Shown here: positions 1 to 64,000 of the stretch, in pieces
How the letters are laid out: the number at the start of each line of letters is the position of its first letter
How positions within the stretch are numbered: the stretch's first letter is position 1
DNA from: Nitrospira sp.
GTDB taxonomy: Bacteria; Nitrospirota; Nitrospiria; Nitrospirales; Nitrospiraceae
DNA: 64,000 nucleotides
Assembly (NCBI GenBank): GCA_029194665.1
Contig: JARFXO010000006.1
Coordinates: 124,001 to 188,000, forward strand
Reading direction: 5' to 3'
Made by a program: the position numbers and the translations under genes
Notes under the pieces: generated by a model
Database searches by the model: none
What the model saw: the letters and a program-made list of their open reading frames with translations, nothing else
What the model was told of the DNA's origin: nothing

Positions 1-1
1 T

Positions 2-850
2 GATGAACACATTCCTACGCCCACATCCTGGTACTTGACCGTGTCGCTCGCAGACGGCACACCCTGGTTGCGCTGTGCCAAGATCGCCGCAGGCTATCTC
101 TTGCACTTTCCCGATCTGGCCGGTTTCGTGTTTTCTCCATCGGACAGTTCCATCCGCTGCATCCCGCATCGGCACACACCTGCTCACACCGTGAACCATT
201 TGTTCCTGGACCAAGTGCTCCCCCTCGTGCTGAACTATCGAGGGAAGGAGGTGTTGCATGGAGCCGCGGTCGCCACACCCTATGGTACCTGTGCGTTCCT
301 CGGTCCGACCGGAAGCGGGAAATCCACCTTGGCGGCGAGTTTTCTCTCCGCGGGATATTCCGTATTAGCCGATGATTGTGTCGTCCTCGAAAGATACGGC
401 GAAGACATCGTTACGATCCCCACCTACCCTGGGCTCAGACTTTGGGATGATGCAATCGCCGCGCTCTACGGCACAACGGGAGCTTCTGCGCCGGTGGCGC
501 ACTATACTCCGAAACAGCGTTTCACCGCTGCGGCCTCCGCCACATCCATATGCCCTCCCGCCATTTCGTTAGCCGGGATCTACGTGATCGAAACCAGCAG
601 CCCGCCACAGGCTGCCTCAGCCATCGCCCTTGAGCGGCCGACTCTTGCTCAGCGGGAGGCTCTCATGACGCTCCTCTCGCTGGCGTTCAAACTGGATATT
701 GAAGACCGATCCATGTTGGCCCGCGAATTCGACTTTCTTCATCATCTCGTCGCTCGGGTCCCTGTTCGTCGCTTGATCATTCCGGACTCATTCGAAGCTC
801 TGCCCCACGTGCGGGCGGGCATTCTCCACGATCTGAGAACAGCATGTTGA
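2..850 (+). CDS. HprK-related kinase (5' end outside window)
   Basis: The reading frame is open back to the first bases, so the true start lies upstream; a TTG at 35 is only an internal candidate. The Walker A motif GPTGSGKST lies at about residues 101-109 of the visible protein, followed by LADDCV, which matches the Walker A plus ADD arrangement of HPr kinase/phosphorylase-type P-loop kinases. The family is known as HprK-related kinases, which accompany PqqD-like peptide chaperones and nucleotidyltransferases; relatives phosphorylate lasso-peptide precursors. The stop overlaps the next gene's start, so the two are probably translated together. The substrate cannot be read here. An HPr-regulating role is less likely because no HPr or PTS gene is nearby. 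Confidence 0.75.
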   Translation, partial: DEHIPTPTSWYLTVSLADGTPWLRCAKIAAGYLLHFPDLAGFVFSPSDSSIRCIPHRHTPAHTVNHLFLDQVLPLVLNYRGKEVLHGAAVATPYGTCAFLGPTGSGKSTLAASFLSAGYSVLADDCVVLERYGEDIVTIPTYPGLRLWDDAIAALYGTTGASAPVAHYTPKQRFTAAASATSICPPAISLAGIYVIETSSPPQAASAIALERPTLAQREALMTLLSLAFKLDIEDRSMLAREFDFLHHLVARVPVRRLIIPDSFEALPHVRAGILHDLRTAC

Positions 851-2043
851 CCTTGCCGTTCGTACATTCTTTTCTGACGGCCCTTTTGACGGATACCTGG
901 TCTGAAACAAACCAACCTGCCCTCGTCCCACACGATGCTTGGGAGACCGTCGTTGAAGAAGCCATCACGCAACGAATGGCCCCTCTCCTCCTTTGTTGGC
1001 TCAGCCATCCCACCCACCGACATGAAATCCCTCTCCGGTTACTGAATGTTCTCAAGCAACAGGTGGCTCTGCACACAGCCTGGCATTTGCTCTTGGTAAA
1101 ACAACTCCGAGACATCCTGGCTACGTGTGAACAGCAGGGCATTGCCTGTGTTCCAATTCGTGGACCGGTGTTGGCCGAACACTTGTATGGTAATGGCTCG
1201 ACCCGCCAGATGGATGATCTGGACTTCCTCGTTCATCGCGAGGATCTCACTGCGCTCAAGGACATCCTCCAGCACCTTGGCTATACGAACCACGAACATC
1301 GGCCTGGCTTTCTAGAGACCTTCTCCTATTCACTGGAATTCGTTCATCCAAATCATGGTTTCCTGGTGGAACCTCATTGGACTCTGGCTTACCCACCGTT
1401 TATCGGCGTTGCCGCCATGGAACCGGTGTGGACACGGGTCAGGAGACAGCAATGGGCAGGGGGCAATACCTGGGCCCTTAGCAATGAAGATCTTCTGCTC
1501 CATCTCTGCCTTCACCTCCATCATAAAGGGCGGCAGGCTCCGCTCCTGTGGTTTTATGAGTTGCATAGCGTGATCCAGCGGCAGAGCTCAACGCTCGACT
1601 GGAACACCCTCATGCATCAGGCGCGGCTCATGGAGCAGACTCAGGCAGTCTATGACGTCCTCACGATCGTGACGGAAACTTTTCATTCGCCCGTACCTGA
1701 AGCAGTGACGAGACAGCTCGCCACCAACGTGCACGGTGCTTCTTCGCCTTTGTCGTTGATGGGCTGCAATCAGATCCTCGCTCGGTCGTCTCTCAGCGGA
1801 CGAGAAGAGCTTGTACTTCTCTGTTCTCTTGAAAGCCTTCACCAACAATTCCACTACCTCTCCGCCCTCCTCTTTCCCTCTGCCCAATTCATGACGCGGC
1901 GATATGGAGCCTCCACTCGCATAGGTCTCATCGGATCCTACCTCGCTAGATTCTTCCATATAGGGGCTGAAGGCCTTCGCTGTGCCGTCGCATGGATCGG
2001 CACCATCGTCGCCACAGGACCGAGCTCATCCCTCCGCCGATAG
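844..2043 (+). CDS. Nucleotidyltransferase family protein (NTP_transf_5-like)
   Basis: A 399-residue protein whose ATG overlaps the upstream kinase stop. Residues 103-131 contain GPVLAEHLYG followed by RQMDDLDFLV. This resembles the active-site region of uncharacterised nucleotidyltransferases (family NTP_transf_5), in which acidic residues after an Arg bind metal. The rest is helical with many His and Trp residues (for example LLLHLCLHLHHKG), as in this family. These proteins often sit beside HprK-related kinases in peptide-modification loci, and the overlap here agrees with that. Its substrate is unknown. The family assignment is fairly secure; a RiPP role is inference from context. Confidence 0.72.
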   Translation: MLTLPFVHSFLTALLTDTWSETNQPALVPHDAWETVVEEAITQRMAPLLLCWLSHPTHRHEIPLRLLNVLKQQVALHTAWHLLLVKQLRDILATCEQQGIACVPIRGPVLAEHLYGNGSTRQMDDLDFLVHREDLTALKDILQHLGYTNHEHRPGFLETFSYSLEFVHPNHGFLVEPHWTLAYPPFIGVAAMEPVWTRVRRQQWAGGNTWALSNEDLLLHLCLHLHHKGRQAPLLWFYELHSVIQRQSSTLDWNTLMHQARLMEQTQAVYDVLTIVTETFHSPVPEAVTRQLATNVHGASSPLSLMGCNQILARSSLSGREELVLLCSLESLHQQFHYLSALLFPSAQFMTRRYGASTRIGLIGSYLARFFHIGAEGLRCAVAWIGTIVATGPSSSLRR

Positions 2044-2171
2044 ATTTCATGTTCTGAGCAGGCGATAATCCCGCGCATCCTTTTGCGCGAATTCTTCGTC
2101 GAGTGCAGGGAGAGTGCTATAGTGATGACCGGTTCACGGATCACCACCTCGATCACCACCAGCAACATTCT

Positions 2172-2777
2172 ATGGAGACATCCTCTCAGCTCGTCGCCTC
2201 GGCCATTGACCCTAAACTAGTGGCTCGAGTCGCCAAAGGCGAAGTCCACGCCTTTAACCAGCTCTACGATCAATCCAGTACTGTGCTCTTCAGCCTGGCA
2301 CTGCGTATTCTCGACAACCGTGAAGAAGCAGCCGACGTTCTTCAAGAGATCTACCTCAATGTCTGGAGAAAGGTCGTTCGTTACGATGTCGGTCGAGGCA
2401 CTCCCATCGCCTGGCTCATCACGCTGACCCGCAACCGGGCGATCGACCGATTGCGGGCACGCGGCCCTCGTACCCTCCGCCAGATGGCCCCGTCCATGGA
2501 TGACGCCCAGCGGAGCCAAGTTGCCGACCCAAGTTCCGATACTTTTGATTCACCGGCCGACCAAGAGTTGCGAAATCTGGTCCGAGCGGCGTGGGTGAGC
2601 TTGCCGCAGGTCCAACAGCAGGTGATTGAGCTGGCTTACTATAAGGGCTTTCCCGATGCGGAGATCGCGGCGCATTTGAATCAGCCGGTGGAAGCGGTGA
2701 AGACTTGCATCGCCCTCGGCATGTCGCAACTGCTTGAATCATTGCAAGCATCTTGGGAAGAAGCGGAAGCGGTATGA
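2172..2777 (+). CDS. ECF-type sigma-70 family RNA polymerase sigma factor
   Basis: The product is an alternative sigma factor directing RNA polymerase to a small regulon. Region 2 is recognisable (AFNQLYDQSSTVLFSLALRI, then EEAADVLQEIYLNVW and TLTRNRAIDRLR). Region 4 follows (LPQVQQQVIELAYYKGFPDAEIAAHL, an HTH for the -35 element). ATG 2172 gives 201 residues, usual for the family; an in-frame GTG at 2103 would add 23 His-rich residues. Neither start has a clear ribosome binding site. The stop overlaps the anti-sigma start (ATGA), so the pair is co-expressed and the next product presumably holds this factor at the membrane. Confidence 0.85.
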   Translation: METSSQLVASAIDPKLVARVAKGEVHAFNQLYDQSSTVLFSLALRILDNREEAADVLQEIYLNVWRKVVRYDVGRGTPIAWLITLTRNRAIDRLRARGPRTLRQMAPSMDDAQRSQVADPSSDTFDSPADQELRNLVRAAWVSLPQVQQQVIELAYYKGFPDAEIAAHLNQPVEAVKTCIALGMSQLLESLQASWEEAEAV

Positions 2778-3412
2778 CACATCACGAGTTGGAAGCCGCT
2801 GTTCCGCTCTACGCGATCGGAGCGCTTGAACGGGTTGAGCGGCAGGCCCTGGAGGCCCATCTGCTCGCAGGATGTATCCCTTGCCGCACGAGGCTGAAAG
2901 CGTATCAGTCGGTAGCAGTGACGTTGCCGTTCGGGCTCGTCATCACGACTCCTCCCCGAACCTTAAAGAATAGGATTCTGTCGTCCCGTGTGTCGTCCCC
3001 CGCCACTGAGTCAGAAACCCCATCACGGTCCAAGCCAAGTCTTGAGCCGGGCGAATGGATGAATCACCTCTTCCCGCCGTCATCTCCACCTGCCACACCA
3101 TTCGGCTGGGCGTTGGGAATGGTCATCCTCGTGGTCCTGATCATGCTGTCGTTTTTTGGATGGAACGCCTCCACCCAAGTGACCGAAGACATGGAGAAGG
3201 TGGCTCAACTACAGTCTCAAGCGGTAGAAACTGGCTCTAAGCTGGCAACTCTCCAACAGCAGCTCAGCGAACGCGAAGAAATACTCACGCAGATCCGGGA
3301 AGAACTTCAGCGCCGCATGGCCGAACTCGCAGAGGTGAAAGACCAGTTGATTCAGCGGGAAGCCGAGTTAGAAGAACTGAAAGTAATGCTGGCTCAGAGA
3401 AGAGGCCGATGA
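2774..3412 (+). CDS. Membrane-anchored anti-sigma factor
   Basis: A 212-residue protein beginning at the ATGA overlap with the sigma factor gene; an upstream in-frame TTG at 2753 is less likely. The N-terminal half resembles anti-sigma domains of the RskA/ZAS type: a helical LYAIGALERVERQALEAHL, then GCIPC. The spacing is His-X4-Cys-X2-Cys rather than the usual His-X3-Cys-X2-Cys, so zinc binding is uncertain. One transmembrane segment lies around residues 110-130 (GWALGMVILVVLIMLSFFGW). The C-terminal region beyond it is a heptad-rich coiled coil (residues about 140-205) and would be periplasmic, a likely input or oligomerisation region. It should sequester the adjacent sigma factor. No nearby target gene reveals the signal. 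Confidence 0.8.
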   Translation: MTHHELEAAVPLYAIGALERVERQALEAHLLAGCIPCRTRLKAYQSVAVTLPFGLVITTPPRTLKNRILSSRVSSPATESETPSRSKPSLEPGEWMNHLFPPSSPPATPFGWALGMVILVVLIMLSFFGWNASTQVTEDMEKVAQLQSQAVETGSKLATLQQQLSEREEILTQIREELQRRMAELAEVKDQLIQREAELEELKVMLAQRRGR

Positions 3413-3531
3413 GTGCAAACTCCATAGGTTAAACCATCGACCCCTCTTTCTCCTACTCTGCTGCTCCTCCGCCTTGAAAACCAATCCGCTCTCACGCTGC
3501 TTCCCCTCTTCTGTCACTCTCTCCAGTTCTC

Positions 3532-4074
3532 ATGCTAGTATGTGCAGCGATCAGCAAGGACTCCTCGACCGCACACTCGATGCAACAAGCACACGATTCC
3601 CACTACATGGAGCTGGCGCTTCAGCAGGCGAAGCTTGCAGCGCCGATCGGGGAAGTCCCGATCGGCGCAGTCCTCGTGCACAACCAGGAAGTGATCGCGG
3701 CCGGTCACAACTACCGGGAAATTTCGCAGGACCCGACAGCGCATGCGGAAATGATCGTGATCCGGAAAGCGGCTGAACGGCTGCAGACATGGCGCCTCAC
3801 TGACACAACATTGTACGTCACGCTCGAACCCTGCCCGATGTGCGCTGGAGCAATAATGCAGGCCCGCATCGCGCGGCTTGTGTTCGGGGCTTGGGATCCC
3901 AAAGCCGGAGCTTGCGGATCGATCTTTGACATTCCAGCCGAGCGCCGACTCAATCACCGAGTGCAAGTGTTGGGAGGCCTGCTCGAACAGGAGAGCCGCG
4001 AGCTCCTACAGAAGTTCTTTCGAGCTCAAAGAAGTGCTTTTTCGGAGAGCGCTCCCCCAAAGTCGACCGCCTAG
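3532..4074 (+). CDS. tadA: tRNA-specific adenosine deaminase
   Basis: TadA converts adenosine 34 to inosine in tRNA-Arg(ACG), allowing wobble decoding. The zinc-dependent deaminase signature is complete: HAE at residues 71-73 (His ligand and catalytic Glu) and PCPMC at 100-104 (two Cys ligands). The C-terminal region (GACGSIFDIP, then NHRVQV) is typical of TadA. The product is 180 residues from ATG 3532; ATG 3580 would give 164, closer to the usual 150-170, and no ribosome binding site decides between them. It lies alone on the plus strand, 119 bp after the anti-sigma gene. The SRP RNA that sometimes neighbours tadA was not found. Confidence 0.93.
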   Translation: MLVCAAISKDSSTAHSMQQAHDSHYMELALQQAKLAAPIGEVPIGAVLVHNQEVIAAGHNYREISQDPTAHAEMIVIRKAAERLQTWRLTDTTLYVTLEPCPMCAGAIMQARIARLVFGAWDPKAGACGSIFDIPAERRLNHRVQVLGGLLEQESRELLQKFFRAQRSAFSESAPPKSTA

Positions 4075-4345
4075 CACCGAAACCAAACCGGCAGGCATTT
4101 TCGGCACCGGAAGAACATGCGCCCTCCCCCGTCTGTTTGTGGGATCATGAATTTTGCTTTGGACGGATCAATCTGGCTATACTCGCTCCGACCATACCTC
4201 TAGTTCGGTGGTCATGCCTGCTGTCTTCCTGCATACGTGCCCTTGGAGCCTCGGCTTCCTGGACTACCGAGATCGTCTTCCATCTCAGCCTCGAAGATGC
4301 TGCTCGTTCATCACGTAAGAGCGCACTCAAACCGGAGGCCGCGAT

Positions 4346-5710
4346 ATGAGCATGCTTATTCGGCGTCGAGTGTTGTGGGATCACCTTCGCAGCGCACTGT
4401 GGGTCATGCCGACCGTCTCCGTTGTGTTTTTCCTGGTGGCGGGAATGGTCTTATCCCACGTGCCGATTGGCGACGATTCGTCTATACGGTGGCTGGTCTT
4501 CCAGGGCACGCCCGAGGACGCTCGCCAAATGCTGATTGTGGTGTCGTCCACGATGATCACAGTGACCGGCCTGGTGTTTGCTCTGACAATCATCGCCTTG
4601 CAGATCGCCTCGAACCAGTATTCACCCCGGCTGTTGCGCAATTTCATGCGTGACCGCGGGACGCAGTTCGTCCTGAGTGTCTTCGTGGGCGCCTTCGCCT
4701 ACAGCACGGCAGGTTTACATACCGTCGGGGTGCAGAACCCCGACGCGGCGGCATTCATGCCCCGCCTAGCCGTCTCCGGATCGCTTGGGCTCGCGCTGGC
4801 AAGCTTGGGGGTGCTCATCTACTTCATCCATCATCTTTCTTCCTCGATTCAGATCGACACGATTATGGGCATGATTGTGCGGGAAACTCTGGAAGTCATC
4901 GACAACCTTTATCCTGATCGGCTCGGCTACGAGGAACCCGAGGAGCGCTGCCCGGATCCACCCGCATGGGCCGTCACCGTTCCCTCCGACCAGTCCGGCT
5001 ATATCCAAGATGTCGCACCTGAAGTGCTCGTCCAAGCAGCTGTGAGGCAGGACGTGGTGATCCGGCTCATCAGGATGGTGGGGGACCATGTCATCGCCGG
5101 GACACCAATCGCCTGGGCTTGGCACAGATCGGCCGATCATGCACCGCCCGAAGCTGTCCTGCGAGAGGCAATCCGCAACTCCATCCAGGTCGCTTTCGAG
5201 CGGACTATGCTGCAGGATGTTCCTTTCGGCATCCGCCGCTTGGTCGATATTGGCAACAGGGCACTGTCAGCGGCAATCAACGATCCCTACACAGCGACCC
5301 AAGCATTGCATCACTTGGCGGTGGTCCTCTGCGTCCTGTCTCGCCGGCGGTTGGGCGACCGGCTGTATCAGGATGAACATGACACGGTGCGCGTGGCTAT
5401 ACCGTTCCCTACGTTCGCCGACTATTTGCGACTCGGCACAGAGCAGATCCGGCGGTTCGGGGCCAGAGAGCCGGCTGTCGCGCGGGGTCTGGTCCGGCTC
5501 CTCAAAAACGTTGGCAGCAGCGCGACCAGCAAGGATCGGCGGGCCGCCGCCGCCAAAAACATTCGCTTGGTGTTGGAGGACGCCACCCGCGAGGCTACCC
5601 AACCGGCCGATCTAGAGGGTCTGCTGGCAGAGGGAGCTGATGCCCTCAGCGCGCTCGAGGCCGACCGTCCTCAGTTGGTCCCTGGCTCAGTTCGTGATTT
5701 GACCCTGTAG
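4346..5710 (+). CDS. DUF2254 domain membrane protein
   Basis: A 454-residue inner-membrane protein of the DUF2254 family. Four hydrophobic segments fall in the first 170 residues (around 17-37, 65-88, 105-125 and 140-162), ending with IYFIHHLSSSIQ. A large cytoplasmic portion follows, including the conserved DIGNRALSAAINDPYTA block at about residues 300-316. Relatives are widespread and of unknown function; the Ala/Asn-rich DIGxRALSxxINDP motif defines the family. It stands alone, with 271 bp upstream lacking any coding signal. An in-frame alternative start at the third codon makes little difference. Confidence 0.82.
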   Translation: MSMLIRRRVLWDHLRSALWVMPTVSVVFFLVAGMVLSHVPIGDDSSIRWLVFQGTPEDARQMLIVVSSTMITVTGLVFALTIIALQIASNQYSPRLLRNFMRDRGTQFVLSVFVGAFAYSTAGLHTVGVQNPDAAAFMPRLAVSGSLGLALASLGVLIYFIHHLSSSIQIDTIMGMIVRETLEVIDNLYPDRLGYEEPEERCPDPPAWAVTVPSDQSGYIQDVAPEVLVQAAVRQDVVIRLIRMVGDHVIAGTPIAWAWHRSADHAPPEAVLREAIRNSIQVAFERTMLQDVPFGIRRLVDIGNRALSAAINDPYTATQALHHLAVVLCVLSRRRLGDRLYQDEHDTVRVAIPFPTFADYLRLGTEQIRRFGAREPAVARGLVRLLKNVGSSATSKDRRAAAAKNIRLVLEDATREATQPADLEGLLAEGADALSALEADRPQLVPGSVRDLTL

Positions 5711-5818
5711 GGCTGTGTGTGGTCGCAATGACTTTGCATGTAGATGATGATTCTCGTCAAAAACAGGCTCAGGACATTTCCTCAGATCTGGCTAGACCTA
5801 TGGTCCGGCAAAGAGATC

Positions 5819-5845
5819 TTGACATCCTTCCTTGCAATGTATAAT
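5819..5845 (+). promoter_or_regulatory. Sigma-70-type promoter for the heme-motif lipoprotein gene
   Basis: TTGACA at 5819-5824 and TATAAT at 5840-5845 both match the housekeeping consensus exactly. The spacer is 15 bp, shorter than the optimal 17, which would weaken the promoter or make it depend on an activator or supercoiling. It lies about 40 bp upstream of the gene start and is the clearest promoter in the window. Confidence 0.6.
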
Positions 5846-5886
5846 CAGGCACTCTGATCACATAAAGTCACGCAGGAAGTGTGGCG

Positions 5887-6816
5887 ATGGGTGCTTGGGA
5901 TTTTGGAACAATCGTGAGATTTCTCACATTATATGTCATGGCCTTGATCTGCCTACCACTCGCAGGCTGTTCGCTGATCGAGTCGCCGAAGGAAGGAACG
6001 AAGGCCCGCTCCCCTATTCCTGCTCAACCAGCAAGCGTGAACGTAGCGAGCGAAGACAATTACACGGAATCGTGCCGCGCAAAAGGTGTTCCGGTTCCAC
6101 CTGATTGGAAGCAGTCTTCATCTGAATGGGAAAGTCACGGCAACCTCAGCACCATATTGTTGACGCCGAATACGCTGGAAAAGGTTACGGTTGATGAAAC
6201 AACGTTCGCGAGCGTCTGGTCGTACGCCTCGCCAGATGTGAGAGGTGCTTGCATTGCGTTGGGAAGGAATGGCGGATCGTTCCAGGTCATCTGTCAGAGC
6301 GCCACGACCGGGTACGCCTGTTTTTGGGGGAACAATCCTCGCTCACCAAGCACAAGCTGGAACCCAGAGACGGCTCAAGTTTCCATCGCCTCACTCAACG
6401 ATCCGGCCCAGGGATTTGCTGTGGACACCGTGCCCTGTACGGAATGCCACCGCGGGAACAACGTCTTCTTGTATGGGCCTGACGATCCCACATGGGCAAC
6501 GGTGTTGAGACCGGAACATGCGCGCCCCACATTTACCACTCGCGTCGAGCACTCGTTAGACCACGGACAACTCACGTTCGGCGCGACCACAACTACCTAC
6601 CCACGCTTCATCCCCATCGGAGGAAAATCTATGACCCTGAACAATCCGCTGCCGACTACGCCAGGCTGTTCAGGATCCTGCCACGAGTCTCATTTCGAGA
6701 TCCTCGAAAAAAATCATACGGTCGAAGGATACGTGCGGATACCGCGACCCATGGGTCCCAAGTGCGCGGCCGACTCCCCGCCGGATGACCCGACAAAGAA
6801 TTGTTATCAACATTGA
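5887..6816 (+). CDS. Secreted lipoprotein with c-type heme motifs
   Basis: Start ATG 5887 is chosen because AGGAAG at 5874-5879 is spaced 7 bp from it; a GTG at 5881 is too close. A signal sequence ends in the lipobox LAGC with the lipidated Cys near residue 28, so the protein is exported and membrane-anchored. CTECH at about 184-188 is a standard CxxCH heme c site. CSGSCH at about 261-266 is a CX3CH variant that may or may not bind heme. Cysteines at about 63, 122, 136 and 145 suggest disulfides. I do not recognise the family. A periplasmic electron-transfer or redox-sensing role is inference. It sits behind a consensus promoter and is convergent with the cytochrome cluster downstream. Confidence 0.7.
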   Translation: MGAWDFGTIVRFLTLYVMALICLPLAGCSLIESPKEGTKARSPIPAQPASVNVASEDNYTESCRAKGVPVPPDWKQSSSEWESHGNLSTILLTPNTLEKVTVDETTFASVWSYASPDVRGACIALGRNGGSFQVICQSATTGYACFWGNNPRSPSTSWNPETAQVSIASLNDPAQGFAVDTVPCTECHRGNNVFLYGPDDPTWATVLRPEHARPTFTTRVEHSLDHGQLTFGATTTTYPRFIPIGGKSMTLNNPLPTTPGCSGSCHESHFEILEKNHTVEGYVRIPRPMGPKCAADSPPDDPTKNCYQH

Positions 6817-7041
6817 ACGATCAAGACCCCATGCGGAAAGGGTGCAAACCTCAATCGACGCACACCCACACCTAGTGAGCAATAGATCCCATCTGTGAGA
6901 TGTCCTACGGAGATAAAACTGGTACCTCCCGCGGTGCGGGTACTCGACGACTGTGACCACACATTCCACTGACGCCCACAGAGGATCTGCACCTGTTGAA
7001 GCGGGATGGGGTCAACTCACCTGTCGGCAAACATCGTCTCT

Positions 7042-7374
7042 TCACGGCTTCTGTGGCTTCGCAAAGGAGGAGAATTGGACTTCAGTGGCCATCAATTTGC
7101 CATCTTTCTTCGTGACATCTATCGCGACTCGGTCGCCTACCTTAGGAACGTTCCCTCCACTCCCTTTTCCTTTATTCCGATATTTTGTCTCGGCGACTGT
7201 GGGGATTGAGACTGTCTTCCCCTCTGTCGTCAGCACTTGAATCTCAGCAGTATCGATGGCGGTGATTGTGCCAAAGACGTGCTGCCCTTCCCCGTGCGCG
7301 GCGGCCATCCCGGGTAATGTTGCAGTCATCAGCAGGACCAGTATTCCTACTCGCTTCACCATGTTGGTCAGCAT
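7042..7374 (-). CDS. Small periplasmic protein, DUF5666/OB-fold-like
   Basis: A 110-residue protein with a clear Sec signal peptide (VGILVLLMTATLPGMAAA). The mature part reads HVFGTITAIDTAEIQVLTTEG, then VGDRVAIDVTKKDGKLMATEV, the beta-rich pattern of DUF5666 or CusF-like OB folds. GAGG lies 4 bp before ATG 7374. Its start is 10 bp after the cytochrome c stop, so the two are very likely one operon. A metal-binding or periplasmic accessory role is possible, but the only His-rich patch is HGEGQH at the mature N-terminus. The function is unassigned. Confidence 0.65.
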   Translation of the reverse strand: MLTNMVKRVGILVLLMTATLPGMAAAHGEGQHVFGTITAIDTAEIQVLTTEGKTVSIPTVAETKYRNKGKGSGGNVPKVGDRVAIDVTKKDGKLMATEVQFSSFAKPQKP

Positions 7375-7384
7375 TTTGCCTCAC

Positions 7385-7996
7385 TTAATGATGCGGTGCG
7401 GGAGAGTGTGGAGCAAGTTCTCCTCCTTGCAGAAAGCGGTCGATTTGTTCCTGCTCTTCCCGCGCCGCTTGACTCGTGGGGTTATACCTCTCCATTTCTT
7501 CCAATTCCTTGGTCGTAATGCTGGGGAGATGACGAATAAAATGCACCAGCTTCCAACTATCGAGATCTGGTTCTGAACGGCCTTTCCCCCATGCGGGCAT
7601 TCCGGTAAATCGAATGCCATTATGGATGATATAGTACAGCTCTCCATCGGAAAAGGACTGCGTCTCTATTTTAGTCAGGTCGGGTGTTCTTGGATAGAAG
7701 TTCTGTCCGATCAGGGTAGAGCCACTTCCATCATTCCCGTGACAGGTCGCACAGTGGTCCGCAAAGTGAACCCGCGCTTCTGCAAGCACCTCGTCTGAGG
7801 CGACAACGGGGTTGCTCATCTGCCTCTGGGCTGCTGGCATTGCCAGGTGCCTGAGCTGGCGCGCGAACAGAACCTCGAGCTTCATTGGCTGTTCCGTCGC
7901 ACTAAAACCTGATTGCAGGACGAACCACAGCGCTGCAACATTTCCTGTCACAACAATCATTGCCATCGCGAGCAACGCCCCGACACCTTTGGTCAT
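7385..7996 (-). CDS. Membrane-anchored monoheme cytochrome c
   Basis: A 203-residue protein with an N-terminal hydrophobic segment (residues 6-28) that may stay as an anchor because no clear cleavage site follows. CATCHG at 82-87 is the heme c site. GMPAWGKG near residue 132 supplies the likely axial Met (Met133), the class I cytochrome c pattern also seen in cbb3 CcoP-type domains. GGGAG lies 9 bp before the ATG. The last 50 residues are charged and His-rich (HSPAPHH). It should carry electrons in the periplasm; the partner is not visible. It is followed after 10 bp by a small exported protein, probably in the same transcript. Confidence 0.87.
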   Translation of the reverse strand: MTKGVGALLAMAMIVVTGNVAALWFVLQSGFSATEQPMKLEVLFARQLRHLAMPAAQRQMSNPVVASDEVLAEARVHFADHCATCHGNDGSGSTLIGQNFYPRTPDLTKIETQSFSDGELYYIIHNGIRFTGMPAWGKGRSEPDLDSWKLVHFIRHLPSITTKELEEMERYNPTSQAAREEQEQIDRFLQGGELAPHSPAPHH

Positions 7997-8191
7997 TAAT
8001 CGACGCTCCCCGGTTGACCCTTGCTACGATGATGGCCCCCTAGAACCTTCGTGATCCCCTCACGTTCGGAGGGGACTTGAGAATCGACACCCAAGCCTCA
8101 CGACATGTGATCTCAAGCGGATGAGGCCAAAGCCACACACACACGAGCTGCTAGATTGTGGGGCACCGTTGCTTCCGCGATCGTGCCGCAC

Positions 8192-8776
8192 TCATCTGGA
8201 CGCGTGCGCCCTCGGTTGCGTGTTGCGCGAACTACCTGCCTGCTCGCGTTGCCGGTGGTAGGGATGGATGTCAATCATCACATTCGCCTCGTCTAACTCT
8301 GCTCTTACTAAAGCTCCTTCTTTAAGCGCACCAAGTTTGGTGCCCGCTAAAGAGTCAACTGAATACGACTCCAATCCTTCACCAGTATAGATCTCGACGA
8401 CCTCCCAGAACGGATCCGCATAGGCAAGCTTCCCAACCACAACGCGATGACGATGGATAGGACGGCTTGGATCGTGAATGTCCAGCAGAACATTCGATTC
8501 ATCCACCGTCACGGTCACTTCATCACCCACCTTGGCTTCGTGCAGTCCCATACGTTCCGCCTTCTTTACGCTGACCCATCGCGGTGCCACTTTCTTGCCT
8601 GAAGTCCCTTGTATATCAAGGTACATCAGCCCCGATTCGATCTTCGTAATCGTAGCTGGTACATTCCTATGGGTATTTGGCCCGCCGAGATCCGCATCGT
8701 GGGCGATAGCCTGTGACCCTAGTAGCAGGAACGCTAAGCAGATGGGCGCGTAGGATATGAAATGTTTTCTAGACAT
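8192..8776 (-). CDS. Exported hypothetical protein, repeated beta-domain
   Basis: A 194-residue protein with a Sec signal peptide (AFLLLGSQAIAHD, cleavage after AIA). AAGGAGG lies 7 bp before ATG 8776, the best ribosome binding site in this part. The mature protein seems to hold two similar beta units: VPATITKIESGLMYLDI with KVGDEVTVTVDESNVLLDIH, and VVEIYTGEGL with EGALVRAELDEANVMIDIH. The same phrase pattern (VxxEV.VxVDExNVLxDIH) occurs twice, so it may be an internal duplication. It resembles the downstream 110-residue protein in fold style but not in sequence. No function is recognised. It precedes the cytochrome gene by 195 bp. Confidence 0.65.
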   Translation of the reverse strand: MSRKHFISYAPICLAFLLLGSQAIAHDADLGGPNTHRNVPATITKIESGLMYLDIQGTSGKKVAPRWVSVKKAERMGLHEAKVGDEVTVTVDESNVLLDIHDPSRPIHRHRVVVGKLAYADPFWEVVEIYTGEGLESYSVDSLAGTKLGALKEGALVRAELDEANVMIDIHPYHRQREQAGSSRNTQPRAHASR

Positions 8777-9090
8777 AACATTCCCTCCTTCATTGGATTA
8801 TTCATCGACTTGGGATCACGCTGGTGTTTTCCCAGCGTGGTTCTGGACCGACCTTGCCGATTGCAGAATAGGGAATCATCCGTGGCACAGACAGTGATGG
8901 CGGTAGACTGATTACGGGCGGAGCTTCTGTGACGACCTTGCTCGTTCCAAAGCCTCTTCAATGAGAAGAAACTGCCGGGCGCGAATAGATTCGCGTGGGA
9001 ACTGAGATCACATTGGTTGGTGCTGAGACTACCACGATACCTGGCGTACGCGGTGAAAGGGATGAGGAGACTAGCAATCACAAGTCTCAT
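8734..9090 (-). CDS. Doubtful small exported ORF
   Basis: An open frame of 118 residues starting at ATG 9090, with AGAGG 6 bp upstream and a short hydrophobic N-terminus (MRLVIASLLIPFTAYA). Beyond that the sequence has no recognisable domain and an odd composition. Its 3' end overlaps the well-supported gene at 8192-8776 by 43 bp, and that gene's strong ribosome binding site lies inside it. It may be a remnant, a leader ORF or a chance frame. I keep it only because of the ribosome binding site and signal-like start. Confidence 0.2.
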   Translation of the reverse strand: MRLVIASLLIPFTAYARYRGSLSTNQCDLSSHANLFAPGSFFSLKRLWNEQGRHRSSARNQSTAITVCATDDSLFCNRQGRSRTTLGKHQRDPKSMNNPMKEGMLCLENISYPTRPSA

Positions 9091-9470
9091 CACGCACCTC
9101 TTCGCAGATCGTTAGCCTAAACCTCTGTTGAGCACAACGTCAAGGAAGATTGTCGGACCCTGATAGGAAGACTCGCCAAGCCGTGAAGAAAGGGACGGCA
9201 TCACCCAACGCGATCATGGAAACGTTGAGCAAGCTCCAACCGTTGCTGTAGCCCCGCTGGTGCCGCCGACCGGGTCCGACGAATTCATCTTCCCCACCCA
9301 CCGCCTCGGCCTTACCGAAGCCGAAGCCATACGCCTGTTCTAGGCCCAGGTTGAACTCATCCCCTTCTCTCTCATAATCCCAAACGCTCACACGCTGGAC
9401 GCCGTTGAGGAAAGGTCTTGACTGTATTCAAGGATGAGCAGCGTGGCGAAGGATTCGGCATTGTGCTAGG
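9091..9470. other. Non-coding stretch, 380 bp
   Basis: No supported gene. A plus-strand phrase near 9275-9340 (SDEFIFPTHRLGLTEAEAIRLF) reads like protein but is bounded by stops and not recognised; it may be a decayed gene. The stretch ends at the toxin-antitoxin promoter region. Confidence 0.4.
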
Positions 9471-9512
9471 ATGACCATGTCAATGGTCAGATTCAAATCA
9501 ACGAGGTACCGC

Positions 9513-9743
9513 ATGCAAACCGTCAATGCCTCCACATTCAAGGCCAAATGTCTCGCCTTGATGGATGAGGTGGCGCGCACCGGCAAGCCTCTGTTAGTCA
9601 CGAAGAATGGGAAGCCGATTGTCGAACTACGGCCCCATGCCGGTAAGCGGCCACGGTCGCCTTTCGGCATGCACAAAGGATTGATTGCAATCAAGGGCGA
9701 CATCGTCTCGCCGATCGATGTGGAATGGGAAGCGCTCAAATGA
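9513..9743 (+). CDS. Type II antitoxin, Phd/YefM family
   Basis: A 76-residue antitoxin if ATG 9513 is the start, chosen because the phrase MQTVNASTFKAKCLALMDEV is the normal Phd/YefM N-terminus and GAGG lies upstream; ATG 9471 would add 14 unlike residues. The N-terminal DNA-binding half is followed by TKNGKPIVELRPH, the family hallmark, and a C-terminal tail that should wrap the toxin. Its stop overlaps the toxin start (ATGA). The complex normally represses its own promoter. It lies at the edge of the mobile-element region. Confidence 0.88.
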   Translation: MQTVNASTFKAKCLALMDEVARTGKPLLVTKNGKPIVELRPHAGKRPRSPFGMHKGLIAIKGDIVSPIDVEWEALK

Positions 9744-10141
9744 TCCTGCTTGATACCCATGCCCTGGTGTGGATGGACACCGATGCCTCCGATTTGGGTC
9801 GCACAGCTCGTCACCTCATCAAACAGGCGTGGCGAGTTCAGCAACTTGCCGTCAGCGCGGTCAGCTTCTGGGAGTGCGCAATGCTGCACGCACGAGGACG
9901 CATTATGCTTCCAGAATCGCCCGCATCCTGGCGCGCAGATTTGCTGCAAGCCGGCCTGATTGAGTGGCCGGTCGACGGCGCCATCGCCATCCTCGCTGCG
10001 GATCTTGCCTCGCTTCACAAGGATCCCGCTGATCGCTTCATTGCCGCGACCGCTATCGTGCATCGCGCGACGTTGATGACCGCAGACGAACGCCTCCTTG
10101 AATGGCAACACACCGTGAGGCGGCACCACGCAGGTCGATAA
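9740..10141 (+). CDS. Type II toxin, PIN-domain ribonuclease (VapC family)
   Basis: A 133-residue PIN-domain protein starting at ATG 9740 in the ATGA overlap with its antitoxin. The acidic metal-binding residues typical of VapC are present: LLDTHALVW (first Asp), SFWECAML (Glu), DPADRFIAATA (Asp) and LMTADERLL (fourth acidic site). The protein therefore looks catalytically intact. VapC toxins cleave tRNA or rRNA. The pair, PIN toxin with Phd-type antitoxin, is a common plasmid or chromosomal stabilisation module. The gene is followed directly by a degenerate IS256-type transposase. Confidence 0.9.
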   Translation: MILLDTHALVWMDTDASDLGRTARHLIKQAWRVQQLAVSAVSFWECAMLHARGRIMLPESPASWRADLLQAGLIEWPVDGAIAILAADLASLHKDPADRFIAATAIVHRATLMTADERLLEWQHTVRRHHAGR

Positions 10142-10175
10142 GCCCATAAGCTCATGCCGTTGGACAACGACTTGG

Positions 10176-11265
10176 ATGAAGCACCGTCTGTTGCGCGGGA
10201 ACGATCAAAGAGGTCAGGAGCCCTTTCTGACCAATGGAGGCCGATTCATAGAGGCAATGTGGCAAGCTCGAACCTCCTCCTGCGCCATGCACGGTGCAAG
10301 GTCAGACCCCAACGGGGGCTTCGGCTGCGTTTCCCCCGGCGTGTTTTCCGAGGAACTGCTAGAGAAGATCCTCCGGGCCGTATCCGTCCAGAAATATGCC
10401 GACACCGTCCTTGACGTGGCGCACGCTATTGGCGTGTCCCCTACCGAGATCTCGCCAAAAATCGTGGAGCTGACGGCCGCGAAGCTGAAGGAGTTTCAAC
10501 AGCGATCACTGGAGACTTTCAGACCATTTGCACTCTTCCTCGACACGATCCACCGAGGTGGTGAGGCGGTTCTTGTGGCCCTGGGGCTGGACATGGCCGC
10601 GGAGAAGATGGCCCTCGAGTTCTCGCAGGGGTCCTCAGAGAATCAGGAAATCTGCAAAGCCCTGTTCAGGGGACCTGGATCATCGGGGCTCGGCATTCTC
10701 TCGACGGATCCTCTTCGTCACCGATGGCGGCAGGGGGCTGATCAAAGCACTCCGGGCCAGATTCGGCAAGAAGCTGGTGCATCAGCGCTGGACCATTAGA
10801 TAAGAGCCGGAACCTCCAACGGCACCTGACCAAGCCCTCTCGCCGCGAGGCGCATTGGCGACTCATGACAGCCTTGGAGCAGACACGTTATGCCAACACC
10901 AGGCGGATGCTCCTGGAGTTGGAGGGGTGGCTGCGAACCACGAACGAGTCGGCGGCGAAGTCGCTCCGGAAAGCTTTCGAGGAACTCTTGGTGCTTCATT
11001 GGCTCCAGATGCCGGCCGTGCTCCGCAAGACGCTCCCGTCCACAACCCGATTGAGAGCATGTTCTCGTTGGTCCAGCACAGCGAGCGGAACATCAAGCGA
11101 ACACGGGGCAGCCTCATGCTGCAGCGATGGTTGGGGACCGTGCTGCTCGCCTGCGAAGGCCGGTTCAGGAAGGTGAACGGCGATGCCCAGACCGTACAGG
11201 TCATGGAGATGATTGAGGCTGAACAGGCAGAGCCGCAACCGGCTTCGATGAAGAAAGCGGCGTAA
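10176..11265 (+). pseudogene. Degenerate IS256-type (mutator) transposase
   Basis: Transposase-like protein is spread over at least three frames. The first part (about 10290-10670) includes RGGEAVLVALGLDMAAEKMA, the second (about 10660-10800) DGGRGLIKALRARFGKKLVH, and the third continues from about 10805 with RLMTALEQTRYANTRRML. A final change of frame near 11040 gives NPIESMFSLVQHSERNIKRT and KVNGDAQTVQVMEMI. These phrases are typical of mutator/IS256 transposases. At least three frameshifts destroy the gene. Terminal inverted repeats were not identified. The remnant borders the toxin-antitoxin pair and marks the start of the transposon-rich region. Confidence 0.8.
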
Positions 11266-11468
11266 CCATAACCATGGAGCGGCTCAGAAAATTTCAACGG
11301 ACATCTTGATAATTCCACGCGGAACGCCATCCATCAGAACAGCATATGCGATCGTCCAATTGATTCAGCTTCTGGCGTGACCCTTACAAGCTCTTGTGAA
11401 GTGGTACGATTTATGACCATACGCAACTCAGGAAATCCTCACACCTCTGTATTAGGAGAGTAATAATT

Positions 11469-12356
11469 ATGACTCCCAGACTTCTTCATATTCTCGTATG
11501 CGTGGCGGCTCTATTCAGTGCCCTGTTCTTGGCGCAAGCCGTTGATGCTCAAGAGCCGACGAAGTCTGAACCCACCTATGCATGGCAACCAGGGCCGTTT
11601 GAAGCCCAGTTGGGAGATCAAGCCACACTCAAGGTGCCTGAGGAATTCGTATTCTTAGGGCCTCAAGATGCACAGCGGCTCTTAAAAGATATGGGCAACT
11701 TTCCATCTGGAGAAGAATTGGGACTAGTCGCCGGTGGTTCGGAGGGGGAAAATTGGTTTGTCGTCATCCGATTTATAGATGCCGGCTATGTTCAGGATGA
11801 CGATGCCGCAGATTGGGATGCCGAGGAGATGTTGGCCTCAATCAAGGAAGGGACGGAGGAGGCCAATGCAAAGAGACGAGAGAGTGGGATCTCCCCGCTG
11901 ACAATCCGGGGTTGGGAGGAAAAACCCCATTATGATAAGGCGAATAACAAGGTGGTGTGGGCAATTTCTGCTGACCAAGGGCAGGAGGCCATCGCCAATT
12001 ACAATACCCTGGCACTCGGGCGACATGGATACATGAGCATGAATCTTGTCGCGGATCTCAATCAATTGTCCAAACTGAGAAACTATTCTGCTCTGCTCCT
12101 CTCCAATCTCAATTTTGTGACCGGCAAGCGATATGCTGATTTTAACAGTACGACGGACAAAGTGGCGGCAGTTGGCTTGGCGGCACTCGTGGCTGGCGCG
12201 GCGTTTAAATCCGGGCTGCTGGCAAAACTGCTCGTGCTGCTCATCGCATTCAAGAAGGTCATTGTGATCGGCGCCGTCGGTATAGCCGCATGGGTGTGGA
12301 AGCTCGTCAAAGGACGTTCATCACCCAAACCGAACCGGCAGAGTACGGAGCTATGA
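11469..12356 (+). CDS. DUF2167 membrane protein
   Basis: A 295-residue protein of the DUF2167 family. It has a Sec signal peptide (VAALFSALFLAQAVDAQ), a large soluble domain with YAWQPGPFEAQLGDQATLKVP, then WFVVIRFIDAGYVQDDDA and NYNTLALGRHGYMSMNLV, and C-terminal hydrophobic segments at about 230-275. AGGAGAG at 11454-11460 supports ATG 11469. The 3' end overlaps a site-2-protease-type gene (ATGA). The family's role is unknown; a membrane-stress or processing partnership with the protease is inference from the overlap. The flanks are transposon remnants, yet this pair is intact. Confidence 0.85.
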   Translation: MTPRLLHILVCVAALFSALFLAQAVDAQEPTKSEPTYAWQPGPFEAQLGDQATLKVPEEFVFLGPQDAQRLLKDMGNFPSGEELGLVAGGSEGENWFVVIRFIDAGYVQDDDAADWDAEEMLASIKEGTEEANAKRRESGISPLTIRGWEEKPHYDKANNKVVWAISADQGQEAIANYNTLALGRHGYMSMNLVADLNQLSKLRNYSALLLSNLNFVTGKRYADFNSTTDKVAAVGLAALVAGAAFKSGLLAKLLVLLIAFKKVIVIGAVGIAAWVWKLVKGRSSPKPNRQSTEL

Positions 12357-13057
12357 AGACGCTCCTTGCCCTGCTGGCAGGCGCAAAGTTCGGAAAGGTC
12401 TTACTGACATCCGGCACGATGCTGTTGTCAGTGGTGACCTATAGTTTTCTCTACGGGTGGTGGTACGCCACGGGACTGGTTGGTCTGATCTTCTGCCATG
12501 AAATGGGCCATTTTGCTGCGGCTCGTCAGCGGGGATTGCACGTTGGAGCACCAACCTTTATTCCCTTCGTCGGAGCATGGATTCAGTTAAAAGAGCAACC
12601 GATGGATGTCGAAACGGAAGCCTATGTGGCGATGGCTGGCCCAGTGGTCGGGACGTTCGCGGCCATGGCCTGCTACTATGCAGCCGACTTCTACCAGAGC
12701 CCACTATTACGGGCGTTGGCCTATGCCGGACTTATGCTAAACCTGTTTAACCTGATTCCCTTATCCCCTCTTGATGGCGGACGAATTACCTCAATAATTT
12801 CTCCTAAAACCTGGTGGATTGGGGCCCCCATGATTGTTATGCTCTTCATCTGGAATCAGAGCCCAATGCTTTTGTTGGTGGCTCTCCTGGCGATACCCCA
12901 CTTGCTCTCGACATTCCGACAAAGCGAATCGTCCTTACCTGCACGATATTATGCTGTGCCTCAATCCACGCGGTGGAGTTATGCGGCCTACTATCTGTTA
13001 CTCACAGGATTTCTCGGTGTGATGACCTACGAAACTCATCGGGCAGTCGGCCTCTAA
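12353..13057 (+). CDS. Site-2 protease family intramembrane metalloprotease
   Basis: A 234-residue polytopic protein starting at the ATGA overlap with the DUF2167 gene. The zinc motif HEMGH lies at about residues 49-53 inside a membrane segment (FCHEMGHFAAARQRG). The third ligand region NLIPLSPLDGGR is at about 132-143. Both match M50/site-2 proteases, which cut membrane-embedded substrates. There is no PDZ domain, so this is the short form. About six hydrophobic segments are visible. The substrate is unknown; the co-translated DUF2167 protein is the obvious candidate partner. Confidence 0.88.
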   Translation: MKTLLALLAGAKFGKVLLTSGTMLLSVVTYSFLYGWWYATGLVGLIFCHEMGHFAAARQRGLHVGAPTFIPFVGAWIQLKEQPMDVETEAYVAMAGPVVGTFAAMACYYAADFYQSPLLRALAYAGLMLNLFNLIPLSPLDGGRITSIISPKTWWIGAPMIVMLFIWNQSPMLLLVALLAIPHLLSTFRQSESSLPARYYAVPQSTRWSYAAYYLLLTGFLGVMTYETHRAVGL

Positions 13058-13188
13058 CCGAATCATCTTCGCCAAAGCTAAGGAGTAAGAGTTCTTGTTT
13101 ACACCTAAAAAATAGGTGCGCGGTCTGCGGGTGTTCTTGACCAGAAAGTTACGGTGCGGTGATAGGAGATCTAATTGGATCAGACGGT

Positions 13189-13208
13189 TTGTTGGACATG
13201 TCCAACAA
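13189..13208. repeat. 20-bp perfect palindrome, copy 1
   Basis: TTGTTGGACATGTCCAACAA, identical to three other copies in the window. It lies 114 bp before the RAYT pseudogene start. Downstream sequence is partly similar to that after copy 2: CGATTGCTGAAA begins exactly 70 bp after the palindrome end in both. Confidence 0.9.
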
Positions 13209-13322
13209 GTCTTAGTCACCCCCTAAGATCAGGATCTGGCTAAACCGGAATTCTCTAGTCACATCGAGGGTGGTCGACGATTGCTGAAATGACTATTGCT
13301 TGCCTTCCATGGTGAACGCCTC

Positions 13323-13950
13323 ATGCCTCGCATTCCTCGCGGATCCAGCGCTGGCCACGTCTATCACGTGTTGAACCGTGGCAACGGTGGAGCCGTCGTC
13401 CTTCAGAAGGACGCCGACCATGCCGCCTTCCTCGATCTGCTCGAGGCAGCTAAAGTCCGACATCCCGTCATGATTTTCGGCTTCTGCCTGATGCTCAATC
13501 ATTTTCATCTGGGTGCAGTAAGCCACCAAGGCAACCCTCAGCCCGTTCGTGTAATGGTGAATGACCAGTCATGTCCGATACTACCATCTGCACTACCGCA
13601 GTCATGGACATGTCTGGCAAGATCGCTTCAAGAGATTTCCCATTCAACAGGACGATCATCTACTCACCGTCCTGCGCGATATCCTGCTTAATCCCGTGCG
13701 TACCAAGTTAGTCGATCACGCTCGAGGGTGACGCTGGTCGCATCCACACGTCCCACCACTCACCGATCCCCCTCCCCATCTCAGTGCCGACGGAAGAGCC
13801 GTTCTTACTCGACCCGCCACTCTCGCAGACTGACCTAATCACCCTTCGTACCTGCCTGAATCGTCAGCAGCCGTTCGTTGAGCGGACCGGCAAGCAGGAA
13901 TAACCGCCATGCTCGACCTCTCGTCCACACTGCGCCGGAGCCGCTTAGTC
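13323..13950 (+). pseudogene. Degenerate REP-associated tyrosine transposase (RAYT)
   Basis: The first frame begins MPRIPRGSSAGHVYHVLNRG at ATG 13323 and reaches LMLNHFHL, the HUH metal motif of Y1 transposases of the REP-associated type. A frameshift near 13510-13560 moves the protein to another frame, with VRYYHLHYRSHGHVWQDRFK and LLTVLRDILLNPVRTKLVDH. After a stop near 13730, faint traces continue (LITLRTCLNRQQPF) to about 13950. The gene is therefore dead. Active RAYTs process hairpin repeats that flank their own gene. Here the same 20-bp palindrome lies on both sides (13189 and 14027), which fits that arrangement. Confidence 0.82.
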
Positions 13951-14026
13951 TGTTCGATTCAGAAGATCCATGGCCAAATCCGTGCGGCGTGACATGACGG
14001 ACATGATTGGCGAGAACCGAAGTGAT

Positions 14027-14046
14027 TTGTTGGACATGTCCAACAA
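14027..14046. repeat. 20-bp perfect palindrome, copy 2
   Basis: TTGTTGGACATGTCCAACAA, on the far side of the RAYT pseudogene from copy 1. The 80 bp downstream align without gaps to those after copy 1, with weak similarity that becomes exact at CGATTGCTGAAA. Confidence 0.9.
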
Positions 14047-14741
14047 GATGTCGTCTCCTCATGGTGTCATAACTTGGTCCAACAGTAATGGCATGATGAA
14101 ATTGTGGCCTCTCAACGATTGCTGAAACGGAATCTAACGGCTTGATCTATCCTCCGTAGCAACCTACGACAGACGACGGGGAACTGTGGCCTCCTACATG
14201 GACAGGCAAACAATTTTATCGATTCAAGATGCCCGCATCTCAGAGGCAGGGCCTGACTCGTGAGATCCGAACCTCGAGAAGTTCTGAATTGGAAGCGGTC
14301 TATCGTCGAATGCTGACAACCTTGATGCCGTTGAGATGAGACGACAGGCATCGATGGTCAGTTCAAATTCATCACTGAAAACATTCAGATAGTCCTGCAA
14401 CGTGAGAACGGAGGAATTGCCACTACTTCACGAGCCAGCAATTTGCGCTTGTTGCCCCTGCAAGCCTTGCTAACCTGCCTGACTTAAGCCACATCGCGTA
14501 CGCAACATTTCCAGCCATTCGAGCAACCCAGACCTCTCGCCTCACATTCATGATGGCCTCAGTTGATCTTGACTCACTTCTCACTCGCTCGTCGATGCCA
14601 ATATCCTACCCCTACAGTTCTGCCCTCCCTTATTGAGCCACGTGAGTGATGACGAGTCGCTGCTCAACCATCGTGTCGTACAACGAGAGTTCTATCCGAG
14701 AGAACTGGTCGCACTCGGACAGGCCACGTCCAGACCATGCC
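14047..14741. other. Non-coding degenerate stretch, about 700 bp
   Basis: All frames are interrupted and no protein family is recognised. Short protein-like phrases around 14590-14720 suggest decayed transposon DNA. I see no RNA gene or promoter of note. Confidence 0.4.
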
Positions 14742-14852
14742 GTAAGCAGCGATAATACTGCGAAGACCGAGGATATCCTTTCAACTCTAGGACCTGCTGA
14801 TCGGCCGAAACTCGCCTACCTTGGCTCGTTCCTATTTAGACTGGCACCGACC
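14742..14852 (+). repeat. Diverged second copy of an IS3-type element's 3' end
   Basis: This segment aligns with 32622-32733, including CCTTGGCTCGTTCCT, identical in both, and several shorter shared blocks (CCTTTC, CTGATC, GCCGA). The copy at 32.6 kb is the 3' part of an IS3-type transposase remnant; this copy has lost its reading frame. Confidence 0.5.
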
Positions 14853-14869
14853 GCCTGCGCTGTCTTGAC

Positions 14870-15660
14870 ATCGAGTCACCCCTAGAAGTTCGAGGTAGCG
14901 TCCGATTGGTATTTCGTTCACCGATACTCTGTGGGGCCGAAGTCGGTTGTAGTGGAATTCTCGCCCAGCAAACAGGACTGTCAGCAACGGATCCGGTATA
15001 TCCACGGTGGAATGGAATTCCAATCGGATCGGTATGCTGAGAACGTTCGACCTTGCCATTGAGATGAGGGGGTCGGGGACGAGTGGGCCGGACCTTATAC
15101 CAATAATGTTGCAGCGCCTCCTGGAACGTCTCAAAAACTGGCCACCGCGCTCTGTTTGCACCAGCCGCATCGAAAGCGTAGCCCCTTCGATGACTCGATG
15201 CCTCAGGCAACCGAATCACATTGGTAGCGATACGATCGAGATACAGGGCAATAACCAGCCTGTGCGCGCACTCGTCAATGGCGGCATAACTAGAAGAGGC
15301 AGGCCCTGACCTTCATCGTATCGGCCTGCAGGCGATTTCCAGTCACCGGACAGCTATACCAACTGGGACTCTCCTGTGGTCGTCTGTGAACCATCGAGGC
15401 CCGCTCATGAGCCTGGAGGACCTTCCGAATCGCTTCAGTGGCCGACCGAACAATGTGAAGACGAAGCAATCCTCCTTGAATGCGTTCAGAATCAAGTTTA
15501 CGTTCATCGTGCAAACCGAGGGTCAGATCCGCGTGGCTCCGATTCAGGACGCGACGAGACGGACGATGCGATCTCTGCTTCAGGCTCTCAGGTTCCGCAT
15601 CCTTACTCACCGGAAAACTCTCCCCCCCACAGCTGTACGGCTGGGCGACTGATGCCGCAA
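14870..15660 (-). pseudogene. Degenerate IS481/integrase-core transposase
   Basis: On the minus strand, fragments of a DDE integrase-core transposase occur in order. SERIQGGLLRLHIVRSATEA and GNRLQADTMKVRACLF fall at about 15600-15300, FETFQEALQHYWYKVRPTRP and HLNGKVERSQ at about 15130-15050, and GREFHYNRLRPHR near 14960. The phrases PHLNGKVER and FHYNRLRPH are the late hallmarks around the catalytic Glu. They are spread over several frames with stops between, so the gene is inactive. The family could be IS481 or a relative in IS3; IS481 fits the lack of a programmed frameshift better. Confidence 0.65.
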
Positions 15661-15822
15661 TATAGGCAGAACCAAAACCCGTGTCCTTGCTTGCGGCATA
15701 GGGCTGAACCCACACCCATCTGTATAAAAGTCCTTCGCGATCGCCATTCATGGAGCTGGAACACACCTAAGTTTATTGAAAGGATGCGTGTGACCCTGAC
15801 AGATCAGAGGCAGTTAAATGTT

Positions 15823-15842
15823 TTGTTGGACATGTCCAACAA
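15823..15842. repeat. 20-bp perfect palindrome, copy 3
   Basis: TTGTTGGACATGTCCAACAA, between the IS481-type and IS1380/IS4-type remnants. Its downstream flank shares GCTCAT and TCAyGACTrAA with that of copy 4. Confidence 0.9.
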
Positions 15843-16034
15843 CATGCCCCCTAGCTCATGCATTCATGACTGAACCAGGATTCGTCAGCTGAGTGACGAT
15901 CAACTGGAAGCATCGTGGTGGACGGCGAAGATGGGACGGTTGTCTTAGTGGGTCCGCCTACCACGACGAAGCATTGGATATAGCGTAGGACTCGACGAGA
16001 TCCCACTCCGACCGCGTCGCAATCGGAATCCCGT

Positions 16035-16852
16035 CTAGAATGGCCTGCAGGTATTGATGACGCTCCGCCGCAACTGATTCGAAGGTCGTATCGGCCGCGT
16101 CGACCGATTGCGGTCAGAAGCGTTAAAACTCAGACCATCTTTTAGTTCCTGATCCAATGCTCGCTGTCCGCCTTGGGTCGTACATCTGCGCGGGATCAGC
16201 TCAGGGCTATAGAGAACACTGGCGACAAAGGACACAGTCTTCAGATCCGGGCGCTCAATCAGCCACCGCTTAATCGCCACGAACCACTCCATGAGTGACT
16301 GGCAGACACGCTGACCGGCGCCACTGTTCACGCCAGATCGGCAACAAGGTCGTCGCGAGCGAGCCACCGCAGACGACTGACCATAAGTCATTCTCTTGGA
16401 CAGGCTGCGCATCAGAATGATGGAGAAGGATCGCAGGTCTTCACCGTAGAGCAAGAAGGCCGACTCAAGGTATCCGACATCGGCCAGCACCAGACTGGTC
16501 CGAGGTCCAGTGGCCAGCAGCGCGAACGCTCGGGTCAAAAATTCATGCACGTCGTTTGCTGTACCAGTACGGTTCGTTCGTAACGTGGCCCACAAACGCC
16601 ATCGTTGGTCGCGACGCGCCCAGATGATCATAGGAGTGGTGGCCTGAGTTTCACCGACTTGCGGCTCTTCACACCGCCGGCTTCACCCGAGCGACAAAAC
16701 AAGAAAAAATTCAAAGCCAGACTATGCCCCAGCAAGGTCGGCCGCATGGTCACCAAGGCTTCCAAGACATCCGTGAGCCATCGATACTTAGGGCGTGGGA
16801 CGAGCTTCGCAACGCATGAAACTATGGAAACCGAGAGCGGCCCAACAGACAC
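16035..16852 (-). pseudogene. Degenerate DDE transposase, IS1380/IS4 type
   Basis: The longest open part (16035-16631) starts with RRDQRWRLWATLRTNRTGTA and continues DVHEFLTRAFALLATGPR and TSLVLADVGYLESAFL. This is the second catalytic Asp region of IS4-superfamily transposases, closest in my recollection to IS1380. A second minus-strand frame upstream (16628-16852) may hold part of the N-terminus. The C-terminal portion turns into unrecognisable sequence after SLSKRM, so the frame is only partly preserved. It is inactive as it stands. The exact IS family is uncertain. Confidence 0.55.
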
Positions 16853-17454
16853 GAGAGTAACGAATCACGCCGATAGCCGGTCAGCTGTTCAAACCGTTCA
16901 GCGCCCAGCTCCAGCCCCCACCTCCAAACCAGCAGCACCTCCACCGCGAAAATCTAACCATTGGAAGTCTTCACGAATGGATCGAGGAATGGCGCGAGCG
17001 TGACCCGCGGTCCAATCAGTTCGCAATGCAGTGGAAGTAGAATCACGTCAGCCTAAATCGTGATCGGATGGCGGGTAACCGAAAAGCGAATCTCGTGTAG
17101 AGCCGGGATGCGGAGACCTAACGGACAGGCATGCCAAACCTCCTGCGCCTGTAAGAAGATTTGAATGCCGATCCTACATCAAGATCGATCAACTGCGGTT
17201 AACAATATCCAGCGCGAGGAGCGGTGTCGGATAGTCGAGACGTTCGATGAAGATACCCAACGGCGCACCCAACCGACCGCATTTCCCACTCACCGCGAGG
17301 TGCCCGAATACACCAGGTAATGGGCCTTCATGGACGGCTCGATGCGATGGAGTGGCATCGGTCGCGGCAATGGAGTACCTGTTGGCTCGGCTGTCACCTA
17401 TACGAACAGGTAGGACGTGATCGTTTGTGGCATGTACGTCTACCTCGCTGTCGC
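16853..17454. other. Non-coding degenerate stretch, about 600 bp
   Basis: No supported gene on either strand. It probably contains the decayed N-terminal parts of the two flanking transposase remnants, which point away from each other. No terminal repeats were found. Confidence 0.4.
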
Positions 17455-18570
17455 GAAGGCATCGGTCGGCAGAACAGCCTGCAGACGCTCGCGCAGTACC
17501 GCTTGCTCGATCTCGGCAGCGAATGACGCCTACACCGACTGCGGTTTGAGCAAAGCGCCGTGGACGATCTGCCAGACACGAACCTTCGGCTCGTGGAAAA
17601 TAATGCGCTCTATCGTTACCTCGACAAAGTGCTGCCCATAAAATGGCGTTGTTCCATCATCTGACCGTGCCATGGCATGACATCTTCAGCGATCAATTCG
17701 ATGTCCTGCTCTACGACCCGGCCAGCCCCTCTTTCGAATCGCCACCACCGAAAGACGAGAGCGACGAGCTCCGCCATGGTTCCTATCGCGATAAACGCTC
17801 TGACTGCACCCAAGTCGTCATCGCTTTGATCGTCACCCCGGACGGGTTTCTTCTCGCCTACGAAGTGCTCTCCCGAAACCCCACCGACAAGACCACACTC
17901 AAGTGATTCTTGTAGTAGATTGAGACGCAATATGGCAAAGCGGAACGAACCTGGGTGATGGATCGCTGCATTTCCATCAAAGAGGTGTTTGCGGACAGGC
18001 AGGCAGGTGCCCCTCGTCTGCTGTCGGTTGACACACCCAAGGCCAGGCTCACCGAACTGGAGCGCGATCTCATCCCTTTGCCTTGGGTCTCGGTGCACCA
18101 GGGCGTCAATGGAAATCTGTTGCAGCAAGCGAGCGAACGGTCCCTGTTCGTCGAAAGTCGCGATCGCATCCACAAGAAACGCACCGTGTGTTGGCGGCTC
18201 ATGAAGCTTGTGAAGCAACTAAATCAATTCGAGCTGATGCGGCTCAAACTCGGTACGGCCAAGCGACGCGGATGGGCCACCTGAAGCTTGATGGAAATCA
18301 CCCCTCCCCTCAACCGGCGACCTCAGACACCTTATTCAATGAGGGAGCACTCGGAAGACTCTTCGCCAAGTGCGCCGGTGCGAAGGCGGCTCTCTATTGC
18401 GCACCAATCTCTGTGAGCGAGACCACGAAGATCTCTGGCAACTCGATATCCAGCTCACCAAGGTCGAGGCGGCTTTCAAAACCATACCGACGATCTACCA
18501 CTGCCCCCTACCTACCACCAGCTCGAGCACCTGTATGGCCTCTTGCCCACACATCACCTTGAGAGCACAT
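17455..18570 (+). pseudogene. Degenerate IS1634-type transposase
   Basis: Protein-like pieces in consecutive order but different frames belong to one transposase. They are LDLGSE, a stop, then FEQSAVDDLPDTNLRLVENN (17505-17600); YRDKRSDCTQVVIALIVTPD and LLAYEVLSRNPTDKTTLK (17785-17905); WVMDRC with the stretch LFVESRDRIHKKRT (17955-18190); and SLLRTNLCERDHEDLWQLDI with IQLTKVEAAFKTI (18390-18490). The phrases RDKRxDCxQVVIALIVTP, WVMDRG and QLTxVEAAFK are typical of IS1634/IS4-like DDE enzymes. In-frame stops and several frameshifts make it inactive. Confidence 0.75.
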
Positions 18571-19013
18571 TGAAAGTTCTTGTTGCCGGGCCCCCCATGT
18601 CGTGCCCAACAATTTCTCCAGTCTCCAGATGCTCAACTCCAATTTCTCAACCACTGATAGTCGCAACTGTTCATGGACCGACTCATGCTTACCTTCCACC
18701 CATAACCCCAACCGCGAATAACCACCGCTGGCCAGTTCGTGCCCTGAGCGTACTATTGTAGTGGAGATCCGATTGTCTCATTGTCCATTTCATGCTCCGT
18801 CTGGACGGATTAGCCGTTCCAGTTGATACGGTTCGTCTAGGTCGTGAGAAGTGATAAGGAATGGTACGGCGTTTTGTTGGACATGTCCAACAACAAGTCC
18901 ACCCGCTCATATTACTCACGACTAAATCTAGTTGGGATGGCAGGAAGCGATTTGATACCGATCTGAAAAGCTAGTGGGTGGCAAACGACTACGGTGTCAT
19001 GAGTGATCGCCCT
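18571..19013. other. Non-coding stretch containing palindrome copy 4
   Basis: No supported gene. The only clear structure is the palindrome at 18874-18893; a CTGAAA block lies 70 bp after it, echoing copies 1 and 2. The stretch ends at the parB terminator candidate. Confidence 0.4.
18874..18893. repeat. 20-bp perfect palindrome, copy 4
   Basis: TTGTTGGACATGTCCAACAA, 171 bp past the parB stop codon. It is the last of the four copies and the nearest to the parAB pair. Confidence 0.9.
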
Positions 19014-19050
19014 CCCCCTCCCCTTCCCTGGCTAGGATTAGGAGAGGGGG
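19014..19050 (-). terminator. Possible terminator downstream of parB
   Basis: Arms at 19014-19023 and 19041-19050 pair over 10 bp on the minus-strand transcript, with one G-U pair and a 17-base loop. There is no U-run, so factor-independent action is uncertain. It lies 14 bp past the parB stop. Confidence 0.35.
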
Positions 19051-19063
19051 CAGTGACCGTGGA

Positions 19064-19999
19064 TTATTGAAAAATGATTTGATCAATTTGACATTGGCGC
19101 GCTGGGACTTCCTCCTGCTTTCCATCCGTAAAATGTACGATCAGGTGATTGGGTTGCTGCGGAGCTTTATGCAGATCCACCGTTCCTGATCGATCTTGAA
19201 AGATGATGATCAACGAAGGCATCGTTGTCGACGGACTGAGCAGCTGCTCCTCGCTCCCCTGCTCAACTTTCGGCGAGGCGCTGTTTGATTTTCGTGGACC
19301 TCTGAGTTTGGCGGACAACGCCGACACCGTCGCACGTGTAATCTCCTGCGTGGCGGTGCACCACCGTTCGACATCCTTCGGAAACTCCTTGTGCAGGTTC
19401 CGCAAATCGTAGAGCGTCTTCGCTGAGAGACATTTGCCGGACGTATAAATCTCCTCAATGCAACCAGGAGGATCGATGAGCGCTAAATGATTCGTGACCA
19501 TGGACCGATTCACACCAAGGAGTTCTGCAATTTGCGCCTGCTTCTCCCCTTCATCCATCTTTCTTTTGATAAACATCGCCAGTTCACGAGGTTTAAGATC
19601 TTCCCGCTGCAAATTCTCGATGACTTGCTGGTAATCGGTATGCGACCGATCGACGAACGCGGGAATCGTGGGTTTCCCGGCAGATTTGGAGGCCCTGAGT
19701 CGGCGTGCTCCAAAATTCAAGATCCATCGCTTCTGCTCGGTGGGGTGCGGACGGATCGACACAGGAGTTTTGACTCCGTGCAGTCTGATACTGTTCTCCA
19801 ACTCCTCCATACTCGCCGCATCGAATTCTTGGCGTGGTTGGGCTGGATCTTCATCAATGTCCCTGACCGGAATTTGAAGCGGGCGCCCTAAGACTTCAGC
19901 CGCCACGGTCCGTTCTTTGGCGATCGGATCGGGAGTGGGAGCAGAAGCGGTACGATCAAGAGCCGTGAGATCCAGTGTCGCTGTGATTGGTTTTTTCAT
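19064..19999 (-). CDS. Plasmid-type ParB/KorB-like partition protein
   Basis: A 311-residue ParB-family DNA-binding protein. The N-terminal ParB nuclease-like/CTPase domain is present: VRDIDEDPAQPRQEFD at about 45-60, LHGVKTPVSIRP at 73-84, FGARRLRAS at 96-104, and ENLQREDLKPRELA at 128-141. A helix-turn-helix follows at about 153-174 (KQAQIAELLGVNRSMVTNHL). After a low-complexity linker, the C-terminal SH3-like region (VDLHKAPQQPNHLIVHFTDG) resembles KorB of IncP plasmids more than chromosomal ParB. The gene overlaps parA by 4 bp. It should bind palindromic sites and act with the adjacent ATPase in segregation or repression. Its presence suggests an integrated plasmid or ICE. Confidence 0.85.
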   Translation of the reverse strand: MKKPITATLDLTALDRTASAPTPDPIAKERTVAAEVLGRPLQIPVRDIDEDPAQPRQEFDAASMEELENSIRLHGVKTPVSIRPHPTEQKRWILNFGARRLRASKSAGKPTIPAFVDRSHTDYQQVIENLQREDLKPRELAMFIKRKMDEGEKQAQIAELLGVNRSMVTNHLALIDPPGCIEEIYTSGKCLSAKTLYDLRNLHKEFPKDVERWCTATQEITRATVSALSAKLRGPRKSNSASPKVEQGSEEQLLSPSTTMPSLIIIFQDRSGTVDLHKAPQQPNHLIVHFTDGKQEEVPARQCQIDQIIFQ

Positions 20000-20778
20000 T
20001 CTATAACCCCCATCGTATGAGCAACTTTATGAAAGATCGGTTTGAGATGCATCCACGCATCTCGTGAACTCGTTTTTTGCAATGTCCAGATAGGCGCGCC
20101 CATCGCCTGGGCTTCAGCCACAGCCGTGCGTGAGGGAATGGCGGCCATACGTCCATCATCCAGTCGAATGAACAGCGAGGCAAAAGCCGTACAGAGCTGT
20201 TCGAAATTGGCGCGTTGAAAGGGAGTGGGCTCCACAAGATTCGGAAGCAGACCAATGAATCGAAGATCTTTATTCAATGTACTTTGTATCTTTAAGACCT
20301 GCGCCCGTAGCGCGGCAATACCATCGACGGCCTCTTGATTCAATTGAATGGGTGACAACACAAAATCACCCACCACGAGCGAAGCAAGGACACGAATATC
20401 AGGGTTCGGATTCGTGTCAATGATAGCCACATCAAACCGGTCATCCATTTCGTTCAGGAAGAGTTTGAGATTCATGGCGAATTGGTTGTGATCTTCTTCC
20501 CGCCTTTCGAGTCTCAAGAGGTCACCGTGCGACGGGATCACTACGAAATTTCCCTCCTCAAGAGTCGTGACATGTTCGGTCAATAATTGGTGAGCTGTAG
20601 TTGCCGAGGTGGTCGCCAGGTTCGACATGATGATGTTTTTCGATGTGTTTCCTTGATGGTCCAAGTCAATGATCAACACTCGTTTCTTGAGGTATTCGAC
20701 GAGAAAGTACCCAAGTTGGCAGGCAATCGCCGTTTTCCCCACGCCGCCCTTCTGATTGGCTAAGACCAACGTTTTCAT
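19996..20778 (-). CDS. ParA-family partition ATPase (IncC-like)
   Basis: A 260-residue Walker-type ATPase. The deviant Walker A KGGVGKT is at residues 10-16 (the signature Lys is K10), LIIDLDHQGNTS is the Walker A' region, and FDVAIIDTNPNPDIR holds Walker B. There is no N-terminal DNA-binding extension, so autoregulation probably depends on its ParB partner. AAGGAG is 8 bp from the ATG. It is most similar in layout to plasmid IncC/ParA proteins paired with KorB. ParA moves ParB-bound DNA along the nucleoid. The chromosome's own parAB would normally lie elsewhere. Confidence 0.88.
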   Translation of the reverse strand: MKTLVLANQKGGVGKTAIACQLGYFLVEYLKKRVLIIDLDHQGNTSKNIIMSNLATTSATTAHQLLTEHVTTLEEGNFVVIPSHGDLLRLERREEDHNQFAMNLKLFLNEMDDRFDVAIIDTNPNPDIRVLASLVVGDFVLSPIQLNQEAVDGIAALRAQVLKIQSTLNKDLRFIGLLPNLVEPTPFQRANFEQLCTAFASLFIRLDDGRMAAIPSRTAVAEAQAMGAPIWTLQKTSSRDAWMHLKPIFHKVAHTMGVIE

Positions 20779-21113
20779 CGACAGCTCTCCTTGTTCATGG
20801 GCCGGTGAATCCTACTCTCGTCACTTTCTTTCCCTAATGACATGCATAGCAAATCCGCCACCTGTACTGCCCGAGAGTATTTTTTGATCTGACCGGAGCA
20901 GTATCCTAGGCAGGAAGAATTGTCAATCCTCTTTCTCCTCGAAGAGACTCTTTATTTTTGGTTTACTCAACCAGTGAGGGGAATACAGGTCTTGGCTACT
21001 GCGTTTAGATGACAAATCAGGCTCGTCTGGTTATCAGCGTGAGATGAGAATTTGAGCAACTCCTCCATCCGTCGGTCGGGGGTACGAGCGGGTATCGTCA
21101 CAATAACGTGCAC
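20779..21113. other. Region upstream of parA
   Basis: No supported gene. On the minus strand TTGACA (20921-20926) and GATACT (20900-20905), 15 bp apart, form a possible parA promoter. No copy of the 20-bp palindrome is present here, and no other inverted repeat stands out. Confidence 0.35.
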
Positions 21114-22142
21114 CTATTTTGGCGCGTGTCTACAAGCGCGTACCTCCAACTGCCGGATTCTATCTGGCTCCCTCGTTAGCCTTGCAGATGGTGATATCTG
21201 TCTTTTTGATGATCGTTCAAAGTTCTTCACGTGAGGCCATCGGATGAGACGATTCGCTTCGGAATGGTGTGTGGTCACGCATTGAGATGTTGCGAACTCT
21301 TGGCCTTTACCACGCTCTTGTGCCATTCTTCAAGAAGAACCAGCTTATAGGCGAAATAATCGCGATCGGCCGCATAAACGTGCAATTGCTCAACCGGCTT
21401 TGGCACGGTTCCCACCCCACACAGCAACGAGGCCCAGCGCTGACAGAGAAGAGGAGTGCTGTCGCGCCAGAGCGGCAATGGCCCTGGAATCGATCCCACC
21501 GGACAATGCCACTCCTACGGGGACATCAGAACGGAGAGTCAACTTTACGGCCTCTTCCAGGGCTTCACGAATGCCGCGCAGCATACCGGGACTATCCATC
21601 GGCAAGCCGCTGATTTTCGGCGGCTCCTCTACAGTCCAGTAGCGCAACGGTTCGGCAAACCAGTGATCAAGCGACAACATGAGCGTATGACCTGCCGGAA
21701 TTTTCTGCACACCTTGAAGCAGGCTCAACGGCTCAGGGACATACTGATAGTGCAGGTACATATCTACGACCGACGGGTCAAGCGCCGGGCTTGATGTCAG
21801 CATCGGCAGGAGTCCCTTTAGCTCCGAAGCAAACATGAGACACTGATCATCCCTGTGATAGAAAAGAGGTTTTTCTCCGCAGCGATCGCGCGCCAGGAAA
21901 AGGCTTTTCTCTTCTCGATCCCACAGTGCGCCCGGAAACATCCCGCGAAAATGCGATGCACGCTCACGTCCCCAAACCTTATACGCGGCCAGGAGAACTT
22001 CGGTATCAGAATTAGTGACAAACCGTTCGCCTTTGGCTTGGCGGAGAGAGAGAATCCTGGTTAATAAACGTAGGTATAAATATGTCATATCCACAAGTCG
22101 ATGAAGCATGAGATGAGCTGGATCGTCAATGGTGGATGGCAT
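21114..22142 (-). pseudogene. Truncated, frameshifted asparagine synthetase homolog
   Basis: The open part (21390-22142) carries the second half of a class II glutaminase domain (FVTNSDTEVLLAAYKVWG, then ARDRCGEKPLFYH), a linker (VDMYLHYQYVPEPLSLLQGV) and the start of the synthetase domain with the PP-loop VALSGGIDS. The N-terminal catalytic Cys segment is missing. After SGGIDS the frame is lost; a different frame (21114-21326) holds GQEFATSQCVTTHHSEANR, which resembles the following part of the domain. The gene therefore looks like a fragment with both ends lost. Such enzymes also act in polysaccharide or lasso-peptide loci. It borders the parAB element and may mark an insertion or deletion edge. 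Confidence 0.75.
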
Positions 22143-22277
22143 TTGTTACAGCCTCACGCCGCCGGCTATTGACGGGGCCATTGCTGGACAACCGGCGCGG
22201 AAGAATCTTCCACTTCCCCGCCCTTCATGTTCTGGATCCATCCCGGTACAATAGCACGTGCTTGATCAAGGATGAGT

Positions 22278-23246
22278 ATGACCTTCACTCCAGCCCCCTT
22301 CTACATTCTCTGCGGTTCGCTTGGTGCCGGGAAGACGACGCTCTTAATGCGGCTGCTGGAGTATTGGAAGGCACAGGGCCGACGAACCGGCGTGTTGATG
22401 AACGAGGCAGGGACCGTCAGCATTGATGGCCCTCGGGCCGGAACGCTCGCCGAACAAGTCATGAACCTCGCCGGGGGCTGTGTCTGCTGCGACACGAAAG
22501 AAGATCTCTCCTGGGGGATTGCGCAGCTGGTGCGAGATCATGGATCGGATGTGCTGATTCTGGAATGCTCAGGCCTCGCCGATCCGGCTGAAGTGATCGA
22601 TGCGGTGACTGATGCCTATACGGCCCGGTTGGCTTCTCTTGAACGAGTCATGGCCCTTCTGCATCCGGTATCGGCGGAGGAAAGTCACTCCGCCGCCTAT
22701 GTGACGACACAAGCCATCCGTTGTGCCGATGAACTGATCTTGAACAAGCGGGACCTCTATGTCCCAGGCCATTGGGAGCGGTTCCGTGCCGCCATCCTCG
22801 AACAAAACCCCTATGCTCGCCTATGGGAAACGTCGCACGCGCGCCTCGATGCCGCCGACCTGTTGGCTCCGCATCCCTCACCGAAACCAGCAACTCCTAC
22901 CAATGTGCAATTCAGTAAGTCGCGAGTTGCCTCACATCAGCGAGCGCCCTACCATCCCATCGCGACCACGATCCCGTTGCCCGGCCCGCTCAATCGTCGG
23001 AGGTTTCTGGCCTGGATCAAAACCTTCCCAAAAGAACTTGAACGGGCGAAAGGCTATTTCCGATTCGCGCAGGAACCGGAGCTGCAGGAATTCCAGTATG
23101 CGCCGCCGGGGCAGGCCACAATCACACCGCTCACTCTCTTGGATGAACCGGAGCCGACGCTGGTGCTGATCGGGAGGGGATACGATGTGGACCGTCTGGG
23201 GGCTGAGCTCTTAGCCACGGTGGAACACCACCAGAGGACTTCGTAA
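22278..23246 (+). CDS. CobW/COG0523-family GTP-binding protein
   Basis: A G3E-family GTPase of 322 residues, a type that supplies metal or cobalamin to target enzymes. Walker A is GSLGAGKTT at about 13-21, the metal-binding GCVCC is at 67-71, ECSGLADPAEV corresponds to Walker B, and NKRD at 156-159 is the guanine-specificity motif. The C-terminal CobW domain is recognisable but short. ATG 22278 is favoured over ATG 22272 because AAGG directly abuts the latter. The metal partner is not visible. The stop is 3 bp from the convergent PAP2 gene's stop. Confidence 0.85.
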   Translation: MTFTPAPFYILCGSLGAGKTTLLMRLLEYWKAQGRRTGVLMNEAGTVSIDGPRAGTLAEQVMNLAGGCVCCDTKEDLSWGIAQLVRDHGSDVLILECSGLADPAEVIDAVTDAYTARLASLERVMALLHPVSAEESHSAAYVTTQAIRCADELILNKRDLYVPGHWERFRAAILEQNPYARLWETSHARLDAADLLAPHPSPKPATPTNVQFSKSRVASHQRAPYHPIATTIPLPGPLNRRRFLAWIKTFPKELERAKGYFRFAQEPELQEFQYAPPGQATITPLTLLDEPEPTLVLIGRGYDVDRLGAELLATVEHHQRTS

Positions 23247-23249
23247 GCT

Positions 23250-23834
23250 TTAGGACCGCACATCCACTTCCTTGATCGGCCTCACAACCCCTTCCAATTT
23301 CTTCCTGAACCTAGGCCATCGCAGTAGCGCCCAGGCGGCCCCTCCACCCAGTGCCCCTCCGAGCATCCATCCACCGAGCACATCGGTCACGTAATGTGCG
23401 CCGACATATACCCTTGCAAATCCAACCAGCGCGACAATCGGCCAACTGACCCAGCCGGACTTGGGATAGAGGACTTGTAAGAACGACGCAATTGCCGCGG
23501 TGTTGGTCGCGTGATTCGACGGAAAACTGAACAAGGCACCGCAGCTGTTCGGTTCGATCTTGACCGCTTCGGTAAGTGCCCTGCAAGGTCTGACCCGTTC
23601 AAAAACCCATTTGAGCTGTCCGCCTATGAAATCTGAAAACCCGACCGCTGCTCCTAGAGCCGGACCTCCAAACAACGCCTCGCGCCGGTTGGCCCAGATC
23701 CAATAGATGATGGCGCAAGCTCCGGGCAGATAGAGCATGCTGCGATTTCCCAGTTGAAGAAAGAATTGATCAGCAGCCGCCGACCGGCCTGCCAACCCGT
23801 TGATGGTCAGAAAGAGAGCCTCGTCCATGCTCAT
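23250..23834 (-). CDS. PAP2-family membrane phosphatase
   Basis: A 194-residue integral membrane phosphatase. The three family motifs are in order: KWVFERVRP at 75-83, FPSNHATN at 104-111 (PSNH instead of the more common PSGH; the catalytic His is kept), and ARVYVGAHYVTDVLGG at 140-155. Several hydrophobic segments surround them. Members hydrolyse lipid phosphates such as undecaprenyl pyrophosphate or phosphatidic acid at the membrane's outer face. The exact substrate is not readable. A start two codons later is possible; neither has a good ribosome binding site. It is convergent with the CobW-type gene. Confidence 0.88.
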   Translation of the reverse strand: MSMDEALFLTINGLAGRSAAADQFFLQLGNRSMLYLPGACAIIYWIWANRREALFGGPALGAAVGFSDFIGGQLKWVFERVRPCRALTEAVKIEPNSCGALFSFPSNHATNTAAIASFLQVLYPKSGWVSWPIVALVGFARVYVGAHYVTDVLGGWMLGGALGGGAAWALLRWPRFRKKLEGVVRPIKEVDVRS

Positions 23835-23924
23835 GCGTGCGACGATAAAACGTTACTTGTTAACCGTCAAGCATGAACCGATCTGTTACCCGACTGACAA
23901 GTGGCACTTGACGCAGACGCAACC

Positions 23925-24371
23925 TCATTGCGTCCTGAAATGAATGCGGACAGTCACCTCGCCGTCGACCGGGTCGTCCCCTTTCATTTGCGGACCGAAG
24001 GTCCATTTGCCGAGCGCATTGATTCCGGCGATCGTGAGCTCTCGATGTTTGCAGGGTTCGAGTACCACGACCGTGACCTTGGCATGTTTCGAGACTAACA
24101 GACGGGCCTTCATCCAATCATCGAGTTCTTGGCCTTCGAGCGACGGTGGAATGCCGGGCCACGGAGTCGATTTCGGCACCGGGCCAAGTTGCTGATCCTT
24201 ATTCAGCGACAAGCCGTGGACATGGACTTCGGGAAGTTCGAGCACATCCTCTTCATGATCAGAGGCATGCGTCGCCTCATTACCGGCCACTGCATGCGCA
24301 GCAACCGGCAGGATGGAGGAACCGATGATTCCACCGGCCAGCAGCCATCTTAGGTGTCGCAGAACCATGCT
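23925..24371 (-). CDS. Small exported TonB C-terminal-like protein
   Basis: A 148-residue protein if ATG 24371 is used; AGGAG lies 10 bp upstream and the following segment is a signal or anchor (WLLAGGIIGSSILPVAAHAVA). A His-rich mature N-terminus (ATHASDHEEDVLELPEVHVHG) precedes a domain ending in ALGKWTFGPQMKGD and VDGEVTVRIHFRTQ. This is the TonB C-terminal pattern seen in energy-transducer proteins. No long Pro-rich spanner is present, so it may not reach the outer membrane and could be a periplasmic helper. It follows the TonB-dependent receptor by 87 bp on the same strand. The His cluster suggests metal handling. Confidence 0.68.
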   Translation of the reverse strand, partial: SMVLRHLRWLLAGGIIGSSILPVAAHAVAGNEATHASDHEEDVLELPEVHVHGLSLNKDQQLGPVPKSTPWPGIPPSLEGQELDDWMKARLLVSKHAKVTVVVLEPCKHRELTIAGINALGKWTFGPQMKGDDPVDGEVTVRIHFRTQ

Positions 24372-24458
24372 GTCCGTTCTCCTGCGCTTGAGCCCGATGC
24401 ACCTACATCCATCAGCCATCTTGACAGCACCTTGACCCTGACCTCAACCTTCTCCACC

Positions 24459-26879
24459 TCAGAAAAACCACTGTGCACGAAAGAAAAACGAACGCGGCAT
24501 CCCCGCATGGGCCACACCGAGCCCGATGCTGCCCTCACCACTGTTGTAGAAATATTGTCGATCAAACAGATTGATAAGATCGAACCCCAAGAGCAATTTC
24601 TGTCCATGCCAGGGCAGCGGGATCGTATGCGCAAGGGACAGATTATAGACCGTATACGAAGGTTCGTGCGAGGAATTGGTCTTTGCACCTGCTTCCGCGG
24701 TTCGCAATCCATAACCATAGAGCATTTGTCCGGTGATGATGGTCCGCTCCAAGAGGCGGTAGGTCAGCACGGCCGAACTCGTCACAAACTGTGAGTGATC
24801 GCAGAAAACTCCACTGCTTGACGTGATGTCGTTGATTTGCGCCTGGTCGAGCAAATACTGTCCTGACTGCAGACCATACCCCTTGCATTGTCCCCATGCC
24901 ACGTTTCCGCGCAAGGTGAGTTTGTCCCTCACCTGCATCTTCAACGCAGCATCAATCCCACGCTGCCAGCCTCGCTCGAACGCAAAGAAATTCAACAGCG
25001 GGGTCGTCCCGAACTGACCAGCATCGGAGAGAAAATTGGCCAGCTTGTAATAGCCCACCAGCTCCAGCGTCACATAGCGGCCGATGGCATGATAGCTCCC
25101 TACTTCAAAATAATGCGCGCGTTCGGCCCGAGGACGGAACCCTGTCGGATCGTCCGGAGCGGCCGTTGTGTCTTGGGTATTGAGATTGACGAACGCGATC
25201 TGCTCGATGTTGGGCGGTGTGAACAGCCGACCGTAGTAGGCATGAAACACGTTTGATTGGTCATGTTTGTAGGTCACCCCGATCCGCGGGCTGACCTGTC
25301 CTTCGTTGTAGAACCCTTGAATCGCATCGCCCCGCACACCCACATTGAACGTCCATTGCTCATGCGGCGTCCATTGATCTTGCAGCCAAAATTCTTGTCG
25401 CGTTTGAATGGTTTGGTTGGATGCCTCCCGCGTAATCACTGGTCCGGCGGGCACGCCGCCACTGTCGCCAAACGCAAAGATTTGCGTCGCATTGCTCGCC
25501 CGGCTATAGTCGAACTGCATGCCCCCTTTTATCAGGTGCTGATTGCCGAGTACCCAGGTATGGTCCAAGCGAAAGCCACCGGAATAGGCCGTTCGCCCCT
25601 GGTTCGAAGTCTGAGCCGAGTTCACATCGTCCGCGTAGGATAACGCGTTCAACGGGTCGGTTTGAAAATTCGCTACTCCACGCCGAAAGTAGAATCCCAG
25701 GTTGAAGAAACGACTCGCATTCACATCATGTCTCCAGACCATTTGACTATACTGATTGTTTTCGTTTTGGAACTGGTTGACGTCTTTCGAGTTGACAGGG
25801 TTGAATGTGGGATCCTGGGCTTGTAACAGGGCCAACACGCTTTGATTGGCGGCGAGATTAGGCGTCGTGGGAATCTGAAACCTCCCCACAGAGGTGAGAA
25901 GGATCCAGCTGAAGTTGTTGCGATTGTCGAGCTGATAGTCGCCGCGGAGATACGCATTGTTCTTCTCGCTCTGATTATGAAAATTCGCGGTGCCCAACGT
26001 CGGGGGGTCGAGCCCTCTGGCATTGCTGACATAACTATTCAGAGCGTAGAAGCGGACTTTCTCACCGATCGTCCCACCGTATTCAAACGAAGGGTTCACC
26101 GTTTCATAAGATCCGCCGAAACCCTGCAGTGATCCGAATCCCGGCTTCGTGCCGCTCTTGCTCGTGATATCGACCACCAAGGCCGTCTTGTTGCCGTACT
26201 GCGCCTCCATGCCACCCAGGATGATATCGGCCCGTTCCCAGGCACGAGGCGGGACGATGTCGGCAAAGGCGCCGGTCACCGTGTCGGGAATGGGAATCCC
26301 GTCGATGCGAAACTGCTGGTTGGCATGGTCCTGCCGGATGTGCGTTTGGCCTAAGGCGCCGTAAGCCACGCTCGGAATGGTCAGGAGCACATCCGCTACC
26401 GTGTTATTGTTGCCGCGCGGAAGGGTTTCGATGTCTTTCCGGCTTAATTGGTAGGTCTCGCTGGAAGCTTTGTACTGAATTGGCGGCAGCTGCGAGACGA
26501 TCTCCAAGGCAATCTCCTGCGTCACCGCCAACGTAAGCGTCACAGGAATCGGCTTATCGGTCCCGATTTTTACGATGACATATTCACTTCTGTACGTACC
26601 TTGGACGGCACTGATAGAATAAGTACCCTCTTGCGACACCGTGATGATGAACTCCCCCGCCTGATTCGTCACCCCTTGTGAGACCACGCTCCCTTCCTGA
26701 TCACGTACCTGGACCATAGCCTGGTCCGCTCGCCGAAGATCTTGGCTTTGAACAACCCCCTTAATTGTCAAGTTTTGGTCATTGTTCTGTGCAGAAACGA
26801 TTGAGCACAGACCCCATGCGAGTGTCATAACGATCATGACGAACGTCACCACCAACACACACTTCACGACTGGGTACAT
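24459..26879 (-). CDS. TonB-dependent outer-membrane receptor
   Basis: An 806-residue outer-membrane receptor. It has a signal peptide (CVLVVTFVMIVMTLAWGL), a carboxypeptidase-regulatory-like beta domain at about 38-115 (GVVQSQDLRRADQAMVQVRD), then a plug domain with DIETLPRGNNNTVADVL and FRIDGIPIPDTVTG. The C-terminal beta-barrel ends in FFRAQWFF with a terminal Phe, as outer-membrane proteins do. GGAGG is 6-7 bp from ATG 26879. No clear ligand signature is visible. The His-rich neighbours on both sides point to a metal or metal chelate rather than a sugar. It is likely co-transcribed with the small TonB-like gene downstream. Confidence 0.9.
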   Translation of the reverse strand: MYPVVKCVLVVTFVMIVMTLAWGLCSIVSAQNNDQNLTIKGVVQSQDLRRADQAMVQVRDQEGSVVSQGVTNQAGEFIITVSQEGTYSISAVQGTYRSEYVIVKIGTDKPIPVTLTLAVTQEIALEIVSQLPPIQYKASSETYQLSRKDIETLPRGNNNTVADVLLTIPSVAYGALGQTHIRQDHANQQFRIDGIPIPDTVTGAFADIVPPRAWERADIILGGMEAQYGNKTALVVDITSKSGTKPGFGSLQGFGGSYETVNPSFEYGGTIGEKVRFYALNSYVSNARGLDPPTLGTANFHNQSEKNNAYLRGDYQLDNRNNFSWILLTSVGRFQIPTTPNLAANQSVLALLQAQDPTFNPVNSKDVNQFQNENNQYSQMVWRHDVNASRFFNLGFYFRRGVANFQTDPLNALSYADDVNSAQTSNQGRTAYSGGFRLDHTWVLGNQHLIKGGMQFDYSRASNATQIFAFGDSGGVPAGPVITREASNQTIQTRQEFWLQDQWTPHEQWTFNVGVRGDAIQGFYNEGQVSPRIGVTYKHDQSNVFHAYYGRLFTPPNIEQIAFVNLNTQDTTAAPDDPTGFRPRAERAHYFEVGSYHAIGRYVTLELVGYYKLANFLSDAGQFGTTPLLNFFAFERGWQRGIDAALKMQVRDKLTLRGNVAWGQCKGYGLQSGQYLLDQAQINDITSSSGVFCDHSQFVTSSAVLTYRLLERTIITGQMLYGYGLRTAEAGAKTNSSHEPSYTVYNLSLAHTIPLPWHGQKLLLGFDLINLFDRQYFYNSGEGSIGLGVAHAGMPRSFFFRAQWFF

Positions 26880-26987
26880 CGTGTCCCTCCGCGCTCACAA
26901 ACCCATCACATTAATGAACGAATGGATGAGGCGCACTGGAATCCCAGGGCCTACCAGCCAGACTGACTGCTTAGGGTGATGGACCAG

Positions 26988-27317
26988 CTATACTTGCGGA
27001 GGAGCGCGAGAAGGACCGACCAGGGAAGGAGCAGCTGATAGGAGAATGGAATCACTCGGAGGTTCCTGCTGCCGGACAGCATCGCAGACAGTTAATCGTG
27101 GAACATCCAGATCAACCGAACCGGCGATATGGTGTTGCACCCACTGACAGATGTCGGTGTCCGAATGTTCGTGACCATCTGAGTCCGCTGCGGCCAGTTC
27201 ATGGTGAACCTCCTGGGCCACGGCGAACGGAGCCAGTCCCAGGATGATGCAGACCATCCCCAACGAGACTCCAGCAAGGAGCCGCGCGGAAAGAGACCTG
27301 AACGTGAGCGAAAACAT
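26988..27317 (-). CDS. Small His-rich exported protein
   Basis: An exported protein of about 109 residues if ATG 27317 is used: RLLAGVSLGMVCIILGLAPF leads to cleavage after AVAQ. Upstream in-frame starts at 27374 and 27404 would add another hydrophobic segment; no ribosome binding site decides. The mature part carries EVHHELAAADSDGHEHSD and DICQWVQHH, a likely metal-binding patch (His, Asp, Cys). It resembles DUF2946-like exported proteins that often accompany metal TonB receptors, but the similarity is weak. It lies 108 bp upstream of the TonB-dependent receptor on the same strand. Confidence 0.55.
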   Translation of the reverse strand: MFSLTFRSLSARLLAGVSLGMVCIILGLAPFAVAQEVHHELAAADSDGHEHSDTDICQWVQHHIAGSVDLDVPRLTVCDAVRQQEPPSDSILLSAAPSLVGPSRAPPQV

Positions 27318-27487
27318 GGCGGTAGAATAGGCACCCATGGCCAGAATTGCAAGAACTGCAACACAGAGCACCATCGCACTTGATCGGCCGATCGGGGCAA
27401 CCAATATGGACTTTTGTTGCCTGATTCGTTAAATTACTACCCCCTCAAGGTGTCATCAAGAATGAGAGTGGAAGGACGTAATCCCTC

Positions 27488-28549
27488 ATGAATAGACCGA
27501 TCGACAATCAGCATGTTATTGAAATCAAGGCCTTGCCATCTCCGCGCGCCATTAAGATCAAGCTACCTATTACCGATCAAGCTGCGGCACTCGTCGTCGA
27601 AACCCGAGAAGCGATTCGCAAAGTTCTCCACGGAAAGGATCGTGAAAGACTCCTAGTCATCGTCGGCCCCTGCTCCATTCATGACCCCGATGCCGCCTAT
27701 GAATATGCCGCCAAGCTCAAGTCGGTCGCCGATGCATTCCGTGATCGCTTCTTGATCGTGATGCGGACCTATTTCGAAAAGCCCAGGACCACTGTGGGAT
27801 GGAAAGGCCTCATCAATGATCCTCACCTGGACGGTACTTGCGATATCGCGACGGGTATGGAGCTGGCAAGAACGATTCTCCTCAAGATCAATCAGATGGG
27901 CCTCCCCTGCGGTACCGAATTGTTGGACCCGATCAGTCCGCAGTACATCGCCGACCTCATCAGTTGGACGGCGATCGGGGCCCGCACCACGGAAAGCCAA
28001 ACCCATCGAGAAATGGCCAGCGGTGTATCGATGCCGGTCGGTTTTAAGAACGGGACCGAAGGCAGCCTGCAGGTTGCGATTAATGCCATGACTTCCGCCC
28101 GTGCGCCGCACCACTTCGTCGGTATCAACGCCGATGGACAAACGGCGATCATCAAAACCATGGGCAATCCCGACCGCCATATCGTGCTGCGCGGTGGAGG
28201 TGGAAGAACGAACTACGAGCCGGAACATGTCGCGACTGCTGAGACTGCAGTAGCCGGCGAAGGTATCGCCCGTCCCATCATGATCGATTGCTCGCACGAC
28301 AATTCCCGTAAGGACCATACGCGTCAGGGCCTCGTCGCTCGCGAAGTTCTGAGGCAGTTCCGTGAGGGCCGACAGGCGATCATGGGCCTGATGATCGAAA
28401 GCAATCTCAATCCCGGCAGACAAGCGTGGAAAGAAGGCGTCGCACTCCTTCACGGCGTCTCGATTACCGATGCCTGTCTTGGCTGGGATGAGACCGAACG
28501 CCTCTTGACCGAACTCGCTGCAGCAATCACTCCAAAGCCGGTTTTCTAA
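27488..28549 (+). CDS. aroG: 3-deoxy-7-phosphoheptulonate synthase, class I
   Basis: DAHP synthase joins phosphoenolpyruvate and erythrose 4-phosphate, the first step of the shikimate pathway. GPCSIHD at 60-66 and MRTYFEKPRTTVGWKG at 92-107 are the PEP-binding landmarks of the AroF/AroG/AroH type. PVGFKNGTEGSL and IMIDCSHDNSRKDH hold the metal-binding residues. The length, 353 residues, is normal. It belongs to the AroG-like, probably feedback-sensitive class, with an N-terminal extension before the barrel. It stands alone and is convergent with the next gene. Which amino acid regulates it cannot be told. Confidence 0.93.
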   Translation: MNRPIDNQHVIEIKALPSPRAIKIKLPITDQAAALVVETREAIRKVLHGKDRERLLVIVGPCSIHDPDAAYEYAAKLKSVADAFRDRFLIVMRTYFEKPRTTVGWKGLINDPHLDGTCDIATGMELARTILLKINQMGLPCGTELLDPISPQYIADLISWTAIGARTTESQTHREMASGVSMPVGFKNGTEGSLQVAINAMTSARAPHHFVGINADGQTAIIKTMGNPDRHIVLRGGGGRTNYEPEHVATAETAVAGEGIARPIMIDCSHDNSRKDHTRQGLVAREVLRQFREGRQAIMGLMIESNLNPGRQAWKEGVALLHGVSITDACLGWDETERLLTELAAAITPKPVF

Positions 28550-28610
28550 ACTCTATCTTCTCCGGCCTATAGCTGCGATCATCAGTCTCCTTATTCGGAC
28601 AAGGAGTCGC

Positions 28611-29231
28611 TCACGGCCAATTCACCAATCCTTCGTAGACCCACCAGAGGCCGATCGATGAGAGCAGCACTCCGGTCCATAGTTTGAAGTCCACCTCCGG
28701 CACACGCTGAAGCTTGCCTTTTGCGACGATCACCAGCCACCCTGTTGCCACCAACGCGACGGTCATTCCCGTCAATGCGGAACCCCACGCCCCAGACGCC
28801 ACTGCCAACGCCGAGACGATCATGCAGATTTCAAAGGCTTCGATCGCCGCGCTTTTCGTCATGACCAATGTCGTGAAGAAGTTGAACCTTGTTCCACCCG
28901 ATTCGCTGCTGCTTGGAAACTCCCGCAGAGGAGCGTCAACCCACCTCGGCCGTTGCTTGTGCCGCTTTCGACGAACGGACTTGATCAACCACGACCCGCC
29001 GAGCCAGAGCAAGAGGATGCCGACCACGCATTGGAAGAGATGAATGGGAATACGCGCGAGCCATGGCCAGGCAGCATAGGCTGGGAGGGCTATGAGCAGA
29101 TTTCCCAGCACCGTTCCGATGATCGCCTCCTTGACGGAACCGGTTCGAGCCAACGCATAGGCAATCACGGCGGTTTCTAGAAATTCGACGCCGGTGCCGG
29201 CAAAGGACGCAATGCCTACTTGTAGATTCAT
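28611..29231 (-). CDS. COG4280-type membrane protein
   Basis: A 206-residue polytopic protein with six or so hydrophobic segments in two halves. Each half opens with an acidic motif in a membrane helix: GTGVEFLETAVIAYALA near residue 12 and KSAAIEAFEICMIVSALAV near 124. The two-repeat plan recalls FTR1 and UPF0016/GDT1 transporters. ATG 29231 is preferred on protein grounds; ATG 29252 is also in frame, and neither has a clear ribosome binding site. It lies downstream of the FTR1 gene on the same strand, so a role in metal export or uptake is a reasonable inference but not shown. Confidence 0.65.
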   Translation of the reverse strand: MNLQVGIASFAGTGVEFLETAVIAYALARTGSVKEAIIGTVLGNLLIALPAYAAWPWLARIPIHLFQCVVGILLLWLGGSWLIKSVRRKRHKQRPRWVDAPLREFPSSSESGGTRFNFFTTLVMTKSAAIEAFEICMIVSALAVASGAWGSALTGMTVALVATGWLVIVAKGKLQRVPEVDFKLWTGVLLSSIGLWWVYEGLVNWP

Positions 29232-29383
29232 AGGAAGAGTGTCGGGGCCCATCCGTCACGAACATCGCACCACGATATCCGGATCGGACCTGAACGGCAC
29301 TTCGAGAGGTATCAGATTAAGGGAGGCACAGTCGAGGACCGCCTCGCCGGAGCAATATCTGGGCTGTAGATGCGATGCGCTTG

Positions 29384-31330
29384 TTATGCCGCCTTCGCCC
29401 GGCTGGACCAAAATCCACCGGCGATCAACGCAAGTGTCAGCGCCTGGAGCATGAGGCTCTGCGCGCTTGGATGGATTCCCAACATCGGCAGTGAGAAGAA
29501 GCGCACCGTCGTTGTTTCCAGCACGCCTGCTTCTTGCAATGCCGCAACCCCATTCCCCACAAAGACGACGGCCATCAGCGCCAGCAGGCTGGAGGTGACC
29601 GTGAAAAACGGCCCGATCGGCAGACGTACGCTGTAGCGAAGGATCATGCCGCCGATCAGTACCAGCAGCAACGCTGCGGTGGCAATGCCCCACAGCACCG
29701 CGCCCTGCCCTGCCGGACCAGCCTGCGACCACAATGTCTCGTAAAACAGGATCACTTCGAACAACTCGCGATACACGACGAGGAATGAGATACCGGCCAT
29801 CGCCCACAGCGTGCGCTTGCTCAGCGCGGCATTGATCTGCTCGCGGACGAAGCGGTTCCAAGCTTGCGCGTTCGCGCGGTTGTGCAGCCACCAGCCGACG
29901 TATAGCAGCATGGCCGCAGCCAGCAGTGCTGTGATGCCTTCCGTCAGTTCGCGGCTGACGCCTGAAATGCTAAGGGCGTAACGAGCGATGATCCATGTGA
30001 TGCCGCCCAGCGCCAAGGCTCCGATCCAACCGATGTGGATGTAGGGTGAGACATCATGCCGTCCCATCTTGACGGTGAAGGCCACGATGGCTGACAGCAC
30101 CAAGATCGCTTCCAATCCCTCGCGCAACAAGATCAGCATGGAAGTTACGAAGGCCGTATTCGGCGATAAACTGCTACCGGAGAGCGCGTCATCGGCACGG
30201 TCGAGCAGGGCCTTGACCTTCGCGGTCTGCGCTGTTATGGCCTCGGACGGCCGCCCCTCGCGGATGGCCGTCCGTAGCGACGTCATCTCGCGCTCAATTT
30301 CCAAGCGCTGTGGCGCATCAACATTGTCCAGTGCCGATTCGATCAGCTCGAAGCCGTCAAGGTAGGCCGCTGTCGCCAGGCGTTGTGCATCTTCTCGGTT
30401 GCCCTTCGCATAGGCTTGCGCTGCCTCGTCGAGCTTAGTACGGGACAAACCCAGCGGTCTCTGAGCGGCGGCCTGCAGCGCTTGTGGCTGTTGTGTCAGG
30501 TAGGCACGCACAGCGTCCATCGATGAACCAGGAGGCGCTTGCTCACTGGGCGCCTCTGTCACCAGCCCGCGCAGGCTTTCAAAAGCTGTTCTGCCCTCGG
30601 CTTGCCGCCACAGTGCCTCCCCTTTCGCCACCACTTCAGAATCCGCGCGCAGACCGCCGGCAAAGAAGGCCAGTGCCCAGCGGTCGGCCTCGGAGAGTTC
30701 GGTGAAGGCCCGCATCGGCGTGCCGTGCACGCCCAGCGTAATGGTATTGTACAGACCGTACAGACTGCGCTGGCGCATGCGAGCCTCATCCTGTAGATCG
30801 CTAGGCGGCGGTTCCATACCCTTCGCCAGTGGTCCGTCGCCGTGCCCCTGCGTGCCATGGCACGCGGCGCACTGTTGAGAAAAGAGTCTCGCGGCCTGCT
30901 GGAGGTCAGGAGGTTGTTCTGGCGTCACTCTCAACTTCCAAGCTTGGATCACGCCTATGCGCAGCCGGCCGATGAGTGCGGAAATCTCGCTGCCAGGAGC
31001 TTTGGCCTCAATGCGTGCAAGAAGCCCACGAGCCTGCTTCAATAGCGTCGGCTGCTCGGAAACGGCGGGCAACTGGTCGAGAAGGACTACGACCTGCGTG
31101 GCAAACTCGTGCTGTTCCGCGTACTCCTCGACGTTCACCACCTTGCCATCCTGCACGACCCCGAGGTAATCCACACCGACATAATCCAGCATGTGGACGA
31201 TAGTCTGTGCCTTTTCCTCGTCAGCCGGCGTTGCCATCGCAACGCCGTGCATGATCGAGGCCAACAGCATCACCATCAGCCACCACGAGAGTAAGTTCCT
31301 CAAGAACAACAAGGTACGTATAGGCTTCAT
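29384..31330 (-). CDS. FTR1-family iron permease fused to cytochrome c
   Basis: A 648-residue fusion. A signal or anchor precedes a periplasmic helical part, then a cytochrome c domain with CAACHG at 154-159. A second helical region (about 270-385) leads to the FTR1 permease of seven membrane segments. The permease shows REGLE at 403-407, the Fe-binding motif, and RELFEVILFYE at 521-531 in the second repeat, where RExxE is seen as RELFE. Such fusions are known in which the heme domain is thought to oxidise or deliver iron during uptake. It lies upstream of the COG4280-type gene. The preceding 700 bp hold no gene. Confidence 0.88.
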   Translation of the reverse strand: MKPIRTLLFLRNLLSWWLMVMLLASIMHGVAMATPADEEKAQTIVHMLDYVGVDYLGVVQDGKVVNVEEYAEQHEFATQVVVLLDQLPAVSEQPTLLKQARGLLARIEAKAPGSEISALIGRLRIGVIQAWKLRVTPEQPPDLQQAARLFSQQCAACHGTQGHGDGPLAKGMEPPPSDLQDEARMRQRSLYGLYNTITLGVHGTPMRAFTELSEADRWALAFFAGGLRADSEVVAKGEALWRQAEGRTAFESLRGLVTEAPSEQAPPGSSMDAVRAYLTQQPQALQAAAQRPLGLSRTKLDEAAQAYAKGNREDAQRLATAAYLDGFELIESALDNVDAPQRLEIEREMTSLRTAIREGRPSEAITAQTAKVKALLDRADDALSGSSLSPNTAFVTSMLILLREGLEAILVLSAIVAFTVKMGRHDVSPYIHIGWIGALALGGITWIIARYALSISGVSRELTEGITALLAAAMLLYVGWWLHNRANAQAWNRFVREQINAALSKRTLWAMAGISFLVVYRELFEVILFYETLWSQAGPAGQGAVLWGIATAALLLVLIGGMILRYSVRLPIGPFFTVTSSLLALMAVVFVGNGVAALQEAGVLETTTVRFFSLPMLGIHPSAQSLMLQALTLALIAGGFWSSRAKAA

Positions 31331-32127
31331 TGCGTCTCAATTTTCCGTGAGCTTCGTCCTCTCCCGTTCATGGTCTGCCGTACTTCATTGCACTGGATGC
31401 CTCCACCTCTTTCAGTCGCTTCCGCCCGGCTCATGCTACTGTCTCAATCATGTCAGGGGTAAGAACACAGCGCACTCAAAAGTGTGTGTACGTAGAAATA
31501 ACCGCGAAGACTAACGTCATTGGCTTATCTGGATCCCGGTGACCATCATTTGCATCATTCCCTTCCAAGCCTTCCCATGTTGGCGCACATCCGGTCCCCT
31601 CCGCCGGTTGGATCATGAGCAGTATCGCGACTGTACGGGACGATATTGACATCCTCAGCTCTTCACAGAAGGACAAGGAGCGAGTAATGCGCATATTTTG
31701 GCAAGTGCCTGTGCGACAAGTCAATGTTGTCGGCACAGGATGTTTAGCATGCGAACCCGTCGCCCTGCAGCGTCACCGCTGTACCCAAAGATCCGCTCCG
31801 CCTTCACCGACCATCCGATCACGGTGGAGCCGAGGCCATCTTGCTGCGGCTGTGCTTCTAGCCCTAATCCGAAATAATTTTGACAACAGATCGCATCAAC
31901 GCTGCGGGTGACGTGGCGAACGGAGCGAACTTCTCACCCTCCCAACCCGGCCGCGTCGAGACGCGGCTTCCACCAAGCGCGCGCAACGGAAGAGCCCCAC
32001 CGGGGGATGGGTGAAGTGAGCACGGTGGGGCTGTTCGCCACGGCAGGAGCCGCAGCATAAGCCAACAGCCGAATCTTTATTTTCGGATGGATTAGGGCTA
32101 GCTGATCGGGCGGCGCAGCTCGGAGAC
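31331..32127. other. Non-coding stretch, about 800 bp
   Basis: No supported gene. A 98-residue plus-strand frame from 31615 lacks a ribosome binding site and any recognisable sequence. The FTR1 promoter should lie near 31340-31500 on the minus strand, but no clear consensus pair was seen. The right part leads into the IS3 remnant. Confidence 0.4.
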
Positions 32128-32660
32128 CGTCGCCAAGCGAAATGAGTTCGTCGTGCAGCGGATTCTTGCCCTGAAAGCCGAGCATCCGCTCTGAGGCTAT
32201 CGAGGCATCCGGACCCAGCTACAGGTTACTGCGGCTGATGCAGGCCTATGGGTTGCTGGTGGAGCAGGTGGGTTGGACCTACTTTGTCCTGGTCCTGAAT
32301 TGCTACACGAAGAAGATTGTCGGCCACGATGCTGGGAGGCAAATAAAGCACACTCACTGGCTCCCGGCGCTGGAGCAGACGTCACAACACCAATGCCCGG
32401 CGGGGGTCCAGGCTCAAGGGCTGTCATTGATGAGCGACAATAATCCGAACGGGAACACCGACATAGAACGACTCATGCGGACGCTGAAGGAAGAACTCCT
32501 CTGGCTCCGGAAGTGGACGAGCGCTCCGGACCTGGAACGCGTCCTGGCGGCGTGGGTCGATTTGTACAACACTCGGTACTTGCATTCGACTCCCGGGTAT
32601 CGGAGGCCGTGTCAGTTCAAACAAGAACATCGAGCTACTGTGAAGATCGCAGACAGCCTT
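32128..32660 (+). pseudogene. Degenerate IS3-type transposase (internal deletion)
   Basis: The upstream frame gives FVVQRILALKAEHPL, then a stop and GYRGIRTQL, the IS3 OrfB N-terminal helical region. After a frame change, VEQVGWTYFVLVLNCYTKKI starts the DDE core. QGLSLMSDN then joins directly to NPNGNTDIERLMRTLKEELL. In intact relatives roughly 30 residues separate these two motifs, so the second Asp and the segment before the catalytic Glu have been lost or joined. The C-terminal DLYNTRYLHSTPGYRRPCQF is typical. It is inactive. Its 3' end has a diverged second copy at 14742-14852. Confidence 0.78.
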
Positions 32661-32899
32661 TCGATTCTGAGAGCCACTGATCAGCCGAGAACCAATGCGC
32701 CTTGGCTCGTTCCTGTTTGGGTTGGTCCTGACCAAGCTCGCATTCTTGCTTGTGGCATGGAGCTGAAACCAGGCTCCTCGGCGGCGAAGCACTTCTGACC
32801 ACCATGCAGGGAACGCGAATGTCCAGCAGTTCATTGAAAGAATCTGTGTGATTCCGACATCTCTCGATATCCCCACGTGTGACGTGTGGCCAGGCAAAA

Positions 32900-33253
32900 C
32901 TAGAGTATGAACTTCAGCCCTACGAAATAGGTGATGCGGCCGCTTGAGTCTCCAATCGGAAGCTTTCTTGTCCAACGCACCTCAGCGAGCGTTGGCGTTT
33001 CAGCAATCGTTATAGGTGTCGGTACATAGACTTTCAATACCTGTTCGATATCCGGGGCTCGGTCCATAAGCACTAACATGCCTCCGCTGCTAATATTCAG
33101 GGACAGCGCTTTTCCCTCTTTGACAACATCAGCATTCCCTGCCTCTGACGCTGTCATCTCATAAAGAATTGGTCGCAACAACGCAGCCCGCTCGCTATGG
33201 TTTTCATGGCTATCTCTTATCGACCACTCCCATTCCATTGACCCCACGTCCAT
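32900..33253 (-). CDS. PilZ-domain protein
   Basis: A 117-residue single-domain protein of the PilZ type, a c-di-GMP-binding fold. ERAALLRPILYEM supplies an R-rich start, LSLNISSGGMLVLMD matches the (D/N)xSxxG motif with Asn in place of Asp, and EVRWTRKLP followed by TYFVGLKFIL is the usual end. The first RxxxR motif is imperfect, so c-di-GMP binding is uncertain. GGAGG abuts ATG 33253 too closely; ATG 33238 is an alternative start. It lies divergent from a LuxR-type regulator, with 324 bp between. Confidence 0.72.
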   Translation of the reverse strand: MDVGSMEWEWSIRDSHENHSERAALLRPILYEMTASEAGNADVVKEGKALSLNISSGGMLVLMDRAPDIEQVLKVYVPTPITIAETPTLAEVRWTRKLPIGDSSGRITYFVGLKFIL

Positions 33254-33577
33254 TCCTCCCCTCAGTAAGATCCCTACGCCTCGGATTGAATCTGCATTCT
33301 TAGATCGGATATTGGCTGTCCGGACATGGTTCAGGCCTTGTCCGAACGACCCCCGTCACGTCATGTCAAGTCTATGCGGAATATATTTATCGCTTCCTGG
33401 ATCAACAATACCAAGGACGTAGGCTGCTTCTTCAAAGGTATATGTTGACTACCTCGGAAGTGTTAGGTACTATTCCTGCGTCACCCTCGTATTTGTTATC
33501 GGATCGAGCTAAGGCTGGTTGTTTGTGAGACTTGATATCTCATTAATTTGATAATTTTGTGATGTCTTAACACACTT
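33254..33577. other. Divergent promoter region, 324 bp
   Basis: An AT-rich stretch between the PilZ gene and the LuxR-type gene. It presumably carries both promoters, but no convincing -35/-10 pair was found. Confidence 0.35.
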
Positions 33578-34186
33578 ATGACACAGGCCATTAAAGGTAT
33601 TGAGCAAACAGATGCGCTTGCTGATCAGAGAGCCGGGTCCGGGATAGTGGTGCTGTCAGCATCTATGCAACTTCTGCATATGAATCGACAAGCTACGGAA
33701 CTTGCCAAAAAGATCAATGCCGTCGACCAGGGGAGCACTACTACGATCTCAGCGCATGGAGTCCTCCCAACAGCACTGACAGAGCTTTGTGCGGAAATTA
33801 TTAAAGCCCTTCACATACGCACGGAAGCCAAGGATTGGGAACAATTCGAACTCAAGCGCGTAACGGGTGACCCTAATCAGCCTATCCTTTTAAGAGGCTT
33901 TGGCCTACCGGACCGAGGAGGCATCCAAAACGCCAGGCTTGTCGTTACGATGGAAGAGTTGGGGCGGAAACAAAACCTCAATACAGAACATGCTCGAGAA
34001 CGTTTTCAGTTGACTAACCGCGAGCAATCAGTCGTTGAAAATCTGGCAAAAGGCTGGACCAATAAAGAAATCGCCAATGCTCTCCAGATTACTGAACAAA
34101 CGGTAAAAGAACACATTAAGCACATCATGCGAAAGACCAACGCTACCACCCGAACTGGAATTCTCGTCCAAATCTTCAATTCTTAA
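33578..34186 (+). CDS. LuxR-family transcriptional regulator
   Basis: A 202-residue regulator. The C-terminal GerE/LuxR helix-turn-helix is clear at about 137-197: RFQLTNREQSVVENLAKGWT, then KEIANALQITEQTVKEHIKH and IMRKTNATTRT. The N-terminal part (GSGIVVLSASMQLLHMNRQA) resembles a PAS-type sensory domain. There is no receiver domain, so it is not a standard response regulator. The signal and targets are unknown. It is followed by a small lipoprotein gene on the same strand and stands opposite a PilZ gene, which might link it to surface behaviour; that is inference. Confidence 0.82.
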   Translation: MTQAIKGIEQTDALADQRAGSGIVVLSASMQLLHMNRQATELAKKINAVDQGSTTTISAHGVLPTALTELCAEIIKALHIRTEAKDWEQFELKRVTGDPNQPILLRGFGLPDRGGIQNARLVVTMEELGRKQNLNTEHARERFQLTNREQSVVENLAKGWTNKEIANALQITEQTVKEHIKHIMRKTNATTRTGILVQIFNS

Positions 34187-34347
34187 TAGATGTCTTCATA
34201 CGTTGATGTGTCAATGACGCAACAGTGAGTTGAGATTAACACATTGCTACCAGCTGGTTCTGCAAAACTCTCTTATTTTAATTACAATTTCAGGCGATGC
34301 TTCTCAGGCCTGCCATTTGCATTTCGTTCAGCTGGAGCATGAATGAA

Positions 34348-34842
34348 ATGAAGCATGACGCGCTCAGAGCAGGACTGATGGTGGGGTTATTGGGAGTAGC
34401 GATTCTTGCCTCAGGTTGTGCAACCGGTGCTTCGTCCCAATTGACAGAGGTTAAAAATAGCGGCTTCATGTCACTGTGGAATACCTATGCCGATTGTAAA
34501 TCAACCTCTGATTTAGCACAGGCGAGTTCAGATCTGAAGCAACTACGTTCAGCTAGCCAAGAGGTGTACGAAGGGTTTGTCCTGCCGTTGCCGACTCATC
34601 TTGAGCGTCTAGTGGCCAATCCAACGAGCCGGGTGGCGGTTGATGTCGAAGCAATGGCAGCCTCTTGCGCTCTATACAGTGGAGAACTAGCTCTTAATCA
34701 AGGACAGACTGATACCGCCCGTGATCTCCTGGTTTCCGTCATCAGGCTGCATAAGCAAGAAAACTCTTACTACGTTCTAAGGGCAAAGACGTTGCTGGCA
34801 AGACTTGGGCAAGTGATCAACGTTTCCTTCAACGCTCGCTAG
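34348..34842 (+). CDS. Small lipoprotein, hypothetical
   Basis: A 164-residue protein if ATG 34348 is used; GGAG lies about 10 bp upstream, while ATG 34339 is nearer to it. The signal sequence MVGLLGVAILASGCATG ends in a clean lipobox (LASGC). The mature part is helical with paired Cys residues (YADCKS and AASCALYSG) and a tetratricopeptide-like end (ALNQGQTDTARDLLVSVIRL). No family is recognised. Its TAG stop shares the CTAG tetramer with the convergent glgA stop (34839-34842), so the two genes overlap by 4 bp. Confidence 0.65.
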   Translation: MKHDALRAGLMVGLLGVAILASGCATGASSQLTEVKNSGFMSLWNTYADCKSTSDLAQASSDLKQLRSASQEVYEGFVLPLPTHLERLVANPTSRVAVDVEAMAASCALYSGELALNQGQTDTARDLLVSVIRLHKQENSYYVLRAKTLLARLGQVINVSFNAR

Positions 34843-36350
34843 CTCTCTCTCGTTTCTCCCTGCATCCATCTATATAAATCTACATAGAGTTTTGCCGATC
34901 GATTCCAAGACAGATCGGTCTTCATCCCAGCCTGGATCAAGGATCGCCATGTCTGCCGCTCTGCATACACATGAAGTGAGAGCAAGAGCGCCACGAGCAG
35001 AGAGTCAGCCGAAGAATCAATGAATTGGAAGCCGGTTGCCTGTCCGGACTTGACCGTCGAAGGTCGAAATGGAACGACGGTATCCGCCAATCCTCCGGTA
35101 CGGCGAACAACAGGTACCGTGCCATAGCGAAGGCTATACAGCTGACTAAGACCACATGGCTCATAGCGAGACGGCATGATTACCATGTCAGCACCAGCTT
35201 CAATACGATGCGCCATCCCTTCATCAAAACCAAGGAATAACCCAATTCGATCAGGATATCTGGCTCTGGCTTCAATAAATTGTCGTTCCAAATGGTGATC
35301 TCCGGTACCGAGCACAACGGTTTGTGTAGCTAGGGACATGAGCTCAGGAATCACATCCAGCAAGAGATCAAACCCCTTCTGAAAGGTCAGCCGACCGATC
35401 ACAGCCAACAAGGGGACATCACGATTCGGAAGCCCAAGCTCCCGTTGTAGCGCCCGCTTGCATGTAAGTTTTCCAGACAGATCACCGACCGTATACTGCG
35501 CCGGCAGGTAGGGGTCGCTCTCGGGGTTCCAGACAGCGACATCGATGCCGTTTGTAATCCCGTTGACGCCATCCGCACGGTTTGCCAGCACGCCCTCCAA
35601 ACCACATCCATGTTCTGAGGTCATGATCTCCTTCGCATAGGTTGGACTCACCGTAGAAACAGCATCTGAAAAGACGATGCCGCCTTTCAGACAATTAACT
35701 GCCCCATAGAACTCGATGCCGCTCGGGGAAAAAACCGATGGGGGAAGCCCCGTCTTCATAAACTCCTGGCCAGGGAAGGTTCCTTGATACCCCATGTTAT
35801 GCAGAGTAAGAAGCACTTTCAGTTGCTCAAGTCCCTTATATTCATGAGGAAGGGTTTTCAGATAGACTGCGCACAGGGCTGTCTGCCAATCGTGTAGGTG
35901 CAGCACATCAACCTTTTCCGATCGAGTCTCGACCAGCCTACGCACGACTTCAAGAACCGCACGACAGAATAGGACAAATCTATCGAGGTTATCCGGATAA
36001 TCGCGATGGTCTTGTTGGTAGAGGCCCGGGCGATCAAAGTAGGGATCGTACCGCACGAACAGTACCCTCAACCTAGGTGATGCACCAGTGACCGGATCTC
36101 TCTCTTCTTCCACCGTTACGTCTAGCGGCTTCCCATTCATCGGAATAGAAAATCGCATGGCCAGTTGACAAGCCTCACGGCTTACTCGACCTCGGTACCC
36201 CGGCATCAGCAATGTCACATGATGCCCCAACTTCGTCAGCTCAATCGCCAACGCGCCGACCATATCGGCCAATCCGCCCGTCTTGGCATACGGAACGGCC
36301 TCGGAGGTTGCCATCACGACGTTCAATCCATCTCCTGATGCTGAAGTCAT
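34839..36350 (-). CDS. glgA: Glycogen synthase
   Basis: GlgA transfers glucose from ADP-glucose (or UDP-glucose) to growing glycogen. The GT5 layout is complete in 503 residues: N-terminal SEAVPYAKTGGLADMVGAL (KTGGLAD at 23-29), HLHDWQTAL, VNGITNGIDVAVWNP and, near the C-terminus, PSRYEPCGLSQLYSLRYGT with the catalytic Glu. ATG 36350 is used; a TTG seven codons in, behind AGGAG, is an alternative start that fits the family N-terminus. It is the last gene of the long minus-strand run, 21 bp after the lipoprotein gene. Confidence 0.92.
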   Translation of the reverse strand: MTSASGDGLNVVMATSEAVPYAKTGGLADMVGALAIELTKLGHHVTLLMPGYRGRVSREACQLAMRFSIPMNGKPLDVTVEEERDPVTGASPRLRVLFVRYDPYFDRPGLYQQDHRDYPDNLDRFVLFCRAVLEVVRRLVETRSEKVDVLHLHDWQTALCAVYLKTLPHEYKGLEQLKVLLTLHNMGYQGTFPGQEFMKTGLPPSVFSPSGIEFYGAVNCLKGGIVFSDAVSTVSPTYAKEIMTSEHGCGLEGVLANRADGVNGITNGIDVAVWNPESDPYLPAQYTVGDLSGKLTCKRALQRELGLPNRDVPLLAVIGRLTFQKGFDLLLDVIPELMSLATQTVVLGTGDHHLERQFIEARARYPDRIGLFLGFDEGMAHRIEAGADMVIMPSRYEPCGLSQLYSLRYGTVPVVRRTGGLADTVVPFRPSTVKSGQATGFQFIDSSADSLLVALLLSLHVYAERQTWRSLIQAGMKTDLSWNRSAKLYVDLYRWMQGETRES

Positions 36351-36371
36351 GCGCGGTATTATGCGGAATAT

Positions 36372-36866
36372 CTAGGGACTGGAAATTCCGTCAAGCCGGG
36401 TTTTGAATCGATCCTCATAAGCCCAGGATTTTGCAAGAGCATGCAACTCCTCAGCTTTGAGCTCTTCCTTGTAGACAAGGTGATCATCGAGAAATACCAA
36501 GAGCCACCCATGATCCGGGTATGCGAAATACACTCCTTCGCCCGCATGCACGCCGGATTTCCAGCCCCTCGGAGCCTCTCCTGTTGCCACCCGCGATCGC
36601 GGAATAACAGTGAAATCCGGCATCACAAAAAAATGGCTGAATTCACTGTGATAATACGGCGGTTTCCCCCAGACATTCACGACTGCCCTGGTGGTGATTT
36701 GATTCAGCACAAGATTATTGACTCGTACCAGCTGTTCTTGCTGCTCCAATGTCGGCATGCTCTTGCAACCTACGATCGATGCAAGTATTACAACTCCACT
36801 GATTAGGCACCTTATCGGATTTATCGGGGCCACGGAAATATTGGTCACGTTATATCCAAGCCTCAC
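36372..36866 (-). CDS. Lipoprotein, hypothetical
   Basis: A 164-residue protein beginning with GTG 36866, which overlaps the DUF971 stop (GTGA). LISGVVILASIVGCKSM is a signal sequence ending in a lipobox-like SIVGC, so it is probably lipid-anchored. The mature domain reads VWGKPPYYHSEFSHFFVMPD and HGWLLVFLDDHLVYKEELKA, which recalls the SmpA/OmlA-type small beta lipoproteins of outer-membrane assembly (the phrase WGKP is like BamE's). That resemblance is weak. It lies between DUF971 and glgA in the long run. Confidence 0.62.
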   Translation of the reverse strand: MRLGYNVTNISVAPINPIRCLISGVVILASIVGCKSMPTLEQQEQLVRVNNLVLNQITTRAVVNVWGKPPYYHSEFSHFFVMPDFTVIPRSRVATGEAPRGWKSGVHAGEGVYFAYPDHGWLLVFLDDHLVYKEELKAEELHALAKSWAYEDRFKTRLDGISSP

Positions 36867-37219
36867 AGGAGCCGTCTAGATTTTGACTCAACTGGTTTCA
36901 CCGGCTGACAGATGTCGCACTGACACAATTTTCTCAGCAATGAATAAGCATAGATACCGGTATCGTGGCCATCGCTCCATTTGAACTGCAAGGCGTAGCG
37001 TCCCACCGGCTCGATATCCTGGAGCATAATCAAGATCGGTACATCCTCTGACTTGAGACGCCGCTCGCCTGTCCACTCATCGACGCAGGCCGCGCAGGGA
37101 CAATGCTGCCGCAGATAACGGACCGGATAGCGGCCCTTGTGGCCATCGCTCCACTGGATTCCGAGCACTCCCTTGTCGAGCCACTCCATATCTCGGGGCT
37201 CCAGAGCAGTGGCGGCCAT
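36863..37219 (-). CDS. DUF971 domain protein
   Basis: A 118-residue protein of the DUF971 family (the N-terminal domain also found in gamma-butyrobetaine hydroxylase). GVLGIQWSDGHKGRYPVRYL, then CPCAACVDEWTG and ALQFKWSDGHDTGIYAYSLL, define it; four Cys residues (CPCAAC and CQCDIC) suggest zinc or Fe-S binding. ATG 37219 is chosen because AGGAG and AGG lie just upstream; a longer frame to 37531 runs antisense-like through recO and is not supported. Members are linked to Fe-S or apo-protein handling, but the role is unsettled. It follows recO by 25 bp. Confidence 0.8.
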   Translation of the reverse strand: MAATALEPRDMEWLDKGVLGIQWSDGHKGRYPVRYLRQHCPCAACVDEWTGERRLKSEDVPILIMLQDIEPVGRYALQFKWSDGHDTGIYAYSLLRKLCQCDICQPVKPVESKSRRLL

Positions 37220-37244
37220 GCTTTCACCTCTCCTCATGTCTGGT

Positions 37245-38003
37245 TCATCCTGACGATGCACACGATAGGAAGTCAACCGGTGGCAACCGTTTCCCAGCAA
37301 TAACCGTGACGTACCCTTCAATTGCTTCCTCCACCTCATTCCGCACCTGCCCCGCAGCCCGCAACCGTGTAAGTACCGTAGGAGCCAGTCGAATGGCTTG
37401 TTGGAGGAACAAGAGGCTACCTCGTGAGAATGCGACACATCGAACTCGTTGACGTGAGGCACAGGCCAGGCAGACGATACCTCCGGCGGTCGGAGAAAAT
37501 TGAGGCTCTCCGATGAAATGCGTCTTCCCACAGGCGGCGCACTGATCGGTCTGCGGGCGAAATCCTGTCAACCCGAGCAGCCTGACCTGAAAAAGGAGCG
37601 CCGTAAAGCTCGAGTCTTTGGTTTCGTGGAGCGAGGCGAGGCCCTGCTCCAGGGTATCAAACAAGAGCGGATCTGGATCTCCATCGGGCGTGATCGCTGT
37701 TACGACGTTGACCATCCGCGCCGCCGAGGCCATCAGGCGAAGGTCTTCCCGCAGCACTTGAGAGGACCGTACCAGATCGACATGCGAAATCCTAAATAGC
37801 GAATCTCCTGTTTTCTCAAATAGATTCAGGCGACACACGCTGAACGGTTCGATTGCACCCCCAAAACGGCTTTTCTGACGACGGGCACCACGAGCGACGC
37901 CTCGGATTTTACCAAAATCCTTGGAATACAAGGTGACGATTCGATCGGCATCGCCCCACTTGCGGCTCCGCAGGACGATTGCCGTCGTCTTTACCAGAGG
38001 CAT
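37245..38003 (-). CDS. recO: DNA repair protein RecO
   Basis: RecO helps load RecA onto SSB-coated single-stranded DNA in the RecFOR pathway. The N-terminal OB fold is seen in TTAIVLRSRKWGDADRIVTL and GVARGARRQKSRFGGAIEPF. A zinc-binding site is formed by QCAACGKTHF and IVCLACASR (two CxxC pairs). The 252 residues from ATG 38003 (MPLVKT) match the family; ATG 38021 would add six residues. It lies 52 bp after mgtE and 25 bp before DUF971. Confidence 0.9.
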   Translation of the reverse strand: MPLVKTTAIVLRSRKWGDADRIVTLYSKDFGKIRGVARGARRQKSRFGGAIEPFSVCRLNLFEKTGDSLFRISHVDLVRSSQVLREDLRLMASAARMVNVVTAITPDGDPDPLLFDTLEQGLASLHETKDSSFTALLFQVRLLGLTGFRPQTDQCAACGKTHFIGEPQFSPTAGGIVCLACASRQRVRCVAFSRGSLLFLQQAIRLAPTVLTRLRAAGQVRNEVEEAIEGYVTVIAGKRLPPVDFLSCASSG

Positions 38004-38055
38004 CGCTCCCTCCACTCCCATCCGCGATAGAAACGTGGAGACACACCAGGCCCTG

Positions 38056-39513
38056 TCACCGGAGATACTCCAAGAAAAGACTGGCCAAAGTCAGATAGAT
38101 TGTAATACCGGTGATATCGTTCGCCGTCGTGACAAAGGGACCAGCCGCAACGGCTGGATCGACGCCCACACGCTTGAGGAGGATCGGCATAATCGTCGCC
38201 ATGCTGGTGGACACCAGAAATGCGATGATCAGCGAAGCTCCGACGACCATGCCTAAAAACCCTTGGTGCAAAACCCAGGCGACCAGCGTCAGTGTCACCC
38301 CGCAGGCCAGCCCCATGACCAAGCCGATCTTCGTTTCCCGAAAAAAGACGGGCCATACATGGGTGAGATCCACGGAGCCGGTGGCCAATCCTCGAATAAT
38401 CAGCGTCGACGACTGTAATCCCACATTACCGCCCATCGCCGCAATCACAGGAATAAAGCTCACGATTGCCACGACTTCCTGGATCGTATAACGGAAATAC
38501 CAGAGGATCGCACCGGACAGGAGACTGCCGACCAAGTTGGTGAAGAGCCACGGCAACCGCAGTTTTGCCGAGCCGAGGCTCGAAGATTTGGCGCCGCTTT
38601 CTTCTTCAATCGCCCCGGCCATCTTCAACATGTCTTCGGTCGCTTCTTCCCGAATCACATCCACCACGTCATCAACCGTGATGATGCCCACGAGTTTGCC
38701 GTCCCGTTCCACAACCGGAATAGCCAACAAGTTATAGCTGGCCACCTGGCGCGCAACCTCTTCTTGGTCCATGTCGATCGCCACACTCATGACCTCTCGC
38801 GCCATGATATTTTTCAGGGGAGTTGTCGGAGGGACGGTGATCAGTTGCCGGAGCGAGAGGACACCGACCAGGCGATCATCCTTGTCCGTCACATAAATAT
38901 AGAACACCATTTCGGCATCGGTGGCTTGCTGCAACCGACGGATCGCTTCATGTGCCGTGGCATCTTCCGGCAAGGAGAAGAACTCCGTGGTCATGATCGC
39001 GCCCGCCGTATCCTTCGGATACTTCAAGATATCGGCCACCTCGGTCGAATCTTCCGTCTTCATCAAGGCCAGAATTTCTTTGCTCCGCTCTTCAGGAAGG
39101 AATCCAAGAATGTACGCCACGTCATCGGGACCAAGGTCTTTCAAGAGCCACGCGATATCGGAATGCAACAGATCCGCGAGTACTTGCTGGATGCTTTCAC
39201 CGTCGAGTTCACTGAGCGCTTGCCCGCGCTTGCCTTCGCCGCGGACCAGTTCGAAAATTTCACGCTTTTCCTTTGGGGAGGAAAGATGGGTCACGACTTT
39301 GGCGATGTCCGCGGGATGCATACGTCCCAACATCTTGGAAAGATTTGTAATGGCTCCGCGTCGCAGTAGCTTCTGCACCGACTGGATGACAATGTCCGAT
39401 TTCGTCTGCCCACGTTCTGTCTGATCCCGCAAGATTTCGCGCAACACGTCGCGCTCGGACTGGCGAGGTTGCTGATCCGTCACCCGCGGCTCTCTCGGTC
39501 GTTCCGTCTGCAT
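38056..39513 (-). CDS. mgtE: Magnesium transporter MgtE
   Basis: MgtE is a Mg2+-gated Mg2+ channel. The 485 residues hold an N-terminal helical domain (about 30-155), a CBS pair (about 160-290; MTTEFFSLPEDATAHEAIRR and MAREVMSVAIDMDQEEVARQ) and five membrane segments after 310 (VVAIVSFIPVIAAMGGNVGL, with the GGNxGxQSS signature GGNVGLQSS). All three parts look intact. The N and CBS domains should sense Mg2+ and close the pore. It follows era by 10 bp, a coupling to ribosome maturation genes seen in many related genomes. Confidence 0.94.
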   Translation of the reverse strand: MQTERPREPRVTDQQPRQSERDVLREILRDQTERGQTKSDIVIQSVQKLLRRGAITNLSKMLGRMHPADIAKVVTHLSSPKEKREIFELVRGEGKRGQALSELDGESIQQVLADLLHSDIAWLLKDLGPDDVAYILGFLPEERSKEILALMKTEDSTEVADILKYPKDTAGAIMTTEFFSLPEDATAHEAIRRLQQATDAEMVFYIYVTDKDDRLVGVLSLRQLITVPPTTPLKNIMAREVMSVAIDMDQEEVARQVASYNLLAIPVVERDGKLVGIITVDDVVDVIREEATEDMLKMAGAIEEESGAKSSSLGSAKLRLPWLFTNLVGSLLSGAILWYFRYTIQEVVAIVSFIPVIAAMGGNVGLQSSTLIIRGLATGSVDLTHVWPVFFRETKIGLVMGLACGVTLTLVAWVLHQGFLGMVVGASLIIAFLVSTSMATIMPILLKRVGVDPAVAAGPFVTTANDITGITIYLTLASLFLEYLR

Positions 39514-39523
39514 GTCTGTTTCG

Positions 39524-40408
39524 TCAGTACCCTAACTGCACCAAAGCCTGTTCGTCCTCACGCCACGCCTTCTTCACCTTCACCCACAGTTCTAGGAACA
39601 CTTTCATACCGAATAGCTGTTCCATGTCCAGTCTGGCTTGCGTACCGATCGATTTCAACCGCTCTCCTTGTTTGCCTATGAGGATGCCCTTCTGCGTCTC
39701 TCGCTCCACCAAAATCGACGCCCGAATCTTCGCCAATTTCCCCTGCTCGACGAACTCATCGATTTCGACCGCAACCGCATATGGCACCTCCTCCTCCGTC
39801 TCTTGCAGCACCTTCTCACGGATCATCTCAGCCGCCAGCGTTCTCATTGTCTGATCTGTCACGACATCGTCGCCGTAGGCTCCTTCTCCAGACGGAAGAT
39901 AAGAAACGGTCAGGGCCAACAACCGGTCAACATTGTCGTCGACCTTGGCAGAAACCGGCACGATCTCCGCCCAAGCGAAGAGTTTGTTATAACTGGCGAG
40001 AATCGGAAGCAGCTTCTGCTTGTTGACGAGATCGATTTTCGTGACGACAAGGATGACCGGACGTGGCTGTTTGGCCAGTACGTCTTTCATATGTTTTACA
40101 GCGGTCAGATCTCCAGGACCTGGTCGGCTCGTCGCATCCATGAGCATGTAGAACACATCCGCACCTTCCATAGTCTCCACAGCAGTGCGCACCATTCGAC
40201 GATTCAACAGGTGCTCGGGTTTATGAAGCCCCGGCGTGTCAAGATAGACGATTTGTGCTCCTTCCACATGTACGACGCCCATAATACGGGTCCTTGTGGT
40301 CTGAGGCTTACTTGAGACAATCGAGATTTTTTCACCCAGCAGGCAGTTGAGCAGCGTCGACTTGCCGACGTTGGGTCGGCCAATGATGGCCACCGTTCCG
40401 AACTTCAT
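39524..40408 (-). CDS. era: GTPase Era
   Basis: Era binds the 3' end of 16S rRNA and guides 30S maturation. The G motifs are GRPNVGKST at 10-18, the DTPGLHKPE region, VVTKIDL (TKxD) and VPVSAK. The C-terminal KH domain has ILVERETQKGILIGKQGERL with the GKQG loop. The length of 294 is typical. The start overlaps the FtsB-like gene's stop (ATGA, 40405-40408), indicating coupled translation. Confidence 0.96.
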   Translation of the reverse strand: MKFGTVAIIGRPNVGKSTLLNCLLGEKISIVSSKPQTTRTRIMGVVHVEGAQIVYLDTPGLHKPEHLLNRRMVRTAVETMEGADVFYMLMDATSRPGPGDLTAVKHMKDVLAKQPRPVILVVTKIDLVNKQKLLPILASYNKLFAWAEIVPVSAKVDDNVDRLLALTVSYLPSGEGAYGDDVVTDQTMRTLAAEMIREKVLQETEEEVPYAVAVEIDEFVEQGKLAKIRASILVERETQKGILIGKQGERLKSIGTQARLDMEQLFGMKVFLELWVKVKKAWREDEQALVQLGY

Positions 40409-40761
40409 GGCTTCGAGAAGGGCTGTGGGGTTTTCTCTGGATCCGGCGCTAACTGATACACAGTTTCACCCTTGCGCACATAGCCCAACTGCTCTCGAGC
40501 CAACTGCTCGATCTTGGCGGGATCATGCTGGAGACGAGTAATATCTCGCTGCAATAAGGCATTTTCACGATGTAAAGCCGAGAGTTCTTGCTCTAAATTT
40601 CTGGCGTAATCACGCATAGACAGGTACCGCGTCAGGCCCATTTCTCCGGAAAACAAGGCCACGAGCAGCCACACACAGCCACCAGCGCCGATCATCTGCA
40701 TGGCGATAAGTATGCGTTGCCGCCATTCCAGCCACTGCCGTCCGCGATTCTGTTTGACCAT
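40405..40761 (-). CDS. FtsB/DivIC-like septum formation initiator
   Basis: A 118-residue bitopic protein. One transmembrane segment (ILIAMQMIGAGGCVWLLVAL, about residues 17-37) is followed by a coiled coil (LEQELSALHRENALLQRDIT) and the end motif IEQLAREQLGYVRKGETVY. That end phrase, EQLAREQLGYVRKGE, is the FtsB/DivIC hallmark. FtsB bridges FtsL and FtsQ in the divisome. ATG 40761 is the second of two tandem ATGs. It follows eno, the same order (eno-ftsB) as in many proteobacteria. Confidence 0.88.
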   Translation of the reverse strand: MVKQNRGRQWLEWRQRILIAMQMIGAGGCVWLLVALFSGEMGLTRYLSMRDYARNLEQELSALHRENALLQRDITRLQHDPAKIEQLAREQLGYVRKGETVYQLAPDPEKTPQPFSKP

Positions 40762-40791
40762 CATCTCTCCATCCGCTGACTACGGAATCAG

Positions 40792-43524
<2,733 letters not shown>

Positions 43525-43528
<4 letters not shown>

Positions 43529-43845
43529 CCTCGATCAGGCCCCTCGTCGATACGACCCCGCTCCCGCTTTATCGCTTCACGTCCGGCGTCGAAAGCCTCT
43601 CGCAAGACCGATCGCTTGTTTTCGACAAACTCCTTGCCCTGACCGACGACTTCTTCAAATGCCTCACCGGCACGGCCGGCCAGATCACGAAGATCATTTT
43701 CTGCACGACGAGCGTATTTCCTGATTTGGTCGCGCGATTCGTCACCTGCTTGTGGTGCCAGTAACAGTGCCGCGACGGCACCCATCGTCGCTCCACTCAA
43801 GAACGCCAGGAAAACCATCGCTGATGTTCCTCGATCATCCGCCAT
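43525..43845 (-). CDS. YtxH-domain small membrane protein
   Basis: A 106-residue protein with one membrane segment ([20 protein letters not shown]) followed by [16 protein letters not shown], the YtxH-family signature, and a charged amphipathic tail ([20 protein letters not shown]). AAGGAGG is 8 bp from ATG 43845, which fixes this start over ATG 43863. It overlaps the DUF948 gene by 11 bp and gatB by 4 bp. YtxH proteins are linked to envelope stress, but the role is not firm. DUF948 and YtxH genes often pair. Confidence 0.8.
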
Positions 43846-44242
43846 TGTGTGTCCCTCCTTCATGTTTCATGCGTTTACGCACGACCTTGGTGGCCGCTTT
43901 GAAACCTGCAACCATGCTGACCACATTATTTAAGAGCGTCCCACTCGATCCACGAACAACATTATGGACTTGTTGCACGGATTCACCCACTTCACCCACC
44001 GCGTGAAGCAAGACGGCCGCATGCTCCACCCCCTCACGAGCCTGGGCGGTTACATCATTCAGGTTCTGGCTCATGGCCCGAAGTTCAGCCACGAGAGCCG
44101 GCACCTCGGCGTTCATCTTCGAGAGGAGCTGTTCGGACTCAGCCACCGTTTTGCGGACTTGCATCAATACCGGTACGAGATACCCGACCAGCACAGCAAA
44201 TGCCACAGCTACGAGGAGCGCGGCGATTTCGACGATCGTCAT
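43835..44242 (-). CDS. DUF948 domain protein
   Basis: A 135-residue protein with an N-terminal membrane anchor (VEIAALLVAVAFAVLVGYLV) and a long helix (LMQVRKTVAESEQLLSKMNA) characteristic of DUF948. The C-terminus is basic (KVVRKRMKHEGG). Start ATG 44242 is favoured because GGGAGGA lies about 9 bp upstream; a TTG at 44251 is possible. It is co-encoded with the YtxH protein (11 bp overlap). The pair is probably an inner-membrane helper; no enzymatic role is visible. Confidence 0.82.
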   Translation of the reverse strand: MTIVEIAALLVAVAFAVLVGYLVPVLMQVRKTVAESEQLLSKMNAEVPALVAELRAMSQNLNDVTAQAREGVEHAAVLLHAVGEVGESVQQVHNVVRGSSGTLLNNVVSMVAGFKAATKVVRKRMKHEGGTHNGG

Positions 44243-44293
44243 AGGTGTCAATCCTCCCGGTCTTTCATCCCGAATGTTCTTCCTCAGCAGCCC

Positions 44294-45760
44294 CTACCGT
44301 AGCATCGGTTTTTTGAGCCGCCAGTGTGCCGATTGCTCATAGGCATGGGCAGCCCGAAGCAGCGTCTCCTCCTCAAAGGCTCGCCCGATGAGCTGTAAGC
44401 CGATGGGAAGCCCTGTTTTGCTGAAGCCGCAAGGCAGGGCGATCGCCGGCAATCCAGCCAGATTGACCGAGATTGTAAAAATATCAGAGAGGTACATCTG
44501 GAGAGGATCTTCGCTCTTTTCACCAAGTTTGAAGGCCGGCGTCGGTGTGGCCGGAGTCACGATCAGATCCACCTCCTCGAACGCGGTCACGAAATCCTGG
44601 CAGACCAACGTTCGTACAGCTTGGGCCTTCCCATAATAGGCATCGTAATAGCCGGCACTGAGTACGTATGTCCCCAGCATGATCCGACGCTTGACTTCCG
44701 GCCCGAATCCCTCCTGCCGCGTCTTCATATACAGTTCGAGGAGATCTTTGGTTTCCTTGGCACGGAAACCGAACTTCACTCCGTCGAAGCGGGCGAGATT
44801 CGAGCTGGCTTCCGCCGTCGCGATCACATAGTACACTGCCACAGCCGCGTCGGTACTCGGGAGACGAATTTCCTTGACCGCTGCACCGAGATGCCTCAGC
44901 TCCTCAATGGCTGCTCTGACTGCCTGCTCGACATCCGGATCGAGTCCTTCGGTAAAAAATTCAACCGGTACGCCAATCTTCAGAGTTTTGAGATCCCGTT
45001 TTTGCAGCGCCTTCATGTAATCCGGCACAGGGCGATCGACCGACGTGGAATCCATCGGATCATGCCCTGCAATGGCCTGCAGAAGAAATGCCGCGTCAGC
45101 CACGTCTCTCGTGATCGGCCCGATTTGATCCAGCGAGGAGGCGAACGCGACCAATCCATATCTCGAGACCCGTCCGTAGGTCGGCTTCAGCCCCACCACT
45201 CCGCAGAACGCCGCCGGTTGCCTGATGGAGCCGCCGGTGTCTGAACCAAGTGCCGCCACACATTCCTCCGCCGCCACCGCTGCCGCGGATCCTCCGCTAG
45301 ATCCTCCCGGCACACAGTGTAGGTTCCAAGGATTTCGGCTGGGGCCGAATGCGGAGTGCTCCGTCGACGATCCCATCGCAAACTCATCCAAATTCGTTTT
45401 ACCCAACAACATGTACTCCTGGGCCCGCAACTTGGCGATCACCGTCGCATCGTAGGGTGGCACAAAATTCTGCAACATTCGAGAGCTGCAGGTTGTGAGT
45501 ACCCCTTCCGTGCAGATATTGTCCTTGATGGCAAGCGGCATTCCGGTGAGCGGATTGATCTTTCTCCATGCCTTGAGCTTTCGATCCAAGGCTTCCGCCT
45601 GTGCGAGTGCTGCTTCCTTCGCTTGCGTGACGAAGGCCTTCACCTTCGGCTCCACCTGGCTGATGCGCAGAAAATAGGCGCGCGCAATCTCTGTGGCCGT
45701 GACTTCCCCTGCCTTGAATTTCTTATGAAGCTCGACGAGGCTTAGTTTCTGGAGGGACAT
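44294..45760 (-). CDS. gatA: Asp/Glu-tRNA amidotransferase subunit A
   Basis: GatA is the amidase that frees ammonia from glutamine for GatB. The amidase triad is intact: Lys in [14 protein letters not shown], cis-Ser in [15 protein letters not shown], and the Ser nucleophile in [14 protein letters not shown]. The following [20 protein letters not shown] is typical. ATG 45760 (MSLQKLSL) gives 488 residues and has AGGA 5-7 bp upstream; ATG 45793 would add 11 residues. It lies 75 bp after panD. Confidence 0.96.
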
Positions 45761-45835
45761 GAAGTTCCTGCTACAGACAGGTGAGCGCGACACGGACCGA
45801 CACGGGAGCTCATCGATCGGCCTCGTTTCAGCCTG

Positions 45836-46192
45836 TCAGCTCATCACCACAATTCGATTCTTTTCATTCACCCGAACGATCTTGGGTGCGTGCTTCTTGA
45901 TCTCTTCGTCGCCGTAATACTCGTAACAGAAGATGATGATCTGGTCCCCGACCGCGGCTTTGCGAGCCGTGGGCCCGTTCAAAATAATCTCCCCTTTCCC
46001 TCGCGTCCCGTTGATCGCGTAGGTCATGAATCGTTCGCCGTTATTCAGATTCGAGCAGATGATCGCCTCATACGGTAGGATCCCGGCAGCCTCCATCAAG
46101 TCGTGATCGATGGTCAGACTGCCTTCATACTCAAGATGAGCCCCTGTCACCGTGGCACGGTGAATTTTGGAACGCAGCATTTGTCGAAACAT
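45836..46192 (-). CDS. panD: Aspartate 1-decarboxylase
   Basis: PanD makes beta-alanine from aspartate for pantothenate and CoA synthesis. It is a pyruvoyl enzyme that cuts itself at Gly-Ser: LEYEGSLTID places the cleavage between G24 and S25. MFRQMLRSKIHRATVTGA and NNGERFMTYAINGTRGKGEI complete the fold. ATG 46192 gives 118 residues, the family size; ATG 46240 would add 16 unlike residues. It lies within the gat run, between gatC and gatA, with 71 and 75 bp gaps. No panZ maturation factor is nearby. Confidence 0.95.
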   Translation of the reverse strand: MFRQMLRSKIHRATVTGAHLEYEGSLTIDHDLMEAAGILPYEAIICSNLNNGERFMTYAINGTRGKGEIILNGPTARKAAVGDQIIIFCYEYYGDEEIKKHAPKIVRVNEKNRIVVMS

Positions 46193-46263
46193 CGATCTTC
46201 CCGTTATTCGTCGACGCCACTCGTCATTCGTTGCCGTCACCGTACGAGTCGACTGTCTGACGA

Positions 46264-46557
46264 TTAACGCTCCTCTAGAATTTTGGGTACCACAAACCCG
46301 TCCGCTTCACGCTCTGGCGCATTCGCTAAAGCCATCTCCGAAGGGAGCGACGGGCGCACAAGGTCCTCGCGAAACACATTCACTTGCCCCATGACGGTGG
46401 CGGTCGGCTCGATTCCCGTCGTGTCGTACTGATTCAACGTATCGACATGTGCGAGAATTTGGGTCAACTGTTTGGCAAATGTCTCCTTTTCAGCCGCGCT
46501 CACAGCCAATCTCGCCAGCTGCGCTACTTTCTCTACATCCTGTTGAGTGATTTCCAT
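46264..46557 (-). CDS. gatC: Asp/Glu-tRNA amidotransferase subunit C
   Basis: GatC is the small stabilising subunit that wraps GatA and GatB. The 97 residues show the helical N-terminus VEKVAQLARLAVSAAEKETF, the linker LAHVDTLNQYDTTGIEPTAT and the end FREDLVRPSLPS with DGFVVPKILEE, all typical. It lies 28 bp after glmS and 71 bp before panD. Confidence 0.94.
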   Translation of the reverse strand: MEITQQDVEKVAQLARLAVSAAEKETFAKQLTQILAHVDTLNQYDTTGIEPTATVMGQVNVFREDLVRPSLPSEMALANAPEREADGFVVPKILEER

Positions 46558-46585
46558 TTGCTCCTCTGTTCCCCTTCAGCTTCGC

Positions 46586-48415
46586 CTATTCCACCGTCAC
46601 GCTTTTTGCCAGGTTTCTCGGCTGATCGACATCCGCCCCGCGCAACACGGCAATATGATACGCGAGAAGTTGAAGCGGGATGGTAAACAAGATCGGCGAA
46701 ATCAGCGAATGGGTGTCAGGAATGGTAAACACCGCATCCGCGATCTTGCCGAGCTCCCGCTCTCCTTCTGCGACGAGGGCAATCACTGGCGCGCGTCGCG
46801 CTTTCACTTCCATGAGATTGCTGACCGTCTTGTCGTAGAGCCGATCCCGAGGCGCCAGAACCACGACCGGCATATCTTTGTCGATCAGCGCGATCGGGCC
46901 GTGCTTCATCTCACCCGCCGCATAGCCTTCGGCATGGATGTAGGAAATTTCCTTGAGCTTCAGCGACCCCTCCAGTGCGATCGGGTAATTGATGCCGCGT
47001 CCCAAGAACAGAAAGTTCCGTTTTTTGTAATACCGCTTGGCGATGGCCACGATTTCGGCCTCTCGCTGCAGCACCCGTTCGACCAACACCGGCAACTTCA
47101 CCAACCGGTCGAGCCAGGCTTTCCCATCCGCTACCTTCATCACATTACGAACTCGCGCAAAATGCAATGCCAGAAGATACAGCGCGGTGAGTTGCGCCGT
47201 AAACGCCTTCGTGGAGGCGACTCCGATCTCCGGCCCGCAGTGCGTGTACAATACTCCGTCCGACTCACGTGCCAAGGTACTGCCGACGACGTTGACGATC
47301 GAGACCACACGTGCGCCCTTTTGCTTCGCCTCTCGCGCAGCAGCCAGCGTATCGGCCGTCTCACCGGATTGAGAAATCGTGATAAACAGGTCGTTTTTCC
47401 CGACGAGCGGATCGCGATACCGAAACTCGCTCCCAATATCCACCTGCACCGGGGTACGGACCATTTCTTCGAACAGATACTTTCCGACTTGCCCCGCATG
47501 CCAGGACGTGCCGCAGGCGACGATCCAGATGCGCTCAACCGCTGCGAATTCCTTCGGCGTCAAGCCGATATCAGGGAGATCCGCCTCCCCCGTTTCATAG
47601 GAATACCGTCCGCGCATGGTATCAAGAATGGTCTGAGGTTGTTCGTGAATCTCTTTCAGCATGAAGTGGGGGTAGCCGCTTTTCTCCGCTGCCGAAGCAT
47701 CCCACGTAATCGTCGACGACTGACGCGAAACGTCATGGCCGTCGGCGTCGGTCAGATCCACTCGCTGTTGCGTGACCACCGCCACGTCCCCCTCCTCGAG
47801 ATAGGTCACTTCCCGCGTATGGGCAAGCATCGCCATCACATCGGAAGCAACATAGGACGCGTACTCCGTCCGTCCGATGACGAGCGGGCAGCCGGATCGG
47901 GCGGCAATCAACGTTCCGGGTTCCCGCTCGGAAATCACCGCCAGTGCATAACTCCCCCGCACATCTTTTGTCGCGAGCCGCACCGCATCGGCCAGCTTGT
48001 TTTCCTTCTGAAGATACTTATCGATCAAATGGGCGACAACCTCCGTATCGGTTTCCGACTCGAATTTGTAGCCGTCTTTTTGCAATTGCTGCTTCAGTTC
48101 CTGATAGTTTTCGATAATCCCGTTGTGCACCAACACACACCCTTTCGACCGATGCGGATGGGCATTCTGTTCCGAGGGCTTTCCATGGGTCGCCCACCGG
48201 GTATGGCCGATTCCGACCGTTCCCTTGAGTTCGTTGGTTTTGAGCGAATTTTGAAGATTGACCAGCTTGCCCACGCTCCGTCTAACGGCAATCTTTGCTC
48301 CCTGCATGACGGCGACTCCCGAGGAGTCGTACCCTCGGTACTCCAACTTCGCCAGTCCCCCGATGAGAATCGGAATCGCATCTTGATTGCCGACGTATCC
48401 GATGATTCCACACAT
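46586..48415 (-). CDS. glmS: Glutamine-fructose-6-phosphate aminotransferase (isomerizing)
   Basis: GlmS makes glucosamine-6-phosphate from fructose-6-phosphate and glutamine, the first step of UDP-GlcNAc supply. ATG 48415 puts the catalytic Cys second (MCGIIGYVG); ATG 48469 would bury it, so 48415 is the start and the length is 609. The glutaminase domain (GIGHTRWATHGKPSEQNAHP, NGIIENY) is followed by two SIS isomerase domains (IVACGTSWHAGQVGKYLFEE and FLGRGINYPIALEGSLKLKE) and the end DQPRNLAKSVTVE. It follows glmU by 54 bp. No glmS ribozyme-like leader was recognised in that gap. Confidence 0.97.
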   Translation of the reverse strand: MCGIIGYVGNQDAIPILIGGLAKLEYRGYDSSGVAVMQGAKIAVRRSVGKLVNLQNSLKTNELKGTVGIGHTRWATHGKPSEQNAHPHRSKGCVLVHNGIIENYQELKQQLQKDGYKFESETDTEVVAHLIDKYLQKENKLADAVRLATKDVRGSYALAVISEREPGTLIAARSGCPLVIGRTEYASYVASDVMAMLAHTREVTYLEEGDVAVVTQQRVDLTDADGHDVSRQSSTITWDASAAEKSGYPHFMLKEIHEQPQTILDTMRGRYSYETGEADLPDIGLTPKEFAAVERIWIVACGTSWHAGQVGKYLFEEMVRTPVQVDIGSEFRYRDPLVGKNDLFITISQSGETADTLAAAREAKQKGARVVSIVNVVGSTLARESDGVLYTHCGPEIGVASTKAFTAQLTALYLLALHFARVRNVMKVADGKAWLDRLVKLPVLVERVLQREAEIVAIAKRYYKKRNFLFLGRGINYPIALEGSLKLKEISYIHAEGYAAGEMKHGPIALIDKDMPVVVLAPRDRLYDKTVSNLMEVKARRAPVIALVAEGERELGKIADAVFTIPDTHSLISPILFTIPLQLLAYHIAVLRGADVDQPRNLAKSVTVE

Positions 48416-48469
48416 GGCGGTTGCTCCAGGTCTAACGAGACTGACCGACAGACAATTCTCCGGTCGCAA

Positions 48470-50068
48470 TCAGCGTTTCAATGACTTCGCGCGCCTGTTC
48501 TTCATGTTGCTCGAAGTCTTTTTGGCTCTTTGGCCCTCTTGCTTGTCGGAAGCGTCCGCTGAATTTTCGCTCGCCGGACGGGCGGTCAGCAACATCCGCC
48601 GTTTAGCTGCCCACCCGACTCGATTCACTTGCTGAACACGAGCGATCGCCAATGAATCGACGGGCACGTTCTGCGTCACGGTCGTGCCTGCGGCAATATA
48701 GGCACCGCGTCCTACCGTCACTGGTGCGATGAGCTGTGTGTCGCTCCCGACAGATGCATGATCCTCGATCAACGTCTGATGTTTGTTCACGCCGTCATAA
48801 TTTACGGTGATCGTCCCAGCTCCTATATTCACGCCTTTCCCGATTCGCGCATCGCCGAGATACGTCAGATGATTTGCTTTAGACCCTTCGCCCAGTTCAG
48901 TCTTCTTCATCTCGACGAAGTTTCCGACCTTCGCCTTTCGCCGCACGATCGCCCCAGGTCTCAAATGTGCAAATGGTCCCAGATGAGCGTCGTCGTCGAT
49001 CTGCGATTCGCGTAACACGCAATGATCGAGAATCTCTACATTGTTTCCGATCAGACAATCCGAAATGCGGACCCCGGAACGGATGGTCGTCCCTTCACCA
49101 ACGCTTGTTTTGCCTTCGAGGCTCACTTGTGGGTAAAGCACTGTGTCTCTTCCGATGGTGACGCCGGCATCAATCCACACGGAGCCGGGATCTCGCATCG
49201 TAACTCCGGCTTCAAGCCAGCGATCACGAATCTGCTGGCGGACGACTCGCTCCGCTGTCGACAGCTGTTGCCTGGTATTGACCCCCAGCCCCTCCTCGGG
49301 ATCTTGAAGGGTCACGGCTGCAACCGACCGCCCCTGTGCGACTGCCATTCGAACAATATCCGTCAGATAGTATTCATGTTGTGCGTTGCGTGGCTCCAGT
49401 TTTTCGAGGGCCTCAAAAAGAAATTCTCCGGACACGACATACGTCCCGGCGTTGATTTCCCTGGTGGCCCGTTCTACCGGACTAGCATCACGATCTTCGA
49501 CGATCTTCAACACATCGGATGGAGTGATGTCACCCTGGGGATCGCCGCCGGACTGTCGGCGGATGACTCGGCCATAGCCGCTGGGATCATCGAGCATCGC
49601 CGTCAGAATCGTCACGGTCGCGCTCTGCGTGTGATGGACCCTCAACAGTTCGCGCGTCGTCTCCTCTCTCAGCAACGGGGTGTCACCGTTCAAGATAAGA
49701 TAATTCGTCGGACGTGGTTCGTCGCCCTGACAGAACGCGGGGCGGCTTTGCATCACGGCATGGCCGGTCCCAAGTTGTTCGGCCTGCTCGACGATGCGCA
49801 CGAACTGTGATCCCGGCCTGCCCGAGACACCCGATTCAATCACTTGCCGAACCCTGTCGGATTGATGCCCGACCACAACCACAATGCGATGGCCCGCCAG
49901 TTGTAGCGCCACATCAACGGCGTAGAGAACCATGGGCTGCCCCGCGACATGGTGCAGCACCTTTACCTGGCTGGACTTCATTCGCTTGCCCAACCCGGCC
50001 GCCATCACGATCACCCCTAAGCCGGGAATACCCGTGACCGTCGTCTGTTGCTCTCCTGATCGTTTCAT
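48470..50068 (-). CDS. glmU: Bifunctional UDP-GlcNAc pyrophosphorylase / GlcN-1-P acetyltransferase
   Basis: GlmU finishes UDP-GlcNAc synthesis. The N-terminal nucleotidyltransferase has VIVMAAGLGKRMKS, EQLGTGHAV and LNGDTPLL; the C-terminal acetyltransferase is a left-handed beta-helix with FVEMKKTELGEGSKANHLTY and NIGAGTITVNYDG. The core would end near GWAAKRR. About 50 further residues, basic and low-complexity (SDKQEGQRAKKTSSNMKNRR), extend the C-terminus, giving 532 residues against roughly 450-460 usual. The extra tail is unusual and could bind nucleic acid or membrane; that is speculation. It is directly upstream of glmS. Confidence 0.95.
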   Translation of the reverse strand: MKRSGEQQTTVTGIPGLGVIVMAAGLGKRMKSSQVKVLHHVAGQPMVLYAVDVALQLAGHRIVVVVGHQSDRVRQVIESGVSGRPGSQFVRIVEQAEQLGTGHAVMQSRPAFCQGDEPRPTNYLILNGDTPLLREETTRELLRVHHTQSATVTILTAMLDDPSGYGRVIRRQSGGDPQGDITPSDVLKIVEDRDASPVERATREINAGTYVVSGEFLFEALEKLEPRNAQHEYYLTDIVRMAVAQGRSVAAVTLQDPEEGLGVNTRQQLSTAERVVRQQIRDRWLEAGVTMRDPGSVWIDAGVTIGRDTVLYPQVSLEGKTSVGEGTTIRSGVRISDCLIGNNVEILDHCVLRESQIDDDAHLGPFAHLRPGAIVRRKAKVGNFVEMKKTELGEGSKANHLTYLGDARIGKGVNIGAGTITVNYDGVNKHQTLIEDHASVGSDTQLIAPVTVGRGAYIAAGTTVTQNVPVDSLAIARVQQVNRVGWAAKRRMLLTARPASENSADASDKQEGQRAKKTSSNMKNRRAKSLKR

Positions 50069-50116
50069 CGAGGACTCCGGATATGAGAGGATCGCAATCG
50101 AGTCTAAAACACGTAT

Positions 50117-50785
50117 TTATCCGATCGGCACACCGGCATCCGGTTGTTTGACCTGACTCCACTTCGAGTCCCCGCTCAGGGCCGAAGCAATTGTGCCGGA
50201 CGGGGTATAGAGACCGCCCGACACGATCAGTTTCATCGCTTCCTCAATACTGATATCAACAGATGTCACTTCCCGTTCCGGCACCAATAGAAAATAGCCC
50301 GACGTCGGATTGGGCGAGGTGGGCACATAAACATGAACCAGCGCCTCCTGGCCCAATGCCGTTGTCTGACCTTTCGTCATGCCGGTCACGAACGCAAAAC
50401 AATAATGGCCGTTCTTCGGGAACTGGATCAAGACGACACGCCGATACGACCCTCGCTCCGAAAAGGACAGAATATCCATCATGGATTTCAATGTAGAATA
50501 AATCCCCCGTACAAGGGGTAGTCGGTTAAGCCAATCCTCCCAGTGCCCCACAATCTGGCGTCCGATGAAATTCGCCGCGAACAACCCGACCAAAAAAATG
50601 AGCAGCACCAGAGTGACGATCCCTAAGCCTGGGATATAATGGTCGGGCACCAATTCTGCGACGACGTCGCCTAGGATGCCGTCTACCGCGACGAACAGGG
50701 TCTTCAGAACGAGAATAGTACCCCAGATAGGAGTGACAAGCAGGAGCCCTGTTAGAAAATAGCGTCTTAGCGCGGTCTTGAGCAT
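50117..50785 (-). CDS. DUF502 membrane protein
   Basis: A 222-residue protein of the DUF502 family with two membrane segments (RYFLTGLLLVTPIWGTILVL and GIVTLVLLIFLVGLFAANFI) followed by a soluble domain: LPLVRGIYSTLKSMMDILSF, then GHYCFAFVTGMTKGQ and VHVYVPTSPNPTSGYFLLVP. These are the family's hallmarks; function unknown. It is the first gene of the long minus-strand run, 48 bp before glmU, and is divergent from tmk with 201 bp between. Confidence 0.85.
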   Translation of the reverse strand: MLKTALRRYFLTGLLLVTPIWGTILVLKTLFVAVDGILGDVVAELVPDHYIPGLGIVTLVLLIFLVGLFAANFIGRQIVGHWEDWLNRLPLVRGIYSTLKSMMDILSFSERGSYRRVVLIQFPKNGHYCFAFVTGMTKGQTTALGQEALVHVYVPTSPNPTSGYFLLVPEREVTSVDISIEEAMKLIVSGGLYTPSGTIASALSGDSKWSQVKQPDAGVPIG

Positions 50786-50986
50786 GAATCACCGACACCC
50801 AGCCACAGGCAGAGTATTCAGCTGTTCATCTTACAGAGTTCCCGACAAACCTCGCAAGCGTTTTATTGTAAATTTCAATGGGTTATGTACTTAAATAGGG
50901 TGAGGTTTCAGAAGGTACCGCTCTTGCTATTCACCGGGACCTGACATAGGATCGATCCCCGATTACGGCTGAAATGAAAATCGCCA

Positions 50987-51661
50987 ATGGGTAGAACGTC
51001 CAGAAAAACGACGGGCATTTTCATCACGCTGGAAGGCGGTGAAGGAAGCGGAAAAACGACACAAGCTCGAAGACTTTGCGAGCGGCTGAGCGCACAAGGC
51101 ATAGACGTGCTGCATACCAGAGAACCGGGCGGGACGCTTCTCGCTGAACGTCTGCGGAGTCTCCTGCTCGACCATTCGGCAGAAACGATCGCTCCCGAGA
51201 CGGAAGCCTACCTTATTTTCGCGGCGAGACGCCAACATGTGGATCACGTCATCAAACCCTCACTCGCACGCGGGATGACGGTCGTCTGTGATCGATTCTC
51301 AGACTCGACGTTGGCCTATCAGGGGTATGGGCGGGGATTGGATCTCCGCCTGTTGCGCACGATGAACGATTGGGCGACTGGAAAACTTCCTCCCCAACTC
51401 ACGTTGCTCTTCGACGTCCCAGTCGCTGTTGGACTCAGTCGGCGTCGTGGTGGCGCCGCTACCCAAAACCGACTCGATCGAGAAACGGAACGGTTCCATC
51501 GGAAAGTTCGCGCGGGGTTTCACGCGTTGGCCCGTCGAGAACCTCGACGCATCATGATGATCGATTCCGCACGACCTCTGGAATCGGTGGCACAAACCGT
51601 AGAAGACCTGGTCATGAACTGGCTCAGAACGTATTCCGCACGGACATCGAGGCATCGATAG
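50987..51661 (+). CDS. tmk: Thymidylate kinase
   Basis: Tmk phosphorylates dTMP to dTDP. Walker A is EGGEGSGKTTQ at 16-26, TREPGGTLLAERLRSLLLD is the dTMP-binding DR(E)PGG region, and CDRFSDSTLAYQGYGRGLDL holds the DR motif and lid. The lid's basic residues (LSRRRGGAATQNRLDRE) suggest the type with arginines in the lid. The 224 residues are slightly longer than usual (about 205-215) because of an N-terminal extension; the start could be later, near the fifth or ninth residue. It is followed after 3 bp by holB, a common tmk-holB order. Confidence 0.95.
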   Translation: MGRTSRKTTGIFITLEGGEGSGKTTQARRLCERLSAQGIDVLHTREPGGTLLAERLRSLLLDHSAETIAPETEAYLIFAARRQHVDHVIKPSLARGMTVVCDRFSDSTLAYQGYGRGLDLRLLRTMNDWATGKLPPQLTLLFDVPVAVGLSRRRGGAATQNRLDRETERFHRKVRAGFHALARREPRRIMMIDSARPLESVAQTVEDLVMNWLRTYSARTSRHR

Positions 51662-51664
51662 CCC

Positions 51665-52693
51665 ATGCCTTTCACCGATATCACCGGCCACGAGCAACCC
51701 ATCTCCCTCCTTCAGGCGTCCCTGCGCAATGGTCGTTTGGCCCATGCATATCTGTTCTATGGCGAAGCCAGGGTGGGAAAGTTGATGACCGCCGTGCGGC
51801 TGGCTCAGACCCTCAACTGCGAACAGCCCGCTCAGACGGAGGCTCAGGACAGCTGTGGGCATTGCCGATGCTGCCTGCAGATAGCCGCACGGACGCACCC
51901 CGATTACTTCGTCATCGAGCCAGACCCAAAAGCAACCACACCGCAAATCAAAATCGAGCAAGTACGGGAGATCGAACACCAGTTCGTCTATCGACCACTC
52001 GTCGGGGAACGGAAGATTTGCTTGATTGATGACGCGGACCGACTGACGATCGGGGCAGCCAATGCGCTCCTCAAGACCTTGGAGGAGCCCCCGGGTCATA
52101 CTCTCTTCATCCTGATCACCAGCCGGCTCCATGCACTCCCGATCACCGTTCGGTCACGCTGCCAAGCGCTCCGTTTCACCACTCCGGCCCGCACGCAAGT
52201 TGAGGCGGCATTGATAGTCAAGCGTGAGCTTCCTCCTGCCGATGCTCGTTTCCTGGCGGTCTTCGCCGATGGCCGGATCGGAGAAGCGCTCACGGCGAAT
52301 ATGGCAGACGTTCGTGCGAGACAGCAAGAATGCCTGACTTTGGTGAAGCCGGAAAGCTTGAAATCGAGCGCGACCATTCTCGCTGCATCGGAAAGTTTCG
52401 CAAAGACAGACCGTGGAGCAGAAACGCTCGCCTGGCTTGCGCGGTGGATCCGTGATCTTGTCATTGTCATCGTGGATGGGGATCAGGACCAGATCCTTCA
52501 CCTCGATCAACTCACCGACCTGCGCCGATATGCCCAACGAGCGGACATCGACGCTCTCCTGACCCTCTTGAATGACATCGAGCGGACTGAGCAGCAGGCC
52601 ACGCGGCACTTGAACGTGCAGATGGCGCTGGAAACGACGTTCTTCCGTCTGCGCGAGGCACTCGGCCTGGTCCGGGTCGGAGCCTCCGCCTAG
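51665..52693 (+). CDS. holB: DNA polymerase III subunit delta prime
   Basis: Delta prime is the rigid stator of the clamp loader. The N-terminal part has DITGHEQPISLLQASLRNGR, LAHAYLFYGEARVGKLMTAV and a Zn finger (CGHCRCCLQIA with an earlier Cys). LKTLEEPPGHTLFILITSR followed by the SRC motif (VRSRCQALRF) is the standard clamp-loader signature. The P-loop-like GEARVGKLM lacks the Ser/Thr after Lys, so it probably does not hydrolyse ATP, as expected for delta prime. It is 342 residues, with the usual helical collar C-terminal domain. It lies 3 bp after tmk. Confidence 0.9.
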   Translation: MPFTDITGHEQPISLLQASLRNGRLAHAYLFYGEARVGKLMTAVRLAQTLNCEQPAQTEAQDSCGHCRCCLQIAARTHPDYFVIEPDPKATTPQIKIEQVREIEHQFVYRPLVGERKICLIDDADRLTIGAANALLKTLEEPPGHTLFILITSRLHALPITVRSRCQALRFTTPARTQVEAALIVKRELPPADARFLAVFADGRIGEALTANMADVRARQQECLTLVKPESLKSSATILAASESFAKTDRGAETLAWLARWIRDLVIVIVDGDQDQILHLDQLTDLRRYAQRADIDALLTLLNDIERTEQQATRHLNVQMALETTFFRLREALGLVRVGASA

Positions 52694-52728
52694 CAATAAA
52701 CGCCGCCAACTGATATCTTGCCTTGGTC

Positions 52729-54723
52729 ATGACCAAGGACAACACCTTTTACATCACCACGCCGATTTATTATGTCAACGACGTGCCGCATATCGGCCAT
52801 GCCTATACTACGGTAGCGGCTGACGTGTTGGCGCGCTACTGGCGCCTGCGCGGGCGCGAGGTGTTCTTCCTCACCGGCCTCGACGAGCATGGACAAAAAG
52901 TGCAGCAGGCGGCGGCCAAGGTCGGTGCTGACCCACAACGATACTGTGACGGTATGGTGCCTCGATTTCAAAATCTGTGGAAACGTTTGAATATCTCTAA
53001 TGACGCCTTCATCAGAACGACGGATGTTAAACACAAGGCGATCGTTCAGCGCTACCTTCAACAGCTTTATGACACAAGAGACGAAAAAGACGATCGGTTA
53101 ATCTATCCCAAGGAGTACAGAGGCTGGTACTGCACATTTGATGAGCGCTTTTGGACTGAAAAAGACGTTGTTGGAGGGCTCTGCCCCGATTGCAAACGCC
53201 CCGTGGAGAGGCTAAGCGAGACGAATTACTTTTTCCGAATGAGTGCATATCATCAGAAGCTGATCGACCATATGAAGGCACATTCTGGCCTTGCTGATAG
53301 GCCCTCGGCCTTTATTCGGCCATCATCACGGTTTAACGAAGTCCTCAGTTTTCTTGAAAAGCAGCCCCTGGAAGATCTTTCTATTTCTCGCCCTAAGTCG
53401 CGCCTTACGTGGGGTGTAGAACTCCCCTTTGATCACGATTATGTAACGTATGTCTGGTTCGATGCGCTGGTGAATTACATCTCCGCCTTGGAATACCTCC
53501 CCAGAGAGAAACCCGCTGGTAATCACTTCTGGCCGGCCAATGTTCATCTGGTCGGCAAAGATATCCTGACGACGCATGCCGTCTATTGGGCCACGATGCT
53601 GATGGCCCTAAATCTTCCGTTACCGGAGACCATCTTCGCCCATGGCTGGTGGACGGTGAACAGTGAAAAGATGTCCAAGAGCCGAGGGAACGTTGTGGAC
53701 CCCAACAAGATACTCGATGAGTTCGGCACGGACACCTTTCGCTATTTTTTGCTGCGCGAAGTTCCATTCGGTCAGGATGGAGATTTTTCACGGGAGGCAT
53801 TGATTAGCCGTATCAATAGCGAACTGGCCGATGGCCTGGGGAATTTGCTCAGTCGAACACTCACGATGATTGAGCGGTTCACTCAAGGCAAGATTCCTCC
53901 AAGCAGCGCGCCCAAAGATGGGTTGGACAATCAGTTAGAACAGGACATAGGTGAGCTAGTCACAAGTGCGATGGTACACACAAGGGACCTGCGTTTTAAT
54001 CGGGCGCTCGAAAGCATGTGGGAATTAATCCAGCGATGTGATCAGTACATTGATAAGACAGCGCCTTGGGCTCTAGCCAAGAAGGCAGAGGACACAGACC
54101 GGCTCCACGGTGTTCTGCATCGTGTGACAAAGGCACTAGCATTCCTCATTCCTGTACTCTACCCAGTCATGCCGGAAACGGCTATTGAAGTGGCTCGTCA
54201 ACTTGGTTTGAACCCACAGTTGCAAAGCAGAAAACTAGTATTACGCCAGCATGGGCCAGGTGTTGAGATCGCGAAGGGCAAGCCGCTTTTCCCAAGAATC
54301 GATATAACCAAGCCCCAAGGAGCTACACCCGTGAGTGACGCACCAACAACTCCTCAACAGACGACACCGGCGCCGACTGCACCTGCTCCAGCAGCTCCAC
54401 CGCAAATCACCCTCGACGAATTCATGAAGATTCAGCTCAAGGCGGCGAAGGTACTCTCCGCCGAGCGGGTTCCGAAATCGGAAAAGTTGATCAAGCTCCA
54501 AGTGTCCCTTGGCACTGAACAACGTCAGATCGTGGCCGGTATCGGCAAGAAGTATGAGCCGGACGCGCTGGTCGGCAAAACCATCGTGATCGTGGCGAAT
54601 CTCAAACCCGCCAAACTCATGGGTATTGAATCACAGGGTATGGTGCTCGCGGCGGGTGACACCGATGTACAGGGGCTGCTCACCATTCAGGAAGAAGTCG
54701 ATCCCGGCACCAAGGTGAAATGA
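52729..54723 (+). CDS. metG: Methionyl-tRNA synthetase
   Basis: MetRS charges tRNA-Met. The class I motifs are PHIGHAYTT (HIGH) at about 20-28 and EKMSKSRGN near residue 315. The zinc region reads WYCTFDERFWTEKD, then GLCPDCKRPVE; the first CxxC is reduced to CTFD, so only one pair of Cys is left and zinc binding may be altered. After an Ala/Pro linker (PTTPQQTTPAPTAP) the C-terminal Trbp111-like tRNA-binding domain follows (LKAAKVLSAERVPKSEKLIK, ending VDPGTKVK). ATG 52729 is the start, two codons after a TTG. The stop overlaps the next start (ATGA). Confidence 0.96.
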   Translation: MTKDNTFYITTPIYYVNDVPHIGHAYTTVAADVLARYWRLRGREVFFLTGLDEHGQKVQQAAAKVGADPQRYCDGMVPRFQNLWKRLNISNDAFIRTTDVKHKAIVQRYLQQLYDTRDEKDDRLIYPKEYRGWYCTFDERFWTEKDVVGGLCPDCKRPVERLSETNYFFRMSAYHQKLIDHMKAHSGLADRPSAFIRPSSRFNEVLSFLEKQPLEDLSISRPKSRLTWGVELPFDHDYVTYVWFDALVNYISALEYLPREKPAGNHFWPANVHLVGKDILTTHAVYWATMLMALNLPLPETIFAHGWWTVNSEKMSKSRGNVVDPNKILDEFGTDTFRYFLLREVPFGQDGDFSREALISRINSELADGLGNLLSRTLTMIERFTQGKIPPSSAPKDGLDNQLEQDIGELVTSAMVHTRDLRFNRALESMWELIQRCDQYIDKTAPWALAKKAEDTDRLHGVLHRVTKALAFLIPVLYPVMPETAIEVARQLGLNPQLQSRKLVLRQHGPGVEIAKGKPLFPRIDITKPQGATPVSDAPTTPQQTTPAPTAPAPAAPPQITLDEFMKIQLKAAKVLSAERVPKSEKLIKLQVSLGTEQRQIVAGIGKKYEPDALVGKTIVIVANLKPAKLMGIESQGMVLAAGDTDVQGLLTIQEEVDPGTKVK

Positions 54724-55574
54724 CACGATCTTTCCTCGTCGCGCTTAGACTGATTCTCCCCCTCATCCTGCTCCCCTGCTTCACATCATCGGCCAAAGGT
54801 CAGACACTTCCTGCACTACCCCTCAACGGTCCTCAGCCAACCACGGTGCTCGTGCGGGTCGTCGCGCATGGGGCAATGGTGTTAGGCCGCGAAGTCGGCG
54901 GAGCGCGCGTGACGATTACTGATGTCGCAAGCGGCCACATTCTGGCAACCGGCCTGCAACAGGGCGAATCAGGAGATCAGAATCAAATCATGCGTACCCC
55001 CCACATGATGGAAGAGCCGATCTACAGCTCTCGTCCTGCTGCGGCCTTCACCACCACGTTGGAACTGCAGAAACCGACGGTAGTGGAAATCTCCGCGGAA
55101 GGGCCACTCGCTTACCTCGCTGCGTTACAGAGAACCAGCATGACCTTGCTGTTGATCCCGGGACAAGACCTGACGAACGATGGCATTGTCCTGCATCTCC
55201 ATGGCTACCTGGTGCAGATCGAGCGACCCAAGCCGCGTGAGGCACTCATTGCAAAAGACGATGTGAAACTTCGAGCCTCAGTCCGAACCCTGTCCGGCTC
55301 ACTGGTCCGACCCCATGGGGATTGGGACTCGCGGAAGATCCGTATTTATGGAGAGGTGTTGATCGGAGACCGAATCATTGAGCGGTTACAACTGTTTTAT
55401 GACGAAGGAAGCCGCGCCTTCGAAGCGCCGTTCTTTGTTCCGCCGTCGAGGGAGGTTCCCGATGGGATCAAGCTTCGCGTGATTGCGACTGACCTGGCTA
55501 CAGGCAATTCAGGAATGGATCAAGCAAACTATCCGGTGTTAAGCGAGCGTCTCCCGCCTAAGTCTTCTCGGTAG
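54720..55574 (+). CDS. Exported hypothetical protein
   Basis: A 284-residue protein overlapping metG by 4 bp (ATGA). A Sec signal (ALRLILPLILLPCFTSSAKG) is followed by beta-strand-rich sequence with VLVRVVAHGAMVLGREVGGA and RVTITDVASGHILATGLQQG. The phrase VTITDxASGxxLAxG recalls carboxypeptidase-regulatory/transthyretin-like folds. I do not recognise a named family. Its tight coupling to metG looks incidental to function but sets co-expression. It is convergent with smc, 33 bp between stops. Confidence 0.6.
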   Translation: MTRSFLVALRLILPLILLPCFTSSAKGQTLPALPLNGPQPTTVLVRVVAHGAMVLGREVGGARVTITDVASGHILATGLQQGESGDQNQIMRTPHMMEEPIYSSRPAAAFTTTLELQKPTVVEISAEGPLAYLAALQRTSMTLLLIPGQDLTNDGIVLHLHGYLVQIERPKPREALIAKDDVKLRASVRTLSGSLVRPHGDWDSRKIRIYGEVLIGDRIIERLQLFYDEGSRAFEAPFFVPPSREVPDGIKLRVIATDLATGNSGMDQANYPVLSERLPPKSSR

Positions 55575-55607
55575 CCGGCTCATCTCAAATTCGGAGGGCA
55601 GCTCCTC

Positions 55608-58600
55608 CTACGCTGGCTGTAGATCGCCGAGCCTAACGGACACCAGTTTGGACACCCCAGGCTCGTCCATCGTGACGCCGAAGAGAGAATCGGCAATGTT
55701 CATCGTCCGCTTATTGTGCGTGATGACGAGAAACTGCGCGTTCTGGGCCAGCTCTTTCAAGACTCCCGTGAACCGGCCGATGTTTTCCTCGTCCAGCGGG
55801 GCGTCGATTTCGTCCAGCAAACAGAACGGCGTCGGCCTGATCAGAAAACTCGCAAACAAGAGCGCCATCGCCGTGAGTGTCTTTTCTCCGCCCGACAGCA
55901 TGGTAATGCTCTTCAACCGTTTGCCGGGCGGTTGTGCCACAATTTCAATGCCTGGCTCCTGACTGCCGACCGGTTCACCGTTTTCCGGAGGCGGTTCATC
56001 GACCAACTGCAGTTCGGCCCGCCCGCCGGGGAAGAATTGGCCGAAAACCTCGGTGAACCTCTGCTGCAATTCCTCGTACGTGGCCGCAAACATCTCCTTC
56101 GTCGTTCGGTGAATCCGTTGAATAATCTCTTTGAGCGATGCAATCGAGGTCGACAGATCCTGCTCCTGGTCAGACAAGAATTTGTGGCGCTCTTCCAACT
56201 CCTGGTGTTCGCTGATGGCGGCGAGGTTGATCGGCCCCATACGATCCAACCGATCACGCAGCTTCTGTAACTGTTCTTTCAACTCGGCATCCGAGCGCTG
56301 TTCGGTCTCCTGCACGGCTGCGGCGTCATCCGCCCTGATCGATTCGCCTGATGTCATCGGATTTTCGACCAGCGTGATCGGATCCAGCTGATACGTTCCC
56401 GACAAGGTTCCTTCGACGGTCCCCAATTGCGTACGAACTTCCGCTCGTCGAACCTCCACCGTCATCCGAGCATCCCGAATGACTGAAATTTCTCGGCGCA
56501 ATTCTTCCAGACCGGATTCAAGCGTGTGGCTCGTCGCCATCTGTTGCGCCTGTCGTTCCTGAGCGGTGACCAATTCCCCCTTCACCCGCCCTGCGGTTAC
56601 GGCAAGTTCTTGGCAGAGCGCCTCCTGACGGGCTTGTTCTGTTCGGCTCTGGTCAATGAGTCCCTTCAAACTGTTCAAGTGCTCAGCCAATGCACCATGT
56701 CGATCTTCCGTTTCTTGAATCTGTTGTGCCACACGAGACTGGTTCAGCTGCTCATGTTCCCGCTTGGCCCGCAACCCTTCCGCGGTCAGCTTCGCCTCCG
56801 TCACACGTTCTTGGTGCGTTCTCATATTTTGATCGAGCAGCCCCAGTCGCTCGCGTACCCTTCCCAACATCGTTTCCTGTCCGCTCTTCTCAGCAAGCCA
56901 CTGACCCAATCGGGCCTGGATCGAGTGCGATTCTTGTTCCAACCGCCGTCCTTCGCTGATCCCTTCTTGAATTTCCATCTCCGTCCCGGTGAGTCGATGA
57001 TCAAGATCGTTCAGCACATGCTGAAGTTTTTCTTCGTCCTTGCGCAGCGACAGATTCTGCATTTCGGCCTCACGAAGCGCATCGCCGAGTTGGCGGTCCC
57101 GCTGGGTGAGCGACTGGATCTGTGCAAACACCATCTCTCGCTGTTGCTTGTTCTGATCGAGCTCCAGGACAAGGACGTGACGTTTGGCTTCAAGATCGAT
57201 CACCTCCCGTCGGCGTTCGAGCAGACCCGGCGTGCCTTGTACCTGGCCACCCGTCACGATGCCGGATGCATCCACCACCTCACCATCCAGGGTCGCCAGA
57301 ATGGGACCGTTCGGAGCGCTCCACGCTTGTTGCTCCCACAACGGCATCGCCTGGTCCAATGATCGAACAATAACGACGCGATCGAACAGCGAATCGCGGG
57401 CCGCCGTTCGGGCCGCGTCCGTCTGGACCAGATCCACGGCGAGCCCGATGACGCCGGGCTGCGTCGCGATCGCCGGCCACCAGTCATGAGCCCGCCCGCC
57501 TTCCCAGCGCGGACGCTGCGGAATAAAACTGCCTCGTCCCAGTGCCTCCTCCTGGAGAAAACGGATCAACTGCCGCCCGACGGACGGTTCATCCACAAAC
57601 CATCCTCGCACGCGCTCCCCCAGCACCGCCTCAACCGCCCGTTCCATCCCTGATGGGATCACCAGCCATTCGGCCACCGCATCCCGCACTCCGTCACAAG
57701 ACTTCAGGGCAGGACCTTGCTGAGCCCCTTGCCGTCCGTAGCCCATCTCCTCACGAACGACACTCTGCAACGCCTCAAGGCGCGAATCCACTCCCGCCAG
57801 CTCTTCCGAACGTCGTAAGACCACCTGATCCAACGACTGGAGGGCGCCGGTCGCTTGAGCAGCCTCCTCTTGCACAGTTCCCCGTTCCGTCCGCAGTTGC
57901 GAAACAAGGCGGTCCGCCTCTCCATATTCCTTGCGCAACACCTCGTGGCGATCGATCGTCGATTCACGGTGGCTCCGCAATTCGTCCCGTTCCGACGACA
58001 AGCGAGTTCCACGACCCGCAAGATCTTCCATTCGTTGGGCCAATTGCGAGAGGCCTTGTTCGGTATTCGCGACGAGAACAGCCAGTTGCAGGACATCTTT
58101 GCGGCCTCGCTCCTCCTCTGCAACGGCCGCAACCCGTTGGTGGAGCAAGCGCCTCATCTCCTCATCGAGTTCACCGAGAGCCCGATCACGTGTCGCCATC
58201 TCCTCTTCGACCGACGTCAATGACGACTCGATGGTTTGAAGCGCGGCGGCCAGATTCTCCTGTGATCGGACCAGTTCTTCCAGCTCAGCCGATTCCTGTA
58301 CCTGTTGTTGGCTGAACAGCAGCCCTCGGTTTCGTTCGACTTCCGCCGCGGTCAATGCCTGAGCCTGCTGTTGTTCGACACCCACCAGTCCTTCTCGAAT
58401 CTTCCCGATGGAATCGGCGGTCGCAATCGCATCAAGGCGCGCCTGTTCGAGTGCCGTCGTGGACCGAGCCTGTTCGGCCGCCTTCTCAGATTCCTGTTGA
58501 TCCAGGTTCAGAACTTCAGTCTCCGCCTCCTGCAAGGACTGTCGCAATACTCTGAATTCCCTCGTCAACAATGTCACTTCGATTCCTCGCGCCTCACCCT

Positions 58601-59288
58601 GCAACGTCTGAAACGTGCGCGCCTGGCGAGCTTGACGCTCCAAAGAATTGAGCTGCTTCTTGACCTCGGCCACGATGTCTCGGACACGCAGGAGGTTTTG
58701 CTGCGTCGCTTCGAGCTTCCGCAGTGCTTCGGCCTTTTGCTTCTTATACCGGACGATGCCCGCGGTCTCCTCGATAAGCTCGCGCCGCTCTTGCGGCGAC
58801 GCATTCAAGATCTGGTCGATCTGGCCCTGAGCAATGACAGTATGTCCTTTGCTGCCCGCCCTCGTGTCGAGCAACAAACTCCGGATATCCTTCAGTCGGC
58901 ACTGAATCTTGTTGATGAGATACTCGCTCTCGCCGCTGCGGTACAAACGGCGGGTAATCATGATCTCATGCGCCTCAGTCAGTTCATTCGGAAGTCCGGA
59001 GCTCCCATCCAGTTTCATTATCGCGGGATCAAGCCCGCCGATCACCAACGACACTTCCGCCATCCCCAAAGGCTTTCGGAGTTCGGTGCCGTTAAAAATG
59101 ACGTCTTCCATCTTTTCGCTTCTGAGCGTTTTGGTGCTTTGCTCGCCCAGCACCCACAGGATGGCGTCGACGACATTGCTCTTTCCGCTCCCATTCGGCC
59201 CAACGATCGCGGTGACCCCTTCGGGAAACTCGATCTTGGCGTCAGCAAACGACTTGAAACCCAACATGTTCAACGATTTCAAATGCAT
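55608..59288 (-). CDS. smc: Chromosome segregation protein SMC
   Basis: SMC is the ATPase of bacterial condensin and loads at parS/ParB sites. The 1226 residues show the full layout: Walker A VGPNGSGKSNVVDAILWVLG at 29-48, a first coiled coil (about 170-500), a hinge (about 515-670; RVRGWFVDEPSVGRQLIRFL), a second coiled coil (about 680-1010), then the signature LSGGEKTLTAMALLFASFLI and Walker B FCLLDEIDAPLDEENIGRFT. The start MHLKSLNMLGFKSFAD is exactly the family's. No scpA/scpB gene is next to it. It is convergent with the metG operon. Confidence 0.97.
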   Translation of the reverse strand: MHLKSLNMLGFKSFADAKIEFPEGVTAIVGPNGSGKSNVVDAILWVLGEQSTKTLRSEKMEDVIFNGTELRKPLGMAEVSLVIGGLDPAIMKLDGSSGLPNELTEAHEIMITRRLYRSGESEYLINKIQCRLKDIRSLLLDTRAGSKGHTVIAQGQIDQILNASPQERRELIEETAGIVRYKKQKAEALRKLEATQQNLLRVRDIVAEVKKQLNSLERQARQARTFQTLQGEARGIEVTLLTREFRVLRQSLQEAETEVLNLDQQESEKAAEQARSTTALEQARLDAIATADSIGKIREGLVGVEQQQAQALTAAEVERNRGLLFSQQQVQESAELEELVRSQENLAAALQTIESSLTSVEEEMATRDRALGELDEEMRRLLHQRVAAVAEEERGRKDVLQLAVLVANTEQGLSQLAQRMEDLAGRGTRLSSERDELRSHRESTIDRHEVLRKEYGEADRLVSQLRTERGTVQEEAAQATGALQSLDQVVLRRSEELAGVDSRLEALQSVVREEMGYGRQGAQQGPALKSCDGVRDAVAEWLVIPSGMERAVEAVLGERVRGWFVDEPSVGRQLIRFLQEEALGRGSFIPQRPRWEGGRAHDWWPAIATQPGVIGLAVDLVQTDAARTAARDSLFDRVVIVRSLDQAMPLWEQQAWSAPNGPILATLDGEVVDASGIVTGGQVQGTPGLLERRREVIDLEAKRHVLVLELDQNKQQREMVFAQIQSLTQRDRQLGDALREAEMQNLSLRKDEEKLQHVLNDLDHRLTGTEMEIQEGISEGRRLEQESHSIQARLGQWLAEKSGQETMLGRVRERLGLLDQNMRTHQERVTEAKLTAEGLRAKREHEQLNQSRVAQQIQETEDRHGALAEHLNSLKGLIDQSRTEQARQEALCQELAVTAGRVKGELVTAQERQAQQMATSHTLESGLEELRREISVIRDARMTVEVRRAEVRTQLGTVEGTLSGTYQLDPITLVENPMTSGESIRADDAAAVQETEQRSDAELKEQLQKLRDRLDRMGPINLAAISEHQELEERHKFLSDQEQDLSTSIASLKEIIQRIHRTTKEMFAATYEELQQRFTEVFGQFFPGGRAELQLVDEPPPENGEPVGSQEPGIEIVAQPPGKRLKSITMLSGGEKTLTAMALLFASFLIRPTPFCLLDEIDAPLDEENIGRFTGVLKELAQNAQFLVITHNKRTMNIADSLFGVTMDEPGVSKLVSVRLGDLQPA

Positions 59289-59411
59289 CGGTTCACCTTA
59301 AAATTACGAACAGGCACAGCCTTCTTCCCAGGAATACAAGCCGCTGGTCCTTGTACCACAAGGGTTCTGAGAAATCAAAAACAAAACACATTGTATAGTG
59401 GGAAAATCGAT

Positions 59412-59436
59412 ATGGCCCTACAATATATAGGGCCAT
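59412..59436 (-). terminator. Hairpin downstream of ispH
   Basis: Arms ATGGCCCTA (59412-59420) and TAGGGCCAT (59428-59436) pair perfectly over 9 bp with a 7-base loop. It lies 29 bp past the ispH stop on the minus strand and is followed there by a short T-run (GATTTTCCC), so it likely ends ispH transcription before smc. Confidence 0.5.
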
Positions 59437-59465
59437 TTGGAGATATGTGCGGATGGAAACGGCAG

Positions 59466-60428
59466 CTAGCCGACGGCGCCGGCTACCGACTTCTTCGAGG
59501 ATTCTATCTGGACGAGTTCCTTCGGCAGCAGGAACTCGACATCTTCCTCAATGACCGTCAGCTCTTCAACCTCTGATGGTTCCGAGGCTCTCAAGGAGGC
59601 CACTACTTCCGTAACCAGGATTTCCGGGGCTGAGGCACCGGCCGCAATCCCGACTGCCTTGGCCCCTTGCAGCCATGCAGGATCGATGTCGGCGGCTGAA
59701 TCGATGAGATAAGAGGGAATCCCGCACTGCTCTCCCAGTTCGCGCAGACGATTGGAATTGGAGCTGTTCGGCGACCCGATGACCAGAATGACATCCACCA
59801 AGCGAGACAATTCTTTAACGGCATTCTGCCGGTTTTGCGTCGCATAGCAGATATCTTCCTGATGCGGCCCCTTGATGGTCGGAAACCGCTGATGCAGTGC
59901 GCCGACGATGTCCCGACATTCATCGACGCTCAATGTTGTCTGCGTGACATACGACAGATTGACCGTATTGTCCACTTTCAGCTCTTCGACATCCTTGACC
60001 GACGACACCAAGTGAAACTTATCGGGGATCTGACCCAGCGTGCCGATCACTTCCGGGTGACCGGCATGACCGATGAGGATCAGATCGTATCCCTGGGTAT
60101 AATCGCGGTTCACTTCGTTGTGAACCTTGATCACGAGCGGACAGGTCGCGTCGATCACATGAAGGCGACGCTGATTCGCCTCCTCCCAGACCGACTTCGC
60201 CACGCCGTGTGCGCTGAAGATGACGACCGACCCTTCCGGGACTTCGTTCAACTCTTCCACAAAGACCGCGCCTTTTTGCCGGAGCGAATTCACGACATGG
60301 CGGCTGTGGACGATCTCGTGACGAACATAAATGGGCGCCCCGTATTTCTTGAGCGACAGATCCACGATATCGATCGCCCGATCGACACCGGCGCAAAACC
60401 CACGGGGATTGGCAAGATAGATCTTCAT
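59466..60428 (-). CDS. ispH: 4-hydroxy-3-methylbut-2-enyl diphosphate reductase
   Basis: IspH, a 4Fe-4S enzyme, makes IPP and DMAPP in the last step of the MEP isoprenoid pathway. The three cluster Cys residues are in [13 protein letters not shown] (C12), [14 protein letters not shown] and [14 protein letters not shown]. The [12 protein letters not shown] region and [14 protein letters not shown] substrate site are intact. At 320 residues it is full length. The gene is isolated in its orientation between the Phd/RelE pair and smc. Confidence 0.96.
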
Positions 60429-60580
60429 ATTCGTCGTAGCTCCTTCGGCCAGGCTCTACAAGGTCCTACAGTCAACGTAGCTGGTCACGATACGTGAGAA
60501 CAAGGGGACTCGTCAACAGAATTGGCCGACCGCATTATCGCTTCGAGGCCCCACGGTGCGGCTTCTTTCCGTCTGATCCG

Positions 60581-60880
60581 TTATTTGTATGTGTGCTCAT
60601 CCCGCTTGGCGAGTTTCAAGATCACCACTTTCTTTCGTTGATCATCGACATCATACAGAACCCGATAAGGGCCTATGCGCAGACGGTACTCAGCCGTGAA
60701 TTGCGACACAATGAGCTGACCGGTGAGCCGCTTGGCCCGCTTGCCCTGAGGCTTGGGATTATTCGCGAGTGATCGAATGGCAGTAACAATGGCTTCACGG
60801 TAGCCGGCGGGAACATGCTCTAACGACTTTTGAAATACGCGCTCGATTCGTTCGCTGGGGAAAACCACCTCGTAGGGCAA
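60581..60880 (-). CDS. Type II toxin, RelE/ParE family
   Basis: A 99-residue RelE-type mRNA interferase or ParE-like toxin. VFPSERIERVFQKSLEHVPA is the first helix region, KRLTGQLIVSQFTAEYRLRI and GPYRVLYDVDDQRKKVVILK form the beta core with the usual Arg (YRLRIGPYRVLYDV), and KRDEHTYK ends it like RelE (KRxExxY). The start is TTG 60880, directly after the antitoxin stop with no gap. The pair differs from the Phd/VapC pair at 9.5 kb. Confidence 0.85.
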   Translation of the reverse strand: MPYEVVFPSERIERVFQKSLEHVPAGYREAIVTAIRSLANNPKPQGKRAKRLTGQLIVSQFTAEYRLRIGPYRVLYDVDDQRKKVVILKLAKRDEHTYK

Positions 60881-61162
60881 CTACAGCCCCATCTTTTTGA
60901 AGAGACGTTCGGCGGGAACCGATTTGCCCTGGTTGTACTTAGCGCGTGCCCTTTCAATTTCGCCGATAAGTTTCTTGTCCTTGAGTTCGTCGAGGGTTTC
61001 GACTAGGTCCAAGAAGTCTTCATAGGGCACAAGGAACGAAACCGGTTTGCCATGGGATAAAACCATTGAGGGAGACTTCGAGCGGATCAATTTTGAGAGC
61101 TGTGCCTGGGCTTCTCGCACATTGACCGGTTTAGCGTTTCGAAGCAAGCTGATTGCGCTCAT
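60881..61162 (-). CDS. Type II antitoxin, Phd/YefM family
   Basis: A 93-residue antitoxin from ATG 61162, with AGAGGAGA 4-6 bp upstream; a longer frame to 61222 lacks support. KPVNVREAQAQLSKLIRSKS is the Phd/YefM N-terminal domain with SFLVPYEDFLDLVETLDELK following, and a charged tail (IERARAKYNQGKSVPAERLF) for binding the toxin. It is the first gene of the pair; the toxin start abuts its stop. Confidence 0.85.
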   Translation of the reverse strand: MSAISLLRNAKPVNVREAQAQLSKLIRSKSPSMVLSHGKPVSFLVPYEDFLDLVETLDELKDKKLIGEIERARAKYNQGKSVPAERLFKKMGL

Positions 61163-61365
61163 CGATATCTCCTCTCGTATAGCAATTGTATAGACATTAG
61201 CAGGTTTAACCCTGGCCCGCAAGATGGTCGTGGCGAACAGCCTATAAACGTGCGCTACAAGCGTCGCGAACGTGAAGCACAGAGATTGAGCCGGTCTTTA
61301 CACTTGCGGTCTGTTACGTCCTTGATTAAGATGGCGCGCTCCTTGAATTCACCTACTGGAGACGC

Positions 61366-64000
61366 ATGCCACGTCGGACTGCCGCATTAGCCAAACTTAC
61401 CCTTCCCCGCCTCCATGCGGTACGGCGTCGTGAGCGTCTCTTCAAGTTGGTCAAAGAACAGTGCCGCCGCCATCCGCTGGTCTGGGTCGCAGGTCCTCCC
61501 GGCGCGGGCAAGACCGCCCTTATCGCAAGCTACCTTACCGAGCACAAACTGCGGACGTTGTGGTATCACGTGGATCCCGGCGACGCAGATCTCGCCACAT
61601 TTTTTCATTACCTCGCGCAGGCCGCTCAAGCCGCAGCCGGGCGGAAGCAACTTCGCTTGCCGGCGCTGACCCCGGAATACATGGCGGATGTGCCGGGATT
61701 CACCAGGCGGTTCATGCGTGAGCTATGGTCGAAGGTTCCAGCACCGGCCGTGTTGGTCATGGACAATTATCAAGACCTACCGGCCGAGGCGGCTCTCCAC
61801 TCAATGCTACCGGTCGCACTCGCCGAGTTCCCGATTGACACGACGCTCGTTGTCATCAGCCGAGGCGAGCCTCCCTCACACTTCGCCAGAGAACTGACCC
61901 ACAACAGGGTGGGACACATCCAATGGGAACACTTGCGATTGACCCTTGAAGAAACGCTCTCCCTGGCTTCATCTGTTCCAGGCATTGAGAAGGACACTGT
62001 CGCGTCGCTTCATGCCAAGGCGAACGGCTGGGTGGCCGGCACGGTGCTGCTGTTGGAACGGTTGCAGGCGAATGAGGACTGGAACGAGCCTGCGCCATCC
62101 GACATGACCGAGGTCTTTCACTATTTCGCCAATCAGGTCTTTGAGCACATGACTCCCCAAGCAAGAGAAGCGTTGATGCGCACGGCACTGCTCCCATGGG
62201 TGACGGAGGCCATGGCGGAAGAGGTCAGCGGTGATCCACATGCGGCGCAAGTGATTCGCGATCTGTACCAACGGGGTCTATTCTTGGATCGGCGCGCCGA
62301 TACACAGGGGCGGTATCACTATCATGATCTGTTCCGGGATTTTCTTCTCGATCGATGCCGCGTTCATTTCGATGGAGAGTTGCACGGCCACAAACGCACC
62401 GCCGCGCGAGTGGCGGAACGGTACGGACAACAGGATACAGCCGTCGCACTCTATGCGGAAACGAACTCGTGGGATGACCTGAGCCGGCTGATCAATGAGA
62501 GCGCCGAGAAGTTGCTCTCTCAGGGACGGAATCAAACACTCCAAGGATACGTCTCACTCTTTCCGCAAGAAGAGCGGCAACAACGCCCATGGCTCCTCTA
62601 TTGGTCCGGGATAAGCCGATTGATATTCGACCCCATTCCCGCAATCAAGGAATTGGAGGAAGCTTATCATCAATTCGAATCCACGCAGCAAGATATTGCG
62701 GGACTGCTCCTCTCCTGCAGCGGCGTTATTGAAGCCTACTATTGTCGCGCGGATGATATGGCCCCTGCCATTATTTGGGGGGACCGGCTTCATAAAATCC
62801 TTCAGCAGCATGATGGATGCCCCTCTTCAGCCGTTAAGGCAAACGTACTCTCGAAGCTTCAAGGACTGATCTTTGCCTGCCCACATCACTCGTTGCTCCA
62901 AGAGCTAGACCAATCTTTAGACCAAATCCTCCGCGAGGTAGAAGATCCATCTGTTCGTGTCGGTGTGGCGATCGCATTCATGAACCTGATGTGGTGGAGA
63001 GGAGAATTCCCTCGGCTGCGCCGAACTCTTGATGACCTGGCTACATGGAGTAAGGGCGTCGTTCTTCCACCTGTGTATCTCTTGACCTGGAAGGTAATGG
63101 AAGCGCACTACGAATGGGGTACCGGCCACCGTGCGCAGGCGACGGCAAAGCTAGAAGAGGCGTTTGGAATCACAGAAAGGTACGGGATCCTGGTGTTCAG
63201 GACGATGGTGCGATCATGTCAGGCATACTACGCCTTGACCGTCGGGGACGATAAAGAAGGGGAAAGGCTGACTAACTTCTTGCAGGAGGAAAATCAGTTT
63301 CACCAGCGATTCTCCCTTGGCCTGTGCAGCTACTACCGGGCAGGGGCATCACTCATCAGAGGAGTCTTGTCTTCGGCCCTCGATTTTGCTTTATTAGCAG
63401 TCGAAACTATCGGCTCCCTTAGTTTGCCTCACTTTGAGGGCCTTTTCCGTGGAGGATTGGCGAAGGTCTTGATTGAACTTGGTCAAATAGAGAAGGCGCG
63501 CGAGCATTTGAGAACGACACTTGACTATGCGCGAGTCATACGCAGTCCTTGGAGAGCCGCAGAGTGTCGTGTGACGCTCGCACACTCCTACCTGCGAGAT
63601 GGACAATTTGATCTGGCTCATGAACATCTTCAAGAAGGGTTGGAAATTGCCCGTCGTCACAACTATTTCGTATTGGACTTTTGGTGGCGACCGACAGTGA
63701 TGGCTGACCTGCTGGCGCATGCGTTGGAGGGCGATATCGAGGTCGAGTATGTGCGCAGCGTCATTCGTCGACGCGGCCTGCGCGCCCCAACTGCTGCGCT
63801 GAAACACTGGCCCTACCCTGTGAAGATTGCCACCTTGGGGCGATTCAAAGTGGCCATTGATGATGTCCCACTTGCCTATTCAGGGAAAACTCAGCGCAAG
63901 CCGCTCGAACTCTTAAAGTACCTCTGTGCAGCAGGAGCGCAAGGCGCCAGTCAAGATCTCATCGAAGAAGCCTTGTGGCCGGACGCGGATGGCGAGGCTG
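61366..64000 (+). CDS. MalT-like ATPase regulator with OmpR/SARP-type DNA-binding domain (3' end outside window)
   Basis: The frame from ATG 61366 (GGAGA 3-5 bp upstream) is open to the window edge: 878 codons, no stop. A P-loop GPPGAGKT lies at 43-50, VPAPAVLVMDNYQDLP is Walker B, and TTLVVISRGEPP completes a STAND-type ATPase core like MalT's (FYHYHDLFRDFLLDR-like segment near 325). A long region of tetratricopeptide-like helices runs to about 800. From about 819, KIATLGRFKVAIDDVPLAYS and KTQRKPLELLKYLCAAGAQG, then EALWPDADGEA, match the OmpR/SARP winged helix rather than MalT's LuxR-type domain. A BTAD domain may follow beyond the edge. The signal and targets are unknown. Confidence 0.85.
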   Translation, partial: MPRRTAALAKLTLPRLHAVRRRERLFKLVKEQCRRHPLVWVAGPPGAGKTALIASYLTEHKLRTLWYHVDPGDADLATFFHYLAQAAQAAAGRKQLRLPALTPEYMADVPGFTRRFMRELWSKVPAPAVLVMDNYQDLPAEAALHSMLPVALAEFPIDTTLVVISRGEPPSHFARELTHNRVGHIQWEHLRLTLEETLSLASSVPGIEKDTVASLHAKANGWVAGTVLLLERLQANEDWNEPAPSDMTEVFHYFANQVFEHMTPQAREALMRTALLPWVTEAMAEEVSGDPHAAQVIRDLYQRGLFLDRRADTQGRYHYHDLFRDFLLDRCRVHFDGELHGHKRTAARVAERYGQQDTAVALYAETNSWDDLSRLINESAEKLLSQGRNQTLQGYVSLFPQEERQQRPWLLYWSGISRLIFDPIPAIKELEEAYHQFESTQQDIAGLLLSCSGVIEAYYCRADDMAPAIIWGDRLHKILQQHDGCPSSAVKANVLSKLQGLIFACPHHSLLQELDQSLDQILREVEDPSVRVGVAIAFMNLMWWRGEFPRLRRTLDDLATWSKGVVLPPVYLLTWKVMEAHYEWGTGHRAQATAKLEEAFGITERYGILVFRTMVRSCQAYYALTVGDDKEGERLTNFLQEENQFHQRFSLGLCSYYRAGASLIRGVLSSALDFALLAVETIGSLSLPHFEGLFRGGLAKVLIELGQIEKAREHLRTTLDYARVIRSPWRAAECRVTLAHSYLRDGQFDLAHEHLQEGLEIARRHNYFVLDFWWRPTVMADLLAHALEGDIEVEYVRSVIRRRGLRAPTAALKHWPYPVKIATLGRFKVAIDDVPLAYSGKTQRKPLELLKYLCAAGAQGASQDLIEEALWPDADGEA

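Follow-up and report, generated by a model that had tools for sequence, protein, structure and literature searches.

The window analysed here is a stretch of 64,000 nt of a Nitrospira genome (C6:124001-188000 of a 4.8-Mb assembly in 17 contigs). It carries a parA-parB pair on the minus strand, both ORFs lying where a sequence-only reading, made without database searches, had placed them, with the proposed overlap of 4 bp. An ATGA overlap is kept in all 33 related loci measured (one of which is a duplicate). The features of the locus are collected in Table 1. ParA matches the AAA_31 profile (1e-30), and ParB those of ParB_N (1.4e-16), KorB (3e-14) and HTH_ParB (2.7e-6).

Table 1. Features of the partition locus and its surroundings, in window coordinates.
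Feature	Position	Strand	Basis
tadA, locus marker on parS side	3532..4074	+	marker search
lipo15, locus marker, without family match	5887..6816	+	marker search, profile scan
Candidate parS site 4, GTTGGACATGTCCAAC	13191..13206		palindrome search
Insertion-sequence remnants between candidate parS sites, outside the partition system	13296..17906		weak profile matches
Candidate parS site 3, GTTGGACATGTCCAAC	14029..14044		palindrome search
Candidate parS site 2, GTTGGACATGTCCAAC	15825..15840		palindrome search
Candidate parS site 1, GTTGGACATGTCCAAC, 172 bp past parB stop	18876..18891		de novo palindrome scan
parB, KorB-like, 311 aa	19064..19999	minus	ORF, domain profiles, KorB structure match
parA, IncC-like, 260 aa, Walker A KGGVGKT	19996..20778	minus	ORF, profile match, plasmid matches, tree
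Asparagine synthetase fragment, decayed, outside the partition system	21390..22142	minus	profile match
CobW-family GTPase, parA-side neighbour, locus marker	22272..23246	+	marker search

ParB consists of an N-terminal LDLTAL peptide, a ParB_N domain with R100 and N129, a KorB DNA-binding domain and an SH3-like C-terminal domain, and its best solved relative is KorB of RK2 (7e-42; profile 9.5e-46). A study of that protein (PMC11790492) describes it as a CTPase that is stimulated by its operator and closes to form a sliding clamp; in it, R117 serves CTP binding, N146 hydrolysis, and an N-terminal peptide interacts with IncC. By hand count along the KorB alignment, R117 and N146 correspond to R100 and N129 of the window's ParB, both invariant in 21 of 21 orthologs, and the N-terminal LDL-x-x-L peptide is also present in PromA KorBs. 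The N-domain was assigned by sequence, its model being poor, and the C-terminal domain by fold only. In a model built from an alignment of near relatives (mean pLDDT 59; residues 1-120 poor), the predicted DNA-binding domain resembles KorB 1r71 (Z 17.1) and the predicted C-terminal domain KorB-C 1igq (Z 8.9, rmsd 1.3 over 53 residues); this fold agrees with the KorB-like C-terminal region that had been proposed. The synonymous positions of parB codons 29-44 (window 19868-19915) are unusually conserved (z about 3.4); the block is not palindromic and was rejected as a hidden site. Little common sequence beyond the ribosome-binding region was seen upstream of parA in the portion of the alignment inspected.

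A search of 72,556 plasmid records returned, among the best 20 matches for each protein, pIPO2T, pTer331, pSB102 and similar plasmids, at 55-57% identity over 67-70% for ParB and 57-58% over 99% for ParA. These three named plasmids are PromA members according to PMC4290620, and the remainder were assigned to PromA by similarity. PromA plasmids gave the nearest sequences found for either protein; compared with five PromA-type plasmids, identities were 54-58% for ParA and 37-53% for ParB. In trees of both proteins, the Nitrospira chromosomal copies and a plasmid-like contig (G104:C7) form one group with 100% support. The ParA tree makes this group sister to PromA IncC (92%), while in the ParB tree the IncP/IncU and PromA proteins fall together (84%) with the Nitrospira group beside them. 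The proposal of a plasmid-type IncC/KorB pair is borne out by this phylogeny, which places ParA and ParB with PromA proteins and not with chromosomal ParB; judged from these sequence comparisons, the plasmid origin of the pair is firm and the exact donor is not.

The resemblance to PromA plasmids (pIPO2T, pTer331, pSB102, pSN0729-70) extends to gene order, the tight coupling of the genes and palindromes within and after korB. However, the window's system is chromosomal, korA, ssb, mobC, relaxase, rep and tra were not found alongside it, and its ParB is shorter (311 aa in Nitrospira versus 360-381 aa in PromA). RK2 KorB/IncC shares the domain architecture, the CTP-site residues and the DNA-binding and C-terminal folds, but its operator is absent from the window and KorA was not found. 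Five KorA queries gave no korA beside the pair in any of 32 loci at 1e-3, the three PromA queries having found a control plasmid that the IncP and IncU queries did not; as korA is a feature of the plasmid operon, its absence is filed as a variant.

In 32 distinct loci, the region from 2.5 kb before to 3.5 kb after parB was scanned for perfect inverted repeats. The palindrome GTTGGACATGTCCAAC was recovered de novo in 30 of them and was present in every locus with at least 790 bp of sequence after parB; in the other two, the contig ends about 634-637 and 32-35 bp beyond parB. Most other frequent palindromes occur at one fixed coding position, and are explained by protein conservation. The sites are always on the parB side, at varying distances, in the loci examined: the first exact copy lies 148-175 bp after the parB stop in 23 of the 30 loci, and at 258-2070 bp in the other seven. 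GTTGGACATGTCCAAC sits within a 20-bp palindrome, TTGTTGGACATGTCCAACAA, with variable flanks. When two mismatches were tolerated across the 32 loci, 63 sites proved exact and just 2 differed at one position, the flanking bases varying. A repeat finder run over 17.5-22.5 kb of the window showed site 1 only within one weak inverted pair.

The four GTTGGACATGTCCAAC sites of the window are the only ones in its genome, and a search that tolerates one mismatch in the 14-bp core finds one further place in 4.8 Mb. Across 79 genomes of the genus, 78 sites occur in 36 genomes, against 0.07 expected (uniform base use) and 0 for the reversed control. They are found in 35 of 37 genomes with this ParB versus 1 of 42 without it (Fisher 7e-19, uncorrected for relatedness), the sole such non-carrier, G106, having its site and lipo15 on a 4.7-kb contig. 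Among the genomes listed (all but G129 and G130), nearly all sites are on the contig of parB; the exceptions are on G073:C46 (three sites) and G128:C165 (one site), along with the site of G106. The RK2 operator TTTAGCNGCTAAA was tried as a partition site and rejected, with 0 occurrences in the window at two mismatches (0.96 expected) and 3 one-mismatch places in the genome versus 26 for its reversed control. The palindromes that PromA plasmids repeat are likewise other than TTTAGCNGCTAAA, which is therefore taken as a mark of the RK2 branch and not of the family.

Palindromes occupy comparable places on the plasmids. TTGGTCATGACCAA occurs three times in each of pIPO2T and pTer331 (inside korB, downstream, and within traN) and TTCGTCATGACGAA twice in pSN0729-70 (inside korB and downstream), while pSB102 has two imperfect copies at the korB places and one perfect copy at 18.7 kb. 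The PromA palindromes thus stand in and after korB, whereas GTTGGACATGTCCAAC in Nitrospira is downstream of parB only. On G104:C7, TTGGAACGTTCCAA is found 76-89 bp past its parB and again 1.1 kb further. Between the PromA, G104:C7 and chromosomal palindromes the place and partly the arms are kept and the remainder is changed, and the PromA and G104:C7 palindromes are probably bound by their own KorB/ParB. Those repeated in and after korB of the PromA plasmids L079-L082 resemble KorB/parS sites; the word parS is absent from the two PromA papers searched for it, PMC4290620 and PMC9499019.

G104:C7 shares with the chromosomal copies one tree group, a palindrome after parB, and PromA-like MobC and relaxase genes, but its ParB is 49% identical, its palindrome has the core ACGT and not CATG, and the contig has a recombinase and a Rep-like gene as well as another par pair. 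Beyond ParA and ParB, its matches to PromA ORFs are the relaxase, MobC and RadC. The stretch compared (L066, G104:C7:96500-116400, 3311-19083) has a PromA-like KorB/IncC pair, relaxase, NikA-like protein and RadC; the contig also holds an RPA-type Rep below threshold, a tyrosine recombinase, a further parAB close to a TGTTACGCGCGTAACA palindrome, and metal-efflux genes (L164).

Among 175 genomes of the family, ParB orthologs are 78-94% identical to the window's ParB (one is split over two contigs), and carriers, the window included, make up 37 of the 79 genomes of its genus. Outside the genus, the best match among those listed (E up to about 2.7e-15, a limit well beyond the orthologs) is 37% identical. 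An even draw of 395 Nitrospirota genomes from 169 genera, covering part of the genus, gave matches at 1e-40 or below only in the window's genus (28 genomes). Of 19 named loci, 18 are from Nitrospira MAGs, the other bearing the label Nitrosospira. In a tree of flanking proteins from 34 genomes, rooted at the midpoint, the 22 carriers included (of the 37) form one clade with 100% support, two basal nodes inside that clade having 41-44%, and the six outer genomes have no ParB. Clade members without the ParB are G116 and G117 (identical in flanking genes; 99% complete), G084 (96%), G074 (67%), G106 (83%) and G125. The simplest reading is one gain and a few losses; many of these genomes are MAGs, and counts across related genomes are not independent.

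Over the 32 loci, median dN/dS (Nei-Gojobori script) is 0.049 for parA (495 of 496 pairs) and 0.089 for parB (496 pairs), with median synonymous differences of 0.50 and 0.55. Both proteins, as judged from these alignments, are intact and under strong purifying selection. The sequence-only reading had seen in the pair a remnant of an integrated plasmid or conjugative element; a full candidate parABS, shared by nearly half of the genus genomes, confined to one clade and so constrained, corrects this, as it speaks against a remnant in decay. Matches to AMO occur in 28 of 37 genomes with the system versus 21 of 42 without (p 0.022, from incomplete MAGs and with no phylogenetic correction); the window's genome has one at C1:888606. 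A comammox link is suggestive only, as an association of the clade.

The genome also has a second ParB, at C1:193 kb, whose parAB is directly preceded by ORFs resembling YidC, MnmE, MnmG and RsmG (named by eye from their sequences). Two TGTTCCACGTGGAACA sites lie on C1, where the rsmG-like and parA ORFs begin, and this is the ordinary chromosomal parABS. The canonical chromosomal parS consensus is TGTTNCACGTGNAACA. Exact GTTTCACGTGAAAC was found in 0 of 79 genus genomes, the C1 system carrying TGTTCCACGTGGAACA instead. The likeness of the window's system to canonical ParABS (mnmG-rsmG-parA-parB) is one of general design and chromosomal place, but its ParB is only 30% identical to Nitrospira chromosomal ParB, its palindrome is different and so is its location. 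TGTTNCACGTGNAACA sites and clustering with chromosomal ParB are lacking, and no mnmG or rsmG adjoins the pair among the window ORFs, as had been noted earlier. The outcome that would have spoken against a plasmid-type pair, a ParB grouping with those of Nitrospirota in the sole parAB of the genome, was found in neither half, the pair grouping with PromA and a second parAB standing on C1.

The surroundings of the pair are chromosomal. Neighbour maps drawn from longest ORFs include spurious ones, and only markers rechecked by tblastn were used. CobW or lipo15 is on the parA side in 20 of 32 loci; on the parS side of these, where the sequence suffices, the radical SAM gene is found in 8 and tadA in several. 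In L056, as in the window, lipo15 is found on the parS side. In a second layout, seen in ten loci, the pair adjoins c36 and/or a transketolase gene, and six of these loci have the same radical SAM gene at a greater distance. In three loci a further, partial match to radical SAM lies on the parA side, and only the short locus L009 has no marker. In five second-layout genomes (L102, L110-L113), CobW, lipo15 and tadA stand together elsewhere without the pair, so that either the pair or the CobW-lipo15-tadA block has moved; with about a third of loci in the second layout, the place of the pair is therefore not fixed. The second-layout neighbour c31 is also found 9 kb from parB in G053, where it may be a paralogue, and hints at one ancestral neighbourhood. 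In the single-contig genomes G053 (4.13 Mb) and G115 (4.69 Mb), distances of 1.243 and 1.158 Mb separate the pair from dnaA. GC skew, sampled for G053 only, turns near 1.9-2.1 Mb, the terminus, which places the pair mid-replichore in that genome.

Chromosome-like genes among the window ORFs scanned encode TadA, DAHP synthase, RecO, an Era-type GTPase, enolase, GatB and an amidase. The asparagine synthetase gene proved to be cut, as suggested: a glutamine amidotransferase domain is present, but Asn_synthase is reduced to positions 2-44 of 354. Nearby transposase remnants had also been reported; they are recognisable weakly, as IS1634 (2.2e-13) and IS481 (1.9e-5 and 3.4e-4), all far below curated cut-offs, as are further matches to IS1380 (0.015) and a REP-associated family (0.05), and Pfam at 1e-3 gave nothing in four of the remnant ORFs. 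These remnants lie in this genome's version of a variable region downstream of parB. Contigs C1-C7 of the genome hold 17 DnaA-like ATPase ORFs of 269 aa and equal score, probably the helper ATPase of one high-copy insertion sequence.

Four sequence features of an IncC/KorB-type system are present: the three ParB domains, the CTP-site residues, an adjacent IncC-related ParA, and a palindrome near the operon that co-occurs with ParB. The best explanation, to which we give a probability of roughly 60%, is that an ancestor of one Nitrospira clade acquired, in a single event, a complete ParABS of the IncC/KorB kind from a PromA-like plasmid, and that it has been kept on the chromosome as a second working centromere. 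The identity and completeness of the system are well supported by the sequence comparisons, and its function in vivo as a second centromere is suggested by analogy with studied relatives. ParB would load at the one to four candidate parS sites as a CTP-dependent clamp and slide outwards, in the manner of RK2 KorB, and ParA would form an ATP-dependent gradient on the nucleoid and pull the ParB cluster. The locus, which lies at between one half and three fifths of the origin-terminus distance, would be positioned as a second centromere beside the ordinary parABS, its cargo being the chromosome itself, moved at a second point. Segregation is favoured over repression because the sites follow parB and are not at the parA promoter, korA was not found, and ParA is strongly constrained. 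Counting against a second centromere are the standard parABS with two TGTTCCACGTGGAACA sites already on the chromosome, the clade members without the system (G116/G117 and G084), and candidate sites that are few and span only kilobases, at a pair without a fixed place. The benefit may lie in the positioning of this region, in support for the main system or in hindering plasmids.

Interference with plasmids could by itself be the reason for retention, with the chromosomal ParAB and decoy parS sites hindering any arriving plasmid whose parS is the same. Incompatibility caused by partition is an established property of par systems, and PromA-like plasmids seem to enter Nitrospira, as G104:C7 indicates with its KorB, relaxase, NikA-like protein, tyrosine recombinase and sub-threshold Rep; G116, which lacks the system, has a second contig of 273 kb with an RPA-type Rep and its own ParB. 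Such exclusion is nonetheless unlikely: the core of the plasmid palindrome is not that of the chromosomal one, and G104 carries both a chromosomal system (C49) and the plasmid-like one (C7), so that the two look compatible and not excluding. A plasmid with the chromosomal parS was not found, and 15 viral contigs with the GTTGGACATGTCCAAC 16-mer show no ParA or ParB match in the stretches examined.

Slightly less probable again is a role as a long-range regulator, in which ParB clamps spreading from parS would silence genes of the variable region beside parB. Long-range silencing by KorB on RK2, described in PMC11790492, provides the precedent, and the candidate sites are on the gene-variable side of the locus. 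Against this, the KorA co-repressor was not found by the five queries above, and KorB F249, the KorA contact in the same study, corresponds by hand count to K231 of ParB (by eye, PromA KorBs also have no F there). No fixed gene follows the sites, none of which is at the parA promoter in the loci examined, and ParA is more constrained than ParB.

The variable region, the plasmid relatives and the two layouts would also suit a stabilising module of an integrated element that is still mobile and sometimes excises, and nine of the 32 loci have a thermonuclease-like match (35-39% identity) to a PromA gene beside repA, which belongs to a common gene family. This reading is disfavoured, and we consider it improbable. 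Among 162 PromA ORFs compared, matches in the window are confined to the ParA and ParB genes, and as queries they matched no replication-initiator or transfer gene in the flanks examined of the 32 loci; an antisense ORF overlap matches PromA ORFs in four. In a Pfam scan of 30 other window ORFs, the genes recognised were of housekeeping type apart from one integrase-core fragment of IS type (32238-32798); recombinases of the tyrosine or serine class, relaxases, Rep proteins and type IV secretion genes were not found in this set. Of the integrase and tra genes for which the flanks had been thought worth searching, these ORFs thus gave no site-specific integrase and no tra gene. Chromosomal markers adjoin it in 31 of 32 loci, and in G116 and G117, without the pair, about 260 bp separate lipo15 from the radical SAM gene, leaving no room for it. 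Although clade members without the system exist, a neutral relic is very improbable at a dN/dS of 0.05-0.09 and with nearly all sites exact while their flanks vary.

Returning to the capture of a plasmid ParABS as a second centromere, a bolder form of it is tentative, at somewhat less than even odds: both ParABS of these chromosomes may work as centromeres, the ordinary system closer to dnaA and one of plasmid descent kept mid-replichore for as long as the comammox-rich clade has existed, and the parS specificity may have drifted from that of the plasmid relatives, allowing chromosome and plasmid to coexist in one cell. It is usual to regard plasmid partition systems as a property of plasmids that would be expected to decay once chromosomal. 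Here, proteins and site are kept as a unit across a clade in which about half of synonymous sites differ between typical pairs; the system offers a natural example of a possible second centromere away from the origin. The related palindromes TTGGACATGTCCAA, TTGGAACGTTCCAA, TTGGTCATGACCAA and TTCGTCATGACGAA, with their matching ParBs, provide material for studying specificity drift, and the system is a marker for a comammox-rich Nitrospira lineage. It was not found among titles and abstract openings of open-licence PMC papers, a range that leaves novelty unproven.

Two minor observations concern the same elements in other settings. In G116 (L098, G116:C1:3583800-3603700), a genome without this parABS, an AMO-family gene is located within the corresponding locus, at C1:3593389, between the radical SAM gene and tadA. 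The viral occurrences of GTTGGACATGTCCAAC are judged near chance, given the size of the collection; two of the contigs, from one sample, carry 4 copies (L159, 395-2020) and 2 copies (L152, 6896-7849), flanked by C and G, which are perhaps operators of a phage repressor.
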